Assembly: GCF_000425065.1 (NCBI RefSeq)
Contig: NZ_AULB01000008.1
Span: forward strand, 62,001 to 126,000
Origin: Actinomadura rifamycini DSM 43936
GTDB taxonomy: Bacteria > Actinomycetota > Actinomycetes > Streptosporangiales > Streptosporangiaceae
Length of the DNA: 64,000 nucleotides
Direction of reading: 5' to 3'
Of the stretch, positions 1 through 64,000 are shown piece after piece. Within the stretch, counting starts at the first letter, position 1. The number at the start of each line of letters is the position of its first letter. Both the position numbers and the translations under genes were made by a program. A model generated the notes under the pieces. The model had not been told where the DNA came from, ran no database searches, and saw nothing but the letters and a program-made list of their open reading frames with translations.

Positions 1-699
1 CCGGCGCAGGGTGTCCCACGCGGCGCCGTCCGCGCCGGCGTCGGGGCCGCCGAGCAGCGCGTCGGCGCCGACCCGGACGCCGTCCAGCGCGATCCGCGAC
101 AGCGGCTCGGAGATCGCCGACGGCTGCGCGGTGATCGCGACCCGCGACGGCTCGACCAGGAACACGCCGACGCCCGCGCCCTCGACCCGCGCCGGGACGA
201 GGATCCGCGCGGCCTCGCGGGCGCACGGCACGAACGTCTTGACGCCGTCGAGCACATAGCCGTCGCCGTCCCGGCGGGCCGTCGCCCCGACCTCCCCGGC
301 CGGGCCCGGCTCGCGGTACGCGCCGGTCAGGACGGTCTCGCCCTCGGTCAGCGGGGCGAGCAGCGCGCGCTGCTCCGCCGTGCCGTGCCGGGCGATCGGC
401 AGCGCCGCGAGCGCCAGCGACGCGTACGCCGGGACGGGCGCGACCTTCGCGCCGACCTCGCGCAGCACGACGGCCAGCTCGACCGGGCCGAGGCCCGCGC
501 CGCCGACGTCCTCGGGCAGCACGACGCCGAGCAGCCCGGCCTGCGCGAGGGCCTTCCAGGTGCCGCCGTCGAACGCGGGCCCGCCCTTGCCGTGCTCCTC
601 GTCGAACGCCTCCAGCCGTTCGGCCGTCGCCTCGCGCGCCAGGACGTCCGCGGCGAGGCCGCGGAGTTCGCCCCGGGTCTCGTCGAGGTTGAAGTCCAC
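1..699 (-). CDS. Acyl-CoA dehydrogenase, N-terminal part (runs off the window)
   Basis: 233 codons are open from a GTG at 699 to the window edge, so the C-terminal catalytic part is missing here. The protein starts MDFNLDETRGELRGLAADVL and has the all-helical N-terminal domain followed by the start of the middle beta domain typical of FadE flavoproteins, which oxidise acyl-CoA to enoyl-CoA. A GGAAGGGAG-like ribosome site precedes the GTG; a nearby ATG is in another frame. It diverges from the KstR-like TetR gene, and a palindrome at 751-772 lies between them, which fits FadE genes of steroid or lipid side-chain degradation. The substrate cannot be told from this half. Confidence 0.85.
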   Translation of the reverse strand, partial: MDFNLDETRGELRGLAADVLAREATAERLEAFDEEHGKGGPAFDGGTWKALAQAGLLGVVLPEDVGGAGLGPVELAVVLREVGAKVAPVPAYASLALAALPIARHGTAEQRALLAPLTEGETVLTGAYREPGPAGEVGATARRDGDGYVLDGVKTFVPCAREAARILVPARVEGAGVGVFLVEPSRVAITAQPSAISEPLSRIALDGVRVGADALLGGPDAGADGAAWDTLRR

Positions 700-750
700 T
701 CATCCGCTCCCTTCCAGGAGGTGCGGCCGGCCGCGCCGACCCCACGGCCG

Positions 751-772
751 AAAGTAGAACAGATTCTACTTT
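751..772. promoter_or_regulatory. Inverted repeat, KstR-like operator candidate
   Basis: Two perfect 9-bp arms (AAAGTAGAA / TTCTACTTT) are separated by CAGA. The core TAGAACAGATTCTA resembles the KstR box TnnAACnnGTTnnA but has ATT in place of GTT. It lies 52 bp upstream of the acyl-CoA dehydrogenase start. A second weak AACAGGTT core is at 882-889 and a CAAC/GTTG palindrome at 894-902, just before the TetR gene. Confidence 0.6.
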
Positions 773-949
773 GTGTCCAGAGGGTTGATCGGCGCCCGTT
801 CGGGCGCGATTCACCTAGCATGGCCGCGTGGACGGGACGGCGACGGACGGTCGCACGGCACCCTGCGCCGACCGTTCAGATAACAGGTTCTTGCAACCGT
901 TGTAGGCTGGGGGCGACACGGCGGGCGATCGGGCCCGCCCGAAGGGAAT

Positions 950-1633
950 GTGAGGACCGTGACCGCAGAGCCGACCGTGGCCGAGGACGAGAGCCCGGGT
1001 CAGCCCGCCGGGCGGGCGGGCCAGAACGCGCGGTCCCGCAGCCAGCACCAGCGGCGCAAGCGTATCGTCCAGGCGGCGGCCGCGCTCGCGTCGCGCGGCG
1101 GCATCGACGCCATGCAGATGCGCACCGTCGCCGAACGGGCCGGGGTGGCGCTCGGCACCCTCTACCGCTACTTCCCGTCGAAGGACGACCTCGTCGTCGC
1201 CGTCGTCGGCGAGGAGATCGAACTGCTCGAACGCAGCATCGAGCGCCGCCCGCCCCGCGCGGGCACGTCCCCGCAGCGGGCGGTGGAGGCGCTGATGCGC
1301 GCCACCCGCGGCCTGATGCGGGAGCCGGAGCTGGCCGCCGCGCTGATCCGGTCGCTGCTGCTGTCGGACGTCCAGACCGACTTCAGCGACCGGATGACCG
1401 GCCTGCTGCTGCGCGCCGCCCTCGGGCCCGAGACCGGCGCGACCGACGGCGGCGCGCCCGAGAGCGGCGCGCCGGAGCCGGGCGCCCGCGTGGACGACCC
1501 ACGGCGGGTGATGGCGCGCGCGCTCACCGCCGTCTGGACGATGGAGATGATCGAGATGCTGCGCGGGCAGGCCGGGGCCGACGAGATCCAGGCCCGCCTG
1601 GAGATCGCCGCCGCGCGGCTCCTCGCCGACTGA
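950..1633 (+). CDS. TetR-family regulator, KstR-like
   Basis: 227 residues. The N-terminal TetR helix-turn-helix is clear (QMRTVAERAGVALGTLY followed by RYFPSKDDLV), and this block closely matches the mycobacterial cholesterol repressor KstR as I recall it (QMRAVADRADVAVGTLY). The ligand-binding half is less conserved and contains an Ala/Gly/Pro/Glu-rich loop around residues 160-185. The start is either GTG 950 or GTG 959; GAAGGGA at 941-947 is close to the first and about 11 nt from the second. It diverges from an acyl-CoA dehydrogenase gene and several KstR-type boxes occur elsewhere in the window, so it probably represses a sterol or lipid catabolic regulon. KstR orthology is inferred from residue similarity only. 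Confidence 0.8.
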   Translation: MRTVTAEPTVAEDESPGQPAGRAGQNARSRSQHQRRKRIVQAAAALASRGGIDAMQMRTVAERAGVALGTLYRYFPSKDDLVVAVVGEEIELLERSIERRPPRAGTSPQRAVEALMRATRGLMREPELAAALIRSLLLSDVQTDFSDRMTGLLLRAALGPETGATDGGAPESGAPEPGARVDDPRRVMARALTAVWTMEMIEMLRGQAGADEIQARLEIAAARLLAD

Positions 1634-1640
1634 ACGCGGA

Positions 1641-1673
1641 CGGGCGGCCGGAGGACCCGCCTCCGGCCGCCCG
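1641..1673. terminator. Strong hairpin between convergent genes
   Basis: A 14-bp perfect stem (CGGGCGGCCGGAGG and its complement) with a 5-nt ACCCG loop lies just after the TetR stop and before the stop of the convergent gene. It has no clear T-run, so it would act as a GC-rich bidirectional terminator. Confidence 0.6.
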
Positions 1674-1685
1674 TCGCGTTCCGCG

Positions 1686-2690
1686 CTACGGAAGCTGCCC
1701 GGCGTCGTCCACGATCCCGGTCTTCACCTGGACCGTCAGCCGCATCAGGTCGCCCTTGCGGAACGCGAGGGTCCCGTCCTCTCCCCGCGTCGAGTGCTCC
1801 CTGATCGCGACGGCCCGCTCACCGAGGTAGCCGTACGTCTTCGGGTCGAAGAGGATCTCCTCGTGGAGGTACCCCTCGGTGATCCGGCCGAGGGCGATCG
1901 CCTGCCGCCCGGACATGTCCAGGCGCCCCTCGACGAGCGTCACGTCCGGGATCTGCTTGATCGCCCGGAACACCGCCGCCTCCAGCTTCGGCGGCAGCAC
2001 GTTGTCCCGCAGGATCGCGCTGAGCGTCGTGTAAGCCGTCGCGTAGCGCCCCTCGGCGGTCTCGCCGAGCCCGCCCATGTCCGCGTAGACCCACGTCAGC
2101 AGCGCGTCCGGGTCCGTCGGCAGCTTCGCCAGGCTCGCGTAGTCCGACGGCGGCGACCCCGCGATCATCGGCGACCGTTCGAGCCGCCCGTTCTCCATGT
2201 ACGCGATCATCTTGCCGTCGGCGCGCGTCCAGCTCTTGTTCGTGCGCGTGTCGGCCGGGTCGTCCGACAGGGGCCCGTTGGGGGTGTCGCCGCGCCGCGA
2301 CCGCGACTCGACGTAGACCCACTGGTCGGGGCGGGGCGCGGTGAACGCGCGGGTCTCCGCGGACATCGCGGCCCGCTCCAGCAGCTCGGACGCGTTCGCG
2401 ACCGGTCCCGCCGGGATGCCCGGGACGACCGGCGCCGGCCGTCCGTGCTCGTCCACGCCGCCCGACTGGAGCACCGTCACGCCGACGACGGCGGCGGTGG
2501 CGAGCGCGCCGACCGCGGCGAGCCGGATCCCGAGGCGGGGGAGGCGCCCGCCGGGGGCGTGCCGGGGCGCCGCGGCGGGCGCGCGTCCGGCGGTGCGGTC
2601 CATGAGGGCGGCGCGGGCGCCGGTCCGGGCGGCGGACGAGGGCGCCGCCGGCTCGTCCCACGCCTCGCGCAGGGCGTCGATGTCGTTCAT
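1686..2690 (-). CDS. CU044_5270-type membrane-anchored protein, sigma-factor partner
   Basis: 334 residues. A short cytosolic N-terminus with an Ala/Arg-rich stretch is followed by one membrane segment (about residues 52-72, LAAVGALATAAVVGVTVL) and a large extracytoplasmic domain with WVYVESRSRR and the ending LTVQVKTGIVDDAGQLP. This matches the actinobacterial CU044_5270 family, which is habitually encoded after an ECF-like sigma factor. Its ATG overlaps the sigma-factor stop by 4 nt (ATGA), indicating translational coupling. A role as an anti-sigma or envelope sensor is inferred from context; no ZAS zinc motif is visible. Confidence 0.8.
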   Translation of the reverse strand: MNDIDALREAWDEPAAPSSAARTGARAALMDRTAGRAPAAAPRHAPGGRLPRLGIRLAAVGALATAAVVGVTVLQSGGVDEHGRPAPVVPGIPAGPVANASELLERAAMSAETRAFTAPRPDQWVYVESRSRRGDTPNGPLSDDPADTRTNKSWTRADGKMIAYMENGRLERSPMIAGSPPSDYASLAKLPTDPDALLTWVYADMGGLGETAEGRYATAYTTLSAILRDNVLPPKLEAAVFRAIKQIPDVTLVEGRLDMSGRQAIALGRITEGYLHEEILFDPKTYGYLGERAVAIREHSTRGEDGTLAFRKGDLMRLTVQVKTGIVDDAGQLP

Positions 2691-3268
2691 CGGATGGTGT
2701 CCTCTCCCAGGTCGAAGCCGCCGCCCAGTGCGGCACGGATCTTCTTGCGGGCCCGGTGCAGCCGCGACCGGGCCGTCCCGGCCGGGATGCCGAGCGCCTC
2801 GGCCGCCTCCTGCACGCCGAGGTCGGCCCAGGCGACCAGGAGCAGCACGTCCCGGTCGCCGCGCGACAGCTTCCGCAGCGCCTTGGCGAGCGGCCCGCGC
2901 GCGGCCTGCGCGTCGAGCCGCCCGGCGACGCGGTCGGCGTGCCCGGCGTCGGCGGCGGGAGCCGCGGCGCGGGCCAGCGCCCGGTACTGGCGGGCCTCCG
3001 CGCGGTGCTGCCGCGCGATCAGGTTGGACGCGATCCCGTACAGCCAGGGCCGGACGTCCGCGCGGGACGCGTCGTAGCTCCCGCGCCGGTCGAACGCGAT
3101 CAAGAACGTCTCGGCGGCCACGTCGTCGGCGAGCGTCGGCCCGAGGCGCCGCGACGCGTACCCGTGGATCGCGGCGTAGTGCCGGTCGAACAGGGCGGCG
3201 AAGCACTCCGGTTCCGTCAGCGAGCGCCGGACGATCTCGGTGTCGCCGTCGATGGCGGGCGCCGTCAT
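2687..3268 (-). CDS. RNA polymerase sigma-70 family factor (ECF type)
   Basis: 193 residues. Region 2 (FAALFDRHYAAIHGYASRRL then DDVAAETFLIAFDRR) and region 4 (LLLVAWADLGVQEAAEALGI then PAGTARSRLHRARKKI) are both present and complete, with no region 1 or 3, as in ECF sigma factors. It would direct core polymerase to a small regulon, likely including its own operon. It is the first gene of a two-gene operon with the overlapping CU044_5270-type membrane gene. The start is ATG 3268. Confidence 0.9.
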   Translation of the reverse strand: MTAPAIDGDTEIVRRSLTEPECFAALFDRHYAAIHGYASRRLGPTLADDVAAETFLIAFDRRGSYDASRADVRPWLYGIASNLIARQHRAEARQYRALARAAAPAADAGHADRVAGRLDAQAARGPLAKALRKLSRGDRDVLLLVAWADLGVQEAAEALGIPAGTARSRLHRARKKIRAALGGGFDLGEDTIR

Positions 3269-3671
3269 GCGCGCCCGCCCGGCGGATCAGGGGGACGCGG
3301 GCGGTCCGGGAACGCCGCCCGCGTGGGGTCAGGGATCATGTCGTGCCTTCCGCTGTGAGCGTCGGTCACTCCCGCTTCGCCGATCCCCCGGCGCGCGTTC
3401 GCGGTTTTTTCCGCCGAGACGGGCGGCCCCTTCGACGACAACGGGATACACACTGAAAAAGCCCTCGAAGGCGATTCATTGTGGCCGATCGTCCTCGCCC
3501 GTACAGTCCGGCATGCGGGCTCCTCCCCGCCGCGAGGCCCCGCCCCGGCCGCCGCTCCCCGCGGCGGGCGGCCGCTCCCCCCACCGTGGGCGGCCGGGGC
3601 GTTCCGCTGTGTGACCGGCCCGTCCCGGACTACGCTGGGCGCCGACAGCGCCGGGACGAAGAAGGTGTGCA
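3269..3671. other. Intergenic region with no gene seen
   Basis: Divergent gap between the sigma-factor gene and the DUF397 gene. It must hold both promoters. It contains a short AT-richer stretch around 3440-3480 but I see no convincing gene, repeat or RNA. Confidence 0.5.
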
Positions 3672-3908
3672 GTGACCGAGCAGGAACCGATCCTCAGCGA
3701 CGGGGTCATCATCGAGTTCGTCGACGGCGGCGACGTCCCCGTCCGGCACAAGGACTTCGGTGAGCGGGCCGTCGTGATGCGCGACGCGAAGAACCCCGAG
3801 GGCCCGATCCTCTACTTCACCGAGGCCGAGTGGGACGCCTTCATCGCGGGCGTCAAGGACGGCGAGTTCGACGACCTCCTGGAGGAGGAGCCCGCCGAGG
3901 GGGCCTGA
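3672..3908 (+). CDS. DUF397 protein
   Basis: 78 residues, acidic. The segment GPILYFTEAEWDAFIAGVKD is the signature end of DUF397, a small actinobacterial family usually found beside a helix-turn-helix partner (XRE/Scr1 type) and implicated in regulation of development or antibiotic production. Here it stands alone with no HTH partner in the adjacent genes. The start is GTG 3672, about 5 nt after GAAGGTG. Molecular function is unknown; it may be a regulator-binding antitoxin-like protein. Confidence 0.8.
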   Translation: MTEQEPILSDGVIIEFVDGGDVPVRHKDFGERAVVMRDAKNPEGPILYFTEAEWDAFIAGVKDGEFDDLLEEEPAEGA

Positions 3909-4028
3909 CCCCCGCTCCGGCCCCGCGCTCCGCTCCGGACCGCGGGGCCGAATTGCCCCGGTTTCGACGGGCATGTACCCCTCATCGGACGAGCCCGCCG
4001 CGCGGGCGGGCGGTCGAAGGGGGCGACC

Positions 4029-5381
4029 ATGACCGACGTCGAGATCATCGAGACCGCCGCACTGGGCGACCGCAGCCACGTCGCGCACGACGGCGGGCAC
4101 GCCATCGTCATCGACCCGCAGCGCGACCTCGACCGCGTCTCCCGCGTCCTGGACGGACTCGGGGTGCGCTGCGCGCTCGTCCTGGAGACGCACGTCCACA
4201 ACGACTACGTGTCCGGCGGCCTCGAACTGGCCCGCGCCACCGGCGCCGACCACGGCCTCCCGGCGTCCGCCCTCCTCGCGTTCGACCACCGCCCGCTGGC
4301 CGACGGCGACGAACTCGACGTCGGCGACCTGCACGTCCGGGCCGTCGCCACCCCCGGCCACACCGACGCCCACCTCGCCTACGCCGTCGACGGCCCGGGC
4401 GGGACGGCCCTGTTCACCGGGGGCTCCCTCCTCTACGGGACGGTCGGCCGCACCGACCTCGTGGCCCGGTCCCGCACCCGCGAACTCGCCCGCGCCCAGT
4501 ACCGCTCCGCCCGCCGGCTCGCCGGCGTCGCCGGCGACGACGCCCGCGTCTACCCGACGCACGGGTTCGGCAGCTTCTGCTCGTCCGCCCCCGCCACCGA
4601 CGACGCCGTGTGGACGCTCGGCGACGAACGCGCCCGCAACGACGCGCTGACCGAACCGTCCGAGGACGCCTTCGTCGACCGCCTCGTCGCGGGCCTCTCC
4701 GCCTACCCGCGCTACTACGCCCAGATGGGCGAGCGGAACATCGCGGGCGCCGGCCCCGCCGACCTCTCCCCGCCCGCCCCCGTCGCCCCGGACGAGCTCG
4801 CCGCCCGCATCGCGCGCGGCGCATGGGTCGTCGACCTGCGGTCCCGCACCGCCTACGCCGCCTCCCACGTCCGGGGCACGGTCGGCGTCGAGCTCTCCCG
4901 CCCGTTCGCCACCTACATCGGCTGGCTGATCCCCTGGGGCGCCCCGATCACCCTGATGTCCGACTCCCCCGAGCAGATCGCGGAGGCGCAGCGCCAGCTC
5001 GTCCGCATCGGCATCGAGCGCCCGGCGGGCGCCGCCGTCGGGCCGCCCGAGGCCGCCGCCCCGGGCAGCGTCACCGGCTACCCCACCGCCGCGTTCGCCG
5101 ACGTCCCCTCGGGCGCGACCGTCCTGGACGTCCGCCGCGCGGACGAGCGCGCCCGCGGCGCCGTCGTCGGCTCGATCGGCGTCCCGCTGCACACCCTCGG
5201 CGCCCTCGTCGACGAGCTTCCCGGCGACGAGCTGTGGGTGCACTGCGCGAGCGGCTACCGGGCGTCGATCGCCGCGAGCCTCCTGGACCGCGCCGGCCGC
5301 GACGTCGTCCTGATCGACGACGACTACGCCGCCGCCGACGCCGCGGGCCTCACGACGTCCCCCGCCGCGGGCTGGGCGTGA
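4029..5381 (+). CDS. MBL-fold hydrolase fused to two rhodanese domains
   Basis: 450 residues. Residues 1-240 form a metallo-beta-lactamase domain of the persulfide dioxygenase type: ETHVHNDYVSGG (HxHxD), TPGHTDAHLAY and PTHGFGSFCSS. The Asp usual in TGD is Gly (FTGGSLLYGTVGRTDL), which I recall also in other rhodanese-fused members. Rhodanese domain 1 (about 255-330) lacks the active Cys (MSDSPEQ); domain 2 (about 360-445) has it (VHCASGYRAS). Such proteins oxidise or transfer persulfide sulfur in the cytosol. The start ATG has GAAGGGGG upstream. Single-gene unit; nothing shows how it is regulated. Confidence 0.85.
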   Translation: MTDVEIIETAALGDRSHVAHDGGHAIVIDPQRDLDRVSRVLDGLGVRCALVLETHVHNDYVSGGLELARATGADHGLPASALLAFDHRPLADGDELDVGDLHVRAVATPGHTDAHLAYAVDGPGGTALFTGGSLLYGTVGRTDLVARSRTRELARAQYRSARRLAGVAGDDARVYPTHGFGSFCSSAPATDDAVWTLGDERARNDALTEPSEDAFVDRLVAGLSAYPRYYAQMGERNIAGAGPADLSPPAPVAPDELAARIARGAWVVDLRSRTAYAASHVRGTVGVELSRPFATYIGWLIPWGAPITLMSDSPEQIAEAQRQLVRIGIERPAGAAVGPPEAAAPGSVTGYPTAAFADVPSGATVLDVRRADERARGAVVGSIGVPLHTLGALVDELPGDELWVHCASGYRASIAASLLDRAGRDVVLIDDDYAAADAAGLTTSPAAGWA

Positions 5382-5389
5382 CGGCCCGC

Positions 5390-5744
5390 CGTCCGGGCCA
5401 CCGGAGCGCGCCGGGGCGGCGGTGGACGAACGGGGGGCCGGGACCGCCCGCGGCGGCGGCCGCGTCCCGGACGAGGCCGTGGTCCGGGGAGAGCGCGCGG
5501 GCCGGGTCGGTGCGGGCGGCGTCCCCGGTGAGGGCGTGCGCCCGGCGGCGGCAGCCGCCGAAGTCGGTCTCGCGGCGGGGGCACTCCCGGCACGGGCCGG
5601 TCATCCAGCTCGTGCCCCGGTAGGCGCTGAAGGCCGGCGAGTCCGTCCAGACCCGGGCGAGGGGCTCGTCCCGGACGTTCGGAACGCGAGGTCGGTGATC
5701 CCGTAGGCGGCCGGGCACGGCAGCGCGGTGCCGTCCGGCCCCAC
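5390..5744 (-). pseudogene. pqqE: Decayed 3' remnant of pqqE (PQQ synthesis radical SAM protein)
   Basis: Read on the minus strand, VGPDGTALPCPAAYGITDLAF is followed after a 1-nt frameshift by NVRDEPLARVWTDSPAFSAY, then RGTSWMTGPCRECPRRETDF and GGCRRRAHALTGDAARTDPA. This is the PqqE SPASM/C-terminal signature (family: RGTDWMPEPCRSCDRRE, GGCRCQAFALTGDA, DPVCALSP). The radical-SAM core is absent, the reading frame is broken, and two cluster-ligand Cys are now Arg (CRC to CRR; DPVC to DPAR). No other pqq gene is in the window, so this is a gene relic, probably the end of a deleted pqq operon. The ends are approximate. Confidence 0.75.
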
Positions 5745-5755
5745 GGGGCGGCGGG

Positions 5756-6199
5756 TCAGGCGGGGGCGCCGGGATCCCAGTGGGCGAGGTCGCGCATGGC
5801 GGCGGCGGTGCGCAGGAACCCGTCGTCCCCGAGGAGCTCCCGCAGCTCGGCATTGAACCGGTCGATCTCGGGTTGGGCGGCGCGGAGCGCGGCGCGCCCG
5901 CCGGCGGTCAGCTCCAGCACCACGGCGCGGTGCTCGCGCGGATGCGCCCGCCGCGCCACGAGCCCCGCCTTGACGAGCCGGGCGACGAGCGCGGTCACGG
6001 CCGACTCGCGCAGCCCCAGGGTGCGGGCGAGCCCGCGCTGGGTGACGTCCGGCCCCTCCCGTACGGCGAGCAGCGCGCCGAGCTGGGCGGTGGTCACCCC
6101 GGCGGCGGCGAGGCAGCGCCGGTCGGCGACCGTGCGCAGCCGGTGCGCCGCCCGTTGCAGCAGGAAGAACAGACGCGGATCGGGCTCAGCCTCGGACAT
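5756..6199 (-). CDS. MarR-family transcriptional regulator
   Basis: 147 residues with the winged helix-turn-helix of MarR: VTTAQLGALLAVREG, then QRGLARTLGLRESAVTALVA, then the wing RRAHPREHRAVVLELTAGG. It is divergent from the thioesterase gene at 6306, and a perfect 22-bp palindrome sits in the shared promoter, which makes it the likely repressor of both genes. The ligand is unknown; thioesterase neighbours suggest an acyl or aromatic acid. The start is ATG 6199. Confidence 0.88.
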   Translation of the reverse strand: MSEAEPDPRLFFLLQRAAHRLRTVADRRCLAAAGVTTAQLGALLAVREGPDVTQRGLARTLGLRESAVTALVARLVKAGLVARRAHPREHRAVVLELTAGGRAALRAAQPEIDRFNAELRELLGDDGFLRTAAAMRDLAHWDPGAPA

Positions 6200-6250
6200 A
6201 GCGCGATCCTGGCAGACCCCGCGAGCCGGCGACGCCCGCGCGGTGGGGCG

Positions 6251-6280
6251 TTGACACGCGGGGAGACGGCCCGGCATTCT
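6251..6280 (+). promoter_or_regulatory. Sigma-70-like promoter for the thioesterase gene
   Basis: A consensus -35 TTGACA at 6251-6256 and a weak -10 (CATTCT, 6275-6280) are 18 bp apart. The -10 touches the palindrome at 6279-6300, so regulator binding would block transcription. Confidence 0.5.
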
Positions 6281-6300
6281 CACTTCACTAGTGAAGTGAG
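6279..6300. promoter_or_regulatory. Perfect 22-bp palindromic operator (MarR box candidate)
   Basis: Arms CTCACTTCACT and AGTGAAGTGAG are exact reverse complements with no spacer. It lies between the divergent MarR and thioesterase genes and ends 5 nt before the thioesterase start, overlapping its ribosome-binding region. Confidence 0.75.
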
Positions 6301-6305
6301 GTGGC

Positions 6306-6740
6306 ATGGACACGACGGTGGATCTGGCGACCGCGCAGCAGGTGCTGGCGGCGCAACCCTTCAACACGCTCGTCGGCGCGCGGCTGGTCGCCTTCGGCGA
6401 CGGGGAGGCGACGCTCGAACTGGACGTCCACGACGGCCTGCGGCAGCAGAACGGCCACGTGCACGGCGGGGTGCTCGGCTACCTGGCGGACAACACCCTG
6501 ACGTTCGCCGCGGGGAGCGTGGTGGGGACCCGGCTGATCACCGCGGGGTTCACCATCGACTACCTGCGCCCCGCCCACGGGACGCTGCTGCGGGCGCACG
6601 CCCGGATCGTCCGCGCCGGCCGGACCCGGGTCGTGTGCCGCTGCGACATCGCGGCGGTCGCCGCCGACGGGACGGAGCGGCTGTGCGCGGCCGCGCAGGG
6701 CACGATCGCCGTGCCCGGGGAGCGCGCGTTCGCGTCCTGA
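6306..6740 (+). CDS. PaaI-type hotdog thioesterase
   Basis: 144 residues with the 4HBT/PaaI hotdog fold signature: QNGHVHGGVLGYLADNTLTF (the HGG helix) and TAGFTIDYLRPAHGTLLRA. Members hydrolyse acyl- or aryl-CoA thioesters in the cytosol. The gene is divergent from a MarR gene and its promoter region carries the 22-bp palindrome, so it is probably induced when a small acid releases the repressor. AGGTGG a few bases upstream is the likely ribosome site. Confidence 0.85.
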   Translation: MDTTVDLATAQQVLAAQPFNTLVGARLVAFGDGEATLELDVHDGLRQQNGHVHGGVLGYLADNTLTFAAGSVVGTRLITAGFTIDYLRPAHGTLLRAHARIVRAGRTRVVCRCDIAAVAADGTERLCAAAQGTIAVPGERAFAS

Positions 6741-6752
6741 CGCCGTCCCGGG

Positions 6753-7754
6753 TCACGCGCCCGCGAGGTCGTCCCACCGGGCGCGCACGGCCCGCTCGCC
6801 GTCCGGGGTGAGCTCGCCGAGCAGGCGGAGCCGCGCCAGGCCGCCGTCGGGGTGCACGTCCACGCGCACGAGGGACGCCTCCACGGGCGGCACGCGGAAC
6901 CGGTGGCGGGTGTCGGGCCGGACCCGGGTCCGCGGCAGGACGTCGTGGGAGGGCGCCCGGCCGCCGTCGCGCATCGCCCGGACGGCGACCTCGGCGGGGG
7001 CGTTGAACTTCAGGTTCGTCGTGTCGACCTCGACCAGCGTGACCAGGCCCGGGCCGGCGAGGCGCACGAGCGCCCAGTCGTGCCCGGGGCCGCGGCGGCG
7101 CGCCGTCTCCCAGCCCTCCGCCTGGGTGCGGGCGAGGCCGGGGAGCAGCATGTTGCCGGGCGACGAGTAGAACGCGTCCGAGCACCCGACCACCCGCGCG
7201 CCGTTCTCGAGGGCGGCGAGGTCCACCGTGAGCCCGGTCAGCAGCCGCGGATCCGGGACGACCTCGCCGTGCACGCGCAGCCGCGCGATGCCGCCGTCCG
7301 GGAACATGTTCAGCCGGACGTGCGTGAACAGCCGCCCCGCGTCGACGGGGAACGCGTGCGCGGCGTCGCCCCCCAGCGGCGACTTCGGGACGATCTCGAC
7401 CCAGTCGGCGTCCGCGAGTTCGGCGGGGCCCGGGTACCCGTCGGCGCGGCACGCCTCGACGGACGCGTGCGGCGGATAGTTGCCTCTGAACCAGGCGGTG
7501 TCGACGACGACGCCGCGGACCACGCCGGGCAGGCCGAGCCGGACGAGCGCCCAGTCGTGCCCGGGGCCGCGCCGCCGGGCCGTCTCCCACCCGTCGTACT
7601 CCTGCCCCTTCGGCCCGAACGTCTCCGGGCGGAACGCGGGCGCCCACGGGTTGATCAGGTTCTCCTTCGCCGCGAACGACTCGTCGCCGGCGGCGAGCAC
7701 CGAGCCGCCGAGCGTCCGGACGGCCAGGTCGGGGAGCGCGGCGAAGCCGGTCAC
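6753..7754 (-). CDS. alc: Allantoicase
   Basis: 333 residues made of two homologous allantoicase domains; each contains the block GWETARRRGPGHDWALVRL (around residues 49 and 206). It hydrolyses allantoate to ureidoglycolate and urea in purine breakdown. GTG 7754 is chosen because it overlaps the allantoinase stop by 4 nt (GTGA). It is the last gene of the purine operon. It lies downstream of the IS-broken allantoinase gene, so its transcription and coupled translation may be reduced even though its own frame is intact. Confidence 0.92.
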   Translation of the reverse strand: MTGFAALPDLAVRTLGGSVLAAGDESFAAKENLINPWAPAFRPETFGPKGQEYDGWETARRRGPGHDWALVRLGLPGVVRGVVVDTAWFRGNYPPHASVEACRADGYPGPAELADADWVEIVPKSPLGGDAAHAFPVDAGRLFTHVRLNMFPDGGIARLRVHGEVVPDPRLLTGLTVDLAALENGARVVGCSDAFYSSPGNMLLPGLARTQAEGWETARRRGPGHDWALVRLAGPGLVTLVEVDTTNLKFNAPAEVAVRAMRDGGRAPSHDVLPRTRVRPDTRHRFRVPPVEASLVRVDVHPDGGLARLRLLGELTPDGERAVRARWDDLAGA

Positions 7755-8621
7755 GCGGTCTCCGATCGGGTCAGCGGGCGGCCGGCCGGGGCGCCGCCGG
7801 CGGGCGCGCCGCGCAGCCAGGTCGTCCGGACGGCGCCGGTGAGGGCGCGGCCCGCGTACGGCGTGCCGGGGTGGCGGTGGTGGAGGGCGGCGGGGTCGAC
7901 GGTGAACGCCGCGTCGGGGTCGAAGGCGACGAGGTCGGCGTCCCGGCCGACCTCGATGGCGCCCTTGCCGGGGACGCGGGCGAGCGCGGCGGGCGCCGCG
8001 GACATCCAGCGGACGACGTCGGCGAGCCCGTGGCCGCGGGCGCGCGCGGCCGTCCAGACGGCGGGCAGGCCGAGCTGGAGGGACGACACGCCGCCCCACG
8101 CGGACGCGAAGTCGCCGCGTTTCAGTTCGGGCGCGCAGGGCGAGTGGTCGGTGACGACGCACGAGATGACGCCGTCGGCGAGGCCCCGCCACAGTTCGTC
8201 CCGGTTGCCGGGGTCGCGGATGGGCGGGCAGCACTTGAACGCGGTCGCGCCGTCCGCGACGTCGTCGGCGGTGAGGGCGAGGTAGTGCGGGCAGGTCTCG
8301 GCGGTGACGGGCAGCCCGGCGGCCCGCGCCGCCGCGAGCGGGGCGAGGCAGTCGGCCGCCGAGAGGTGCAGGACGTGCGCGCGGACGCCCGTCTCCGCGG
8401 CGAGCCGCACGACCCGTTCGACCGCGCGGCGCTCGGCCGAGGGCGGGCGGGACGCGAGGAACGCGGCGTAGCCCCCGCCGGCGGGGGCCGTCAGGGCGGC
8501 GGGGTCCTCGGCGTGCACGACGGCGAGGCCGCCGAACGACGCGATCTCGGCGAACGCGTCCCGCATCTCGTCCGGGGACAGCGGCGGGAACTCCGGGACC
8601 CCCGAGTCGGCGGTGAAGCAC
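7751..8621 (-). pseudogene. allB: Allantoinase, 3' fragment (interrupted by IS)
   Basis: 290 complete codons of the C-terminal two thirds of allantoinase: CFTADSGVPEFPPL, HAEDP, HVLHLSAADC, AETCPHYLALTADDV, KCCPPIRD and VVTDHSPC carry the metal-binding and substrate residues of the amidohydrolase barrel. The fragment has no start of its own and begins with the last base of a codon whose first two bases lie at 10361-10362. Together with the 5' fragment it is 1314 nt, exactly 438 codons, when the element 8622-10360 is removed. Interrupted, it should give no active enzyme. Confidence 0.9.
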
Positions 8622-8629
8622 GTCAGCTT

Positions 8630-8650
8630 CTCGGCCCTGAAGGGACCGAG
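8630..8650 (-). repeat. IS right-end hairpin
   Basis: On the minus strand CTCGG-T-CCC / TTCA / GGG-CCGAG folds into an 8-bp stem with one bulged T, 8 nt from the element border. It is the expected TnpA recognition hairpin and would also form the 3' part of the TnpB guide RNA. Confidence 0.7.
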
Positions 8651-8684
8651 CTTGCAGCTCCTCGCCACCACTGGGTGTGATGGG

Positions 8685-9839
8685 TCAGGCCGCGTCGTCG
8701 GCAGCGTGACTCACTGCCCAGCCCGCCGCACCGCGCGCGGCGATGTTGCGGGCTGCGTTCACGTCGGCGTGCTCAGCGAAGCCGCACGAGGTGCATCTGA
8801 ATGTCGCCTGGTCGGGGCGGTTGCTCTTGTCGATATGGCCGCACGCCGAACACCCGCGGGAGGTGTTGCGAGGATCGACGTGCACCACGACCACCCCGGC
8901 CCGGCGCGCCTTGTAGGCGATGAACTCGCCGAGCTGGGAGAAACTCCACGAGTGCAGCGTGACCCGCTGGGGCTTTCTGAGCCGGACCCTGCACCGGATA
9001 CCGCCCAGGTCTTCCAAGGCGATGCCGCGGCAGGTGCGTTGAGCCTCGGTCACGATCTGCTTGGACACGCAATGGTTCGTATTCGCCGCGAAGCGCGCTT
9101 CGCGGCCGGCCAGGTGCCGCAGCCGCCGTCTGGCGGACTTGGTGCCCTTGGACTGCAGCTTCTTGCGGAGGCGGCGGTTGCGGTGCCGGACCCGGTTCAG
9201 GTCCTTGCCGGCATGGACGGTGCCGTCGCTGGTGGTGGCGATGTTGACAATCCCCAGATCGGTACCCAGGAACCCGTTCTCAGGGTTGTTGATCTCGGGT
9301 TCGGGGATGTCGCAGGTGGCGTGCAGGTACCAGTTCCCGCCCCGGTGGACCAGGTCGGACTCGCCCCGCCGGTACCCGGTGAGGAGTTTCAGCTGCTCGG
9401 GCGAGCACTGGAAGGCGATGCCGGGTGTACGGCCGCGCACGGTCCAGATCGACACGGTGCCGGCGTCGAGCCGCCAGGACAGCGACCGGTCGTCGAACGG
9501 CTGCGCGGCGTCCTTGCGGAACCGCACCGGTCTGCCCTCCACCTCACGGCGCCGCCTGCAACCCTCCGGGCCGTAGTTGCCCGCCTTCAGGTTCTCCCTC
9601 AAGGTGGCGTAGGCCCCGGCAGCCTTGCGGGCGGCGTGGATCGCCGGCTGCGCCGACAGGCCCATGCCCTTCAGCTCCCGGTAGACGAGGCGCTGCAGGC
9701 CGGTTCTGCTGGTGATGCCGGTGGCGAACGCGCGGCGGGAGGCGTGGTTGGCGGCCCGGTTGCAGGCGTGCAGCGTGTCCCGGAGAGCCGCCGCGGCGGT
9801 CTCGTCCGGGCACAACTTCACCTGCACGACCAGCTTCAC
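8685..9839 (-). CDS. tnpB: TnpB RNA-guided nuclease / IS200-IS605 accessory protein
   Basis: 384 residues. The RuvC-like catalytic acids are all present: D194 (GTDLGIVNIA), E276 (ALEDLGG) and D359 (HADVNAARN). The zinc finger is intact with C330, C333, C349 and C352 (CSACGH and CTSCGF). TnpB proteins cut DNA guided by an RNA made from the element's right end plus flanking sequence, next to a short motif equal to the insertion target. The start is GTG 9839; the gene is divergent from tnpA with a gap of about 20 bp. There is no sign of decay. Confidence 0.93.
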   Translation of the reverse strand: MKLVVQVKLCPDETAAAALRDTLHACNRAANHASRRAFATGITSRTGLQRLVYRELKGMGLSAQPAIHAARKAAGAYATLRENLKAGNYGPEGCRRRREVEGRPVRFRKDAAQPFDDRSLSWRLDAGTVSIWTVRGRTPGIAFQCSPEQLKLLTGYRRGESDLVHRGGNWYLHATCDIPEPEINNPENGFLGTDLGIVNIATTSDGTVHAGKDLNRVRHRNRRLRKKLQSKGTKSARRRLRHLAGREARFAANTNHCVSKQIVTEAQRTCRGIALEDLGGIRCRVRLRKPQRVTLHSWSFSQLGEFIAYKARRAGVVVVHVDPRNTSRGCSACGHIDKSNRPDQATFRCTSCGFAEHADVNAARNIAARGAAGWAVSHAADDAA

Positions 9840-9862
9840 CGCGCCAGGTTAGCATCTTGTCC

Positions 9863-10291
9863 ATGTCACCGAGGTGGGTTCCAGACCCCAACATCAGGCG
9901 TGGCCGCAGCGTCGTTTTCAACCTCCATGTTCATCTTGTCTTTGTCACGAAGTATCGGCGTGGTGTGTTCACCGGGGCCATGCTGGAGCACTGCGAGACG
10001 GTCATGCGGGAGGTGTGCGAGGGGATGGGCGCCGAGCTGCGCGAGTTCAACGGCGAGGACGACCATGTCCACCTGCTCGTGCACTACCCGCCCAAGCTGG
10101 CGATCTCGACCCTGGTCAACCGCCTCAAGGGCACCTCGGCGCACTACCTGCGCAAACAGTTCCCCGCCCATGTCCGCACGTATCTGTGGGGCAATCATTT
10201 CTGGTCGCCGTCCTACTTTGCGGCATCCTGCGGCGGGGCGCCGCTGACGGTCATCGCCGAGTACATCGACCGGCAAAAACGCCCGGACTGA
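9863..10291 (+). CDS. tnpA: IS200/IS605 transposase TnpA (HUH, Y1)
   Basis: 142 residues from ATG 9863; a TTG two codons upstream is an alternative. The HUH motif is H68-V-H70 in EDDHVHLLVHYPP and the catalytic Tyr is Y134 in AEYIDRQKR. LHVHLVFVTKYRR is the typical N-terminal strand. The enzyme excises and inserts the element as single-stranded DNA at the lagging strand. The length is normal for the family, so the element probably moves by itself. Confidence 0.93.
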   Translation: MSPRWVPDPNIRRGRSVVFNLHVHLVFVTKYRRGVFTGAMLEHCETVMREVCEGMGAELREFNGEDDHVHLLVHYPPKLAISTLVNRLKGTSAHYLRKQFPAHVRTYLWGNHFWSPSYFAASCGGAPLTVIAEYIDRQKRPD

Positions 10292-10301
10292 CGTCCGGGC
10301 G
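10280..10301 (-). terminator. Rho-independent terminator overlapping the tnpA stop
   Basis: A 9-bp perfect stem (CGCCCGGAC / GTCCGGGCG) with a 4-nt loop is followed on the minus strand by GTTTTTGCC. Facing transcription that enters from the allantoinase 5' fragment, it would shield the element and reduce read-through to alc. Confidence 0.65.
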
Positions 10302-10321
10302 CGGGGCAGGGAAGCGATTCC

Positions 10322-10343
10322 TCCCGGCCGTGAACGACCGGGA
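10322..10343 (-). repeat. IS left-end hairpin
   Basis: On the minus strand TCCCGG-T-CG / TTCA / CG-G-CCGGGA folds into a stem with a T/G mismatch and a TTCA loop, mirroring the right-end hairpin, 17 nt inside the border. Confidence 0.65.
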
Positions 10344-10360
10344 TTCCTCGCTAGAGCGTG

Positions 10361-10803
10361 TTGAACCCGAACACGCCGCGCTCGTGCAGCGGCCGCAGCG
10401 CGGCGAGGTTGCCGGGGACGGCGCCGCCCCAGAACCCGACGTCCACGTGGCACGCGCCGTCCGCCGCCGCGCGCTTGGCCGCGAGCGCGGCCGGGCCGGT
10501 GGTGGGCGGCAGCGAGTTGAGCGGCATGTCGACGAGGGCGGTGACGCCCCCGGCCGCCGCCGCGCGGGTCGCGGTCGCGAACCCCTCCCACTCGGTGCGT
10601 CCGGGCTCGTTGATGTGGACGTGCGTGTCGACGAGGCCCGGCAGCAGCGCGGTGCCGCCGAGGTCGACGCCGGACGGCGCGCGGAGGGGCCCGTCGTAGG
10701 GGCCGATCGCGGCGATCCGGCCGGCGCGGACGGTGACGGCCGCGGGGCGCTCGCCGTCCGGCAGGACGGTCCGGCGGGATCTGATCACGAGGTCGGGGGG
10801 CAC
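10361..10803 (-). pseudogene. allB: Allantoinase, 5' fragment (interrupted by IS)
   Basis: GTG 10803 is preceded by GGAAGGAG at good spacing. 147 codons encode the dihydroorotase/allantoinase N-terminus with the metal motif [12 protein letters not shown] and ending GVFGF. The next codon, AA plus G across the insertion, restores a Lys in GFKCF, the position of the carbamylated metal-bridging lysine in this family. In the present sequence the frame runs into the element as N-T-L and stops at 10351, giving a 150-residue truncated product unlikely to be active. Confidence 0.9.
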
Positions 10804-10867
10804 GCGGCTCCTTCCGGGGAGCGGAGACGCCGCGGGCGCCCCCGCGGCGGCTCACGGTCGGGGCCGC

Positions 10868-11680
10868 TCATGCCCGGAGGTCCTCCATCCAGGCGAACTC
10901 CCGCTCCGTCGGCCCGTCCGGCCGGTACTCGAGCGCGACGCGGCCGTCGTACCCGATGGCGTCGAGCACGCGGAACAGGCGGGGGAAGTCGATCTCCCCG
11001 GTGCCGGGCCGGCCCCGGCCGGGGGCGTCGGCGATCTGCACGTGCCCGATGTCGGCGGCGTGCTCGCGCGCGGCCTTCTCCAGGTCGTCGCCGTTCACGG
11101 TCAGGTGGAAGGCGTCGAAGAGGAGCTTCACGTTCGCCGCGCCCGCCGCCCGCGCCCGCCGCACGACGGCCATCGCGTCGGCGGCCGTCTCCAGCGGGTA
11201 CGCGCCGTTCGCCCCCCGGGAGAGGGGCTCGATCAGCACCGTCCCGCCGAGCGCCCCGACCGCGTCCGCCGCGAACACCAGGTTCGCCGTCGCGGCGCGG
11301 TCCTGCTCGGCCGCCGCGACGCCGCCGAGCCGCTGCCCGTACAGGGCGTTGAACGACCGGACGCCCGTCCGCTCGGCGATCCGGACCAGCACGGCGACGC
11401 TGTCGCGGAACTCGCCGGCGCGGGCCGGGTCCGACAGGACGCCCCGCTCCCCCGCCGGCATGTCGCCCGCGTAGAAGTTCAGGCCGATCAGCCGGACGCG
11501 GGCGTCCGCGAGCGCGGCGCAGAACGCGTCGACGCCGGCGGCGGACGGCACGGGCTCGCCCGGCCACGGCCACCAGAACTCCACCGCGTCGAACCCTGCC
11601 GCCTTCGCCGCGGCCGGACGTTCGAGCAGCGGCAGCTCGGTGAACAGGATCGAGCAGTTCACGGCCCACCGCATCCTCAT
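10868..11680 (-). CDS. hyi: Hydroxypyruvate isomerase-like TIM-barrel protein
   Basis: 270 residues of the AP-endonuclease-2/xylose-isomerase-like barrel: LIEPLSRGAN, KLLFDAFHLTVNGDD, HVQIADAPGRGRPGTGEIDF and ALEYRPDG carry the metal-binding Glu, Asp, His and Glu of the Hyi family. In purine loci this enzyme handles products of glyoxylate metabolism. It sits between the xanthine dehydrogenase large subunit and allantoinase genes, all read in one direction. GAGGGAGG precedes ATG 11680. Hyi is the best family call; substrate not proven. Confidence 0.85.
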   Translation of the reverse strand: MRMRWAVNCSILFTELPLLERPAAAKAAGFDAVEFWWPWPGEPVPSAAGVDAFCAALADARVRLIGLNFYAGDMPAGERGVLSDPARAGEFRDSVAVLVRIAERTGVRSFNALYGQRLGGVAAAEQDRAATANLVFAADAVGALGGTVLIEPLSRGANGAYPLETAADAMAVVRRARAAGAANVKLLFDAFHLTVNGDDLEKAAREHAADIGHVQIADAPGRGRPGTGEIDFPRLFRVLDAIGYDGRVALEYRPDGPTEREFAWMEDLRA

Positions 11681-11719
11681 CCGCGCCTCCCTCGGGGCTT
11701 CCGCATCCGATGCATGCCG

Positions 11720-14155
11720 TCATCCTCGGCCACGGCGGTCCCACTCCCCCACCGGGGCCGGGGCGATGTGCTCGGGCCGCACCGGCACCCGGGTGAGCGC
11801 GGCGCCCGTGGCGTCGCGGATCGCGGCGACGATGGCGGGCGTGGAGGAGAGCGTGGGCGGCTCCCCGGCGCCCCGGAGCCCGTAGGGGGCGGCGGGGTCG
11901 GGGTATTCGAGGATGTCCAGCCGCATCGGCGGCATGTCCAGGATGGTCGGGATGAGGTAGTCGGTGAAGGACGGGTTGCGGACGAGCCCGCCGGACACCT
12001 GGATCTCCTCCAGGACGGCGAGGCCGAGGCCCTGCGCGGAGCCGCCGTGGATCTGGCCCTCCAGCGCCTGCCGGTTGAGGATGCGGCCGACGTCCTGGAC
12101 GGCGGCCAGCTCCACGACCTTGACGAGGCCGAGTTCGACGTCGACGTCCACGACGGCGCGGTGCACGCAGATGGCGAGCTGGGCGTGGCTGGCGCCCTGC
12201 CCGGTCACCGGGTCCATCGGCACGGTGGGCCGGTGGCGGTACTCGCGGGTCTCGTCGAGGACGGCGTCGCCGAGCGCGTCCTCGACCGTGCCGAGCACGC
12301 CGTCCGCCCGCGAGACGATCATGCCGCCGGCGACGGCCAGGTCCGCGGTCCCGGCGCGGCCGTACCGGTCGGCGGCGAGCGCGAGGAGTCCGGCGCGGAC
12401 CGCCTCGCAGGCCGCCTTCACCGCGCCGCCCGACATGTACGACTGGCGGGACGCGCTGGACGAGCCGGCGTCGCCCACCCGGATGTCGGCCGGGGCGATC
12501 GCCACCTTCCCGATGCCGAGTTCGGTGCGGGCGATCTGCGCCTGGATCGTCACGAGGCCCTGCCCGACCTCGGCGGCCGCCGTGTGGACGAGCGCGGTCG
12601 CCGCGCCGCCGATGACCTCCAGCCGGACGCGGGCGGTGGACAGGTCGTCGAAGCCCTCGGAGAAGCAGATGTTCTTGATCCCGACGCCGTAGCCGACGCC
12701 GTAGCCGACGCCGCGCACGACGCCCTCGCCGCGGGTGGTCTGGGACGCGCCGCCCGGCAGGTTCCGGATGTCGGACGTGTCGGCGGGCGCGGGCATCGGC
12801 ACGGCCTCCAGCCGCCCCAGCATGTCCGCGAGCGGCGCCGGGGAGTCGATGATCTGCCCGCTCGCGATCGCCGACCCCTGCGAGACGGCGTTGCGGCGGC
12901 GGACCTCGACCGGGCCGATGCCGCACGCGGCGGCGACCCGGTCCATCATCGACTCGTAGGCGAAGCACGCCTGGACGGCGCCGAACCCGCGCATCGCCCC
13001 GCACGGCGGGTTGTTGGTGTACACCCCGTACGCGTCGATCCTGATGTTGGGGATCTCGTACGGGCCGACGCCGAGCGACGCGGCGCCGCCGACGACGTTG
13101 CGGGTCGACGACGTGTACGCGCCGCCGTCGAGGACGATCTCCACGTCGGCGTACAGGAGCTTCCCGTCCGCCGCGGCGCCGTACTCGTACCGCATCCGCG
13201 CGGGATGCCGGTGGACGTGCCCGAAGAACGACTCCTCCCGGTTGTACGACATCTTCACCGGTTTGCCGGTGCGCAGCGCCAGCATCGCGGCGTGGATCTG
13301 CACCGACAGGTCCTCCCGGCCGCCGAACGCGCCGCCGACGCCCGCGAGCGCCATGTGGATCCGGTCCTCGGGGAGGCCGAGGCACGGCGCGATCTGCGCG
13401 AGGTCGTTGTGCAGCCACTGCGTCGACACGTACAGCTCGACGCCGCCGTCCTCGGCCGGGACGGCCAGCCCGGCCTCCGGCCCGAGGAACGCCTGGTCCT
13501 GCATGCCGACCTCGAACTCCGCGGACACCACGACCGCGGCGGCCGCCTGCGCCGCGCCGACGTCCCCCACCCGGACGGGCTGGTGGCGGACGATGCCGCC
13601 GCGCGGCTGCACCCGGAGCCCGTCGGGGTCGGCGACCACCGCGCGGGGGTCGGTGACCGGCTCCAGCACCTCGTAGCCGACGGCGATGCGCTCCAGGGCG
13701 CGGCGCGCCGTCTCGGGGTGGTCGGCGGCGACGATCGCGACCGGCTCGCCCTGGTGCCGGACCTCGCCGAACGCGAGGACCGGCTGGTCCGCGGCGCCGT
13801 CCTCCCCGTACACCTTCGCGCCGGGCACGTCCTCGTGCGTGAGGGCGGCGTGCACGCCCGGCACCGCCAGCGCGGGCCCGACGTCGATCGACCGGACGAG
13901 CGCGCGGGGGTGCGGGCTGCGCAGCGTGGCGCCCCACAGCATCCCGTCCATCCACAGGTCGGACGCGTACGCGAACTCGCCCGTGACCTTGAGGGTGCCG
14001 TCGGGGCGGGCCGGGCTCTCGCCGACGCCGCCGGCGCCGGGCGCCTCCACCCTGCCCGGGCTCTTCACCGGACCGCTCCGCACCGGACCGCTTCCCAGCG
14101 GGCCGCTTCCCATCGGGCCGCTTCCCATCGGGCCGCTTCCCATCGAGGACGCCAT
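11720..14155 (-). CDS. Xanthine dehydrogenase, molybdopterin-binding subunit
   Basis: 811 residues. Aldehyde-oxidase/xanthine-dehydrogenase a/b hammerhead domain (about 45-150) and molybdopterin-binding domain with GAFGGRED, RGFGAVQ, EVGQGLVTIQAQI and the catalytic-Glu block GAGEPPT near the end. It oxidises hypoxanthine or xanthine together with the FAD and 2Fe-2S subunits encoded just upstream. ATG 14155 directly follows the TAG of the preceding gene and has GGAGG nearby. The first 25 residues are a repeat of MGSGP units from a 15-bp tandem repeat, which is unusual and probably disordered. Confidence 0.92.
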   Translation of the reverse strand: MASSMGSGPMGSGPMGSGPLGSGPVRSGPVKSPGRVEAPGAGGVGESPARPDGTLKVTGEFAYASDLWMDGMLWGATLRSPHPRALVRSIDVGPALAVPGVHAALTHEDVPGAKVYGEDGAADQPVLAFGEVRHQGEPVAIVAADHPETARRALERIAVGYEVLEPVTDPRAVVADPDGLRVQPRGGIVRHQPVRVGDVGAAQAAAAVVVSAEFEVGMQDQAFLGPEAGLAVPAEDGGVELYVSTQWLHNDLAQIAPCLGLPEDRIHMALAGVGGAFGGREDLSVQIHAAMLALRTGKPVKMSYNREESFFGHVHRHPARMRYEYGAAADGKLLYADVEIVLDGGAYTSSTRNVVGGAASLGVGPYEIPNIRIDAYGVYTNNPPCGAMRGFGAVQACFAYESMMDRVAAACGIGPVEVRRRNAVSQGSAIASGQIIDSPAPLADMLGRLEAVPMPAPADTSDIRNLPGGASQTTRGEGVVRGVGYGVGYGVGIKNICFSEGFDDLSTARVRLEVIGGAATALVHTAAAEVGQGLVTIQAQIARTELGIGKVAIAPADIRVGDAGSSSASRQSYMSGGAVKAACEAVRAGLLALAADRYGRAGTADLAVAGGMIVSRADGVLGTVEDALGDAVLDETREYRHRPTVPMDPVTGQGASHAQLAICVHRAVVDVDVELGLVKVVELAAVQDVGRILNRQALEGQIHGGSAQGLGLAVLEEIQVSGGLVRNPSFTDYLIPTILDMPPMRLDILEYPDPAAPYGLRGAGEPPTLSSTPAIVAAIRDATGAALTRVPVRPEHIAPAPVGEWDRRGRG
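14071..14145. repeat. 15-bp tandem repeat at the 5' end of the xanthine dehydrogenase gene
   Basis: Four near-identical units (GGCCGCTTCCCATCG on the plus strand; 14086-14145) plus one degenerate unit. Each unit is five codons (M-G-S-G-P type), so copy number can change without frameshift, and three units carry an in-frame ATG. Confidence 0.8.
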
Positions 14156-15508
14156 CTACAGCACCTCCTCCGCGAGCCGCATCAGCCGGCGGTGCGCGTC
14201 CGCGCCGCGCCGCGCCGCCTCGTCCTGCGGGACGCTCACCAGCACGTCGCCGTCGACGATCGTCCGGCCGCCGACGAGCAGCCGCTCCAGCGGCGGGGTG
14301 CCGCCGAACGCGAGGGCGACCACCGGGTCGTCGACGGCCGCGTGGAAGCCGTCCACCCGCCACAGCGCGACGTCCGCGAGCTTCCCCGGTTCGAGGGTGC
14401 CCAGCTCGTCGTCGCGGCCCAGGCAGCGGGCGCCGCCGAGGGTCGCCATCTCCAGCGCCTGCCGGGCGGTCAGCGCCGCCGGCCCGTACCGGGCGCGCTG
14501 CAGGTAGATCGCCTGCCGCATCTCCCCCGCGAGCGGGACGAGCTCGGCCGACGCCGCCCCGTCCACGCCGAGCCCGACGATCGCGCCCTCCCGCAGCAGG
14601 TCCGCCACGCGGGCGATGCCGGCGCCGAGCCGGGCGTTGGAGCTGGGGCAGTGCGCGGTGCCGGTGCGGGTCTCGGCCAGCCGCTTCACGTCGGCGTCGT
14701 GCAGGTGGACGCAGTGCGCGAGCCACACGTCGGGGCCGAGCCAGCCGATCGAGTCCAGGTACTCGGCCGGGGTCGTGCCGAACCGCTCGCGGGTGTGCTC
14801 CTCCTCGTCGAGGGTCTCGGCGAGGTGCGTGTGCAGCCGGACGTCCTTCTCGCGCGCCAGCTCCGCCGACCGGACGAGCAGGTCGCGGGTCACCGAGAAC
14901 GGCGAGCAGGGCGCGACGGCGACGCGCAGCATCGACCCCGGCGACGGGTCGTGGTACCGGTCGATCGCGGCCGCGGTCTCGGCGAGGACCGTGTCGAGGT
15001 CCTCGACGACCTCGTCGGGCGGCAGGCCCCCGTCGGACCGCCCCCGGTCCATCGAGCCCCGCGCCGGGTGGAACCGGACGCCCAGCTCGGCGGCCGCGTC
15101 GATCTCGGCGGCGAACAGGTCGCCGCGCCCCTTCGGGAACAGGTAGTGGTGGTCGGACGCCGTGGTGCAGCCCGACTTCGCGAGCCAGCCGAGCCCGGCG
15201 CTTGCCGCGCCCGCGACCACCTCGGCGTCCATCTTCGACCACGGCTCGTAGAGGGTCGTCAGCCACTCGAACAGCGTGCTGTCGCTCGCCATGCCCTGGC
15301 TGGCCCACTGGTACAGGTGGTGGTGCGCGTTGACCAGGCCCGGGGTGGCGACGCAGCCGGTGCCGTCGATCTTCTCCGCGCCCTCGATCACGGGGGCCGG
15401 CCCGGACCCCACGGCGGTGATGCGGTCGCCGTCGATCACGATGTGCCCGCCGGGATGCTCGTCCCCCGACACCGTCACGACGTGCGCGTTCTCGATGACG
15501 GTCCTCAT
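14156..15508 (-). CDS. 8-oxoguanine deaminase (TrzN/AtzB-like amidohydrolase)
   Basis: 450 residues of the cytosine-deaminase-like amidohydrolase superfamily: NAHHHLYQWASQG (HxH), HTHLAETLDEEEHTRERFG, AHCVHLHDADV and GLGVDGAASAE supply the zinc ligands. The HHLYQ pattern and the DGAAS motif are those I associate with 8-oxoguanine deaminases, which convert 8-oxoguanine to urate. That fits its position inside a xanthine dehydrogenase/urate oxidase operon. ATG 15508 overlaps the upstream stop (ATGA). Guanine deaminase is an alternative. Confidence 0.8.
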   Translation of the reverse strand: MRTVIENAHVVTVSGDEHPGGHIVIDGDRITAVGSGPAPVIEGAEKIDGTGCVATPGLVNAHHHLYQWASQGMASDSTLFEWLTTLYEPWSKMDAEVVAGAASAGLGWLAKSGCTTASDHHYLFPKGRGDLFAAEIDAAAELGVRFHPARGSMDRGRSDGGLPPDEVVEDLDTVLAETAAAIDRYHDPSPGSMLRVAVAPCSPFSVTRDLLVRSAELAREKDVRLHTHLAETLDEEEHTRERFGTTPAEYLDSIGWLGPDVWLAHCVHLHDADVKRLAETRTGTAHCPSSNARLGAGIARVADLLREGAIVGLGVDGAASAELVPLAGEMRQAIYLQRARYGPAALTARQALEMATLGGARCLGRDDELGTLEPGKLADVALWRVDGFHAAVDDPVVALAFGGTPPLERLLVGGRTIVDGDVLVSVPQDEAARRGADAHRRLMRLAEEVL

Positions 15509-16005
15509 GCGGTCGCTCGTCCCCGGGCGGCCGCCTTGCGCGCGGCCGCGAGGCGCACCGCGTCCAGGATCTGCTCGTACCCGGTGCAGCGGCACAGGTT
15601 CCCGGCGAGCGCCTCGCGGATCTCCGCGTCGCTCGGCGCGGGATTGCGTTCGATCAGGTCGTGGGACTGGACGATCAGGCCCGGCGTGCAGAACCCGCAC
15701 TGGACGGCGCCCGCCTCCACGAACGCCTCCTGCACGGGATCGAGCCGCTCCCCGCCCGGCGCCCCCTCGGCCAGCCCCTCGACGGTGCGGACCTCGCGGC
15801 CCTCGGCCTGTCCGGCCGCGACCAGGCACGCGCACGCCGGAACGCCGTCCAGGTACACCGTGCACGAGCCGCACTCGCCCTGCTCGCAGGCGTTCTTGGA
15901 GCCCGGCAGGCCCATGCGCTCCCGCAGCATGTACAGCAGGCTCTCGCCCTCCCACACGTCGTCCACGGTCTCCGCCGAGCCGTTGACGGTGAGGTTCACG
16001 CGCAT
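15505..16005 (-). CDS. Xanthine dehydrogenase, 2Fe-2S subunit
   Basis: 166 residues with both iron-sulfur domains: CEQGECGSCTVYLDG for the plant-type 2Fe-2S cluster (about residues 40-60) and CGFCTPG plus CRCTGYEQI for the helical 2Fe-2S domain (about 100-145). It passes electrons between the Mo and FAD subunits. Its ATG overlaps the stop of the FAD-subunit gene by one base, and its stop overlaps the next start (ATGA), so the four genes are translationally coupled. Confidence 0.93.
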   Translation of the reverse strand: MRVNLTVNGSAETVDDVWEGESLLYMLRERMGLPGSKNACEQGECGSCTVYLDGVPACACLVAAGQAEGREVRTVEGLAEGAPGGERLDPVQEAFVEAGAVQCGFCTPGLIVQSHDLIERNPAPSDAEIREALAGNLCRCTGYEQILDAVRLAAARKAAARGRATA

Positions 16006-16883
16006 CAGGACGCCTCCCTTCCCTCGATGCCCGCCCGGTGGTCGTTCCAGGCCCAGGTGAGCGTGCGCCGCGCCATCACCGCGAGGGCGTGCCTGCGGTA
16101 GTCGGCGGTGCCCCGCACGTCGTCGATCGGGGCCGCCGCCCGCGCCACCAGCTCGCCGAACGCCCGCGCCGCCGATTCCCGCAGCGGGCCGCGCCCGTCC
16201 CAGTCGAGCCCGGCGGCGGCGAACTCCTCCGCCTCCCGCGCCCGGCGCGGGGTCGCGGCGGCCGAACCGAACCCGGTGCCGACGCGGCGCTCGTCCGGGT
16301 GCAGCGCCACCGCGAACGAGCACACCGCGATCACCATCGCGTTCCGGGTGCCGACCTTGGAGAAGTACTGCGGGCCGGACGCCGGCCGGACGCGGAACGC
16401 GCGGATCAGCTCGTCCGGCTCCAGCGCCGACCGCTTCACGCCCAGGTAGAACTCCTCCGCCGGGACCGGCCGGACGCCGCGCGCGGCCGACTCGACCTCG
16501 ATCACCGCGCCCCCGGCCAGCAGCGGCGGGTGCGCGTCGCCCGCCGGGGACGCCGCGCCCAGGTTGCCGCCGACCGTCCCGCGGTTGCGGATCTGCGGCG
16601 ACCCGACCGTCCGGGACGCCTGCGCGAGCCCCGGCAGCCGGTCGCCCAGCTCCCGGATCAGCCGCGCGTACGGGACGCCCGCGCCGACGCGGAGCGTCCC
16701 GCCGTCCTCGTCCCATGCGGCCAGCTCACCGACGCGGGTCAGGTCGAGCAGCGCCTCCGGCCGCCGCGCGTCGAAGTTGATCTCGACCATGACGTCGGTG
16801 CCGCCCTGGATCGGCAGCGCACCCGGGTGCGCGGCCTTCGCGGCGAGCGCGTCCTCCCAGGTCGCCGGTCGCAGGAACTCCAT
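16005..16883 (-). CDS. Xanthine dehydrogenase, FAD-binding subunit
   Basis: 292 residues. The FAD-binding domain shows LPIQGGTDVMVEIN and the second flavin loop RNRGTVGGNLGAASPAGDA, followed by the CO-dehydrogenase flavoprotein C-terminal domain. It reoxidises the complex with NAD or another acceptor. It is read just after urate oxidase (10-nt gap) and overlaps the 2Fe-2S gene. The length is standard for the separate-subunit type. Confidence 0.92.
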   Translation of the reverse strand: MEFLRPATWEDALAAKAAHPGALPIQGGTDVMVEINFDARRPEALLDLTRVGELAAWDEDGGTLRVGAGVPYARLIRELGDRLPGLAQASRTVGSPQIRNRGTVGGNLGAASPAGDAHPPLLAGGAVIEVESAARGVRPVPAEEFYLGVKRSALEPDELIRAFRVRPASGPQYFSKVGTRNAMVIAVCSFAVALHPDERRVGTGFGSAAATPRRAREAEEFAAAGLDWDGRGPLRESAARAFGELVARAAAPIDDVRGTADYRRHALAVMARRTLTWAWNDHRAGIEGREAS

Positions 16884-16893
16884 CGCGTCCCCC

Positions 16894-17760
16894 TCAGTTC
16901 CACGCGTCCGGCGCGCCCGGGGCGTCGTCGTCGAGCACCGTGCCCTCGATGAGCCCGTACGGGCGGTCGGCCGCGTGGTACACCTCGTTGTCGTTGTCCA
17001 TGCCGAACGGCCGCAGGTCGACGAGGACGTGGTGCCGGTTCGGCATCGACATCCGCACCTCGCAGACCTCGCGGCGCTCCCGCAGCACGCGCCGCCCCAT
17101 CGCGTAGAGCGTCTGCTGCAGCGACATGCTGTACGTCTCCGCGAACCCCCTCAGCAGGTGTTCCCGCACCGCCCGGTACGAGTCGTCCCAATCCGCGCCG
17201 GCCCGGCGGTGCCGCCAGGTCGCCGTCACGGCCGTCGCCAGGATCCGGTCGTCCGCGGGCTCCAGCGTCGTGAACTCGTCCTCGGCGAACCCGCGGAACT
17301 CGCTGCCGGTCGAGTTCAGCAGCGCGAGGCCCGTCACCCCCGACACGACCGTCTCCCGCCCGCCCGTCCCGTCGCTGTGGACGAGCGCGGTCCGCACCTC
17401 CGTGCCGTCCCGGACGAACGAGTGCCGCCCGGTGACCCGGCTCCAGGCGTACTCCTCGACCTCCACCCGGGCGTGCGCGACCGGCGGCAGCGCGTCCGCG
17501 AAGTGCCGCGCCAGCCGCAGCCCGAAGGTCTCGATCTCCCCGACCCCGTACCGCTTCGCGAACGCGAACACGGTGTTCTTCTGCGTGTCCGTGGGCAGCA
17601 CCGCCGCGTTGTCGCCGGTCAGATGCGCGGCCTCCATGTCGCCCGACAGCAGCACGCTCACGTTGACGTCCTTGATCCGGTGGACGTCGCCGTCGCGGGT
17701 CACGCGGACGACCCGCGTCTCCGCCTTCCCGTACCGGTTGCCGCCGAGCACGATCGCCAT
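16894..17760 (-). CDS. uox: Urate oxidase (uricase)
   Basis: 288 residues, two tunnelling-fold domains. Visible family blocks are NRYGKAETR (catalytic Lys), LPTDTQKNTVFAFAKRYGV (the Thr of the active site) and NRHHVLVDLRPFG (catalytic His). It oxidises urate to 5-hydroxyisourate with no cofactor. It lies directly after the hydroxyisourate hydrolase gene (5-nt gap) and before the xanthine dehydrogenase genes, matching pathway order. ATG 17760. Confidence 0.95.
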   Translation of the reverse strand: MAIVLGGNRYGKAETRVVRVTRDGDVHRIKDVNVSVLLSGDMEAAHLTGDNAAVLPTDTQKNTVFAFAKRYGVGEIETFGLRLARHFADALPPVAHARVEVEEYAWSRVTGRHSFVRDGTEVRTALVHSDGTGGRETVVSGVTGLALLNSTGSEFRGFAEDEFTTLEPADDRILATAVTATWRHRRAGADWDDSYRAVREHLLRGFAETYSMSLQQTLYAMGRRVLRERREVCEVRMSMPNRHHVLVDLRPFGMDNDNEVYHAADRPYGLIEGTVLDDDAPGAPDAWN

Positions 17761-17765
17761 GCGTC

Positions 17766-18080
17766 CTAGCTCCCTCGGTAGGTCGAGTACGCGAACGGGC
17801 TGACCAGCAGCGGGACGTGCAGGTGCGCGTCCGGGTCGGCGATCGTGAACGCGACCGCCGCCTCGGGGTAGAAGTCCGACAGGCCCGCCGTGTCGAACGT
17901 CAGCCGGTGCACGCCCGCGCCCGGTGCGACGCCCCAGTCGCGGACGCGCCCGTCCCCGTCCGTCCGGGCCTCCGCGAGCGCCGTCCACGCCCCGTCCGGC
18001 TCCCTGCGCTCCAGCAGCACCCGCACGCCCCGCGCGGGCAGCCCGCGGGACGCGTCCAGCACGTGCGTCGAAAGGCTCAC
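17766..18080 (-). CDS. uraH: 5-Hydroxyisourate hydrolase (transthyretin-like)
   Basis: 104 residues from GTG 18080, which follows GGGGAG; a longer frame upstream lacks family similarity. STHVLDASRGLPARGV at the start and the C-terminal tetrapeptide YRGS are the signature of HIU hydrolase, with the catalytic His near the N-terminus. It opens the ring of 5-hydroxyisourate to OHCU. It sits between uraD and urate oxidase genes in one operon. Confidence 0.95.
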   Translation of the reverse strand: MSLSTHVLDASRGLPARGVRVLLERREPDGAWTALAEARTDGDGRVRDWGVAPGAGVHRLTFDTAGLSDFYPEAAVAFTIADPDAHLHVPLLVSPFAYSTYRGS

Positions 18081-18149
18081 GCCGACTCCCCGTGGGGGGA
18101 CGGCCCCCCACACCCCCCGGCAAGAGCCGCGCTCATGCCTTCGCTCCGC

Positions 18150-18614
18150 TCAGTCATGCCGCTCCCCCATCAGCTTCGCCAGCCGCAGATCGACGATCCC
18201 GGCCAGTTCCCGGCGGACGACCGCGCGCTCGGCCTCCGGGTCGTTGCCCAGCCGCTCCCGGAGGGCGGCCAGCATCTCCGCCGCGCTCAGCCCGGTCGCG
18301 CAGATGAGGAACACATGCCCGAACCGCTCCTCATATGCGCGGTTGCCCTCGATCAGCGCGTCCCGAACCTCCGCCGGGGCCCCGTCCGCCCCGGACTGCT
18401 CGCCCCGCGACCACGCCGGGCCGCGACCGCCGCCCCGCACCCGGTCGCCGATCCGGGGGTGCGCGGCGAGCGCCTCCGCGACGCCGGCCCAGTCCAGCCC
18501 GTCCAGCGCCCGCGCCGACGCCGTCCGCAGCTCCGCGGGGCCCGCGCCGCGCACCGCCGCGAGCCACGCGCGGGACGCGCAGCAGGCCCGCAGGTCGTCC
18601 TCGGTGACCGGCAC
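18150..18614 (-). CDS. uraD: OHCU decarboxylase
   Basis: 154 residues, all-helical, with the diagnostic AAHPRIGDR motif that supplies the catalytic His, and a C-terminal IVDLRLAKLMGERHD. It converts OHCU to S-allantoin. It is the first gene of the purine operon and is divergent from pucR. The start is GTG 18614. With uraH and urate oxidase it completes the urate-to-allantoin steps. Confidence 0.93.
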   Translation of the reverse strand: MPVTEDDLRACCASRAWLAAVRGAGPAELRTASARALDGLDWAGVAEALAAHPRIGDRVRGGGRGPAWSRGEQSGADGAPAEVRDALIEGNRAYEERFGHVFLICATGLSAAEMLAALRERLGNDPEAERAVVRRELAGIVDLRLAKLMGERHD

Positions 18615-18694
18615 CCGCGCCTCCCCTCGTCCGTCCTGACTGCAGTAGACCCGGCGGCCCGCGGCCCGGTCGAGGGACAGGACCTCCGAGAAGC

Positions 18695-18710
18695 GGCCCC
18701 GGTCGGGGCC
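18695..18710. promoter_or_regulatory. 16-bp palindrome in the uraD/pucR promoter gap
   Basis: GGCCCCG and CGGGGCC arms flank GT. It is centred in the 162-bp divergent gap and could be a PucR operator, but GC-rich palindromes are common in this genome. Confidence 0.35.
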
Positions 18711-18776
18711 CCGGTTTCGTGCGTTGCTCCAAGCGCGCCCTACACCCGGACCCGTCCCCCTGGGTTAACTGGCCGT

Positions 18777-20320
18777 ATGAGACTGCGTTCCCTCCTCGCC
18801 ATGCCCCTGCGGCTGGAGGTCGTCACCGGGGAGGACGAGCTGGACCGGACGATCCGGTGGGTCGTCACCACCGACCTGCTCGACCCCGGCCGCTACCTGC
18901 GCGGCCGCGAGCTCGTGCTGACCGGCCTCGTGTGGCGCACCGGCCCCGCCGACTCCGAGACGTTCGTGTCGGCGCTCGCCGCGGCCGGGGTGTCCGCCCT
19001 CGCCGCGTGGGACCTCGCGTCCGGCACCGTCCCGGACGACCTCGTCGCGGCGTGCGCACGGCACCGGATCCCGCTGTTCAAGGTCCCCGAGGACGTGGCG
19101 TTCGCGACCGTCACCGAGGAGGTCGTCCGGCGGCTGTCGGGCGCCCGCGCCGCCGACCTGACCGCCGTCCTCGACCGGCACCGCCGGCTCGTCGCGGACC
19201 GGGGCGCGGGCCTGGACGCCGTCCTCGACCTCCTGGACCGCGACCTCGGCATGCGCTGCTGGGTGCTCGCCCCCACCGGCCGCGTCGTCGCCGGGCCGCC
19301 CGCGCCCGCCCCACCGGCCGCGTCGTCGCCGGGCCGCCCGCGCCCGCGCCGCCGGACGCCCTGGCCCGCGCGTTCCTGACCGCGCCGCGGCTCCCGCACC
19401 ACCTCGCCGACCCGGGCGTCACCCTCTTCCCCGTCGCGGAGGACGCCACCTCGCGCGTCGCCGACTGGTTCCTGGCCTGCGCGGGCGACGCCGCCGACTG
19501 GCCCCCCGAGCGCCGCGCCCTCGCCGCCGAGCTCGCCGCGATCGCCGCGCTCGAACGCGCGCGCCTCGACGACCGCCTCGGCGTGGAGGGCCGGGTGGCG
19601 CAGGAACTCGTCCGCCTCGTCGCCGCCGCCGCGCCCCCCGACGAGATCGCCCCCCGGCTCGAACTCGCGGGCCTCGACCCCGCGGCGTCGTTCGTCGCGG
19701 TCGCCGCCACGGGGCGCGGGTCCCTGCGGCCGGGCGAGCTGCGCACGCTCCTCGCGGAGGCCGCGCCGGTCCCCCGCCCCCTCGTGGGCCTGCTCGACGA
19801 CGAGGCCGTCGCGCTCGTCCCCGCCGCCCCGGACGCGGACGTCGCCGGCGGCGTGCAGGCCGCCCTGCGGGCCCTCGCCCCCGGCCTCGCCGGCTCCGGC
19901 ATCGCCGTGGGCGTCAGCGACGTCGTCCCCGCCGCCGAACTGCGCGGCGCCGTCGAGGAGGCGCGCTGCGCGCGCCGCATCGCCGCCGGCCGCACCGACC
20001 CCGTGCGCATCGTCCGGCACGACGAGCTCGCCACGCACGTCCTGCTGCTCGCGAGCGTGCCGGACGACGTCCGCCAGATGTTCGAGATGCGGCTCCTCGC
20101 TCCGCTGCGGAGCTACGACGACGCCCACAAGGCGGACCTGATCCGCACCCTCGAGACGTTCCTGCAATGCTCCGGGTCTTGGACGAAATGCGCCGAACGG
20201 CTGCACCTGCACGTGAACTCCGTCCGGTACCGCATCCAGCGCATCGAGGACCTCACCGGCCGCGACCTGTCCCGCCTGGAGGACCGGGTCGACTTCTTCC
20301 TCGCCCTCCGCCTCGCCTAG
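18777..20320 (+). pseudogene. pucR: PucR-family purine catabolism regulator, frameshifted by a 38-bp duplication
   Basis: The N-terminal PucR sensor domain (MRLRSLLAMPLRLEVVTGED, residues 1-125) and the C-terminal PucR helix-turn-helix (HVNSVRYRIQRIEDLTGRDL, near the end) are in different frames. The shift comes from an exact 38-bp tandem duplication (19271-19308 and 19309-19346). The present frame stops at 19379 after 200 residues. Removing one copy gives a continuous 501-residue protein with normal domain order. It is divergent from the purine operon it should control. Unless this is a sequencing or assembly error, the regulator is inactive, though loss of one copy would restore it. Confidence 0.9.
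19271..19346 (+). repeat. Exact 38-bp tandem duplication inside pucR
   Basis: Two consecutive identical 38-mers, each containing CACCGGCCGCGTCGTCGCC. The period is not a multiple of three, so it moves the frame by +2. It encodes the linker TGRVVAGPPAPA. Confidence 0.92.
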
Positions 20321-20353
20321 GACCGCCCCGAGCCCGGTGCGCGGTCGCGCCCG

Positions 20354-20869
20354 TCAGTTCCGGGCGAAGCGGTACCTCGTCTGCCCGTGGGGGTCCTTGG
20401 CGAACGCGAACACGGCGGACGGCTCGACGCGGAACACGGCCGCGGCGTCCTCGCCCGCGCCGAAGACACCGTCCCCGACCTCGAAGCGCCAGGTTTCGCC
20501 GTACTTGTCCACGTACGCGTCGGCCAGGCGCCGCAGGGACGGCCGGTCGGTCACCCGCACGGCGGCGCCCTCGACGACCACGTCGAGGCCCTTCGCCCAC
20601 GCGTTGCTCCCCGTGGTCAGCGTCACCTGCCGGCTGTGGTCGAGGTTGCGGGCCTTCTGCTCGCGCAGGCCGGTGCAGAAGTGGACGGCGTCCTCCCGCA
20701 GCACCCCGATGAGGGGCGTCACGTGCGGACGCCCGTCCCTTCGCACGGTGGCGAGCCAGTACAGTTCCGCGTCCCGCAGCACGCGCCGCGCCTCTGGCCA
20801 CGGCGTCGCTCGCGCGGACGGGTCGCTGAACCGGCCGTCGAACTCGGTGACGGGTCCGTCTCCGGTCAT
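20354..20869 (-). CDS. Pyridoxamine 5'-phosphate oxidase-family protein
   Basis: 171 residues of the split-barrel flavin/F420-binding fold: LYWLATVRRDGRPHVTPLIG is the typical first barrel strands, followed by HFCTGLREQKARNLDHSRQV (phosphate-binding Arg/Lys-Asn) and AFAKDPHGQTRYRF. Such proteins use FMN or F420 to reduce small substrates. It is the second gene of a pair with the alpha/beta hydrolase (14-nt gap). The stop is near the convergent pucR stop. The cofactor cannot be decided from sequence alone. Confidence 0.82.
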   Translation of the reverse strand: MTGDGPVTEFDGRFSDPSARATPWPEARRVLRDAELYWLATVRRDGRPHVTPLIGVLREDAVHFCTGLREQKARNLDHSRQVTLTTGSNAWAKGLDVVVEGAAVRVTDRPSLRRLADAYVDKYGETWRFEVGDGVFGAGEDAAAVFRVEPSAVFAFAKDPHGQTRYRFARN

Positions 20870-20883
20870 GGGATGCCTCGCTC

Positions 20884-21744
20884 TCAGGCGGTGTGGCGGG
20901 TGATGGCGGGGACGACCGTGTCCCAGGTGCGGCGCGGGAGGCCCTGGCCGGTGCGCGGGAGGACCAGCAGTTCGGCGCGGGGGATCTCGGCGGCGAGGGC
21001 CTCGGCGTTGCCGAGCGGGAAGAACGGGTCGTCCTCGCCGTGGATCACCAGCGCGGGGGCGGTGATCTCGGGGAGCCGCTCGCGCCAGCGGTCGCCGCAG
21101 TCGAGGGCGGCGAACACGGTGCCCATCTGGTTCGCGCGGTGCGCCTTGCCGGGGTCGTCGCCGGCGGGCGTCCGGTCGTAGACGCGCTCGATGTCCGCGC
21201 GGGCCTCGTCCTCGTCGAAGTCGCGGCCCCCGGTCACGCGGGCGCTCGCGAGCCGGAAGGCGACGACGGACGCCCGGTCGGTCCAGTCGACCGGCGGAGC
21301 GTTCATGAACGCCTCCATGACCTCGGGCGCGTGGTCGGGGAGGTCGGGGTCGACCGGGCCGGGGGCGACGGGCCGGGTGCCGATGAGGGTGAGGGTGGCG
21401 ACGCGGTCGGGGTGGTCCAGCGCGAGGAGCTGGGCGATCCAGCCGCCGGGACCGGCGCCGGCGACGTGCGCGCGGGGCAGGTCGAGCGCGTCGAGCAGGG
21501 CGGCGGCGTCCGCGACGAGGTCGCGGAGGGTGTAGCCGGGGGCGTCCGGGTCGACGGTGGTGGAGCGGCCCACGTCGCGCAGGTCGTACCGGACGACGAA
21601 GCGGCGCAGGGCCGCGAGGCGGGTGCAGAAGGCGTCGGGCCAGGTGAGCATCGTGCCGCCGATGAGCAGGATCGGCGGCTCCGCGGGGTCGCCGAAGGTC
21701 TCCGCGCACAGCTCGACGCCGTTGGCCTTGATGAGTTCTTCCAT
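20884..21744 (-). CDS. Alpha/beta-hydrolase-fold protein lacking catalytic Ser and His
   Basis: 286 residues with the fold order of the alpha/beta hydrolases: PPILLIGGTM, VVRYDLRDVGRSTT, the nucleophile elbow, and the acid loop VIHGEDDPFFPLGN. The elbow, normally G-x-S-x-G, reads GAGPGG, so position 98 is Gly. The usual GHG near the end is TGQGLPRRTW, so the catalytic His is Q267. The protein is full length and in frame, hence a probable pseudoenzyme (binding or scaffolding role) rather than a broken gene. It is followed by the flavin-type protein gene in the same direction. Start ATG 21744. Confidence 0.8.
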   Translation of the reverse strand: MEELIKANGVELCAETFGDPAEPPILLIGGTMLTWPDAFCTRLAALRRFVVRYDLRDVGRSTTVDPDAPGYTLRDLVADAAALLDALDLPRAHVAGAGPGGWIAQLLALDHPDRVATLTLIGTRPVAPGPVDPDLPDHAPEVMEAFMNAPPVDWTDRASVVAFRLASARVTGGRDFDEDEARADIERVYDRTPAGDDPGKAHRANQMGTVFAALDCGDRWRERLPEITAPALVIHGEDDPFFPLGNAEALAAEIPRAELLVLPRTGQGLPRRTWDTVVPAITRHTA

Positions 21745-21779
21745 GCCCGTTCCGACCCGCGCGGCGCCCGGAACTCATC

Positions 21780-21807
21780 GGCCGGCGGCGCGGGAGCGCC
21801 GCCGGCC
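21780..21807 (-). terminator. Hairpin terminator after the OleA/C/D-like operon
   Basis: An 11-bp perfect stem (GGCCGGCGGCG / CGCCGCCGGCC) with a 6-nt loop lies between the Clp-N remnant and the alpha/beta hydrolase gene, a likely end for the upstream minus-strand operon. Confidence 0.5.
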
Positions 21808-21815
21808 GGGGGCGG

Positions 21816-21966
21816 TCAGGACCCGGTGACGGCGGCCGGGGCCGCGGAGATGCTCTCCTCGGCGGCGTCCCGGCGGACGCCGAGGCCGGGGCAAAACGCC
21901 GTCGCCGTCCTCCAGTTCGAGGAGCGCGAGAAGGAGGTGCTCGGTGCCGATGTAGTTCCGACCGTC
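21816..21966 (-). pseudogene. Clp N-domain gene remnant
   Basis: The minus strand reads RNYIGTEHLLLALLELEDG, the hallmark of the Clp N-terminal repeat (family: GHNYIGTEHLLLGL), then a frameshift, then GLGVRRDAAEESISAAPAAV and a stop. No start, no first half of the repeat and no ATPase part are present. It is a leftover of a Clp-N or ClpC-like gene lying between the last operon gene and its terminator. Ends approximate. Confidence 0.7.
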
Positions 21967-21982
21967 AACCGCACGTTGACGA

Positions 21983-22912
21983 TCACCAGTCGGCGGCCCC
22001 CGCGAAGGACGTCCGGTGCGGCCGGTAGCCGAGGATCCCGCGGGCCGCCGTGATGTCGAGGGTCCGCTCGACGGCGAGATGGCTGATCGCGTACCGGGTG
22101 ATCCGGGGCGGTTCGGGACGTCCGGCCAGCAGGAACGCGCCCTCGGCGACGGCGGCGACCGGGCGGGCCAGGGCCGCCGGGACGTAGACCGGCCTGGCCC
22201 GGACGCCGCGCTCGCGCAGGATCTCCCGGAACGCCGCGTCGATCGTCACGGGTTCGGCGTCGGCGACGTTGAACGCGCGCGGGACGACGTCCGGGACGGT
22301 CGCGGCCAGCGTGCACGCCTGCACGAGGTTGCCGATCGACGTGAGGCTGACGCGCTGCCCGCCCGTCCCGACCGCGGGCAGCACCGGCCCCCGCACCGCG
22401 GAGAGCACGCGCGGGAGCAGGGTCGTGTCGCCGGGCCCGTAGACGGCGTGCGGCCGCAGGACGACCGCGCCGCGGGAGAGCGCGAGCCGTTCGGCCGCCG
22501 CCTTCGAGGCCCCGTAGGCGTTCATGTAGCGGCGGACGGGCGCCTCGTCCTCGGTCGCCATGGCGCTCGGCCGGAACGGGTCGTACACGCTCGCCGTGCT
22601 GACGTGCACGAACCGCGCGTTCGGGAACGTCGCGAGGGCACTGCGGGTGCCGGTGAGGTTCGCGGCGAACAGGCCGGCGGGGCGTCCCCAGTCGGTGACG
22701 CTCCCCGCGCAGTGGATCACCGCGTCCACGCGGGGCGGGTCGGGCGGCGGGCCGTGCGCGAGGTCCCACGGCCGGTAGGGCGCGCCGCCCACGTGCCCCG
22801 TGGCCACGGCGGGACGGCGGCCGAACGCGAGGACCGTCGCGCCCTCGGCGGCGAGGGCGCGGCACACCGCGCCGCCGACGAACCCGGACGCGCCGGTCAC
22901 GGCGATCCTCAC
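21983..22912 (-). CDS. NAD(P)-dependent epimerase/reductase, OleD-like
   Basis: 309 residues, extended short-chain dehydrogenase: nucleotide loop TGASGFVGGAV at the N-terminus, catalytic YGASK around residue 140, and PHAVYGPGDTTLLPRVL after it, the pattern of 3-beta-HSD/OleD reductases. OleD reduces a 2-alkyl-3-ketoacid to the 3-hydroxyacid that OleC cyclises. GTG 22912 overlaps the stop of the OleC-like gene by 4 nt. It is the last intact gene of the operon. A sugar epimerase role is the main alternative; the OleA/OleC neighbours favour OleD. Confidence 0.75.
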   Translation of the reverse strand: MRIAVTGASGFVGGAVCRALAAEGATVLAFGRRPAVATGHVGGAPYRPWDLAHGPPPDPPRVDAVIHCAGSVTDWGRPAGLFAANLTGTRSALATFPNARFVHVSTASVYDPFRPSAMATEDEAPVRRYMNAYGASKAAAERLALSRGAVVLRPHAVYGPGDTTLLPRVLSAVRGPVLPAVGTGGQRVSLTSIGNLVQACTLAATVPDVVPRAFNVADAEPVTIDAAFREILRERGVRARPVYVPAALARPVAAVAEGAFLLAGRPEPPRITRYAISHLAVERTLDITAARGILGYRPHRTSFAGAADW

Positions 22913-24426
22913 CGCGCCACCGCCTCGCGGAGCCGGTCGCGGTCGAGCTTGCGCGTGCGGCCGGAGCGGGGCAGCTCGGGGAGGACGACGACGCGGTCGG
23001 GCAGCGCGTCGTGGTCGATGACGTCCGGGAGGACGCGGCGGAGCCGTCCGGGCAGGCCGGGCGGGGCCGCACCGGCGGGCACGACGGCCAGGACCACCTC
23101 CTCGTCGCCGGTGGACGGGTCCGGGACGCCGACGATCGCGGCCTCGGCGACGTCCGGGAGCGCGGCGATCGACGGCTCGTACAGGCCCGGGTACAGGTTG
23201 AACTTGCCGCGGATCAGCATGTCCTTCTTGCGGCCGGTGAGGACGAGCCGCCCGCCGTCGAGGCGGGCGAGGTCGCCGGTCGGCAGTTCGTCCAGGGGGT
23301 CGGCGCCGAGGTAGCCGCGGCACAGGTTCGGGCCCGAGAGCAGCAGCTCGCCGTCGTCCGCGACGCGCGCCCCGACGCCCGGCAGCGGCGTCCCGAGCAG
23401 GTCGCCCGGCCCGGCGAACGCGAGCTTCTCCTCCGCCGATGCGATCGCGACCGGAAGGATCTCGGTCATCGCGTACACCGACGCGACCTCGGCCGACGGC
23501 GCCGCCGCCGCGGCCCGCCGCAGGATCGCGGGCGGCGCCGGGGCAGCGCCGAGCAGGACGTGCCGCAGCGTTCCCGGCAGCTCCGGCGTCGCGTCCAGGA
23601 TCTCCGCGAGGTGCACGGGGACGCAGAACGTGTGCGTCGCCCGGCGGTCGCGGAGCAGCCGGGCGAACTCGGCGGGCGGGCAGCCGAGCGGCGGCAGCGA
23701 CCAGCGGGCGCCGGAGATCAGCGTGGGCAGCCCGAGCATGAGCTGGTCGGTGTGGACGACGTCGCCCGGGCCGAGCGGCAGCCGCGCCCGGAACAGGTCG
23801 AGCGCCGCCGCGAGCGATCCCTGCGTGTGGACGACCGCGCGCGGATCCGCCGTCGTCCCGGACGTGAAGATCACGGCGGCGGGCGCGTCCGGATCGGCGT
23901 CCGCGGCGGGTTCGGGCGCCGGGCCGGACGCGAGGCGGGCGAACGCGAGGGAGCCGCGCGGGACGCCCGGCAGCCGCCGGCCCACGTGGACGTGCCGCAT
24001 CGGCCCCGCGCCCGGGACCCGCAGCTCGGCGAGGTTCGGCAGGAGCAGCCCGCGGCGCCGCGCGTACGCCCGGACGGGCCGCAGCCGGCTGCCCGCGTAC
24101 AGGACCGACTCCGCCGCCGACCAGCGGGGCCGCGCCAGCCGCAGCCGCGCGGTGAACATCTCCGGCCCGGCACCCGGGTCGGCGAACACGACCACTCCCC
24201 CGGCGGCGACGACGCCGAGCGCCAGCGCGAGCGACTCCGGCGACGGCCGCACGGAGAACAGCACCCCGTCCCCGGGTTCCAGACCCTCCGATATCAACCC
24301 GTGCCGGACGGCCAGCACCCGCCGCCGCAGTTCCCCGTAGGTGAGCGCGGCGCCGTCCCCCGCGACGAGCGCGACCGCCGCGGACGTCCGCCCCGCCTGC
24401 TCCAGCAACCGCCGAACGAGCGTCAT
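22909..24426 (-). CDS. AMP-dependent synthetase, OleC-like (beta-lactone synthetase candidate)
   Basis: 505 residues, adenylate-forming enzyme: AVIFTSGTTADPRAVVHTQG (P-loop; the usual Lys is Arg), YAMTEILPVAIASAEE (A5, close to OleC YGATE-LPVA), LPTGDLARLDGGRLVLTGRK (A7/A8) and the C-terminal Lys motif PRSGRTRKLDRD. OleC-type enzymes activate a 3-hydroxyacid and close a beta-lactone instead of making a thioester. Its start overlaps the preceding small ORF (ATGA). No carrier-protein domain is attached. An acyl-CoA ligase is the alternative. Confidence 0.75.
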   Translation of the reverse strand: MTLVRRLLEQAGRTSAAVALVAGDGAALTYGELRRRVLAVRHGLISEGLEPGDGVLFSVRPSPESLALALGVVAAGGVVVFADPGAGPEMFTARLRLARPRWSAAESVLYAGSRLRPVRAYARRRGLLLPNLAELRVPGAGPMRHVHVGRRLPGVPRGSLAFARLASGPAPEPAADADPDAPAAVIFTSGTTADPRAVVHTQGSLAAALDLFRARLPLGPGDVVHTDQLMLGLPTLISGARWSLPPLGCPPAEFARLLRDRRATHTFCVPVHLAEILDATPELPGTLRHVLLGAAPAPPAILRRAAAAAPSAEVASVYAMTEILPVAIASAEEKLAFAGPGDLLGTPLPGVGARVADDGELLLSGPNLCRGYLGADPLDELPTGDLARLDGGRLVLTGRKKDMLIRGKFNLYPGLYEPSIAALPDVAEAAIVGVPDPSTGDEEVVLAVVPAGAAPPGLPGRLRRVLPDVIDHDALPDRVVVLPELPRSGRTRKLDRDRLREAVAR

Positions 24427-24641
24427 CGCGCCCCCTCCCCCGGCCGGGCGGCCCGCCCCCGCCGCAGGCGCGGCGCGAGCGCCGCGCCGCCTCCGCGGGC
24501 CCGGCCGGCCGGGCCCGCCCCTGAACAGGCGGCCCGCTCGCGCCGCGGCCGCGGCGCAGGCGCCGCGCTCTCCGCGCGCGTCCGCCGCGGGAGGGTCCGC
24601 GGCCGGACGGTCGGCTCGGGCAAGGCACGCGGGCGCGTCAT
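24423..24641 (-). CDS. Candidate small Arg/Ala/Pro-rich protein coupled on both sides
   Basis: 72 codons from an ATG that overlaps the P450 stop (ATGA) to a TGA that overlaps the OleC-like start (ATGA). It begins MTRPRALPEPTVRPRTLPRR, is rich in Arg, Ala and Pro, and contains no motif I know. The rest of the operon uses the same 4-nt couplings, which argues that ribosomes do cross this stretch. On the other hand the GC-rich, palindrome-rich base pattern could give an open frame by chance. Function unknown. Confidence 0.35.
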   Translation of the reverse strand: MTRPRALPEPTVRPRTLPRRTRAESAAPAPRPRRERAACSGAGPAGRARGGGAALAPRLRRGRAARPGEGAR

Positions 24642-25792
24642 CGGCGGGGCTCCTTGCGGATCGTGAGGCGGCGATAGGTCGGGATCAGGACGTTCCGGGC
24701 GGCGGAGCGTTCGACGATCCGGAGGGGGGCGGCGTCCAGGACGGTGCGGGCCACGCGGCGGATCTGGGCCAGCGCGAGGGGGTAGCCGATGCAGAAGTGC
24801 GGGCCCGCGCCGAACCAGAGGCGGCGCAGCTCGGGCGGGTGCGGGCGGGCGGGGTCGAAAGGCCCGAGGTCGCGGCAGCAGTTGTGCGTGGCGATGAGGA
24901 TCCGGTCGCCCGGCCGGACGGCCGCGCCGCCGATCCGCGACGGCCGGTGCACGCTGCGCAGCATGACGGGCGTCGGGGTGGTGACCCGCATGGCCTCGTC
25001 GATCGCCCGGTCCAGGAAGCCGTCGGACGCGGCGGCGTCGGCGAGCAGCCCGGAGTCGGCGAGGAGGGCGACGAGGCGGGGGGTGAACGTCGCGACGGTC
25101 TCGGTGCCGGTGAGGAAGAACGCCCCGGCGGCGCCGCGCGCCTCCTCCTCCGACAGCCCGAGCGTCCGCATGCGTCCCATGACGGTCGACTCGTCCCCGG
25201 CGGCGTACGCCTTCGCGGCGGCGTCGCCGAGCGGGTCCAGCACCGCGCGGGCGCGCCGGACCTGCGCGGGTGACAGCCGCCGGGTCCGCAGCGAGACGGC
25301 CGAGACGACCCGCTCGCCCTGCTCGAACAGCCGCCGGAACTCGTGCTCGGTGCGCAGCTCCAGGCCGACGACCTCGCTGATCACGGCGCCGGCCATGACG
25401 CGCGCGGCGTCCACGAGGTCGACGGGCGCGCCGCCCGCGAGGCGTCCGGCGAGCCGGTCCAGCGGCCCGTCCAGGACGCGCGCGCACAGGCCGTCCGCGT
25501 AGGCGGGGGTGAACAGGTCGGTGAGGCGGCGCCGGAGGGCCCGGTGCGCCTCGCCCTCCATGTTGAGCAGGACGGACGGCCCCAGCACGGGCGTCCACAG
25601 GTCGCCGGGCGATCCGGGGCCGTCCTTGCGGAACGTCTCGCCGTCCATGAGGACGCCGCGGGCGAGGGCGGCGTCGTTCACGACGACGCCCACGCCGGGC
25701 ACCCGGACGACGGGGCCGCGCCGGGCGAGGCCGCGCAGCAGCGGGTACGCGAACGGGTGCGCGGCGAGGTAGAGGCGGCGTTCCCGGTTCAT
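24638..25792 (-). CDS. Cytochrome P450
   Basis: 384 residues, all P450 landmarks: I-helix FFLTGTETVATF, ExxR in DEAMRVTTP, and haem loop FGAGPHFCIGYPLA with the Cys ligand. The N-terminus starts directly with the A-helix region and there is no signal anchor. It is placed between the GT2 and the OleC-like genes with 4-nt overlaps at both ends, so it probably tailors the product of this pathway. It resembles the divergent P450 at 27688-28974 more than the CYP125-type ones. Confidence 0.9.
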   Translation of the reverse strand: MNRERRLYLAAHPFAYPLLRGLARRGPVVRVPGVGVVVNDAALARGVLMDGETFRKDGPGSPGDLWTPVLGPSVLLNMEGEAHRALRRRLTDLFTPAYADGLCARVLDGPLDRLAGRLAGGAPVDLVDAARVMAGAVISEVVGLELRTEHEFRRLFEQGERVVSAVSLRTRRLSPAQVRRARAVLDPLGDAAAKAYAAGDESTVMGRMRTLGLSEEEARGAAGAFFLTGTETVATFTPRLVALLADSGLLADAAASDGFLDRAIDEAMRVTTPTPVMLRSVHRPSRIGGAAVRPGDRILIATHNCCRDLGPFDPARPHPPELRRLWFGAGPHFCIGYPLALAQIRRVARTVLDAAPLRIVERSAARNVLIPTYRRLTIRKEPRR

Positions 25793-26541
25793 CGGATGTC
25801 GACCTCCGCGGGCCGGTACCGGTGGTCGGCGTACCAGCCGAGGGTCCGGACCAGGCCGAACGCGCGCAGCCGCCGCACCGACCCGTAGACGACCACGTCG
25901 TCGCGCAGCCCGTAGGCGGACGTGAGGTACCGGACGCGGTTGACGAGCGCGCGGTCCTCGTGGACGTCCTCGATGCGGGTGCGCGGGAAGCCGCCCGCGC
26001 GCTCGTACAGGTCGGCGGTGATCGCGAGGTTGCAGCCCGGCATCATCACGTAGGGCCCGAGGTAGAGGGGGTCCTGGTTGCCGGGGCGGAACCGGCCGAA
26101 CAGGGCGGCGGCGTCGATGACGGCGGGCAGCAGCGTGCGCTCCCACATCTTGAGCGGGAACTCGTCGGTGCGGGGCCGCAGCGGCCCGCTGACCAGTTCG
26201 AGCCCCGCGCCGAACGCCCGCTTCACGGCCGCGATCCAGCCGCGGTGCGGCAGGCAGTCGGCGTCGGTGCGCGCGATGTGCGTGGCCCCGGCGGCGATGG
26301 CGTGCCGGAACCCGGTGTCGGCGGCGGCGCCGGTGCCCTTCTCGTCCTCCCGGACGATCCGGACGCCGAAGCCCGGGCCGTCCGCGGCGAACTCCTCGAC
26401 GATCTTCACGGTGGCGTCGGTGCCGGCGTTGTCGACGACGACGAGCGTGAACGCGGTGTCGGTCTGCTCGGCGAGGCGGCGCAGCGTCGCTCCGATCGAG
26501 CGCTCCTCGTTGTAGGCGGGGACGACGACCCAGAGGTCCAT
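25789..26541 (-). CDS. Family 2 glycosyltransferase
   Basis: 250 residues, GT-A fold: WVVVPAYNEERSIGATLRRL at the N-terminus, LVVVDNAGTDAT, and the DxD-type HIARTDADCLPH near residue 95; IEDVHEDRALVNRVRYL supplies the acceptor-site ED. No transmembrane segment is evident. ATG 26541 has GGAG 8 nt upstream; a GTG at 26547 overlaps the OleA-like stop. In the operon it would add a sugar to, or extend, the lipid-type product; the sugar donor is unknown. Confidence 0.88.
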   Translation of the reverse strand: MDLWVVVPAYNEERSIGATLRRLAEQTDTAFTLVVVDNAGTDATVKIVEEFAADGPGFGVRIVREDEKGTGAAADTGFRHAIAAGATHIARTDADCLPHRGWIAAVKRAFGAGLELVSGPLRPRTDEFPLKMWERTLLPAVIDAAALFGRFRPGNQDPLYLGPYVMMPGCNLAITADLYERAGGFPRTRIEDVHEDRALVNRVRYLTSAYGLRDDVVVYGSVRRLRAFGLVRTLGWYADHRYRPAEVDIR

Positions 26542-26543
26542 GG

Positions 26544-27545
26544 TCACAGCTCCGCGAACAGCACGCCGAGGCTGAGGCCGCCCGCGAGGCCGACGAGCGC
26601 GACCCGGTCGCCCGGCCCGCAGCGCCCGTCGGCGACGGCGGTCGCCAGTTGCAGCGGGAGGCTCGCGGACGCGACGTTGCCGTGGTCGGGCAGCGTCACG
26701 ACGAGCTTCTCCGGCGGGACCCCGAGGGCCGCGCGCAGCACCTCCAGGTACGGGACGGTGACCTGGTGGACGGCGACGACCGCGAAGTCGTCCCAGGTCA
26801 GGCCGGTCTTCTCGAGCGCGGTCGTGAACAGTTCGGTGCCGCCCGCGAGGAACGCGTCCTTGAGGCGGCGGCCGTCCCCGCTGAAGTAGGTGTACTCGGG
26901 GTCGCGGGGGTGCATGGAGCCGCCGCCGGGGAGCGTCCCGATCTGCCAGGACGCGGAGGCGGCCGCGAAGTCGCGGTAGAAGATCCCGCCGTCGGGGGCG
27001 GCCTCGACGAGCATCGCGGCGCCGCCGTCGGAGAGGGTGTAGCCGGCGAACGCGTCGACGAACTGGGCGCGGTCGCGGACGCTCCAGCGGATCGCGCGGG
27101 ACGGGCTCTCGCCGGTGCAGACCAGCACGCGCTCGTGCTGCCCCGTGCGGATCAGCGCCTCGGCGGTCTGCAGGCCGTTGAGGAAGCTGTTGCAGGCGTT
27201 CTTGACGTCGAAGACGGGGCAGGTCGCGCCGAGTTTCGCGGCGACGATGTGGGCGGTGGCGGGCTCGACGAGGTCCTGCGACGCCGACCCGAAGACCAGC
27301 AGGTCGACGCCGTCCGGGCGGAGGCCGCGGGCGGCGAGGACGCGGCGGGCGGCGGCGACGGCGAGGTCGGACGCCTGCTCGTCGTCGCGCATGACGTGCC
27401 GGGCGCGGATCCCGGTCATCCGCTCGACGATCGTGGGGTGCGGCCGGTAGCCGGCGCTCTCGCGGGCGATGCGCGCCTCGACCTCGGCGCTGCTCACGGT
27501 CCGCTCCGGCAGGTGCGCGGCGACGGCGGTGATGCGGGCTCTCAT
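26544..27545 (-). CDS. Ketoacyl synthase III-like enzyme, OleA-like
   Basis: 333 residues, thiolase fold with the KAS III triad C118 (FDVKNACNSFLNG), H260 (VAVHQVTVPYL) and N290 (PDHGNVASASL). The stretch DLVEPATAHIVAAKLGATCP before the Cys matches OleA (Y-LEPSTASIVSGNLG) better than FabH. OleA condenses two acyl-CoA chains head to head into a 2-alkyl-3-ketoacid. It is the first gene of the five- or six-gene minus-strand operon and is divergent from a P450. FabH-like priming synthase is the alternative. Confidence 0.8.
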   Translation of the reverse strand: MRARITAVAAHLPERTVSSAEVEARIARESAGYRPHPTIVERMTGIRARHVMRDDEQASDLAVAAARRVLAARGLRPDGVDLLVFGSASQDLVEPATAHIVAAKLGATCPVFDVKNACNSFLNGLQTAEALIRTGQHERVLVCTGESPSRAIRWSVRDRAQFVDAFAGYTLSDGGAAMLVEAAPDGGIFYRDFAAASASWQIGTLPGGGSMHPRDPEYTYFSGDGRRLKDAFLAGGTELFTTALEKTGLTWDDFAVVAVHQVTVPYLEVLRAALGVPPEKLVVTLPDHGNVASASLPLQLATAVADGRCGPGDRVALVGLAGGLSLGVLFAEL

Positions 27546-27687
27546 GGGGTCCCCCGGTTCCTCGTGCTCGGTCGGCGGCCAGGACGGCCAGGTTCGCCGA
27601 CGTGGGCGCCCTCCGGACAGCGAGACCTTACGGAAAGGCCACCGGGGAAGTAGCCCAGTTCGAGGTGAGTACTACCACTTATCCCGA

Positions 27688-28974
27688 ATGAGCGATACAG
27701 CCGGTCCGTCCGGTGACACGATCCGCGACAATCACCTGGTGACCAGGACGAAGACGACCCGGCCGGCACCGCGGCCGGCGACGGGACCGAGCGCGAGGGC
27801 GGCGGCGGAGGCGCGGCGGCACGAGGCTCGGCTGCTGTGGCACGGCAACCGGGGGCTGTTCGCCCTCCTGCAGGCCGGGCGGCGCACCGGCCCGGTGGCG
27901 CGCGTGCCGCGGCTCGGCTGGGTGGTGACCGACCCCGTCCTGGCCCGCCGCGTCCTCAACGACCACGAGCACTTCGGCATGAACGGCGAGGGCGGCGTCG
28001 GCCACCTGTGGACGCAGCTGTTCGGCGCGGAGATGGGGCAGTTCTTCGGGGGCGCGCGGCACACCGAGGTCCGCACCGCCGCCCGCGACCTGTTCACCGA
28101 GGACGCCGCCCGCGCGCTGATCGACCGGTCGCAGGGCGCCCACCACGCCGACCTGGCCCGCCGCCTCGCCGCCGGCGAGGCCGTCGACGTCGCCGACACC
28201 GCGCGCGTCCTCGCCGGCCGGATGGTCGCCGACGTCCTCGGCCTCCCCGCGGACCGGCCGGACGGGACGTACCGGGCGCTGTTCGGCGCCGGGGAGAGCC
28301 TCGCCGCCCTCGCGCTCGGCACCGCGGCCTCGACCGAGCTCGACCCGGCGACCGTCGCGCGGGCCCGCGCGATCGTCGAGGGCATCACCGCGGACGTCCC
28401 CGAGGCGTACCGGACGGGCGGGCCCGAGACCCTGCTCGGCCGCTGCCGGGAGACCGGCATCGGGCTGCCGATGGCGCGCGGCCTCGCGACCCTGCTGGTG
28501 ATCGCGGGCACCGAGACCGGGGCGTCCGGGACCGTCCGGACGGTCGCGCTCGTCCACGACACCGGCGGCCAGCGCGCCCTGCTGGACGACCCGTCCCTCC
28601 TCGACGGCGCGGTGCGGGAGGGCCTGCGGGTCGCCGCGCCCGCGCCCGTCATCGGACGGCACGTCGTGCGGGACGCGGACGTCGCGGGGCGGACGCTGCG
28701 CGCCGGGGAGCGCGTGCTGGTCCTGACGTACCTGGCGACGAACGGCGCGGGACCGTTCGACGTGCGCCGCCCGTACGTCCCGGAGACCCGGCAGCTGTGG
28801 TTCGGCGGGGGCCGCCACCTGTGCCTGGGCGCCGCCGTGGCACGCGTGCAGGTGGCGCGGATGCTGGCGACGCTGCTGGCCGACGGGCGCCCGTACACGA
28901 TCACGCGCCGGCGGGCGGCGCGGCGGGTGCTCGTCCCGTCGTACGCGGAGCTGCGGGTGGCGCCGGCCCCCTGA
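27688..28974 (+). CDS. Cytochrome P450, divergent from the OleA-like operon
   Basis: 428 residues from ATG 27688; GTG 27739 is an alternative and neither has a clear ribosome site, so a leaderless start is possible. P450 landmarks: LVIAGTETGASGT (I-helix), REGLRVAAPAP (ExxR) and FGGGRHLCLGAAVA (haem Cys). Its opening GLFALLQAGRRTGPVARVPR parallels the operon P450 (LLRGLARRGPVVRVPG), suggesting paralogues acting on related substrates. It shares a 142-bp promoter gap with the operon. Confidence 0.88.
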   Translation: MSDTAGPSGDTIRDNHLVTRTKTTRPAPRPATGPSARAAAEARRHEARLLWHGNRGLFALLQAGRRTGPVARVPRLGWVVTDPVLARRVLNDHEHFGMNGEGGVGHLWTQLFGAEMGQFFGGARHTEVRTAARDLFTEDAARALIDRSQGAHHADLARRLAAGEAVDVADTARVLAGRMVADVLGLPADRPDGTYRALFGAGESLAALALGTAASTELDPATVARARAIVEGITADVPEAYRTGGPETLLGRCRETGIGLPMARGLATLLVIAGTETGASGTVRTVALVHDTGGQRALLDDPSLLDGAVREGLRVAAPAPVIGRHVVRDADVAGRTLRAGERVLVLTYLATNGAGPFDVRRPYVPETRQLWFGGGRHLCLGAAVARVQVARMLATLLADGRPYTITRRRAARRVLVPSYAELRVAPAP

Positions 28975-29027
28975 CGTCCGCACGTCCTGGTGAGCGGGGG
29001 CCACCGGGGCCCGGCGGGCCGGGCGGG

Positions 29028-29411
29028 TCAGATGCGCGGGGGCACCGGCTCGCCGGACGGCTCCGCGGACGGCACGGGCGGCGACACCGTGGTCGTCGGG
29101 GCGGGCTCGACCCGGCCGGGCGCCTCCATCTCGCGCGACGGCGAGTTCCACCACCAGAGCGCGACCGAGATCGCGAGGAGCACCATGATGCCGCCGAGGA
29201 GCTGCGCGACGGCCATCCGGTGGCTCGGGTCGCGGAACCGGCGGCCGCGCGGCGGGCGCGCGGCCCGGCCGCGGCGCCGCGCGGCGCGGTGGGCCGCCCG
29301 CCGGTCGCGGCGGCTCGGCGGGCGGGCCCGCTCTCGTGCCGAGGGTTCGGTGAACGCGGCACCGCGGACGAAGTCTTCGTCGAACACGGGCTCGTCGAAA
29401 TCTGCGGGCAT
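29028..29411 (-). CDS. Small single-pass membrane protein
   Basis: 127 residues. An acidic start MPADFDEPVFDEDFVRGAAF is followed by a long Arg-rich region, one membrane helix (about 78-100, LLGGIMVLLAISVALWWW) and a short Pro/Ser/Glu-rich extracytoplasmic tail. N-in topology is expected from the positive cluster. I recall the FDEPVFDEDFVRGA opening as common in actinomycete hypothetical proteins, but no function is known to me. It is divergent from the TetR gene. Confidence 0.7.
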   Translation of the reverse strand: MPADFDEPVFDEDFVRGAAFTEPSARERARPPSRRDRRAAHRAARRRGRAARPPRGRRFRDPSHRMAVAQLLGGIMVLLAISVALWWWNSPSREMEAPGRVEPAPTTTVSPPVPSAEPSGEPVPPRI

Positions 29412-29502
29412 CGGACGTCTCCGGCGCGGGGGGCGGACGCCTCCACGGTAGTTGACGCCGGCACCCACCGGACACCGCGCCGTTTTTCAAGCGCCGAGCC
29501 AA

Positions 29503-29524
29503 AACCGATAGTTCACTATCGGTT
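29503..29524. promoter_or_regulatory. TetR operator upstream of the TetR gene
   Basis: Perfect 10-bp arms AACCGATAGT / ACTATCGGTT with a TC centre, ending 15 nt before the GTG start. A sibling site precedes the MFS gene at 32704-32729 (AACCGAGAGT GA ACTCTCGGTT). Confidence 0.8.
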
Positions 29525-29538
29525 GATAGGCTGAGCAG

Positions 29539-30156
29539 GTGCCGAGCGAAGCTTCCCGACCGCTGCGCGCCGACGCGGCCCGCAATTCCGCGAAGATACT
29601 GCGGGCCGCGCGGCGGGTCTACGCCGAGCGGGGCCCCGACGCGCCGCTGGAGGAGATCGCCCGCCGCGCGGGCGTGGGCATCGCGACGCTGTACCGCCGC
29701 TTCCCCGACAAGGCCGTCCTCGTCCGGGCCGCCCTCGACCAGAGCTTCACCGAGGAGCTCGCGCCGGTCATCGAGGAGGCCCTGGACGACCCGGATCCGC
29801 GCCGCGGGCTGGCCCGGGTGATCGAGACGGCCGTGGCGCTCACCGCCCGCGATTACAACATGGTCGCCGCCGCCCGGAACGCCGGCGGCTCCCCGGTGGA
29901 CGCGGGCGCCCGGTTCTTCGCGTCGCTGGCCCCGCTGATCCGGCGCGGCCAGGAGGCCGGGCTCGTCCGCGGCGACCTCGTGCCCGACGACGTCCGCCGG
30001 ATCATGTCCATGCTGGTCAGCGTGCTGTGGACGCTCGACCCGCGGGAGGACGGCTGGCGGCGCTACGTCGGGCTGCTCCTCGACGGGCTCAAGCCGGAGG
30101 CGGCGAGCCCGCTGCCGCCCCCGGCTCCGCTGCTGATCCGGCGCCCGGGCGGCTGA
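29539..30156 (+). CDS. TetR-family regulator of the MFS exporter
   Basis: 205 residues with the TetR HTH APLEEIARRAGVGIATLYRR (about 38-58) and a variable C-terminal ligand domain. It reads toward the convergent MFS gene (39-bp gap). A 22-bp operator sits in its own promoter and the same motif lies upstream of the MFS gene, so it likely represses itself and the exporter and is released by an exported compound. Start GTG 29539. Confidence 0.88.
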   Translation: MPSEASRPLRADAARNSAKILRAARRVYAERGPDAPLEEIARRAGVGIATLYRRFPDKAVLVRAALDQSFTEELAPVIEEALDDPDPRRGLARVIETAVALTARDYNMVAAARNAGGSPVDAGARFFASLAPLIRRGQEAGLVRGDLVPDDVRRIMSMLVSVLWTLDPREDGWRRYVGLLLDGLKPEAASPLPPPAPLLIRRPGG

Positions 30157-30195
30157 CGCGCCGCCGGGGCGGGCCGGTCTGGGCCCGGACGGCGG

Positions 30196-32577
30196 CTACC
30201 CGTCGCCGTGCGCGAGGTCGATGTCGTGGCCGTCCAGCCCGCTCCCGGTGACGGTGACCGCGGTCGCCGTCGGCGGGTAGCCGGTCGCGATGACCGTGTA
30301 CGCGCCGCCGTCGAGGTCGGAGAAGGCGTAGGCGCCGTCCGGGCCGGTCGTGGTCGTCGCGACCGCGTTCCCGGCCGCGTCGACCAGCGTCACCCGGGCG
30401 CCGCCGAGCGGCGCGCCCGCGCCGCGCACCGTGCCCCGCACGTGCGCGCCAGCGCGGAGCTCCACCTCGACCCGGGTGGCGGCGCCCGCGCCGACCTCGA
30501 CGGGGACGGCCTGCGGCCGGTGCCCGGGCGCGTTGACCGCGAGCGTCATCGCGCCCGGGACCAGGTCCGCGACGGCGAACTCGCCCCGCGGGCCGGTCTC
30601 CGCCGTCGCCAGGACGTCGCCGCGCACGTCCGTCACGATGACCACGGCCCCGGCGACCGGCGCCCCGCCGGGCACCGACCGCACCGCGCCGGACAGGCCG
30701 CTCGTCCCGCCCAGCAGGACGTCGTGCGCGACCGGCGCGCCGCCGACCGCGATCGACGCGGCCTGCGGCTGGTGGCCGTCGGCGGAGGCGATCAGCACGT
30801 AGGAGCCGGTGTCCGGCGCGGTGAGCACGTACGCGCCGTCGCGGTGCGCGACCGCCCGGCCCACCTGGCGTCCCGCCTGCGAGATCAGCGTCACCGCGGC
30901 GCCCGCCACGGGCGCGCCCTCCGCCCCGCGGACGTGCCCGGTGACGGGGATCCCGGCCGCGCCCGTCCCGTCCGGCGCGCCGGACGGGACGGCCGGGCCC
31001 GGGCCCGCCGGGGCCGCCGGGGTCGCCGGAGCGGCGGCGGCGCCGGGCCCCCGGGCGGCGGCGAGCGCCTCCTCCTTCACGTCGGCCGCGGCGGCCGGCT
31101 CGCGGGCGCCGCCGCCGGGCGCCCCCTCGACCGCCGTACCCGACGCGGGCGGCCGCGCGGCGGGACGGCGCCGCGGGATGAGGGCGGCGATGGCGAAGGC
31201 CAGCAGGGCGGCGCCCGCCCCCGCGCCCATGACCGCCTTGAAGCCGTCCTCGGAGGGCACCGGGACACCGCCGAGGCTCACGACCATCTCGGCGAGGATG
31301 ACGCCCGCCGCGGCGCTGGCGACCGACGTGCCGATGGACCGCATCAGCGTGTTGAGGCTGTTCGCCGCCCCCGACTCGGACGCGGGCACCGCGCCCATGA
31401 TGAGCGTGGGCATCGCCCCGTACGCGAAGCCGATGCCGGCGCTGATGACGCAGGTGGCCAGCACGAGGTGCCAGATCTCCTCCATCAGCAGGATGTTCAC
31501 CCCGTACCCCGCGGCGACGATCAGCGCGCCGGCCATCAGGGTGGTCTTCGGCCCCGCACTCCTGGAAATGGCGGCGGAGACCGGTGCCGTCGCCATCATC
31601 ACCAGCCCGCCGGGCATCATGACCAGGCCCGCGACCAGCAGCGACTCGCCGAGGCCGTGCCCGGTGGCCACCGGAAGCTGGACGACCTGCGGGATGACCA
31701 GCGACATCGCGAACATGGAGAAGCCGATCGCGATCGACGCGATGTTGGTGACGAGCACCTGCCGGCGCGCGGTGGTGCGCAGGTCGACCAGCGGGTCCCG
31801 GACGCGCAGCTCGAACGCGCCCCACACCAGCAGGACGGCGGCGGCCGCACCGAACAGGCCGAGGGTCGTGCCGCTCGTCCAGCCCCAGTCGGCGCCCTGC
31901 GAGATGGCCAGCAGCAGGCAGACCAGACCGATCGCCATGCCGGCGGCCCCGACCAGGTCGAACCGTCCGCCGGTCCGCATCCGCGACTCCGGCACCAGGG
32001 TCAGCACGAGCAGGAACGCGACGCCGCCGAGGCCGGCGGAGAACCAGAACAGGGCGTGCCAGTCGAAGGTGTCGGCGATGAGCGCGGCGGCGGGCATGCC
32101 GAAGGCGCCGCCGACGCCGAGGGAGGCGCTCATCAGGGCGATGGCGGACGGCAGCCGCTCGGCGGGCAGTTCGTCGCGCATGATGCTGATGCCGAGCGGG
32201 ATCACGCCGGCCGACAGCCCCTGCAGCACCCGCGCGACGATCATCGGCGGGAGGGTGTCGCTGAGCCCCGCCGTGACCGAGCCGGCCACCATCGCGGCCA
32301 CGCTGACCAGCAGCATGAGGCGCTTGCCGTACATGTCCCCGAGCCGTCCGCTCACCGGGGTGGCGACGGCCGCGGCGAGCAGCGTGGCGGTGACCGCCCA
32401 GGCGGCGTCCGCCGCCGAGGCGTCCAGCAGCCGGGGCAGGTCGGGGACGATCGGGATCACCAGGGTCTGCATCAGCGAGACCACGATCCCGCTGAACGCG
32501 AGGACCGCCACGACCAGGTTCACCCGCACCGGCGCGGGCACCTCCCGCTCCGCGGACCGGGGTTGCGCATGGGACAT
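30196..32577 (-). CDS. DHA2-type MFS transporter with three C-terminal CarboxypepD_reg-like domains
   Basis: 793 residues from ATG 32577 (GGAGG 8 nt upstream). Residues about 20-505 form a 14-helix MFS exporter: GRLGDMYGKRLMLL (motif A), ARVLQGLSAGVIPLGISIMR (motif C region). After an Ala/Pro linker, residues about 555-790 contain three repeats of a beta-sandwich of the carboxypeptidase-regulatory/CNA-B kind (VTGHVRGAEGAPVAGAAVTL; LSGAVRSVPGGAPVAGAVV; VRGTVRGAGAPLGGARVTL), each with a DGAY/GEFA/DGAYAF strand. The fused domains may lie outside the membrane. Controlled by the TetR gene on shared-operator evidence. Confidence 0.88.
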   Translation of the reverse strand: MSHAQPRSAEREVPAPVRVNLVVAVLAFSGIVVSLMQTLVIPIVPDLPRLLDASAADAAWAVTATLLAAAVATPVSGRLGDMYGKRLMLLVSVAAMVAGSVTAGLSDTLPPMIVARVLQGLSAGVIPLGISIMRDELPAERLPSAIALMSASLGVGGAFGMPAAALIADTFDWHALFWFSAGLGGVAFLLVLTLVPESRMRTGGRFDLVGAAGMAIGLVCLLLAISQGADWGWTSGTTLGLFGAAAAVLLVWGAFELRVRDPLVDLRTTARRQVLVTNIASIAIGFSMFAMSLVIPQVVQLPVATGHGLGESLLVAGLVMMPGGLVMMATAPVSAAISRSAGPKTTLMAGALIVAAGYGVNILLMEEIWHLVLATCVISAGIGFAYGAMPTLIMGAVPASESGAANSLNTLMRSIGTSVASAAAGVILAEMVVSLGGVPVPSEDGFKAVMGAGAGAALLAFAIAALIPRRRPAARPPASGTAVEGAPGGGAREPAAAADVKEEALAAARGPGAAAAPATPAAPAGPGPAVPSGAPDGTGAAGIPVTGHVRGAEGAPVAGAAVTLISQAGRQVGRAVAHRDGAYVLTAPDTGSYVLIASADGHQPQAASIAVGGAPVAHDVLLGGTSGLSGAVRSVPGGAPVAGAVVIVTDVRGDVLATAETGPRGEFAVADLVPGAMTLAVNAPGHRPQAVPVEVGAGAATRVEVELRAGAHVRGTVRGAGAPLGGARVTLVDAAGNAVATTTTGPDGAYAFSDLDGGAYTVIATGYPPTATAVTVTGSGLDGHDIDLAHGDG

Positions 32578-32703
32578 GTATCGAGCCTCCGTGGGAGCTT
32601 TCGGATGATCACGACGGATCGCGCTCGGCGGATCGGGCGGCGCCCGCGCGGGGACGGCCACAAGCGATACGCAACTATCACTTAATGCTCCAGCGAAGCT
32701 AAC

Positions 32704-32729
32704 ACAACCGAGAGTGAACTCTCGGTTGT
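32704..32729. promoter_or_regulatory. TetR operator upstream of the MFS gene
   Basis: 12-bp perfect arms ACAACCGAGAGT / ACTCTCGGTTGT with a GA centre, 127 bp upstream of the MFS ATG. The core AACCGA.AGT..ACT.TCGGTT is shared with the site before the TetR gene. Confidence 0.8.
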
Positions 32730-32762
32730 TCGGCGACAGCGTGTCCGACGCCACACGCTCAC

Positions 32763-32776
32763 TAGAACGTGTTCTA
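32763..32776. promoter_or_regulatory. KstR-type box (TAGAACGTGTTCTA)
   Basis: Full match to TnnAACnnGTTnnA, in the gap between the divergent MFS and CYP125-like genes. Identical to the box at 44719-44732. Confidence 0.7.
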
Positions 32777-32900
32777 TCTAAACCTGGTTCGCCCGGTGAC
32801 GAAGCTCACCGCCCCTCACCTTGAGAACGATCACGTCCTCATGGCAGGACGTTCCGCGCCCGTTTCGCCTGCCGAAAGTGCGATTCAACCAAGCAAGCAC

Positions 32901-32934
32901 TTGAATAAGACTCTTGATTAGACTTGAGTCTCAT
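32901..32934 (+). promoter_or_regulatory. Conserved 34-nt element, copy 1
   Basis: Contains AAGACTCTTGAT then TAGACTTGAGTCTCAT. It is 29/34 identical to 44683-44716 upstream of the tandem P450 genes, and includes an imperfect inverted repeat around AGACT..AGTCT. It lies 18 bp before the KstR-type box at 32953. Confidence 0.65.
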
Positions 32935-32952
32935 TTTCTCTTGTCCGGCCCG

Positions 32953-32966
32953 TGGAACGCGTTCTA
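32953..32966. promoter_or_regulatory. KstR-type box (TGGAACGCGTTCTA)
   Basis: Full match to TnnAACnnGTTnnA, 44 bp before the CYP125-like start; well placed to repress that gene. Confidence 0.7.
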
Positions 32967-33010
32967 CGGTGGGCGGAGCAGCAGCGTCGTCGCAGGCAAG
33001 GAGCGCCGCC

Positions 33011-34270
33011 ATGACCGCCACCGCACCCGAGACCGCCGCACCCGAGACCGCCGTCCCCGCCGGCTTCGACTTCAGCAGCCCCGACCTGATGGCCGAGCGC
33101 GTCCCGCTCGCCGAGTTCGCGGCGCTGCGCCGCACCGCCCGCCCGTGGTGGAACCCGCAGCCACGGGGCGCGACGGGCTTCGACGACGACGGCTTCTGGG
33201 TGGTCAGCAAGCACGCGCACATCAAGGAGATCTCGCGCGACCACGAGCTGTTCTCGGCCGCCCGGAACGGCTCGGTGATCCGGTTCAACGAGCGGTTCGC
33301 GCCCGAGGAGCTGGACGTCCAGCGCGAGAACCTGCTGCTGCACATGGACCCGCCGACGCACGCCAAGCTGCGCCGGATCGTCTCCCGGGGCTTCACCCCG
33401 CGCGTGATCAACGGGCTGCACGACGCCCTGCGGGACCGCGCGGAGCGGATCGTGGCGGACGCGCGGCGCCGCGGCGGCACCGGCGACTTCGTCACCGAGA
33501 TCGCCGCCGAGCTGCCGCTGCAGGCGATCGCCGAGCTGATGGGCGTCCCGCAGGAGGACCGGGGGCGGCTGTTCTCCTGGTCGAACCAGATGCTCGGCTA
33601 CGACGACCCCGAGTACGAGGGCGACCCGGCGTGCGCCGCCGCGGAGATCATCGGCTACTCGATGGAGCTGGCCGAGCAGCGCCGCGGCTGCCCCGCCCAC
33701 GACATCGTCACGAAGCTGGTCGAGGCGGACGTGGACGGCCGGGGCCTCACCGACGACGAGTTCGGCTACTTCATGATCCTGCTCGCGGTGGCCGGCAACG
33801 AGACGACCCGGAACGCGATCACGCACGGGATGATCGCGTTCTTCGACCACCCGGAGCAGTGGGAGCTGTACCGGGCCGAGCGCCCCGCGACGGCGGCGGA
33901 CGAGATCGTCCGGTGGGCGACGCCGGTGACGGCGTTCCAGCGCACGGCCGTCCGCGACACCGAGCTCGGCGGCGTGGAGATCAAGGCCGGGCAGCGCCTC
34001 GCCATGTACTACAGCTCGGCGAACTTCGACGAGGACGTCTTCGACGCCCCGGCCGCGTTCGACGTGCGCCGCTCCCCCAACCCGCACCTCGGGTTCGGCG
34101 GCACCGGCGCGCACTACTGCATCGGGGCGAACCTCGCGCGGCTGGAGATCGGGCTGATCTTCGACGCGATCGCCGACCGGATGCCGGACATCGCCCGGGC
34201 CGGCGAGCCGCGGCGGCTCCGCTCGGCCTGGCTGAACGGGATCAAGGAGCTGCCCGTCCGCTTCCGCTGA
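33011..34270 (+). CDS. cyp125: CYP125-like cytochrome P450 (steroid C26 monooxygenase type)
   Basis: 419 residues from ATG 33011 with AAGGAG 8 nt upstream. It matches mycobacterial CYP125 as I recall it along its length: PAGFDFSSPDLMAERVPLAE, RRIVSRGFTPRVI, LPLQAIAELMGVPQEDRGRL, AVAGNETTRNAITHGM (I-helix), EIVRWATPVTAFQRTA, haem loop FGGTGAHYCIGANLAR (Cys near 370) and SAWLNGIKELPV. CYP125 oxidises the C26 methyl of cholest-4-en-3-one. KstR-type boxes and a FadA5-like thiolase follow the same theme. A related branched-lipid substrate is possible. Confidence 0.88.
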   Translation: MTATAPETAAPETAVPAGFDFSSPDLMAERVPLAEFAALRRTARPWWNPQPRGATGFDDDGFWVVSKHAHIKEISRDHELFSAARNGSVIRFNERFAPEELDVQRENLLLHMDPPTHAKLRRIVSRGFTPRVINGLHDALRDRAERIVADARRRGGTGDFVTEIAAELPLQAIAELMGVPQEDRGRLFSWSNQMLGYDDPEYEGDPACAAAEIIGYSMELAEQRRGCPAHDIVTKLVEADVDGRGLTDDEFGYFMILLAVAGNETTRNAITHGMIAFFDHPEQWELYRAERPATAADEIVRWATPVTAFQRTAVRDTELGGVEIKAGQRLAMYYSSANFDEDVFDAPAAFDVRRSPNPHLGFGGTGAHYCIGANLARLEIGLIFDAIADRMPDIARAGEPRRLRSAWLNGIKELPVRFR

Positions 34271-34317
34271 CCCGTCGCGGCGATCTCACTCTCCGGGACC
34301 GCCCTTCCGACCCGAAC

Positions 34318-35526
<1,209 letters not shown>

Positions 35527-35632
35527 CCCCGGACGCGTCCGCACCCGGACCCCGTCCGGGCGCGGAGACAGTTGCACCGCCCGCGCCCGGCCCCGGGCGC
35601 GGGCGTCCCCAGGCGCGAAAGGCGGTCTGCCA

Positions 35633-36631
35633 TTGCAGCCGGAACCGGAGGACCTCGGCGGGGGCCTGTGGAGCGTTCCCGTGCCCATCCCGGGCAACCC
35701 GCTCGCGTACACGCTGGTGTACGCGCTGGACAGCCCGCGCGGCCCCGTCCTGATCGACGCCGGCTGGCAGCACGAGGACGCCTGGACGGCCCTGACGGGC
35801 GGCCTCGCGACCTTCGGCATCGACGCGGCCGACGTGCACGGGGTGGTGGTCACGCACTTCCACCCCGACCACGCGGGCCTCGCGGGCCGGGTGCGGGAGA
35901 CGTCCGGCGCGTGGATCGCGATGCACCGCGCGGACGCCGAGATCGTGCGGCTGTTCAACTCGGTCGACCGCGCCCAGCGCACCGGCATCGAGCACGACTC
36001 GATGAAGCGCGCCGGGGCGTCCGCGGCCGAGCTGGAGGGCTTCGCCGGCGGCGGCGGCGGCCGGGTCGACCCGCCCGCGATCCCCGACCGGGAGCTGTCC
36101 GACGGCGACCTGATCGACCTGCCGGGGCGCAAGCTCCGCGCGATCCACACCCCGGGCCACTCCCCCGGCCACATCTGCCTGCACCTGGAGGACGCGGACC
36201 GCATCTTCACCGGCGACCACGTCCTGCCGCGCATCACCCCGCACATCGGGCTGTACCCCTACGACATCCCGGACGTCGACCCGCTCGGCGCGTTCCTCGG
36301 CTCGCTCGCCCGCATCGGCGAGATGACCGTGGACGAGGTGTTGCCCGCCCACCAGTACCGGTTCGCCGACCTCCCCGCGCGCGTCCGCGAGATCGTCGAG
36401 CACCACGAGGAGCGGCTCGGCGAGGTGACCGCGCTGCTGTCGGCGGCCCCGACCGCCCTGTGGGACGTGGCGGCGGGCCTCACCTGGCGGCACCCGTGGA
36501 CCGAGATGCCCCTGGAGGCCCGCCGGATGGCGACCGGCGAGGCCGCCGCGCACCTGCGCACCCTGGAGAACCGCGGCCTCGTGCGCCGCCGGGACGTCGA
36601 CGGCGTCCTGAGCTTCACCTTGGCAGGCTGA
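35633..36631 (+). CDS. MBL-fold metallo-hydrolase
   Basis: 332 residues. Zinc motifs THFHPDHAG (HxHxDH), IHTPGHSPGHICLH, FTGDHVLPRITPHIG and LPAHQYRF are intact, with an extra C-terminal winged-helix-like part (ENRGLVRRRDVDGV) typical of the LACTB2/RNase-Z-like branch. It may hydrolyse a thioester or lactone intermediate. The only in-frame start near the conserved sequence is TTG 35633 (GAAAGG upstream). It follows the thiolase gene by 106 bp and may belong to the same pathway. Substrate unknown. Confidence 0.85.
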   Translation: MQPEPEDLGGGLWSVPVPIPGNPLAYTLVYALDSPRGPVLIDAGWQHEDAWTALTGGLATFGIDAADVHGVVVTHFHPDHAGLAGRVRETSGAWIAMHRADAEIVRLFNSVDRAQRTGIEHDSMKRAGASAAELEGFAGGGGGRVDPPAIPDRELSDGDLIDLPGRKLRAIHTPGHSPGHICLHLEDADRIFTGDHVLPRITPHIGLYPYDIPDVDPLGAFLGSLARIGEMTVDEVLPAHQYRFADLPARVREIVEHHEERLGEVTALLSAAPTALWDVAAGLTWRHPWTEMPLEARRMATGEAAAHLRTLENRGLVRRRDVDGVLSFTLAG

Positions 36632-36821
36632 TCCGGCGGCTCTCCAGCCACTCCTGGTCGGCCTCGGTCCACAGCATCGGCCCGAGGGTCTCCAGCTCCT
36701 CCGCCCACGCGGCGGCCGCCGCCGCGTGGGCGGCCGCGGCGCGCCTCCGCCGCACGCCCGTCCGCACGAGGTCGAACAGCGCGTACACGAGGACCCCGCA
36801 GACCAGGATCGCGACGACCAC
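36615..36821 (-). CDS. Small membrane protein, hypothetical
   Basis: 68 residues: an N-terminal helix (2-20, VVAILVCGVLVYALFDLV), a basic RRRR segment, an alanine-rich helix, and a polar tail ending ESRRISLPR. GTG 36821 is preceded by GGGGAGG. It overlaps the 3' end of the MBL gene by 17 bp in a tail-to-tail arrangement. Composition fits a genuine small single-pass protein, but no family is recognised. Confidence 0.55.
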   Translation of the reverse strand: MVVAILVCGVLVYALFDLVRTGVRRRRAAAAHAAAAAAWAEELETLGPMLWTEADQEWLESRRISLPR

Positions 36822-37055
36822 GGCGGGACCTCCCCTCAGGACGCCCGCGGACGGGCGGCCCGGCCCCGCATGATCCGGAGCGCGGGAACCGGCGACGGCA
36901 TCTCTGCTCAGGGGATCCCCGCTGGCACGCGCCCGAACCTTTCGTGATCATGTCCGCTCGTCCCGGCCGTCACCCGCGCGCCCCGGCGCCCCGGACGGCG
37001 TCGCGCGTTCCCGCGCGCGCGTCCGGGGCCGTCACCGCCGGGGCGGCGTCCCGGG

Positions 37056-38690
37056 TCAGTCCCCGCTCAGGTCGAGGCGCGGCCAGGGCGCCGCGTCCTT
37101 CTGGAGCTGACGGTCGTGGGTGGCGAGCACCACCGCCGCCGGGGTCGCGCCGAGGGCCTCGGTCAGCTCGTCCACGAGGGCGATCGACAGGTGGTTCGTC
37201 GGCTCGTCCAGCAGCAGGACGTGCGGGCGCGCGGCCAGCGCCATCGCGAGGTCGAGGCGGCGCTGCTGCCCCATGGACAGCTCGCGCATCGGCCGGCCCG
37301 CGTCCGCCGGCGGCAGCAGGCCGAGGTCGCCCAGCGCGACCGCCTCCCCCTCGGCGAGGACGCCCGTGCCGACGAGCCGCCCGACGCGCGCGGCGAACAC
37401 GTCGCGGGCGCGGCGGCCGCTCGCGCTCGGCGACTCCTGCGCGAGCAGCTCCACCCGCGCCTTGCGCGCCCGCCGCACCGACCCGGACGTCGGCTCGACG
37501 GTCCCGGCCAGCACCGCCAGGAGCGTCGACTTGCCCGCGCCGTTCGGCCCGGTCACGACCAGCCGCGAGCCCGACTCCAGCGCGACCGACGCCGCCCGGT
37601 GCAGCCGCCCGTCGACCCGGACGTCCGTCGCGGTGAGCAGCCGGGCGCCCGGCCGCGCCGGGAGGCCGGGCATCCGGAACCGCAGCGGCGGCACCGGCGC
37701 GGTCACCGCGTGCCGCTCCAGGTCGTCGCGGCGGCGGTGCACGGACCGGACGAGCGCGGGCGCCCGCGTCGCCCGCTGGTGCTTGCCCGTCCCCTTGTCG
37801 GGGCGCCACCCGGTGACGAGCCGGTTCTGCGCCTCCGACAGGTCGCGGGTGAGCCGCGCGTGCTCGGCCCGCTGCCGGTCGTACTCGTCCTCCCAGCGCC
37901 GCAGCTCCGCCTCGCGCCCCTCCCGGTACCCGGCGAAGCCGCCGCCGTACACGGCGGGCCGCCCGTCGCGGCTCGGGTCGAGGTCGAGGACGGTCGTGGC
38001 GACGTCGGACAGCAGCGCCCGGTCGTGGCTCACCACCGCCACGCCGCCGGGGTGGGCGCGCAGCCGCGCGGTGAGGAAGTCGAGCCCGGACGCGTCCAGG
38101 TGGTTCGTCGGCTCGTCCAGCAGCAGGAAGTCGTGCTCGGCGCCGAGGAGGCACGCGAGCCGGACCCGGTAGCGCTGCCCGACGGACAGCGCGGCGAGCG
38201 GGCGGGTCCGGTCGGTGACGGCGCCGAGGTGCTCCAGGGCGAGGTCGACGCGGCGGTCGGCGTCCCAGGCGTCGAGGGCCTCGGCCGCGTCGAGCGCGGC
38301 GGTGTAGGCGTCGTCGGCGCCGGGCCGCCCGTCGGTGAGCGCGGCGGTCGCGTCGTCGAGGGCGCGCAGCGCGGCGCGGGCGTCCGCGAGCTCGGCGTCG
38401 ACCGCGTCGCCGACCGTGGCGCCGTCCCCGGCGGGCATGGCCTGCTCGGCGATCCCGAGGGTGCCGACGCGCTGGACGGCGCCCTCGTCGGGCGTGAGGA
38501 CGCCCGCGAGGACGTGCAGCAGGGTCGTCTTGCCGCGGCCGTTCTCGCCGACGATCCCCCAGCGCGCGCCGGGCGAAACGGTCAGGGTGACGCCGTCGAG
38601 GACGGTGCGCCCGCCGCGGGCGACGCGGATCCCGTCGGCGACGAGCTGGGCGCGGGCGCGCGCGGGCAGGGTGATGGAGAGGGTGTTCAT
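37056..38690 (-). CDS. ABC-F family ATPase (ribosome-protection / translation factor type)
   Basis: 544 residues with two ATPase domains and no membrane segments: Walker [10 protein letters not shown] and GPNGAGKST, signatures [11 protein letters not shown] and [13 protein letters not shown], Walker [11 protein letters not shown] twice. The inter-domain linker (about 255-325) is long and basic, with [20 protein letters not shown], as in antibiotic-resistance ABC-F proteins that act on the ribosome. The 5' region has a 7-codon leader ORF and a hairpin that covers the ribosome-binding site, suggesting drug-responsive attenuation. Confidence 0.85.
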
Positions 38691-38694
38691 TCTT

Positions 38695-38708
38695 CCTCCG
38701 GACGGAGG
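38695..38708 (-). promoter_or_regulatory. Hairpin sequestering the ABC-F ribosome-binding site
   Basis: On the minus strand CCTCC-GTCC-GGAGG is followed by AAGA and the ATG, so the only good ribosome site (GGAGGA) is the 3' arm of the stem. Further upstream, GGCGCAC can pair with GTGCGCGCC and CACGTG with CACGTG, giving alternative folds. Confidence 0.55.
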
Positions 38709-38816
38709 CGCGCACGTGCGGACGGCACGTGGACGGTGCGCCTTCGAGCTGGCTGATGGCAGCGTCAGACCGCCCGCGGCTCGCGCTGCGCGAGGGACGG
38801 GCCGTCCGGAAGGGGA

Positions 38817-38840
38817 TCAGAGGAAGAACAAGCGTGGCAC
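38817..38840 (-). CDS. Putative leader peptide MPRLFFL for the ABC-F gene
   Basis: GTG CCA CGC TTG TTC TTC CTC TGA, 127 nt upstream of the ABC-F ATG on the same strand. No ribosome site precedes it, but a TACCGT (TAnnnT) -10-like hexamer ends a few bases upstream, so it could be read from a leaderless transcript. Short hydrophobic leaders are typical of ribosome-stalling control of ABC-F and erm genes. Supported by position only. Confidence 0.4.
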   Translation of the reverse strand: MPRLFFL

Positions 38841-38984
38841 GGGACCGACGGTACCAACCGCGCCCCGGGGCCCCGCAAACGATTTTCGGCCGGGCCGGAT
38901 CCCGCCGCCGTCCAAGATCGTCACAGTGCCGTACGCGGTGTCCGCCGAGGGGGGCTCGGCGGACCACGACGAGACGGAGGTGCG

Positions 38985-41648
38985 ATGGCGGAGCAGATCC
39001 CGGACGCGGAGGGGGCCGTGGCGCGGGAGCAGTGGGCGCTCGTCGAGCGCGTCGCGTCCGGCGACGTCGACGAGCGTCCGCTGACCGAACATCTGCGGCG
39101 GCTGGCGGACCACCCGGACCCGCGGACGGCGCACCGGTGGGCGCGCGAGGCACTGGGCGCGTTCTTCGACGCGGGCGCCGTCCCCGCCTACGCCATGCCC
39201 GACCTGGCACGCCTGGCGCGGGCGGCGGGCACCCGCCCGGACACCGAGCGGCGGTTCGTCGCCGAGCGGCTGCTGCGGGACGGGTTGCTGCCGCGGGCGC
39301 CCATCGGCATGTGGGCGGAACTGGGCGCCGCGCTGCGCGACCTCGCCCGGGACGACGAGGCGTTCGAGCTGCTGCTGGCGGCGCGTCCCGCTCCCGGCCC
39401 CGGCACCCCGCCGGACGTCCACGCCCGCACCGAGCACCTCTGGCGGCTGCTGGTCGGGAGGTCGGGAGCGGGACGGCTGCCGCGCGACTGGTACCGGGAC
39501 ATCGGACCGCTGCATCTGGACGACGCGATGGGGTTGGCGTACGACGCCGGCGCATGGGCGTTCCCTCCGCCCGATCCGCGCTTCGCCGTGGACGCCGACC
39601 CGGTCGCCTGCCGCGAGAACCCGCGCGCGCACCCGCTGTCCGGGACCGACGCGTTGTGGCCGTCCTTCAGTGCTGAGAGGGGCGACCTCCTGCGGCTCGC
39701 GGCGCGGCTCGGGGACCCGGAGAAGGAGCACGAGGCGCGTCGCGACCTGGACGCCTACATCCGCGCTATCGGCAGGGCCGCCAATATCGACTATCCCTCC
39801 GCGGTGCGGAAGATGATGAAGCACGGGCCGGTCCGCCGGGTTCTGGAGGAGCAGTTCGCGGAGTGGCGGGAGGAATGCGCGGCGGGCCGACTCGACGGCC
39901 TCGCGGAGGCGCTGCCCCGGCTGGCGCCGGTGGCCGAGGCCGTAGCGGTCTCCCGGCGGCTGCCGATGGACGCGGACGCCGCCGGGACCGGACTCGTCGA
40001 CGGCGTCGCCGCCGCCGACCCGGTGGACGCGGCGTGGCGGGCGCTGCGCGCCGGACTCCCCGAGGAGTTCCGTCCCCCGGAGGGCTGGGTCGAGGGGGCG
40101 AGCGCCGCCCTGCACGGCGACTTTCTCACGTTCACGTCCCGCATGCGCATCGCCGTGCACGGACCGGGCGGACCGGTGCACGAGGGAGAGCTGCCCTTCT
40201 TCCCGGGAAGCGCGAGGTGGTTCAGCGACTTCAGCAGGCTCGTCCCCTGGTTCGACGGCACGGACACCTTCCTGTCGTGTGTATTCAGGGGACGGCCGAC
40301 GACGCTCCGGGTGGCGGGCAACGACCGTGTCGAGATTCCCGCGGGCGAACGGCTGCCGTGGCCGCAGAGCGCGACGTCCGTCCCGGTCACGTTCCCCGGA
40401 GCCGCCGAACCCGTCCGGGTCGCGCTCGACCGGGGCGTTCTGGAGGTGCGCGCCGACGGCCGGACGGTCACGCGCCGGCGGGCGTTCACGGGCGTCCCGC
40501 CCGGCTTCTGGCCGCACCTGGCGCCCGCCGACCCGGACGGCTCGGCGGCACTGCGCCGGGTGGAGCGCGGTACCGTTCGCGACCTGGTCGGCGCGGCGCT
40601 GATCGGCGAGGGGGAGCTGGACGCGGAGCTCGCCCGGGTCCTGCCCGAGATCACCGACCCGGTGCTGCGCGACACCGTCCGGGCGATGCTGGCCGAAGCC
40701 GCCCGTCTCGTGCTCCTGGCGCTGCGGCTCTGCGACGCCCTCGGCCGGGAGCACCCCGCCGGGCTGCCCGGCCGGGTCCGAAGCGCGAGCGGGCTGCGGG
40801 CCGGCCGCCGCATCGACCAGGTCCCGGCCGTCCGGCGCCTCGCGGAGGTACTGGGCGAGGCCGCGGCGTCCGGTCCCGCGCCCGACGCCCCGGTGCCGCT
40901 CGACCGCGCCGTCCCGCCCATGCCGAACCGGCTGCTCTTCGGCACGCTGGGAGGCGAGGCGCTGCGGGCGTCCCGCCCGTGGTCGCCGGACTTCGCGCGC
41001 GCGCAGGCGCGCGACCTGCTGGGCGCGCTGGGCGACACGCCGTGGGGCGACGGCAGCGGCCGGTGGCGGCGGTTGCAGTTCCGGGCGATGCCCGAGCAGG
41101 CCGCGGACGACCGGGTCTGGCGAACCCCGGACGGGGCCATGCTGACCTACGGCTCGGAAGCGATCGAATACTCCCCCGACGCGGTCTTCCGCCGCACCTC
41201 TTTCGCCGGCTGGACGAACAAGTACGAGCCGCGCCCGCAGGGCTGGGGCGGCGCCGACCGCATCGCCCGGTTCCTGCGCCTGCTGGACGAGCGCGGCCCC
41301 GCCCCCTACGACGTGCGACAGATCCACCGCCTGGCCGACGCCACCGGGCTGCGCCTGCACACGGCGGCGTCCGCCGCGTACGGGTTCCCGTACACGGTCG
41401 GCCGCGAACGCGAGGCGGCGCTCCTCCCGGCCGAGGTCGCGGCGCTCTACCACGACCCGGAGACCGGCGAACTCGCCATACACGAGTCGTGGCAGCTCGA
41501 CGACGCGCTCCGCGAGGTCCTCATGCCGGACGACCCCGAGGACCTCTGGACCGGCGGCCTCGCCGTCGACAAGGCCGTCGAGTGGTGGGACCGCGAAGGC
41601 CGCCACCGGGACTGGCCGGGATCCGCCTACTGGGCGGCCAGGAAGTGA
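38985..41648 (+). CDS. Large hypothetical protein, tandem paralogue A
   Basis: 887 residues, soluble, no signal peptide or membrane helix, preceded by GGAGGTGCG. It is rich in Trp and Arg and has several blocks shared with the next gene: LLPRAPIGMW, VRRVLEEQFAEWREEC, PWFDGTDTFLS, ERLPWPQSATSVPVTFPGAA, GDTPWGDGSGRWRR, WTNKYEPRPQGWGG, RGPAPYDVRQIHRLADATGL and DALREVLMPDDPEDLW. I do not recognise a family or catalytic motif; the first third looks helical-repeat like. It is divergent from the ABC-F gene and followed by paralogue B. Function unknown. Confidence 0.8.
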   Translation: MAEQIPDAEGAVAREQWALVERVASGDVDERPLTEHLRRLADHPDPRTAHRWAREALGAFFDAGAVPAYAMPDLARLARAAGTRPDTERRFVAERLLRDGLLPRAPIGMWAELGAALRDLARDDEAFELLLAARPAPGPGTPPDVHARTEHLWRLLVGRSGAGRLPRDWYRDIGPLHLDDAMGLAYDAGAWAFPPPDPRFAVDADPVACRENPRAHPLSGTDALWPSFSAERGDLLRLAARLGDPEKEHEARRDLDAYIRAIGRAANIDYPSAVRKMMKHGPVRRVLEEQFAEWREECAAGRLDGLAEALPRLAPVAEAVAVSRRLPMDADAAGTGLVDGVAAADPVDAAWRALRAGLPEEFRPPEGWVEGASAALHGDFLTFTSRMRIAVHGPGGPVHEGELPFFPGSARWFSDFSRLVPWFDGTDTFLSCVFRGRPTTLRVAGNDRVEIPAGERLPWPQSATSVPVTFPGAAEPVRVALDRGVLEVRADGRTVTRRRAFTGVPPGFWPHLAPADPDGSAALRRVERGTVRDLVGAALIGEGELDAELARVLPEITDPVLRDTVRAMLAEAARLVLLALRLCDALGREHPAGLPGRVRSASGLRAGRRIDQVPAVRRLAEVLGEAAASGPAPDAPVPLDRAVPPMPNRLLFGTLGGEALRASRPWSPDFARAQARDLLGALGDTPWGDGSGRWRRLQFRAMPEQAADDRVWRTPDGAMLTYGSEAIEYSPDAVFRRTSFAGWTNKYEPRPQGWGGADRIARFLRLLDERGPAPYDVRQIHRLADATGLRLHTAASAAYGFPYTVGREREAALLPAEVAALYHDPETGELAIHESWQLDDALREVLMPDDPEDLWTGGLAVDKAVEWWDREGRHRDWPGSAYWAARK

Positions 41649-41728
41649 TGCCGCACCGTTCCCGGCCGTTGGGAGCCGCGCGGCGGGCCGGTCCGTCAGA
41701 CTCGGGAGAAATGATCAGGAGGGTGTGG

Positions 41729-44569
41729 ATGACCAAGGAATGGCCCGGTCTGGACGGGGCCGCGGCACGGGCCGCGGAGGACCCGAAGGGTGCGCGGGAG
41801 GAGGTGTTCCGGGCGGCGGCGGCGCTCCCCGCGAGCGCGGTGGCCGAGTTCCTGGAGCACGCCGCGGGCGTCTTCGCGGCGGCCGGACGGACGGAGGACG
41901 CGGCGTTCCTGTTCGGGCGGTCCCGCGAGGTCGCGGACGCGCACGCACGGCTCCTCGACCTGCCCCCGGACGACGCCCGGACGCAGCGGACGCTCCTGGC
42001 GCTCGTCCCGTCCGGGGCGATCACGGCGAGCCTGCTGTACGACCACCTGCGGCGGCTCGCGACCCACCCCGAGCCGGAGGAGGCGCACCGGTGGGCCCGC
42101 GAGGCGGTGGGCGCGTTCTTCGACGCGGGCACCGTCCCGTACCCCAACTTCGTGGACGACCTTGGCCGCGTGGCGCGGGCGGCGGGGGCCGACCCGGCCG
42201 CCGAGCAGCGGCACGTCGCCGAGCGGCTGCTCCGGGAGGGGCTCCTGCCGCGCGCGCCGCTGCCGGTGTGGGAGGCGCTGGACGAGGCGCTGCGCGGGCT
42301 CGCCGCGGACGACGAACTGCTCGACCTGCTGATCGCGGCGCGCCCCGACGCGGCCCTGTACGACGACCCGGAACCGCGCGACGCGCACCACCGGCACTGG
42401 CTGCTGCTGCTCGGGCATGTCCGCGCGGGGCGGCGGCTGTCGCGCGAGTGGTTCCGCGCCGCGGGCCCGCTCCCGGCGGCCGAGCTGCTGCGGCTCGCGC
42501 CGGCCGCCGGCGACCGGCTGTTCCCGCCGCCCGGCCGCTTCTTCGACCCCGAGGCCGACCCGGTCGTCGGCCGCGCCCCCGTGCACCCGCTGACCCCCGT
42601 CAAGCCGAAGGGTCGGTTCGACCAGGAGGCGCCGCACTGGCGGGAAAACACCGACTTCTCGGCCATCGCCGAGAAGATCGAGGGCTCCCCCGACGAGCGC
42701 CGGAAGCTGGACGCGTTCGTCCGCGCCCTCGGCTACTACGGCAACGTCGACTACCCGGCCATGATGCGCGCGATGACGGCGCAGGGCCCGATCCGGCGGG
42801 TGCTCGCCGAGCAGTTCGCCGAGTGGCGGGACGAGTGCGCCGCCGACCTGGAGGGGCTGGAGCTCGCACTGCCCCGGCTCGTCCCGCTGGCCGAGACGCT
42901 GCCGGACGCCGAGATGCTCGCCGGCGTCGAGGCCGCCGACCCGGTGGACCGCGCGTGGCGGGCGCTGCGCGCGGGCCTCCCGGAGGAGCTGCGGTTCCCG
43001 GGCGCGGGGAAGGGCTCGGTGACGGCCGTCCTGCACGGCGAGCTGCTCACGCTCGGGCTGGACGGCGAGCGCATCGTCGTGCACGGACCCGGCGGGATCG
43101 TGCACGAACGGTCGACGCCCTTCCCGTCCGGGACGTTCCCGTGGTTCGACGGCACGGACGCCTTCCTGTCGCGCCTGCACAACGGGCGCCCGGAGACGTA
43201 CCGGTTCGCGGACGACGGCCGCCTGGAGATCCCCGACGGCGAACGGCTGCCGTGGCCGCAGAGCGCCACGTCCGTCCCGGTCACGTTCCCCGGAGCCGCC
43301 GAACCCGTGCAGGTGACGCTCGACCGGGGCGTCCTGCGGCTGATCGCGGACGGCCGGACGGTCGCGCGGCGGCCGTTCCCGCACGGCGCCGTGGACGGCG
43401 CCGTCATGCCCCCGCCGGGCTTCTGGCCGCACCTTCCGCCCGCCGACCCGGACGGCTCGGCCGCGCTGCGCCGACTCGACCGCGCGGGCTTCGGCCGGCT
43501 CGTCGACGCGGCGCTCGTCAACGCGCGGGAGCTGGACGACGCACTCCCCCGCGTCCTGCCCGACGTCACCGACGCCCGGCTCCGCGGCGCCGTCCGGACG
43601 CTCGTCCAGCGGACCGCCGCCGCCCTCCTGCGCGCGCTGCGGCTGCACGACGCGCTCCGCCGGCCGCGCCCGGCGGGCACGCCGGGCCGGGTCGCGAGCG
43701 TGAGCGGGCTGCGGCACGGGCGGTTCATCGGCGAGGTCCCGGCCGTCCGGCACCTCGCGGAGGTGCTGGCGGAGGCGGCCGAGTCCGGCCCGGCCTACGA
43801 CACCCCGCACCCGCTCGGCCGCGTGGACATCCCCCGCCCGAACTACCTGCGGTTCGGCGTGCTGGGCGGCGAGGCGCTGCTGGCGTCCCGCCCGTGGACG
43901 CCCGAGCACGAACGCCTGAGGTCGCTCGCCGTGCTGGGCGCGCTGGGCGACACGCCGTGGGGCGACGGCAGCGGCCGGTGGCGCCGCCTGTGGTTCCAGT
44001 CGAAGACCACGCAGGACCCGGTCGGCCAGATCTGGCGGACCCCGAACGGGGCGATGGCGATCCTGTCCTTCCAGAACCACCCGCACAAGGACTCGGTGGC
44101 GATCGAGTACTCGCCCGACGCGACCTTCCGCGACTTCGTCTTCCCCGGCTGGACGAACAAGTACGAGCCGCGCCCGCAGGGCTGGGGCGGCCCCGACCGC
44201 ATCACCCGGTTCATGCGTCTGCTCGACGAGCGGGGGCCCGCCCCCTACGACGTGCGCCAGATCCACCGCCTGGCCGAGGCCACCGGCCTGCAGCCGAACA
44301 CCGCGGCGTCCGCGGCATACGGATTCCCGTTCACCCTCGGCCGGGAGAGCGAGGCGGCGTTGCTCCCCGCCGAAGTCGACGCGCTCTACAGGGACCCGGA
44401 GACGGGCGACCTCGCGAAGCACGAGTCGTGGCAGCTCGACGACGCGCTCCGCGAGGTCCTCATGCCGGACGACCCCGAGGACCTCTGGACCGACGGCCTG
44501 GCCGTCGACAAGGCCATCGACTGGTGGGACCGCGAAGGCCGCCACCAGAACTGGCCCCGAGCCGCCTGA
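41729..44569 (+). CDS. Large hypothetical protein, tandem paralogue B
   Basis: 946 residues from ATG 41729, chosen because AGGAGG lies 6 nt upstream. It is homologous to paralogue A along most of its length, with an extra N-terminal helical segment (about residues 1-85) and the same C-terminal blocks. Stretches of identical DNA (52 bp at 41017/43932 and 73 bp at 41481/44420) show recent duplication or gene conversion. It is separated from A by 80 bp and followed by a strong terminator, so the pair forms one unit. Function unknown. Confidence 0.82.
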   Translation: MTKEWPGLDGAAARAAEDPKGAREEVFRAAAALPASAVAEFLEHAAGVFAAAGRTEDAAFLFGRSREVADAHARLLDLPPDDARTQRTLLALVPSGAITASLLYDHLRRLATHPEPEEAHRWAREAVGAFFDAGTVPYPNFVDDLGRVARAAGADPAAEQRHVAERLLREGLLPRAPLPVWEALDEALRGLAADDELLDLLIAARPDAALYDDPEPRDAHHRHWLLLLGHVRAGRRLSREWFRAAGPLPAAELLRLAPAAGDRLFPPPGRFFDPEADPVVGRAPVHPLTPVKPKGRFDQEAPHWRENTDFSAIAEKIEGSPDERRKLDAFVRALGYYGNVDYPAMMRAMTAQGPIRRVLAEQFAEWRDECAADLEGLELALPRLVPLAETLPDAEMLAGVEAADPVDRAWRALRAGLPEELRFPGAGKGSVTAVLHGELLTLGLDGERIVVHGPGGIVHERSTPFPSGTFPWFDGTDAFLSRLHNGRPETYRFADDGRLEIPDGERLPWPQSATSVPVTFPGAAEPVQVTLDRGVLRLIADGRTVARRPFPHGAVDGAVMPPPGFWPHLPPADPDGSAALRRLDRAGFGRLVDAALVNARELDDALPRVLPDVTDARLRGAVRTLVQRTAAALLRALRLHDALRRPRPAGTPGRVASVSGLRHGRFIGEVPAVRHLAEVLAEAAESGPAYDTPHPLGRVDIPRPNYLRFGVLGGEALLASRPWTPEHERLRSLAVLGALGDTPWGDGSGRWRRLWFQSKTTQDPVGQIWRTPNGAMAILSFQNHPHKDSVAIEYSPDATFRDFVFPGWTNKYEPRPQGWGGPDRITRFMRLLDERGPAPYDVRQIHRLAEATGLQPNTAASAAYGFPFTLGRESEAALLPAEVDALYRDPETGDLAKHESWQLDDALREVLMPDDPEDLWTDGLAVDKAIDWWDREGRHQNWPRAA

Positions 44570-44599
44570 CCCACCCGACCGGCCACCCGGTCGGCCGCG

Positions 44600-44638
44600 A
44601 ACGCCCGTGAGTGCATTGTGCGCTCGCGGGCGTTTTGC
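44600..44638 (+). terminator. Terminator after the tandem hypothetical genes
   Basis: Stem AACGCCCG(T)GAG / CTC(G)CGGGCGTT around a short loop, followed by TTTTGCG, 31 nt after the stop. Confidence 0.65.
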
Positions 44639-44682
44639 GTGGTGGCGGTGGGGTGAGAGGGGCGTGCGGCGGGGCACGATTC

Positions 44683-44716
44683 CTGATTGAGACTCTTGAT
44701 GAGACTGGAGTCTCAT
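44683..44716 (+). promoter_or_regulatory. Conserved 34-nt element, copy 2
   Basis: Contains GAGACTCTTGAT followed by the perfect palindrome ATGAGACT-GG-AGTCTCAT (44699-44716). 29/34 identical to 32901-32934 before the CYP125-like gene. Two bases separate it from a KstR-type box. Confidence 0.7.
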
Positions 44717-44718
44717 GC

Positions 44719-44732
44719 TAGAACGTGTTCTA
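44719..44732. promoter_or_regulatory. KstR-type box (TAGAACGTGTTCTA)
   Basis: Full match to TnnAACnnGTTnnA, 78 bp before the first tandem P450 start; identical to 32763-32776. Confidence 0.72.
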
Positions 44733-44809
44733 GATCTTCGACCGAGCAAGCGCTCAGTCAGAGTCCCGTGCGGCGCGACGCGGGGCCGGCTCTTCACGAA
44801 GGGACGACC

Positions 44810-46066
44810 GTGACGCAACAGGACGTGGCCCCCGCCCCCACCGGCCGGGAAATCGACGTCATCGATCCCGGCGTGTACGAGCGGGGCGGCATCCCGCACG
44901 AGCAGTTCAGGTGGCTCCGCCAGAACGACCCGGTGCACTGGCACGCCGACCCGAACGAGGGCGTCCCCGGGTTCTGGGCGATCACCCGGCACGAGGACGT
45001 GGTCCGCGCGTCCCGCCGTCCCGACCTGCTGTCCTCGCAGACCCGGACGGCGATGTTCGAGGAGTTCACCGAGGACGACATCGCCCTGTACGGGCAGATC
45101 ATGCTGTTCCAGGACCCGCCGGACCACACGAAGCTCCGCAGCATGGTCAACAAGGGGTTCACGCCCCGGATGATCGGACGGCTGGAGCAGCACATCCGCG
45201 ACATCTGCAACAAGCTGATCGACGAGGCGGCGGCGCTCGGCGAGTGCGACTTCGTCGAGCACTTCGCGGCCCCGCTGCCGCTCTACACGATCTGCGAGCT
45301 GCTGGGCGCGCCGCTGGACCAGCGGCAGCAGATCTTCCACTGGTCGAACCAGCTCGTGGCGTTCAACGACCCCGAGTTCATCGGCGACCGGTCCGAGTCG
45401 CAGATGTACGCCGCCGAGTTCGCCGGATGGGCGGGCGAGCTCGCGCGGGAGCGGGAGTCCACGCCGCGGGACGACATCGTGACGAAGCTCCTCACGCCGG
45501 ACGAGAACGGCGAGCGGATCAGCGAGGACCAGTTCGCGATGTTCGTGATCATGCTGTCGATCGCCGGCAACGAGACGACCCGGACGGCGACGGCGGGCGG
45601 CATGCAGGCGTTCTTCGAGCGTCCGGAGCTGTGGCAGCGGCTGCGGGAGGACCGGAGCCTGCTGCCGACGGCCGTCGAGGAGATCGTCCGCTGGGTGAGC
45701 CCCATCAACCAGTTCCGCCGGACGGCGACCGCGGACGTCGAGATGGGCGGCAAGACGATCAAGGCCGGGGACAAGGTGGTGCTGTTCTACAGCTCCGCGA
45801 ACATGGACGAGACGGTGTTCGACGACCCGTTCACGTTCGACATCGCCCGCGACCCCAACCCGCACATCGGGTTCGGCGGCGGCGGCCCCCACTTCTGCCT
45901 GGGCACCCACCTCGCCCGGATGAACCTGAAGGTCGTGTTCGACACGATCTTGGACCGGATGCCCGACATCCGGCCCGCCGGCGAGCCCCGCCGGCTGCGC
46001 TCCAACTTCGTCAACGGCCTGAAGGAGCTGCCGGTGCGGTTCACGCCGTCGGCCAAGCGTGCTTGA
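44810..46066 (+). CDS. Cytochrome P450 (CYP124/125/142-related), first of a tandem
   Basis: 418 residues from GTG 44810 with GAAGGGA upstream. Landmarks: IAGNETTRTATAGGM (I-helix), EEIVRWVSPINQFRRTA (ExxR region is in VEEIVRW/ RL), haem loop FGGGGPHFCLGTHLAR (Cys near 363). SANMDETVFDDPFTFDIARD and RSNFVNGLKELPV place it with P450s that oxidise sterol side chains or methyl-branched lipids. A KstR-type box and the 34-nt element lie just upstream. The next gene is a paralogue read 42 bp later. Exact subfamily not assigned. Confidence 0.88.
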   Translation: MTQQDVAPAPTGREIDVIDPGVYERGGIPHEQFRWLRQNDPVHWHADPNEGVPGFWAITRHEDVVRASRRPDLLSSQTRTAMFEEFTEDDIALYGQIMLFQDPPDHTKLRSMVNKGFTPRMIGRLEQHIRDICNKLIDEAAALGECDFVEHFAAPLPLYTICELLGAPLDQRQQIFHWSNQLVAFNDPEFIGDRSESQMYAAEFAGWAGELARERESTPRDDIVTKLLTPDENGERISEDQFAMFVIMLSIAGNETTRTATAGGMQAFFERPELWQRLREDRSLLPTAVEEIVRWVSPINQFRRTATADVEMGGKTIKAGDKVVLFYSSANMDETVFDDPFTFDIARDPNPHIGFGGGGPHFCLGTHLARMNLKVVFDTILDRMPDIRPAGEPRRLRSNFVNGLKELPVRFTPSAKRA

Positions 46067-46108
46067 CTCCACCCCGTGCCCTGCCCCCCATGACCCGGAG
46101 GCGCGACG

Positions 46109-47344
46109 ATGACGGCCACCCCCGACATCGACCTGGTCGAGCCCGGCTCCTACGAGCGCGGCGGCATCCCGCACGAGCAGCTCGCGTGGCTGCGCGAACA
46201 CGATCCCGTCCACCGGCACAAGGGCGACCCGGAGCGGGGCGGCCCGCCCTTCTGGGCGGTGACGCGGCACGCGGACGTCGTCCACGTGTCGCGCCACCCG
46301 GAGGTGTTCTCCTCGTACGAGCGGCTCGCGCTGTTCGAGGAGCCGGACGAGGAGCACCTGGCGCTGCAGCGGCTCATGATGCTCAACCAGGACCCGCCGG
46401 ACCACTCGCGCAAGCGGAGCATCGTGAACCGCGGGTTCACGCCGCGCGCGATCGGCGCGCTGGAGGAGCACATCCGCGACATCTGCCGGCGGCTCGTCGC
46501 GGAGACGGCGGAGCGCGGGGACGAGGCGGAGTTCGTCCGCGACCTGGCGGCGCCGCTGCCGCTCTACGTGATCTGCGAGCTGCTCGGCGCCCCGCCGGAG
46601 GACCGCGACAAGATCTTCCACTGGTCGAACACGCTGATCGGCGCGGACGACCCCGACTTCCAGCGCAGCCCCGAGGAGGGGCAGCAGGCCGCGACGGAGC
46701 TGTACGCGTACGCGGCGGAGCTGGCGGCGGAGCGGCGGCGGAACCCGCGCCGCGACATCGTGACGAAGCTGCTGCAGCCGGACGCCGACGGCGAGGTACT
46801 GGACGGCGACGAGTTCGAGCTGTTCGTGATGCTGCTGTCCGTCGCGGGCAACGAGACGACCCGCAACGCCGCGTCCGGCGGGATGCTCGCGCTGCTCGAG
46901 CACCCCGAGCAGTGGGCGCGGCTGCGGGCCGACCCCTCGCTCGTCCGGACGGCCGCGGACGAGATCGTCCGGTGGGTGACGCCGGTCAACCTGTTCAAGC
47001 GGACGGCCGTGCGCGACGTCGAGCTGGGCGGCAAGAAGATCGCGGCGGGCGACAAGGTCGTGGTGTTCTACGCGTCCGCGAACCGGGACGAGGCCGTGTT
47101 CGGCGACCCGTTCTCGTTCGACGTCGGCCGCGACCCCAACCCGCACATCGGCTTCGGCGGAGGCGGCCCCCATTTCTGCCTGGGCGCCCACCTCGCCCGA
47201 CTCGAGCTGAGTGTGCTCTTCGAAACACTCTTGGACGCTATGCCCAATATCGAACTCAGCGGTAACGTACGGAGGCTAAGGTCTAGTTTCATCAACGGCA
47301 TAAAGGAGATGCCGGTGCGTGTGCGACCGGTGTCCCGGGACTGA
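46109..47344 (+). CDS. Cytochrome P450, second of the tandem
   Basis: 411 residues from ATG 46109 (GGAGGCG upstream). Close paralogue of the preceding P450: both start with DP/EPGSYERGGIPHEQ-type sequence and share SVAGNETTRNAASGGM, EIVRWVTPVNLFKRTAVRD, FGGGGPHFCLGAHLARLELS (Cys near 357) and SSFINGIKEMPV. Co-transcribed with it, and followed 28 bp later by a GT4 gene. The pair may act on successive positions of one lipid or sterol; the ferredoxin at 51566 is a candidate electron donor. Confidence 0.9.
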   Translation: MTATPDIDLVEPGSYERGGIPHEQLAWLREHDPVHRHKGDPERGGPPFWAVTRHADVVHVSRHPEVFSSYERLALFEEPDEEHLALQRLMMLNQDPPDHSRKRSIVNRGFTPRAIGALEEHIRDICRRLVAETAERGDEAEFVRDLAAPLPLYVICELLGAPPEDRDKIFHWSNTLIGADDPDFQRSPEEGQQAATELYAYAAELAAERRRNPRRDIVTKLLQPDADGEVLDGDEFELFVMLLSVAGNETTRNAASGGMLALLEHPEQWARLRADPSLVRTAADEIVRWVTPVNLFKRTAVRDVELGGKKIAAGDKVVVFYASANRDEAVFGDPFSFDVGRDPNPHIGFGGGGPHFCLGAHLARLELSVLFETLLDAMPNIELSGNVRRLRSSFINGIKEMPVRVRPVSRD

Positions 47345-47372
47345 CGGGAGTGGTGCGTGGGCAGGGGCTGGC

Positions 47373-48650
47373 GTGGGTGAGGCAGACGAGCCGGGCGGTC
47401 CACTGCGGGTGGCCCTGCTCTCGTACCGGAGCAAGCCGCACTGCGGAGGCCAGGGCGTCTACCTGCGGCATCTCAGCAGGGAACTGGTCGATCTCGGGCA
47501 CACCGTGGAGGTGTTCTCCGGGCAGCCCTATCCCGAGCTGGACCGCGACGAGATCCGGCTGACCAAGCTCCCGAGCCTGGACCTGTACCGGGACGAGGAC
47601 CCGTTCCGCACCCCGGCCCTCGGCGAGTTCCGCGACTGGGTGGACGTCCTGGAGTTCGCCCACATGCGGACGGGCGGGTTCCCGGAGCCGCTGACGTTCA
47701 GCATCCGGGTCCTGCGGGAGCTGCGGCGCCGCCGCCGCGACTTCGACGTCGTCCACGACAACCAGGTGCTCGGCGTCGGCAACCTCGGCATCCCGAAGCT
47801 CGGGCTGCCGCTGGTCACCAGCATCCACCACCCGATCAGCGTGGACCGGCGGATCGAGCTGGAGGCGGCGCAGGGCATCCGGCAGAAGTTCGGCAAGCGC
47901 CGCTGGTACGGGTTCGTGGGCATGCAGGCGCAGGTGTCGCGGCGGATCGGGCCCGTCCTGACGGTGTCGGAGTCGTCGAAGGTCGACATCGTCAAGGATT
48001 TCAAGGTCGACCCCCGCGACATCGACATCCTGCCGCTGGGCGTCGACACCCGGATCTTCCACCCGCGCGGCGAGCGCGTCCCCGGCCGGATCGTGGCCAT
48101 GGCCAGCGCGGACGCGCCGATCAAGGGCGTGGACGTGCTGCTGCGGGCGGTCGCGAAGCTCGCCACCGAGCGGGACGTGCACGTCGTCGTCGTGAGCCGC
48201 CCGCAGAAGGACGGCCCGACCGAGAAGCTCGTCCGCGACCTCGCCCTCGGCGACCGCGTCCAGTTCGTGAGCGGCATCAGCGACGACGAGCTGGGCGCGC
48301 TGCTCGCGTCCGCGGAGATCGCGGTCGTCCCGTCCCGCTACGAGGGCTTCTCGCTGCCCGCGGTCGAGCACATGGCGTCCGGCACGCCGCTGGTCGCGTC
48401 CCGCGCGGGGGCGCTGCCCGAGGTTGTGGGGGACGCGGCCGTCCTCGTCGAGCCGGGCGACGTCGAGGAGCTCGCCGCCACCCTGCGCGGCCTGCACGAC
48501 TCGGCGGACGAGCGCGCCCGCGCCGGCGCGGCCGGGCTGGCCCGCGTCCAGGAGCGCTTCGCCTGGCCCGCCGTCGCGCAGGCCACCGTGCGGCACTACC
48601 GCGAGGCCGTCGCGCAGCAGAACTACCTGCGGCTGGCGCGGCGCGGCTGA
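47373..48650 (+). CDS. Family 4 glycosyltransferase
   Basis: 425 residues from GTG 47373, GT-B fold. Glycine-rich acceptor loop SKPHCGGQGVYLRHLSRELV at the N-terminus, SESSKVDIVKDF, and the donor-site motif SRYEGFSLPAVEHMASGTPL (EX7E) near residue 325. It transfers a sugar from a nucleotide donor in the cytosol. It lies between two P450 genes and a methyltransferase gene in one direction; a hairpin at 48678-48700 separates it from the next gene. Acceptor unknown, plausibly a lipid. Confidence 0.9.
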   Translation: MGEADEPGGPLRVALLSYRSKPHCGGQGVYLRHLSRELVDLGHTVEVFSGQPYPELDRDEIRLTKLPSLDLYRDEDPFRTPALGEFRDWVDVLEFAHMRTGGFPEPLTFSIRVLRELRRRRRDFDVVHDNQVLGVGNLGIPKLGLPLVTSIHHPISVDRRIELEAAQGIRQKFGKRRWYGFVGMQAQVSRRIGPVLTVSESSKVDIVKDFKVDPRDIDILPLGVDTRIFHPRGERVPGRIVAMASADAPIKGVDVLLRAVAKLATERDVHVVVVSRPQKDGPTEKLVRDLALGDRVQFVSGISDDELGALLASAEIAVVPSRYEGFSLPAVEHMASGTPLVASRAGALPEVVGDAAVLVEPGDVEELAATLRGLHDSADERARAGAAGLARVQERFAWPAVAQATVRHYREAVAQQNYLRLARRG

Positions 48651-48677
48651 CGACCAGACCCCAACAGCAAGGCCCGT

Positions 48678-48700
48678 GGGAACGCCCGCCGGGCGTTCCC
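48678..48700 (+). terminator. Hairpin between GT4 and methyltransferase genes
   Basis: Perfect 10-bp stem GGGAACGCCC / GGGCGTTCCC with a GCC loop. No T-run; it may attenuate or stabilise mRNA rather than terminate, since the next ribosome site starts 6 nt later. Confidence 0.5.
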
Positions 48701-48720
48701 CGCATGGAAGGAGCACGACC

Positions 48721-49482
48721 CTGCTGACCGTGGATTTCCAGCGGTTCCGCGTCGCACCCGGAGACCGCATCCTGGACATGGGCTGCGGAGCGGGACGGCA
48801 CGCGTTCGAGCTGTACCGCAGGGGCGCGCACGTCGTGGCCTTCGACCAGGACGCCGACGAGCTGGCCGGCGTCGAGAAGATGTTCGGCGCGATGCGGCTC
48901 GGCGGCGAGGTCCCCGAGGACGCCGCCGCCGAGACCGTCCGGGGCGACGCGCTGGAGCTGCCGTTCCCCGACGACCACTTCGACGCGATCATCGCCTCCG
49001 AGGTGCTCGAGCACATCCCGGACGACATGCGGGCGATGCGCGAGCTGCTGCGCGTGCTGCGGCCCGGCGGGCGGCTCGCCGCGACCGTCCCGTCCTGGCT
49101 GCCGGAGCGGGTCTGCTGGGCCCTGTCGGAGGACTACCACACCGCCCCCGGCGGCCACGTGCGGATCTACACCCGCGCCGAGCTGGAGGCCAAGCTGAAG
49201 TCGACGGGCTTCACGATCGGCGGCCACCACCACGCGCACGGCCTGCACGCGCCCTACTGGTGGATCAAGTGCGCCGTCGGCGTGGAGAACGACGGCAACC
49301 CGCTCGCCAAGGCGTACCACCAGCTCCTGGTGTGGGACATCATGAAGCGGCCCCTCGCGACCCGGGTCGCCGAGCAGGTGCTCAACCCCCTGATCGGCAA
49401 GAGCGTCGTCGTGTACTGCAGCAAGCCCGTCAAGACGGGGACGTCCGAGACCCCGGCGGAGGAGACCGCCGATGCGGTCTGA
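48721..49482 (+). CDS. Class I SAM-dependent methyltransferase with a CTG start
   Basis: 253 residues. Motif I is ILDMGCGAGRHAFEL, then VVAFDQD (motif II), FDAIIASEVLEHIPDDMRAM (motif IV) and LRPGGRLAATVP. The homologues I recall begin MLTVDF, which requires initiation at CTG 48721, placed 7 nt after a perfect GGAAGGAG; the next alternatives are GTG 48730 (16 nt away). It overlaps the following gene by 11 bp. It probably methylates the product or acceptor of the GT4 and toroid-protein pathway. Confidence 0.82.
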   Translation: MLTVDFQRFRVAPGDRILDMGCGAGRHAFELYRRGAHVVAFDQDADELAGVEKMFGAMRLGGEVPEDAAAETVRGDALELPFPDDHFDAIIASEVLEHIPDDMRAMRELLRVLRPGGRLAATVPSWLPERVCWALSEDYHTAPGGHVRIYTRAELEAKLKSTGFTIGGHHHAHGLHAPYWWIKCAVGVENDGNPLAKAYHQLLVWDIMKRPLATRVAEQVLNPLIGKSVVVYCSKPVKTGTSETPAEETADAV

Positions 49483-50593
49483 CATCCCCGCCGTCCCCGG
49501 AGTCCTGACCCGCGGCGACGTCGTCGAGACCGCCCGCAGCATCGCCCGCCAGCAGGAGCCGTCGGGCGCGATCCCCTGGTTCGCGCCGATCGACGGCATC
49601 GCCGGGCACGTCGACGCCTGGAACCACGTCGAGGCGGCGATGGCGCTGACCGTCGCCGGGATGGGCGACGCCGCCCGCCGCGCCTACGCGTGGCTCGCGG
49701 ACGTCCAGCGGGAGGACGGGTCGTGGCCCGCCAAGTGGGTGCTCGGCGAGGTCACCGAGCCCGGCGGCGAGTCCAACCAGGCCGCCTACGTCGCGGTCGG
49801 CGTCTGGCACGAGCTGCTGATGACCGGCGACGAGGACTTCGCCCGCGCCATGTGGCCGACCGTGCGCCGCGCGATCGACTTCGTCCTCGGCCTGCAGACC
49901 CGCCGCGGCGAGATCATCTGGATGCGGACCGAGGACGGCCGCGCGTCCGACCACGCGCTGCTGACCGGCTGCTCGTCGATCTACCAGGCGCTCCGCTGCG
50001 CCGTCGCGCTCGCGGAGCGGCTCGGCGAGCCGCAGCCGGAGTGGGAGCTCGCCGCCGACCAGCTCGGCCACGTCGTCGCCGCGCACCCCGAGGCGTTCGC
50101 CGACAAGAGCCGCTGGTCGATGGACTGGTACTACCCCGTCCTCGGCGGCCCGGTCCGCGGCGAGGCCGCCGCGCGCCGGCTCGCCGAGCAGTGGGACGTG
50201 TTCGTCGTGCCGGGCCTCGGCTGCCGCTGCGTGTCCGACCAGCCGTGGGTGACGGCCGCCGAGAGCTGCGAGCTCGTCCTGGCCCTCGACGCGTCCGGCG
50301 ACCGGGACCGCGCCCTGGAGCTGTTCGCCACGATCCAGCACCTCCGCCACGAGGACGGCTCGTACTGGACCGGCTGGCAGTTCGAGAACCGGCGGCACTT
50401 CCCGGGGGACCGCTCCACCTACACCGCGGCCGCCGTGGTCCTCGCCGCGGACGCGCTGGACGGCGCGTCCCCCGGCGCCCGCATCTTCAAGGAGATCGCG
50501 GGACGCCCGCTGGGGCCGTCCGAGGCGTCCGACCCGGCGGCGTGCGGCTGCGCCTTCGTGCCGGTCGCCGACCCCGTCCGGTCCCGCCTCTGA
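49472..50593 (+). CDS. Alpha/alpha-toroid (prenyltransferase-like) protein
   Basis: 373 residues with helical-hairpin repeats of the terpenoid cyclase/prenyltransferase toroid: QEPSGAIPWFAPIDGIAGHV, QREDGSWPAKWVLGE, HEDGSYWTGWQFENRR (QxxDGSW-like QW motifs). The squalene-cyclase DxDD is not seen. The DCxC-type ends CGCAFVP and GLGCRCVSDQPW contain Cys pairs. It overlaps the methyltransferase gene and ends at a strong hairpin. Often annotated prenyltransferase; catalytic role uncertain and a glycan-binding or hydrolase-like toroid is possible. Confidence 0.75.
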   Translation: MRSDIPAVPGVLTRGDVVETARSIARQQEPSGAIPWFAPIDGIAGHVDAWNHVEAAMALTVAGMGDAARRAYAWLADVQREDGSWPAKWVLGEVTEPGGESNQAAYVAVGVWHELLMTGDEDFARAMWPTVRRAIDFVLGLQTRRGEIIWMRTEDGRASDHALLTGCSSIYQALRCAVALAERLGEPQPEWELAADQLGHVVAAHPEAFADKSRWSMDWYYPVLGGPVRGEAAARRLAEQWDVFVVPGLGCRCVSDQPWVTAAESCELVLALDASGDRDRALELFATIQHLRHEDGSYWTGWQFENRRHFPGDRSTYTAAAVVLAADALDGASPGARIFKEIAGRPLGPSEASDPAACGCAFVPVADPVRSRL

Positions 50594-50598
50594 GGCGT

Positions 50599-50640
50599 CG
50601 CGGGGGCCGCACCGGACGCCCGTCCGGCCCGGCCCCCGCG
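50599..50640. terminator. Bidirectional terminator hairpin
   Basis: CGCGGGGGCCG and its complement CGGCCCCCGCG enclose an inner CCGGACG/CGTCCGG stem. It fills the gap between two convergent stops (50593 and 50642). Confidence 0.7.
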
Positions 50641-50641
50641 G

Positions 50642-53834
<3,193 letters not shown>

Positions 53835-53949
53835 ATTTGGGACGCACCGAAAAATCGGCAACGGACGTCCCGTTAAGCGTCCGGAGTTATCCCGACATGG
53901 GGCGGGGCAACGGTGGATCGTCAGATTCCTCCGGGAGGAGACGACCCCC

Positions 53950-54138
53950 ATGCCTTACCGCTACCGCCGCACCCACATCGGGCTCGTCGGCATCATCTAC
54001 CTCGTCATCGGCCTGTTCGTGGCCTGGGACCGCGGGTACATCACCCCCGACCTGCTCGGCAAGGTGCTCAGCGCCGTGCTCGCCGTCGTCCTGTGGATCC
54101 TCGTGCTGCTCGGCGTCGACCTGACCATCGACACCTAG
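53950..54138 (+). CDS. Small two-helix membrane protein
   Basis: 62 residues: basic MPYRYRRTH, helix 1 (about 9-26, IGLVGIIYLVIGLFVAWD), a short loop YITPDLLGK, and helix 2 (about 38-58, VLSAVLAVVLWILVLLGV). GGGAGGAG lies about 10 nt before ATG 53950. I recall similar proteins in many actinomycetes, without known function. Confidence 0.8.
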   Translation: MPYRYRRTHIGLVGIIYLVIGLFVAWDRGYITPDLLGKVLSAVLAVVLWILVLLGVDLTIDT

Positions 54139-54177
54139 GCCCCCGGCGCGGACACATGCACCTCGCCGCCCCGGCCA

Positions 54178-54207
54178 TAGACCCCAAAACGGCACAGAGG
54201 TTACGTT
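54178..54207 (+). promoter_or_regulatory. Promoter candidate for a leaderless micro-ORF
   Basis: TAGACC (-35-like, 54178-54183) and TACGTT (TAnnnT -10, 54202-54207) with an 18-bp spacer. The ATG begins 7 nt after the -10, so transcription could start at the ATG itself. Confidence 0.4.
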
Positions 54208-54213
54208 CCGGGC

Positions 54214-54294
54214 ATGACTCAGAAGAACTGCAGTTGCGGACACGGCGGCGGATGCTCATGCCCGAAGGGCTGCTCCTGCGGCTGTAACGGCTGA
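54214..54294 (+). CDS. Cys-rich metallothionein-like microprotein (26 residues)
   Basis: ATG to TGA, 26 residues, with seven Cys at positions 6, 8, 14, 16, 20, 22 and 24 and one His at 10; otherwise mainly Gly and Ser. The spacing gives CSC, CSC, CSCGC pairs, the hallmark of thiolate metal clusters (Zn, Cu or Cd). 27% Cys is far above chance for this GC-rich DNA. AGAGG lies 13 nt upstream and a TAnnnT hexamer 7 nt upstream. A long hairpin follows directly. It is too short for most gene finders. Expression is inferred. Confidence 0.65.
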   Translation: MTQKNCSCGHGGGCSCPKGCSCGCNG

Positions 54295-54300
54295 CCGGGG

Positions 54301-54347
54301 CCGCCGCGCCCCGGCCCGCCCCCTCGGACGGGCCGGGGCGCCGGCGG
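54301..54347. terminator. Long bidirectional hairpin
   Basis: CCGCCG-CGCCCCGGCCCG pairs with CGGGCCGGGGCG-C-CGGCGG (about 18 bp). It starts 6 nt after the micro-ORF stop and ends one base before the stop of the convergent gene. Confidence 0.7.
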
Positions 54348-57300
54348 TCAACCGGCCGCGGACCGCCCCGGGACGTCCGCGCGCCACAGCAGCGGCGTCA
54401 CCGCCGCACCGTCGTCGCTGCTCCCGGTACCGAGCACACCCCCGCCGAACGGCGCCAGCGCGGTCAGCCTCCGGTCCGCCGGGCCGTCGAGCCCCGGCAC
54501 CGCCACCCGGCGCCACGCGGCGCCGTCCGCGGACGCGAACACGACACCGTCCAGCGCCCCGGTGACGCCCGCGACGACGAACCCGTCCGGCGTCGCGGTG
54601 ACCGCGGTCGGCGCCACCTCCCCGACGTCCCGCGGCGTCCACGTCGCGCCGCCGTCCGCCGACACCAGCGGCGGCGCCCCCGGCCCCACCGCCACGACCG
54701 TCCCGCCGGACGCGGCGACACCCGTCAGCGGCCCGCGCAGGCCGGACGGCAGCCGCACCGGCCGCCAGACCGCACCGTCCGCGGACGTCCACACGGCGGG
54801 CTCCTTCGCGCGCGCGCCGACCGCCACGTACCCGCCCGCCGTCACCGCCACATCGGCCGCGGCGCCGTCGAGGCGGGCGCCCCGCCACCGCTCCAGGTCG
54901 GCCGAGCGCCACGCCGCGCCCTCCCCGACCGCGACGTACCCGGCCGGGCCCGCCGCGACCGCCGCCGGACGCCCCGCCGGGAACGCGGCCCGCCGCCACG
55001 CGACGCCGTCGGACGACCGCAGCGCGAGCGCCGCCTCGCCCGTCCGGCCCACCGCCAGCCAGCCGCGCGCCCCGTGCGCCACGTCCGCCAGCCTCCCCCG
55101 CAGCGCCGGGACCTCCGCCCGGGCCCACGCGGCGCCGTCCGCCGAACTCCACACCGCCGCGTCCCCGTTGCCGCCGCCGACCGCGACCGCCCGGCCGCCC
55201 GCCGCGGCGACCGCCCCGACCGCCCGCTGCTCCCGCACCGCCCCCGGCACCTTCCCGAGATCGACGCCGGACAGGTACGCGTCACCGTCGAGCTTCCCGG
55301 CGATCGCGAGCCGGCCGCCCTCCACGACCGTCAGCCCGGCGACCTCCGCGCGCCCCACCGTCCCGTCCGCCCGCCACCTGCGCCCGTCCGCGCTCCGCAC
55401 GACCTCCCGCCGCTTCCCGCGCACCACCGCGACGAGCCCCGCCCGCGACCCGCCGAACGACTCGACGCCCCGGTGCCCGGCGACGCCGATCTTCCCGATC
55501 GCGCTCCACCGCGCGCCGTCCGCCGAACCAAACACGACCGCGAACCGCTTCTTCCCGTCCTTCGCGTCCCGCACGGTGTAGAAGCCGCCCGGCCCCGCGA
55601 CCAGCCCCTTCGTCGCCCCGTGGGACCCGTGGGACTGCCGCACATGGACGGGCCGCCACGTGCGCCCCCCGTCCGCCGAACGCCACAGCCCCTGCGCCGC
55701 GACCGTCCGCTCGACCTTCCGGCGGCCCTTCCGCTGCACGACCTTCTTCGGGTACGTCCCCTGCGTCACGAGCACGTCCCCCGACGCCGCCGCCCCGTAC
55801 AGGCCGATGATCCCGCGAAGGCCGTCGACCCGCTGCCACGCCCGCCCGTCGGCCGAACTCCACACCACGCCCCGGCCGTCCGCCGCCCCCACGGCCACGA
55901 ACCCCGCGGACGTCCGCACCAGGTCGTTCACCTCGTCGGACGCACGGAACGCGGGCCCGAGCGCGCGGCGCGTCCACGCCCGCCCGTCCTCGCTCGTCCA
56001 CGCCACGCGGCCGCCGTCGGCCGCCAGGCCCAGCGCCGCCCAGCGGCCCCCGCCGCCCGCGACCAGGCGCGGCCGGTCCCCGCTCGGCGGCACGGTCCCG
56101 GTGTCCGTCCGCGCCGTGCCCGCCGCCCACGTCCGGCCCCCGTCGGCCGACGCCACGAACTCGGCCCGGCCGCCGTCCTCGCTCCCCACCGCGACGACCG
56201 TCCCGCCCGCCGCGTCGACCGCCGCGAGCTCCTGCACCAGCCCGTCGTCCGCCGCCGCCGGGTCGAGCGCGAACTGCGCGTCCGCCGCCACGGGCCCCGG
56301 CACCGACGGCCGCGCCGGCCGGTCGTCCCCGCGCCCCGCGACGAACACCGCGCCGCCCGCCACCAGCGCGATCGCCGCAGCGACCGCGCCCCCGGCGAGC
56401 ACCCGCCGTCCCCGCCCCCGCGACACCGCGGGCGGCGCCTCCGCCCGCTCCGCGTCCGGCGCGCCCCCCACCTCGACGACCGCGGCCTCCACGGGCTCGG
56501 GGGGCGCGGGCTCCGGCTTCGCGGGCTCGACGGGCTCGGGCTCCACGGGCTCGACGTCGCGCGGCACGTCGACCGTCTTCCGTTTCGCCGCCATCGCGAC
56601 GACTCCCGGCCCCGCGGGCGTCGCGGCACGCCGCGTCCCGCTCGCCGCGGCCGCCTTCCGCCCGGACACCCCACCCGATCCGGACTTCGCAGGACGAGCC
56701 TCTTCCGTACCCTCTGCACCCGGCACGGCCGCGTCGCCGCCCCCAGCCGTCACACCCATCTCCGCCCCGGCGGCAACGCCCGCCCCTTCCTCGGACACGG
56801 CCACCTCCGACGGCGCGGCATCCGCCCCGCCCCGCCCGCTCTTCGATTCCGCGGCATCCGTCGCACCGGTCGACACCGGCGCAACAAGCACGTCTCCCGG
56901 CTCCGCAGCCCCCACCGAGCCCCCAACGCCCTTACCGGACCCGCTCCCGCTCACGCCCCGCCCAGTGTCCGCAACCGACCCTGCCGAGCCAGCACTCCCC
57001 GCACCCGACACCGACGCGACTTCCCCCTCCGCACCGACCCCGTCCGGCACCGGCCCAGACACCGCCCCACCCAACACCGACACGACTTCCCCGTCCGCCT
57101 CGGTGCCGTCCGCCTCGGCCCCGTCCGACACCGGCTCAGAAACCGCCGCAGCCGACACCGACGCGGCACCCCCATCCACACCCGCCCCACCCGACACCGG
57201 CTCGGGCTTCGCGGCATCCGACACCGGCGCGGCATCCTCGTCCACACCCGCCTCGCTCGGTGCCGGCTCGGGCCTTGCGGGCGGTTGTGTCGGGGAGGCT

Positions 57301-57506
57301 GACGTCGACGGGCGAGGGGTCTCGGGTTCGGGCGCGTGACGCCATGGGATGCCGGCGGCGCGCCAGGCCCGGAGGGCGCGTTGCCAGGGCGACAGGGACG
57401 CCGGGAGGTCGGCGGTGACGCCGAACGTCAGGCGGCGCCGGATCTCGCGGGAGTCGGCCGGGTCCTCGGAGCGGGCCTCGTCCTGCTGCGGGCTCCTCGC
57501 CGTCAC
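54348..57506 (-). CDS. Large membrane-anchored beta-propeller-like protein (BNR-type repeats)
   Basis: 1052 residues from GTG 57506 (AAAAGGAG 5 nt upstream). The N-terminus is cytosolic, with a short helical head (LTFGVTADLPASLSPWQRAL) and then about 300 residues of disordered acidic Ala/Gly/Ser/Val-Glu-Pro sequence. One membrane helix follows (about 380-400, GGAVAAAIALVAGGAVFVAG), then an extracytoplasmic domain of about 14 short repeats of the type SADGxxW with xxVAVG strands, as in sialidase/BNR or photosystem-assembly-like propellers. No sialidase catalytic residues are evident. Likely a sensor or adhesion-type surface protein; single gene. Confidence 0.75.
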   Translation of the reverse strand: MTARSPQQDEARSEDPADSREIRRRLTFGVTADLPASLSPWQRALRAWRAAGIPWRHAPEPETPRPSTSASPTQPPARPEPAPSEAGVDEDAAPVSDAAKPEPVSGGAGVDGGAASVSAAAVSEPVSDGAEADGTEADGEVVSVLGGAVSGPVPDGVGAEGEVASVSGAGSAGSAGSVADTGRGVSGSGSGKGVGGSVGAAEPGDVLVAPVSTGATDAAESKSGRGGADAAPSEVAVSEEGAGVAAGAEMGVTAGGGDAAVPGAEGTEEARPAKSGSGGVSGRKAAAASGTRRAATPAGPGVVAMAAKRKTVDVPRDVEPVEPEPVEPAKPEPAPPEPVEAAVVEVGGAPDAERAEAPPAVSRGRGRRVLAGGAVAAAIALVAGGAVFVAGRGDDRPARPSVPGPVAADAQFALDPAAADDGLVQELAAVDAAGGTVVAVGSEDGGRAEFVASADGGRTWAAGTARTDTGTVPPSGDRPRLVAGGGGRWAALGLAADGGRVAWTSEDGRAWTRRALGPAFRASDEVNDLVRTSAGFVAVGAADGRGVVWSSADGRAWQRVDGLRGIIGLYGAAASGDVLVTQGTYPKKVVQRKGRRKVERTVAAQGLWRSADGGRTWRPVHVRQSHGSHGATKGLVAGPGGFYTVRDAKDGKKRFAVVFGSADGARWSAIGKIGVAGHRGVESFGGSRAGLVAVVRGKRREVVRSADGRRWRADGTVGRAEVAGLTVVEGGRLAIAGKLDGDAYLSGVDLGKVPGAVREQRAVGAVAAAGGRAVAVGGGNGDAAVWSSADGAAWARAEVPALRGRLADVAHGARGWLAVGRTGEAALALRSSDGVAWRRAAFPAGRPAAVAAGPAGYVAVGEGAAWRSADLERWRGARLDGAAADVAVTAGGYVAVGARAKEPAVWTSADGAVWRPVRLPSGLRGPLTGVAASGGTVVAVGPGAPPLVSADGGATWTPRDVGEVAPTAVTATPDGFVVAGVTGALDGVVFASADGAAWRRVAVPGLDGPADRRLTALAPFGGGVLGTGSSDDGAAVTPLLWRADVPGRSAAG

Positions 57507-58178
57507 ACGCGCTCCTTTTCGGGCCATGGGTGATGGCACACCATCAAACCGCGTTACATGGCGGCTTGTTCGGACATTGAGGTGAACGGCGGCCGATCGG
57601 GCCGCGTGAGGGTTCTATCACCTTTCACGGGCAACAGCCGAAATATGCCGAAGAGTCGACCCGAATGGGCCCACCGCGACCTTCGCGAGCATTAGCGACT
57701 GGGCTCCCAAGCCTCTCGAATCTGTAACCGCTCGAACGCGTGCCGCGATATCGAGCCACCGTGAGCCGCCCGGTCGGGGCCCTCCGGCGGGCCCGTGTAC
57801 GTGTGAATTCAGGTGTACGCGGTGGAACCCTTCGACTCGCAACCGCCGAGGGACCCTGGAAACCGTGTCACCGCGTGCGTGGACGACGCCGCGGCGAAAG
57901 CGTGCAGCACCACCACGCAGGCGGCGCGGACGACGGCCCGGCGGAAGCCGGGGTGGGGGCCGACGGGTTCGAACTCGTCGACCGCGCTCATCTCGTCGTA
58001 CCGGCCCCGGCAGTACGCGGTGGAGCCCATCGACTCGCAGCCGCCGAGGCCCCCGGGGAGACCGTGTCACCACGTGCGTGGACGACGGCGGGGACGACGG
58101 TCCGGCGGCGGGGTCCGGGGCGGGTTCTGCGGGAGGGCGGGGCCGTGCACGGTGATCATGCGCCGGGGGCGGGCCCGG
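57507..58178. other. Intergenic region with a diverged direct repeat, no confident gene
   Basis: 672 bp between two minus-strand genes, holding the promoter of the propeller gene and an 80-bp direct repeat at a 198-bp offset (57815-57894 and 58013-58092). A minus-strand frame at 57809-57991 (MSAVDEFEPVGPHPGFRRAV) is open but lacks a ribosome site and homology I know. It may be the remains of a duplicated small gene. Confidence 0.5.
57815..58092. repeat. Pair of 80-bp direct repeats, 198-bp offset
   Basis: Copy 1 at 57815-57894 and copy 2 at 58013-58092, both starting GTACGCGGTGGA and containing ACCGTGTCACC and CGTGCGTGGACGACG; about 11 differences in 80. In both, the minus strand reads GGCES(K/M)GSTAY in the same frame, since 198 is a multiple of three. 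Confidence 0.7.
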
Positions 58179-58721
58179 TCACGCGGCCGAGTGTTCGCGG
58201 GTGCCGCGCGCCTCGATGCGGCCCTTGTACGCGATCCCCTGCACGCGGACGACCGGTGCTTCGGCGGCGGGGGTGCCGTGCACGTCCGTGGAGACGCCCA
58301 TCCCCGAGACCTCGACGCGGACGGCGGCCGGGACGACGATCTCGACGGTCGACTTGTACGCGACGACGCGGAGGGTCGTGACGGGTTCGGTGAGTTCGGC
58401 GACGCGCAGGTCGAGCAGGGTGCGCGCCTTGTAGGCGACGGACGTGAACGTGTCGGGGACGCGCCAGCGGCCGGCGCGCGTGACGGTGTCCTTGTACGCC
58501 ACCTGCAGGCGGCCCGCGGGGGTTCCGGGGGCGGCGGGCCTGGGGAGGTCGGCCGAGACGCGGCCGAGGTCGTCGTGGGTGCGGGCGGCGAGGGTGAGGT
58601 CGATGCGCTCGTCCAGTTCCGTCTCGCTGAGCCGGCCTTCGGCGTAGGCGGTGTGGAGCCGGACGAGGACCTCGTCGCGGTCGCGGTCGGAGGCGCGGAG
58701 GGGCTGGTGCTCGACGCTCAT
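58179..58721 (-). CDS. DUF1707 protein with cell-wall-antibiotic-response-like C-terminus
   Basis: 180 residues. DUF1707 occupies about 8-60 (PLRASDRDRDEVLVRLHTAY, LSETELDERIDLTLAARTHD, DLGRVSADLP). The remainder is a right-handed beta repeat with AYK turns (VAYKDTV, VAYKARTLLDLRVAEL, VAYKSTVEIVVP, IAYKGRIEARG), as in LiaF/DUF2154-type domains linked to envelope stress. No membrane segment. GAAGGAGAG precedes ATG 58721. Divergent from the Uma2 gene. Likely an envelope-stress regulator partner; role inferred. Confidence 0.85.
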   Translation of the reverse strand: MSVEHQPLRASDRDRDEVLVRLHTAYAEGRLSETELDERIDLTLAARTHDDLGRVSADLPRPAAPGTPAGRLQVAYKDTVTRAGRWRVPDTFTSVAYKARTLLDLRVAELTEPVTTLRVVAYKSTVEIVVPAAVRVEVSGMGVSTDVHGTPAAEAPVVRVQGIAYKGRIEARGTREHSAA

Positions 58722-58852
58722 CGCATCTCTCCTTCGAGAAGACGAGATGTATCTTAACCCGGACAGGTCCGGGCATCGAGACATATCGCCAAATCCGGCC
58801 ACCCCGCCGCGTGATCATGCTCGGCGGACGTCCGCCGCGCTAGGTTTCGGAC

Positions 58853-59452
58853 ATGCACGTAGCCGCCACAGGGGGGACGCTCGGCCGCGCGCACGGCCCT
58901 TACACGCTGTACGACCTGGACGCACTGCCCGAGGACGGGCGGCGCCACGAACTCGCCGACGGGTGGCTGACCGAGCTGCCGGGCGACGTGTGGCACGACC
59001 ACGCCGCCGACCGGTTGAAGGAGATCCTCAAGGACGCGGCCCGGCAGGCCGACGCGGACGTCCACGTCGCGGGCGCGCCGCAGGACGTGACGACACGCGC
59101 GGGCATCCGCAGGCCGGACGTGTTCGCGGTCGCCCGCGACGTGGCGCGGCTGGCGCTCGAACGCCGCAGCCGCACGTACTACGGCCCCGACCTGATCTTC
59201 GTCGCCGAGGTCGTGACGCCGCGCACCGGCAACGAGCAGACGGACCGGGTGCGCAAGGTCGAGGAGTACGCGGCGACGGGTATCCCGCACTACTGGCTCG
59301 TCGATCTGGAGCCGCGGCCCGCGCTGACGCTGATGGAGCTCGCGGACGGGCGGTACGAGATCGTCCGCCGGGTCCGGTCCGGGGAGACGGTCGAGGTGGA
59401 GCGCCCGTTCCCGATCGCGTTCGACCCGGCCCGGCTGTCCGAAATGGAATGA
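58853..59452 (+). CDS. Uma2-family (DUF820) putative endonuclease
   Basis: 199 residues with the Uma2 PD-(D/E)xK-like fold: LYDLDALPEDGRRHELADGW, RRPDVFAVARD, FVAEVVTPRTGNEQTDRVRK (Glu and Lys of the active site) and YAATGIPHYWLVDLEPRPAL. The family is widespread in actinomycetes and cyanobacteria with poorly known function. The preceding gap holds the divergent DUF1707 promoter. It may be co-transcribed with the reductase gene 24 bp downstream. Confidence 0.88.
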   Translation: MHVAATGGTLGRAHGPYTLYDLDALPEDGRRHELADGWLTELPGDVWHDHAADRLKEILKDAARQADADVHVAGAPQDVTTRAGIRRPDVFAVARDVARLALERRSRTYYGPDLIFVAEVVTPRTGNEQTDRVRKVEEYAATGIPHYWLVDLEPRPALTLMELADGRYEIVRRVRSGETVEVERPFPIAFDPARLSEME

Positions 59453-59475
59453 TCACCCCGTCGAGGGAGGGGACG

Positions 59476-60420
59476 ATGAGCGAGAAGATGCGAGCGGTCC
59501 GGCAGGACGTGACGGGCGGGCCGGACGTGCTGGAACTGGTGGAGGTCGACCGGCCGGTGCCGGGGCCCACGGAGGTCCTGATCCGGGTGCACGCGGCCGG
59601 GGTGAACCCGACCGACTGGAAGCACCGGGCCGGCAAGGGCTTCCTCGGGGACCCGCCGTTCACGCTGGGCTGGGACGTCTCGGGCACGGTCGAGGCGGTG
59701 GGCGTCGGGGTGACGATCCACAAGCCGGGCGACGAGGTGTTCGGGATGCTGCGGTACCCGTTCGGGGTCGGCTCGCACGCCGACTACGTGGCGGCGCCGT
59801 CGCGGACGTTCGTCCGCAAGCCCGCGAACATCGACCACGTGCAGGCGGGCGCGCTGCCGCTGGCGGCGCTGACCGCGTGGCAGTCGCTGGTCGACACGGC
59901 CGGGGTCCGGGAGGGACGGCGGGTGCTGGTGCACGCGGCGGCCGGCGGGGTCGGGCACCTGGCGGTGCAGATCGCGAAGGCGCGCGGCGCGGAGGTGCTG
60001 GGGACGGCGAGCGGCGGCAAGCACGGGTTCCTGCGGCGGATCGGGGTGGACGAGCCGATCGACTACACGTCGGTGGACTTCGCCGAGGTCGCCGAGGACG
60101 TCGACGTGGTGCTCGACCCGATCGGCGGCGAGTACGGGACGCGGTCGCTGCGGGTGCTGCGGCCCGGCGGCGTCCTGGTGTCGCTGCTGCGCAACGCCCC
60201 GGAGGGGTTCGCGGGCGCGGCCGAGGACGCCGGGGTGCGCTGGGAGGGGCTCCTGGTCGAGCCGGACCACCACGCGATGCGGCAGATCGCGGCCCTGGCG
60301 GAGGCCGGGAGGCTGCACGCCGAGATCGACGCGGTGTTCCCGCTGGAGGAGGCGGCGCGCGCGCACGAGCGGGGCGAGACGGGTCACGTCACCGGCAAGA
60401 TCGTCCTGACCATGGTCTGA
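59476..60420 (+). CDS. NADP-dependent alcohol dehydrogenase/quinone oxidoreductase family protein
   Basis: 314 residues of the medium-chain reductase family without zinc ligands: VHAAGVNPTDWKHRAGKG, LGWDVSGTVEAVGVGV, the cofactor loop VLVHAAAGGVGHLAVQIAKA and PIGGEYGTRSLRVLRPGGVL. It should reduce quinones or enones using NADPH. GAGGGAGGGG lies upstream of ATG 59476. Substrate unknown. Confidence 0.9.
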   Translation: MSEKMRAVRQDVTGGPDVLELVEVDRPVPGPTEVLIRVHAAGVNPTDWKHRAGKGFLGDPPFTLGWDVSGTVEAVGVGVTIHKPGDEVFGMLRYPFGVGSHADYVAAPSRTFVRKPANIDHVQAGALPLAALTAWQSLVDTAGVREGRRVLVHAAAGGVGHLAVQIAKARGAEVLGTASGGKHGFLRRIGVDEPIDYTSVDFAEVAEDVDVVLDPIGGEYGTRSLRVLRPGGVLVSLLRNAPEGFAGAAEDAGVRWEGLLVEPDHHAMRQIAALAEAGRLHAEIDAVFPLEEAARAHERGETGHVTGKIVLTMV

Positions 60421-60449
60421 CGCCGTCCCCGCTCCTCTAGGTTGTGATC

Positions 60450-61139
60450 ATGCTGCTGCTCACGACATCGGACGGCTGGCGCGCGCAGCCGGGACCACGG
60501 TTCGTCCTGTCCGAGGCGGGGGGTGTGTGGGCGCCGGACCAGGAGCAGGACGTCCTCGCGGTCGCCGACGACGCGTTCCCGGACGGCCAGGTCCTCGCGG
60601 TCACGCTGGACCCGGCGCCGGGGATCCGCCCGCCGCAGGGCGTGATCGACCGGACGACCGCGGCGCGCGTCCGGTACCTGCGGCGCGGCCCGGACGGACG
60701 GCACACGGCGCTCCTCGACCGCCCCGCGACCGCGGAGGCGCTCGACCTGCTGCCCCACCCGGAGGGCGGCTGGTACCGGGAGACGTGGCGCTCGGACGTC
60801 CGGTTCGTCCCGGACGGCTACCCGGGCGAGCGGGCGAGCGCGACCGGCATCTACTTCCTGCTGCCGCCCGGCGAGGAGTCGATGTGGCACGTGGTGCGGT
60901 CCGCCGAGCTGTGGCTGTGGCACCGCGGCGGACCGCTGCACCTCGTGCTGGGCGGCACCGGGGAGCGCCCCGGGGAGGAGCGGACGGTCGTCGTCGGCGG
61001 GGACGTCGAGGCCGGGCAGGCGCCGCAGGCGGTCGTCCCCGCCGGGACGTGGCAGGCGGCGCGGCCGGCGGGGCCGGAGGAGGTCCTCGTGAGCTGCGTG
61101 GTCTCCCCCGGCTTCGACTTCGCCGACTTCCGCGCCTGA
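60450..61139 (+). CDS. Cupin (DUF985) protein with a DUF952-like N-terminal part
   Basis: 229 residues. Residues about 100-228 are a DUF985/cupin_5 domain: LPHPEGGWYRETWRSD, GIYFLLPPGEESMWHVVRSA, ELWLWHRGGPLHLVLGG and PAGTWQAARP with the cupin histidines and glutamates, ending VSPGFDFADFR. The first 95 residues (FVLSEAGGVWAPDQEQDVLA, VTLDPAPGI) resemble DUF952 but without its HISTA-type motif, so this looks like a fusion with a diverged partner. ATG 60450 is preferred over GTG 60444. Function unknown. Confidence 0.78.
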   Translation: MLLLTTSDGWRAQPGPRFVLSEAGGVWAPDQEQDVLAVADDAFPDGQVLAVTLDPAPGIRPPQGVIDRTTAARVRYLRRGPDGRHTALLDRPATAEALDLLPHPEGGWYRETWRSDVRFVPDGYPGERASATGIYFLLPPGEESMWHVVRSAELWLWHRGGPLHLVLGGTGERPGEERTVVVGGDVEAGQAPQAVVPAGTWQAARPAGPEEVLVSCVVSPGFDFADFRA

Positions 61140-61148
61140 CCGCCCTTC

Positions 61149-62168
61149 CTACTCGTCCTTCGCGAAGGCGGCGTCGAACGACGCGGTCGGCGGCTCCATC
61201 GCGTTGAGCGCCCGGACGAACCGGAGCGCCTCGGGCGCGCCCTGCAGGCGGTCCATGCCCGCGTCCTCCCACTCGATCGAGACGGGGCCGCCGTAGCCGA
61301 TGGCGTTGAGGGCGCGGAACACGTCCTCCCACGGGACGTCGCCGCGGCCGGTGGAGATGAAGTCCCAGCCGCGCCGCAGGTCGCCCCACGGCAGGTGGGA
61401 CGACAGCCGGCCGCGGCGGCCGTCGCCGGTGCGGACCTTGGTGTCCTTGCAGTCGACGTGGTAGATCCGGTCGCGGAAGTCGAACAGGAAGCCCACGGCG
61501 TCGAGTTCCTGCCAGACGAAGTGGGACGGGTCGAAGTTGAGGCCGAACGCGGGCCGGTGGCCGATCGCCTCCAGCGTCCGGACGGTCGAGTGGTAGTCGT
61601 AGGCGATCTCGCTCGGGTGGACCTCGTGCGCGAACCGGACGCCGACTTCGTCGAAGACGTCCAGGATCGGGTTCCACCGGTCGGCGAAGTCGGCGTAGCC
61701 GCGCTCGATCATCGACTCGGGGGTGGGCGGGAACATCGCGACGGTGTGCCAGATCGACGAGCCGGTGAACCCGATGACGGTGTCGACGCCGAGTTTCGCG
61801 GCGGCCCGCGCGGTGTCCTTGATCTCCTCGGCGGCCCGGGTCCGGATCCCCTCGGCCTCGCCGTCGCCCCAGATCCGCTCGGGCAGGATCGCCTGGTGGC
61901 GCTCGTCCGGGATGTCGCAGACGGCCTGCCCGACGAGGTGGTTGGAGATCGCCCACACCTTCAGCCCGTGCTCGGCCAGCGTCTCCAGCTTGCGGGGGAT
62001 GTAGGAGTCGTCGGCCAGGGCCTTGTCGACCTCGAAGTGGTCGCCCCAGCAGGCGATCTCGAGGCCCTCGTAGCCCCAGCCGGACGCCAGCCGGCAGACC
62101 TCCTCGAACGGCAGGTCCGCCCACTGGCCGGTGAACAGGGTGATCGGTCGTGCCGCTTTCTCCGACAT
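61149..62168 (-). CDS. Sugar phosphate isomerase/epimerase (TIM barrel)
   Basis: 339 residues of the xylose-isomerase-like barrel: [61 protein letters not shown] and [10 protein letters not shown] hold the metal-binding Glu, His and Asp. It belongs to the inosose or 3-keto-sugar isomerase-like group often paired with Gfo/Idh/MocA dehydrogenases. It starts one base after the upstream dehydrogenase stop, so it is coupled to it. Last gene of a sugar operon; exact sugar unknown. Confidence 0.88.
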
Positions 62169-62169
62169 G

Positions 62170-63312
62170 TCACGCGTTCCCTTCGACGGTGGTCCAGCCG
62201 CCGCCCTCGGCGGCGCTGCGCTCGACGGCCGCCAGCACCCGCTGCACCCGCAGCCCGTCGGCGAACGACGGGGCGGGGTCGGTGCCCTCGGCGATGGCGG
62301 TGAGCAGGTCGGCCATCTGGTGGGTGAAGGTGTGCTCGTAGCCGAGCATGTGGCCGGGCGGCCACCACCGCCCGGCGTAGGGGTGCACGTCCTCGGTGAC
62401 GACGATCCGGCGGAACCCGGCGGTCGCCGCGTCCTCGGCCGCGTCGTGGAACCACAGCTCGTTCAGCGACTCCAGGTCGAACGACAGGGCGCCCGCCGAG
62501 CCGCTGACCTCGATCCGCAGCGCGTTCTTGCGGCCCGCCGCCACCCGCGTCGCCTCGAACGCCGCGACCGCCCCGCCGTCGGTGCGGCCGAGGAACAGCG
62601 CGGCGTCGTCCACGGTGACCGGGGCCGTCCCGCCGCCGGGCAGGGGCCGCTCGTGGGTGAAGGTCTCGGTCAGCGCGGTGACGCCGGTCAGGAGCTGCCC
62701 GGTGACGAACTGCGCGGTGTCGATGATGTGCGCGCCGATGTCGCCGAGCGCGCCCGACCCGGCCCTGTCACGGTCCAACCGCCAGGTGTGCGGGGACTCG
62801 GGGTCGGTCAGCCAGTCCTGGAGGTACTGCGCCCGGATCTGCCGGACGGTCCCGATGCGGCCCTCGGCGACCAGCCGGCGCGCCAGCGTCACCGCGGGGA
62901 CCCGCCGGTAGTTGAACCCGACCATCGAGCGGACGCCGCGCGCGCGGGCCCGTTCGGCGGCGGCGACCATCGACTCGGCCTCGGCGACCGTGTTGGCCAG
63001 CGGCTTCTCGCACAGCACGTGCTTGCCCGCGTCCAGCGCCGCGACCGCGATCTCGGCGTGGCTGTCGCCCGGCGTGCAGACGTCGACGAGCTGGACGTCG
63101 TCGCGGCGCAGCAGTTCCTTCCAGTCGGTCTCGGCCGACGCCCAGCCCAGCGCGCGGGCGGCGGCGCCGGTGCGTGCGGCGTCGCGCCCGGCCAGGGCGG
63201 TCATCACGGGGGTCAGCGGCGGATCGAAGAACGGTCCGACGCTGCGCCACGCCTGGGAGTGGGCGCGCCCCATGAACGCATGCCCGACCATCCCGACTCC
63301 GACGGTCGTCAT
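62170..63312 (-). CDS. Gfo/Idh/MocA-family sugar dehydrogenase
   Basis: 380 residues. Rossmann start [39 protein letters not shown], the catalytic EKP motif [12 protein letters not shown], and the substrate-binding [13 protein letters not shown]. It oxidises a cyclic polyol or keto-sugar with NAD(P). It lies between the ABC-transport binding-protein gene and the isomerase gene in one direction, consistent with catabolism of an imported sugar or inositol-like compound. Confidence 0.92.
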
Positions 63313-63438
63313 TTCGTGCTCACCTCTCTGTATCGCCCGGGCCGCGCCCGCCGGGTCTCGGCGGGCGCGTCCCGGGACGGTTCGGACGGGTGCGGGACGC
63401 GGGCGCGGCCGCCCGCGGCGGCCGCCTGCGGCTGCCGG

Positions 63439-64000
63439 CTACGACTCGAAGCCGAGCGGCATGTACGTGTCGACGTTCGCCTTGGTGATCGTCTCGGACG
63501 CCAGCGTGATCGACTGCGGGACCTGCAGCTCGACGAGGTCGGCCATGCCCTTGCCCTGCGCGATCAGCCGCGCCAGCTTGACCGCCGAACCCGCCATCGT
63601 CGGCGGGTAGGTGACGGTCGCCTCCAGCACCCCGCCCTTCTTGATCTCCCGCATGGCGTTGGCGGACCCGGCGCCGCCGACCATGAAGAACTCGTCGCGT
63701 CCGGACTGCGTGATCGCGGCGAGGACGCCGACGCCCTGGTCGTCGTCGTGGTTCCACAGCGCGTCGATCTTCTTGTGGGCCGACAGCAGGTTGCTGGTGA
63801 CCTCGTTGCCGGACTCCACGGTGAACTCCGCGGCCTGGCTGTCGGTGACCGAGAACCCGTAGGTCTTCAGCGTGTCCGCGAAGCCCTTGCTGCGCTCCTG
63901 GGTGAGCGGCAGCGTCGCGATGCCCTGCACCTCGACGATCACCGGGTTCGAGACGCCGTCGTCCTTCAGCTTCTTGCCGATGTAGTGGCCCGCGGACACG
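63439..64000 (-). CDS. Sugar ABC transporter substrate-binding protein, C-terminal part
   Basis: At least 187 residues are visible; the gene continues past the window end. The sequence fits the second lobe of the ribose/inositol-type periplasmic-binding-protein fold: VIVEVQGIATLPLTQERSKG, KTYGFSV, ALWNHDDDQGVGVLAAITQS and GGVLEATVTYPPTMAGSAVK. It would be a lipoprotein capturing a sugar for an ABC permease encoded upstream. It is 127 bp before the Gfo/Idh/MocA gene and probably heads the same operon. Confidence 0.9.
   Translation of the reverse strand, partial: VSAGHYIGKKLKDDGVSNPVIVEVQGIATLPLTQERSKGFADTLKTYGFSVTDSQAAEFTVESGNEVTSNLLSAHKKIDALWNHDDDQGVGVLAAITQSGRDEFFMVGGAGSANAMREIKKGGVLEATVTYPPTMAGSAVKLARLIAQGKGMADLVELQVPQSITLASETITKANVDTYMPLGFES

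Follow-up and report, generated by a model that had tools for sequence, protein, structure and literature searches.

A conserved operon of OleA-, OleC- and OleD-like genes with a P450 and a glycosyltransferase in Actinomadura rifamycini

Gene content and layout of the operon

The window analysed in this study is a stretch of 64,000 nucleotides from the genome of Actinomadura rifamycini DSM 43936. Open reading frames and Pfam searches showed an operon of five genes on its minus strand (21983-27545), which are transcribed in the order KAS III/OleA-like synthase, GT2 glycosyltransferase, P450 (here P450 'a'), OleC-like ligase and OleD-like reductase (Table 1). This operon is a real feature of the genome, and the gene positions named in the initial annotation were all correct. 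Neighbouring genes overlap by 4 bases at three of the four junctions, the exception being the P450-to-OleC junction with its 211-bp spacer. The GT2 may start at the ATG at 26541 or the GTG at 26547, and the start of the divergent P450 'b' is uncertain, its longest open reading frame beginning at 27469.

Table 1. Features of the operon and its flanks in the window.
Feature	Position	Strand	Evidence
OleA-like KAS III, 333 aa, first gene	26544-27545	-	Pfam ACP_syn_III/ACP_syn_III_C
GT2 glycosyltransferase	25789-26547	-	Pfam Glycos_transf_2, 3.2e-22; DAD motif kept
P450 'a'	24638-25792	-	Pfam p450, 4e-9; heme Cys and ExxR kept
Spacer between P450 'a' stop and OleC-like start	24427-24637		211 bp, 90% GC
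OleC-like class I adenylate-forming enzyme, 505 aa	22909-24426	-	Pfam AMP-binding, 1.5e-50
OleD-like NAD(P)-dependent SDR, GTG start	21983-22912	-	Pfam Epimerase, 3.9e-27
Divergent P450 'b'	about 27739-28974	+	Pfam p450, 3.9e-8; heme Cys and ExxR kept
Alpha/beta hydrolase, directly downstream of the operon	20884-21744

A 71-aa open reading frame (24423-24638) across the spacer is probably spurious. We rejected it as a gene because it is low-complexity and because the P450-OleC gap is short (at most 113 bp) in 66 of 68 other loci. The median of that gap is 15 bp between alignment ends, and the two remaining loci, L101 and L107, have gaps of 336 and 467 bp by the same measure.

All five genes occur in the same order, on one strand and within about 6 kb in 72 of the 80 named loci of other genomes, so the arrangement is not due to chance. 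The operon is common to many soil actinobacteria of several families, including that of Streptomyces; in the Streptomyces loci the genes run KAS-GT2-OleC-P450-OleD. Some genomes split the set. In all five split Thermomonospora-type genomes examined, P450 'a', the OleD-like gene and a GT2 lie together at a second locus, and in the three split Nonomuraea genomes the OleC-like gene is located elsewhere. A shorter pathway, without OleD and P450 in the former loci or without OleC in the latter, was rejected because genome searches located the missing genes. Unlike these, the GT2 of three Nonomuraea genomes was not found elsewhere by genome search. The GT2 and the OleC-like ligase are also fused in single proteins (GT2-OleC in four and OleC-GT2 in two, among the 120 listed of 157 found); Thermomonospora has a fusion of the GT2-OleC type.

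P450 'b' is a divergent neighbour in 35 of the 71 loci that have at least 2.5 kb upstream. We rejected its assignment as a P450-derived glycosyltransferase activator (NCBIfam TIGR04515), with 71.8 bits against a cut-off of 343 and the heme cysteine kept. The heme cysteine of P450 'a' is present in all 87 scored locus rows. Solved-structure searches with either P450 matched numerous CYPs, all scoring low and much alike, and offered no hint of the substrate.

The condensing enzyme and its partner enzymes

The same genome carries, on contig C32, a second cluster in which an OleB-like gene lies with its own OleA-, OleC- and OleD-like genes, and the operon proteins were compared with this set. The initial annotation had named C118, H260 and N290 as the residues of the synthase. 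These are correct, and Glu94 additionally stands at the OleA Glu117 position: in the alignment, E94-P95, C118, H260 and N290 correspond to Glu117-Pro, Cys143, His285 and Asn315 of OleA. With one partial locus (L185) left out, the Glu117-Cys-His-Asn set is found in 148 of 150 KAS-type locus rows (107 distinct sequences), and the two rows without it are the FabH and FabH-like proteins of this genome. The 18 rows nearer the C32 OleA (13 distinct) all have the set. In four FabH rows, the Glu117 position is occupied by F, F, M and G.

The synthase might instead be a FabH-type starter enzyme, with the operon making an unrelated acyl glycoside. When solved structures were searched by sequence, FabH came out on top (4RYB, 138 bits) and OleA lower (3ROW, 116 bits); in the AF2 model (pLDDT 93), the fold scores for OleA and FabH were nearly tied. 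The tree speaks against this alternative, splitting 47 OleA-type rows from the four FabH rows with support of 100/99 and placing the window synthase on the OleA side, although the length of the Xanthomonas OleA branch (2.33) was flagged as a possible long-branch effect. The Glu117 set and the linkage to OleD- and OleC-like genes also argue against a starter enzyme, which we regard as quite improbable. A grouping with FabH, named beforehand as a refutation of the initial reading, was not seen. The first gene is a predicted head-to-head condensing enzyme, by its tree position and catalytic residues.

The two best NCBIfam matches of the SDR are OleD models, at 119.1 and 117.5 bits. Both scores, the second of them to NF042422, fall below the cut-off of 580 bits, as does that of the C32 OleD (390 bits). 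In a tree that has only eight SDR outgroups, a grouping of the operon SDR with OleD has support of 83/85. We take this enzyme to be a predicted 2-alkyl-3-oxoalkanoate reductase. The DAD motif of the GT2 is kept in all 137 scored locus rows. The AF2 model of the GT2 (pLDDT 84.9) has a GT-A fold and matches many GT-A enzymes with varied acceptors, so the model does not indicate the acceptor.

The OleC-like identity proposed in the initial annotation is upheld by phylogeny and by a lost glycine, and is weak by score: the ligase reaches 74.7 bits against the OleC model (NF045786) and 148.6 bits against a long-chain acyl-CoA ligase model. The cut-off of NF045786 is 900 bits, and the OleB-linked C32 OleC, at 583 bits, is likewise below it. 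In trees, the OleC-like clade joins the OleB-linked OleC with support of 99/95 when ten other ligases are included and of 100/99 with 26 other ligases of this genome, as a sister clade outside OleC proper. The glycine preceding the A10 lysine is present in one of 16 window-type rows, in none of eight OleC rows and in 25 of 26 other ligases. No solved structure named OleC was among the best 60 of 206 matches to the C32 OleC. On phylogeny and the A10 position, the enzyme is a predicted beta-lactone synthetase.

The ligase also bears on another product, a mycolate-like glycosylated 2-alkyl-3-hydroxy acid lipid with no beta-lactone. Here the OleA- and OleD-like enzymes would make the acid, and the OleC-like enzyme would convert it to an activated acyl-AMP or acyl-CoA, from which it would pass to an acceptor or to the glycosylated partner. 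The A8 hinge aspartate, usual in thioester-forming ligases, is retained in the OleC-like enzyme. In pairwise comparison, the enzyme is no closer to OleC than to acyl-CoA ligases and in fact scores higher to the latter, so that placement is impossible on pairwise scores alone. The GT2-ligase fusions in both orders and the wide conservation of the operon, as for a structural lipid, are also in keeping with this product. Against it stand the grouping with OleC in the tree and the A10 glycine loss shared with OleC, and we consider it rather unlikely.

Distribution of OleB

There is no OleB in the operon. The absence of OleB claimed in the initial annotation is therefore right for the operon, although not for the genome, where the oleB-like gene lies in the C32 cluster. 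Across 48 related genomes, OleB (E<=1e-40) was found in 13, exactly those carrying the second OleA type, and in none of the 35 genomes having only the window-type synthase. An oleB partner of the operon had also been set beforehand as a refutation; in these genomes OleB does not accompany the operon type of the window.

It could be argued that the C32 OleB opens or decarboxylates the beta-lactone in trans, so that in this strain the operon would supply the olefin pathway. The gene is indeed in the genome, but the C32 cluster has OleA-, OleC- and OleD-like genes of its own. Moreover, of the 39 family genomes that carry the window-type synthase, 35 yielded no OleB at E<=1e-40, a count that includes G012, a deletion remnant, and OleB tracks the other OleA type in 13 of 13. 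We believe this alternative to be very improbable.

Replacement of OleB by the alpha/beta hydrolase that adjoins the operon is, in our view, extremely unlikely. A relative of this hydrolase lies downstream in 26 of the 80 named loci, but none was scored downstream in the other 54, some of which end at contig ends. The hydrolase matches macrolide-esterase models best (242.6 bits, short of the cut-off of 420), not the haloalkane dehalogenases that the C32 OleB matches.

Predicted product and relation to known systems

The product of the operon is predicted to be a hydroxylated, glycosylated long-chain beta-lactone; this is our best explanation, and we hold it to be somewhat more likely than not. 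The OleA-like enzyme would join two acyl-CoAs head to head into a 2-alkyl-3-keto acid, the OleD-like SDR would reduce the ketone, and P450 'a' would hydroxylate an acyl chain. The OleC-like ligase would adenylate the carboxylate and close the beta-lactone, and the GT2 would place a sugar onto a hydroxyl; since the GT2 and the OleC-like enzyme occur fused, glycosylation and lactone closure are probably coordinated. The lactone would persist, as the pathway seems to have no OleB of its own. The analysis established which genes are present, their catalytic residues and phylogenetic placement, how they co-occur and fuse, and that the operon is decoupled from OleB; the steps of the scheme and their order are inferred.

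More tentatively, a sugar-bearing beta-lactone or mycolate-like glycolipid initiated by OleA may possibly be a standing envelope lipid of a large share of the actinobacteria (Actinomadura, Streptosporangium, Thermomonospora, Catellatospora and many Streptomyces) instead of a strain-specific antibiotic, with glycosylation physically coupled to OleC-type closure by a GT2-OleC unit that was fused at least twice. These bacteria are not known for a mycolate-like envelope glycolipid, and such a product would give them an envelope lipid of this kind. A glycosylated beta-lactone would represent a lipid class for which we found no isolated example, and inhibitors of serine hydrolases might come from it. 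Testable pairs of enzymes are offered by the fusions and by the split operons.

In the papers found, the OleA pathways described lead to olefins or to a small number of beta-lactones. The operon shares OleA-, OleC- and OleD-related enzymes and the Glu117-Cys-His-Asn set of the condensing enzyme with the oleABCD olefin pathway, including the C32 cluster. It differs in having no OleB, in adding a P450 and a GT2, and in its proteins, which fall in separate clades. The nocardiolactone and lipstatin clusters, described in part in PMC7064751, are oleACD without oleB. As proposed here, they condense head to head, reduce and close the lactone with no decarboxylation step; as far as those descriptions go, the GT2 and P450 set distinguishes this operon.

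The initial annotation expected a new product type. However, a hydroxylated, glycosylated beta-lactone had already been proposed for the OleA-GT-OleC-P450-OleD cluster of Actinoplanes atraurantiacus (Smith et al. 2020, PMC7064751), so we see in the operon a new member, and a broader one, of a kind that has been predicted but not characterised. Among the matches listed in the open-licence literature, there was no isolated product of such a cluster, only the 2020 prediction. By the gene types described in that paper, the two clusters have the same five gene types, no oleB in the cluster and the same predicted product. The paper also remarks that no oleB occurs anywhere in the A. atraurantiacus genome, whereas the present genome has the oleB-like gene of the C32 cluster. 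Compared by description, the P450 here precedes the OleC-like gene and there is also a divergent second P450; for A. atraurantiacus the paper lists the domains in the same sequence as in our Streptomyces loci.

Organization and distribution of the operon

The host genome has 8.39 Mb, and its closest named relatives are Actinomadura and Spirillospora. The operon genes overlap by four bases at three of four junctions, as in a predicted single transcription unit.

Genes of the operon and the divergent P450
Gene	Coordinates	Strand	Position
KAS III condensing enzyme	26544-27545	-	first in transcription order
GT2 glycosyltransferase	25789-26547	-	second in transcription order
P450 (P450a)	24638-25792	-	third in transcription order
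Class I adenylate-forming ligase (OleC-like)	22909-24426	-	fourth in transcription order
SDR (OleD-like)	21983-22912	-	fifth in transcription order
Second P450 (P450b)	about 27739-28974	+	divergent from operon

The GT2 DAD motif was kept in all 137 locus rows scored, the heme Cys of P450a in 87 of 87, and that of P450b in all 55 rows (of 56 scored) whose alignment extended to the site; these rows, some of them genes fetched repeatedly, were filtered by length and identity from the 139, 120, and 115 loci, respectively, that gave a match of any kind. The catalytic motifs of these three predicted enzymes are intact.

All five genes, arranged as KAS-GT2-P450-OleC-OleD on a single strand and inside a stretch of about 6 kb, were present in 72 of 80 named loci, which are the best 80 of 241 confirmed and are biased to close relatives. 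Where at least 6 kb of downstream sequence was available (75 loci), the GT2, P450a, OleC-like, and OleD-like genes were found in 70, 73, 70, and 73 loci, respectively, and P450b was divergent in 35 of the 71 with sufficient upstream sequence. The eight exceptional loci comprised a reversed OleC-like gene (L095), two contig edges (L071, L101), split operons in three Nonomuraea and one Actinomadura craniellae, and a synthase with P450b only (L069). Class-wide, 31 of 394 genomes matched the synthase at E≤1e-60. Of 15 matches beyond the family, 11 had GT2, OleC-like, and P450 genes adjoining the synthase, and nine of these also had an OleD-like gene; the other four comprised one oleB-linked cluster, one synthase with a P450 only, and two with neither. 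Streptomyces accounted for 8 of the 11, in the order KAS-GT2-OleC-P450-OleD, one without an OleD match.

Several neighbouring features were also observed. A 90% GC spacer of 211 bp (24427-24637) separates P450a from the OleC-like gene; this gap has a median of 15 bp over 68 other loci, two of which have 336 and 467 bp. The short frame RNYIGTEHLLLALLE (21820-21960, minus strand), which resembles a Clp N-domain remnant, directly follows the OleD-like gene. An alpha/beta hydrolase (20884-21744, minus strand) gave macrolide-esterase matches under cut-off, and a relative lies downstream in 26 of the best 80 named loci. A P450 and a steroid 3-ketoacyl-CoA thiolase (above cut-off, NF005889) at 32924-36631 look like a steroid-catabolism neighbourhood with no apparent relation to the operon. 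The MFS-type transporter at 30196-32577 (minus strand) has a long C-terminal part resembling, by eye, repeated carboxypeptidase-regulatory-like modules. One cluster elsewhere (L174, genome G285, family f26, 2264-8990) has two GT2 genes.

Condensing enzyme, ligase, and reductase

The initial annotation read the condensing enzyme as OleA-like and called for a phylogeny with OleA and FabH, which agreed with it. In a tree of 51 rows, four FabH rows split from all 47 OleA-type rows with support of 100/99. Xanthomonas OleA (3ROW) and the near-identical 3FK5, deposited as 3-oxoacyl synthase III, joined the OleA side through a long branch that the program flagged; of the 12 rows of a second type, resembling the OleA of contig C32 of the same genome, three (L170, L176, L177) had no other ole gene found adjacent. 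The enzyme has Glu at the OleA Glu117 position, followed by Pro, plus Cys, His, and Asn; Smith et al. (2020, PMC7064751) report a Glu117-Pro pair in their OleA proteins, with two exceptions. This E-C-H-N set occurred in 148 of 150 rows of the KAS type (107 distinct sequences, partial locus L185 left out) and in all 18 rows closer to the C32 OleA (13 distinct sequences); the two rows lacking it were FabH and FabH-like proteins of the window's own genome. Against the OleA reading speak a search of solved-structure sequences, in which two FabH proteins ranked first (138 and 132 bits; 3FK5 120, 3ROW 116), and an AF2 model that was almost tied between OleA and FabH. By its residue set and tree placement, the enzyme is OleA-like.

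The OleC-like assignment of the ligase held in the trees and not in the scores. The ligase scored 74.7 bits against the OleC model (cut-off 900) vs 148.6 against a long-chain acyl-CoA ligase model, and 102 bits to a fatty acyl-CoA ligase vs 73 to the OleC of the same genome. In line with such scores, the main rival explanation is that the ligase makes acyl-AMP or acyl-CoA and the product is a mycolate-like glycosylated 2-alkyl-3-hydroxy acid, which we consider rather unlikely. In site-mixture-model trees, with outgroups all taken from the window's genome, the window-type ligases grouped with OleB-linked OleC at 99/95 with 10 other ligases and 100/99 with 26. Gly before the A10 Lys was present in 1 of 16 window-type ligases, 0 of 8 OleCs, and 25 of 26 other ligases, and the A8 hinge residue was Asp in 16 of 16 window-type ligases and Glu in 7 of 8 OleCs. 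We consider the ligase OleC-like yet divergent. The top curated matches of the SDR were two OleD models, both under cut-off, and its tree grouping with OleD had support of only 83/85.

OleB and the second cluster

The absence of OleB had been claimed for the operon, and it holds there; the same genome, however, carries an OleB-like gene on C32. In that cluster (L117, G000:C32:17000-36999, 4775-18978), a large gene, PKS-like by eye, precedes OleA-, OleC-, OleD-, and OleB-like genes, alongside a fatty acyl-AMP ligase; it is possibly a polyketide-fed olefin cluster. The gene was called OleB from its position and its haloalkane-dehalogenase-type matches (158 bits, cut-off 241; no OleB model among them), a kinship known from a reference title in PMC7158056.

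A KAS match at E≤1e-40 was found in 48 of 150 family genomes: 39 with the window type (identity ≥66% over the aligned part; a deletion remnant, G012, is counted), 13 with the second type (41-47%), and four with both. OleB (E≤1e-40; in the larger genomes, scoring covered 49 first-look candidates) occurred in 13 of the 48, exactly the second-type carriers, and in 0 of 35 genomes with the window type only, which are related and not independent events. OleB clearly goes with the second-type cluster.

Proposed product, split operons, and fusions

The product had been proposed as a new type. Smith et al. (PMC7064751) describe the same domain set in Actinoplanes atraurantiacus, listed in the Streptomyces order, and already propose a hydroxylated, glycosylated beta-lactone. 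Because that cluster and proposal were published in 2020, the window operon is a well-supported additional example of a predicted kind, to which this study adds breadth, clean separation from OleB, re-united split operons, and two-way fusions. According to that paper, the A. atraurantiacus genome has no oleB candidate, whereas the window genome has the C32 gene; the A. atraurantiacus OleA showed activity on p-nitrophenyl hexanoate, but the small amount of protein that could be recovered yielded no condensation product. Among the matches listed from the open-licence PMC literature, no isolated product of such a cluster was found. Alongside the observed gene set, residues, placement, co-occurrence, fusions, and uncoupling from OleB, we propose, from known Ole chemistry (PMC7064751, PMC7158056), that acyl chains would be condensed head-to-head and the ketone reduced, the chain hydroxylated, the lactone closed and retained as a beta-lactone, and the lipid glycosylated.

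All five Thermomonospora-type genomes that were examined, four from a single genus and A. craniellae, carry the synthase and OleC-like gene at one locus and GT2, P450a, the OleD-like gene, and divergent P450b at another. All three split Nonomuraea genomes have their OleC-like gene elsewhere, and GT2 was not found in them at E≤1e-15; the GT2 of Nonomuraea dietziae (G515, C1:5735571-5736305) carries one in-frame TAG. From the split operons, the GT2-less Nonomuraea, and this TAG, the pathway core looks like the OleA, P450, OleC, and OleD types, with GT2 as a losable tailoring step. L185 (G012:C2:1511400-1527400, 7043-7632) is a lost operon, in which an internal deletion leaves about 159 N-terminal synthase residues joined to the C-terminal 48 of the OleD-like protein.

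A single open frame encodes both GT2 and the OleC-like enzyme in the four Thermomonospora-genus genomes, and among 120 listed homologues of 157, at least four proteins were GT2-OleC and at least two OleC-GT2 fusions. Since fusions exist in both orders, they point to a functional link between sugar transfer and the predicted ligase step.
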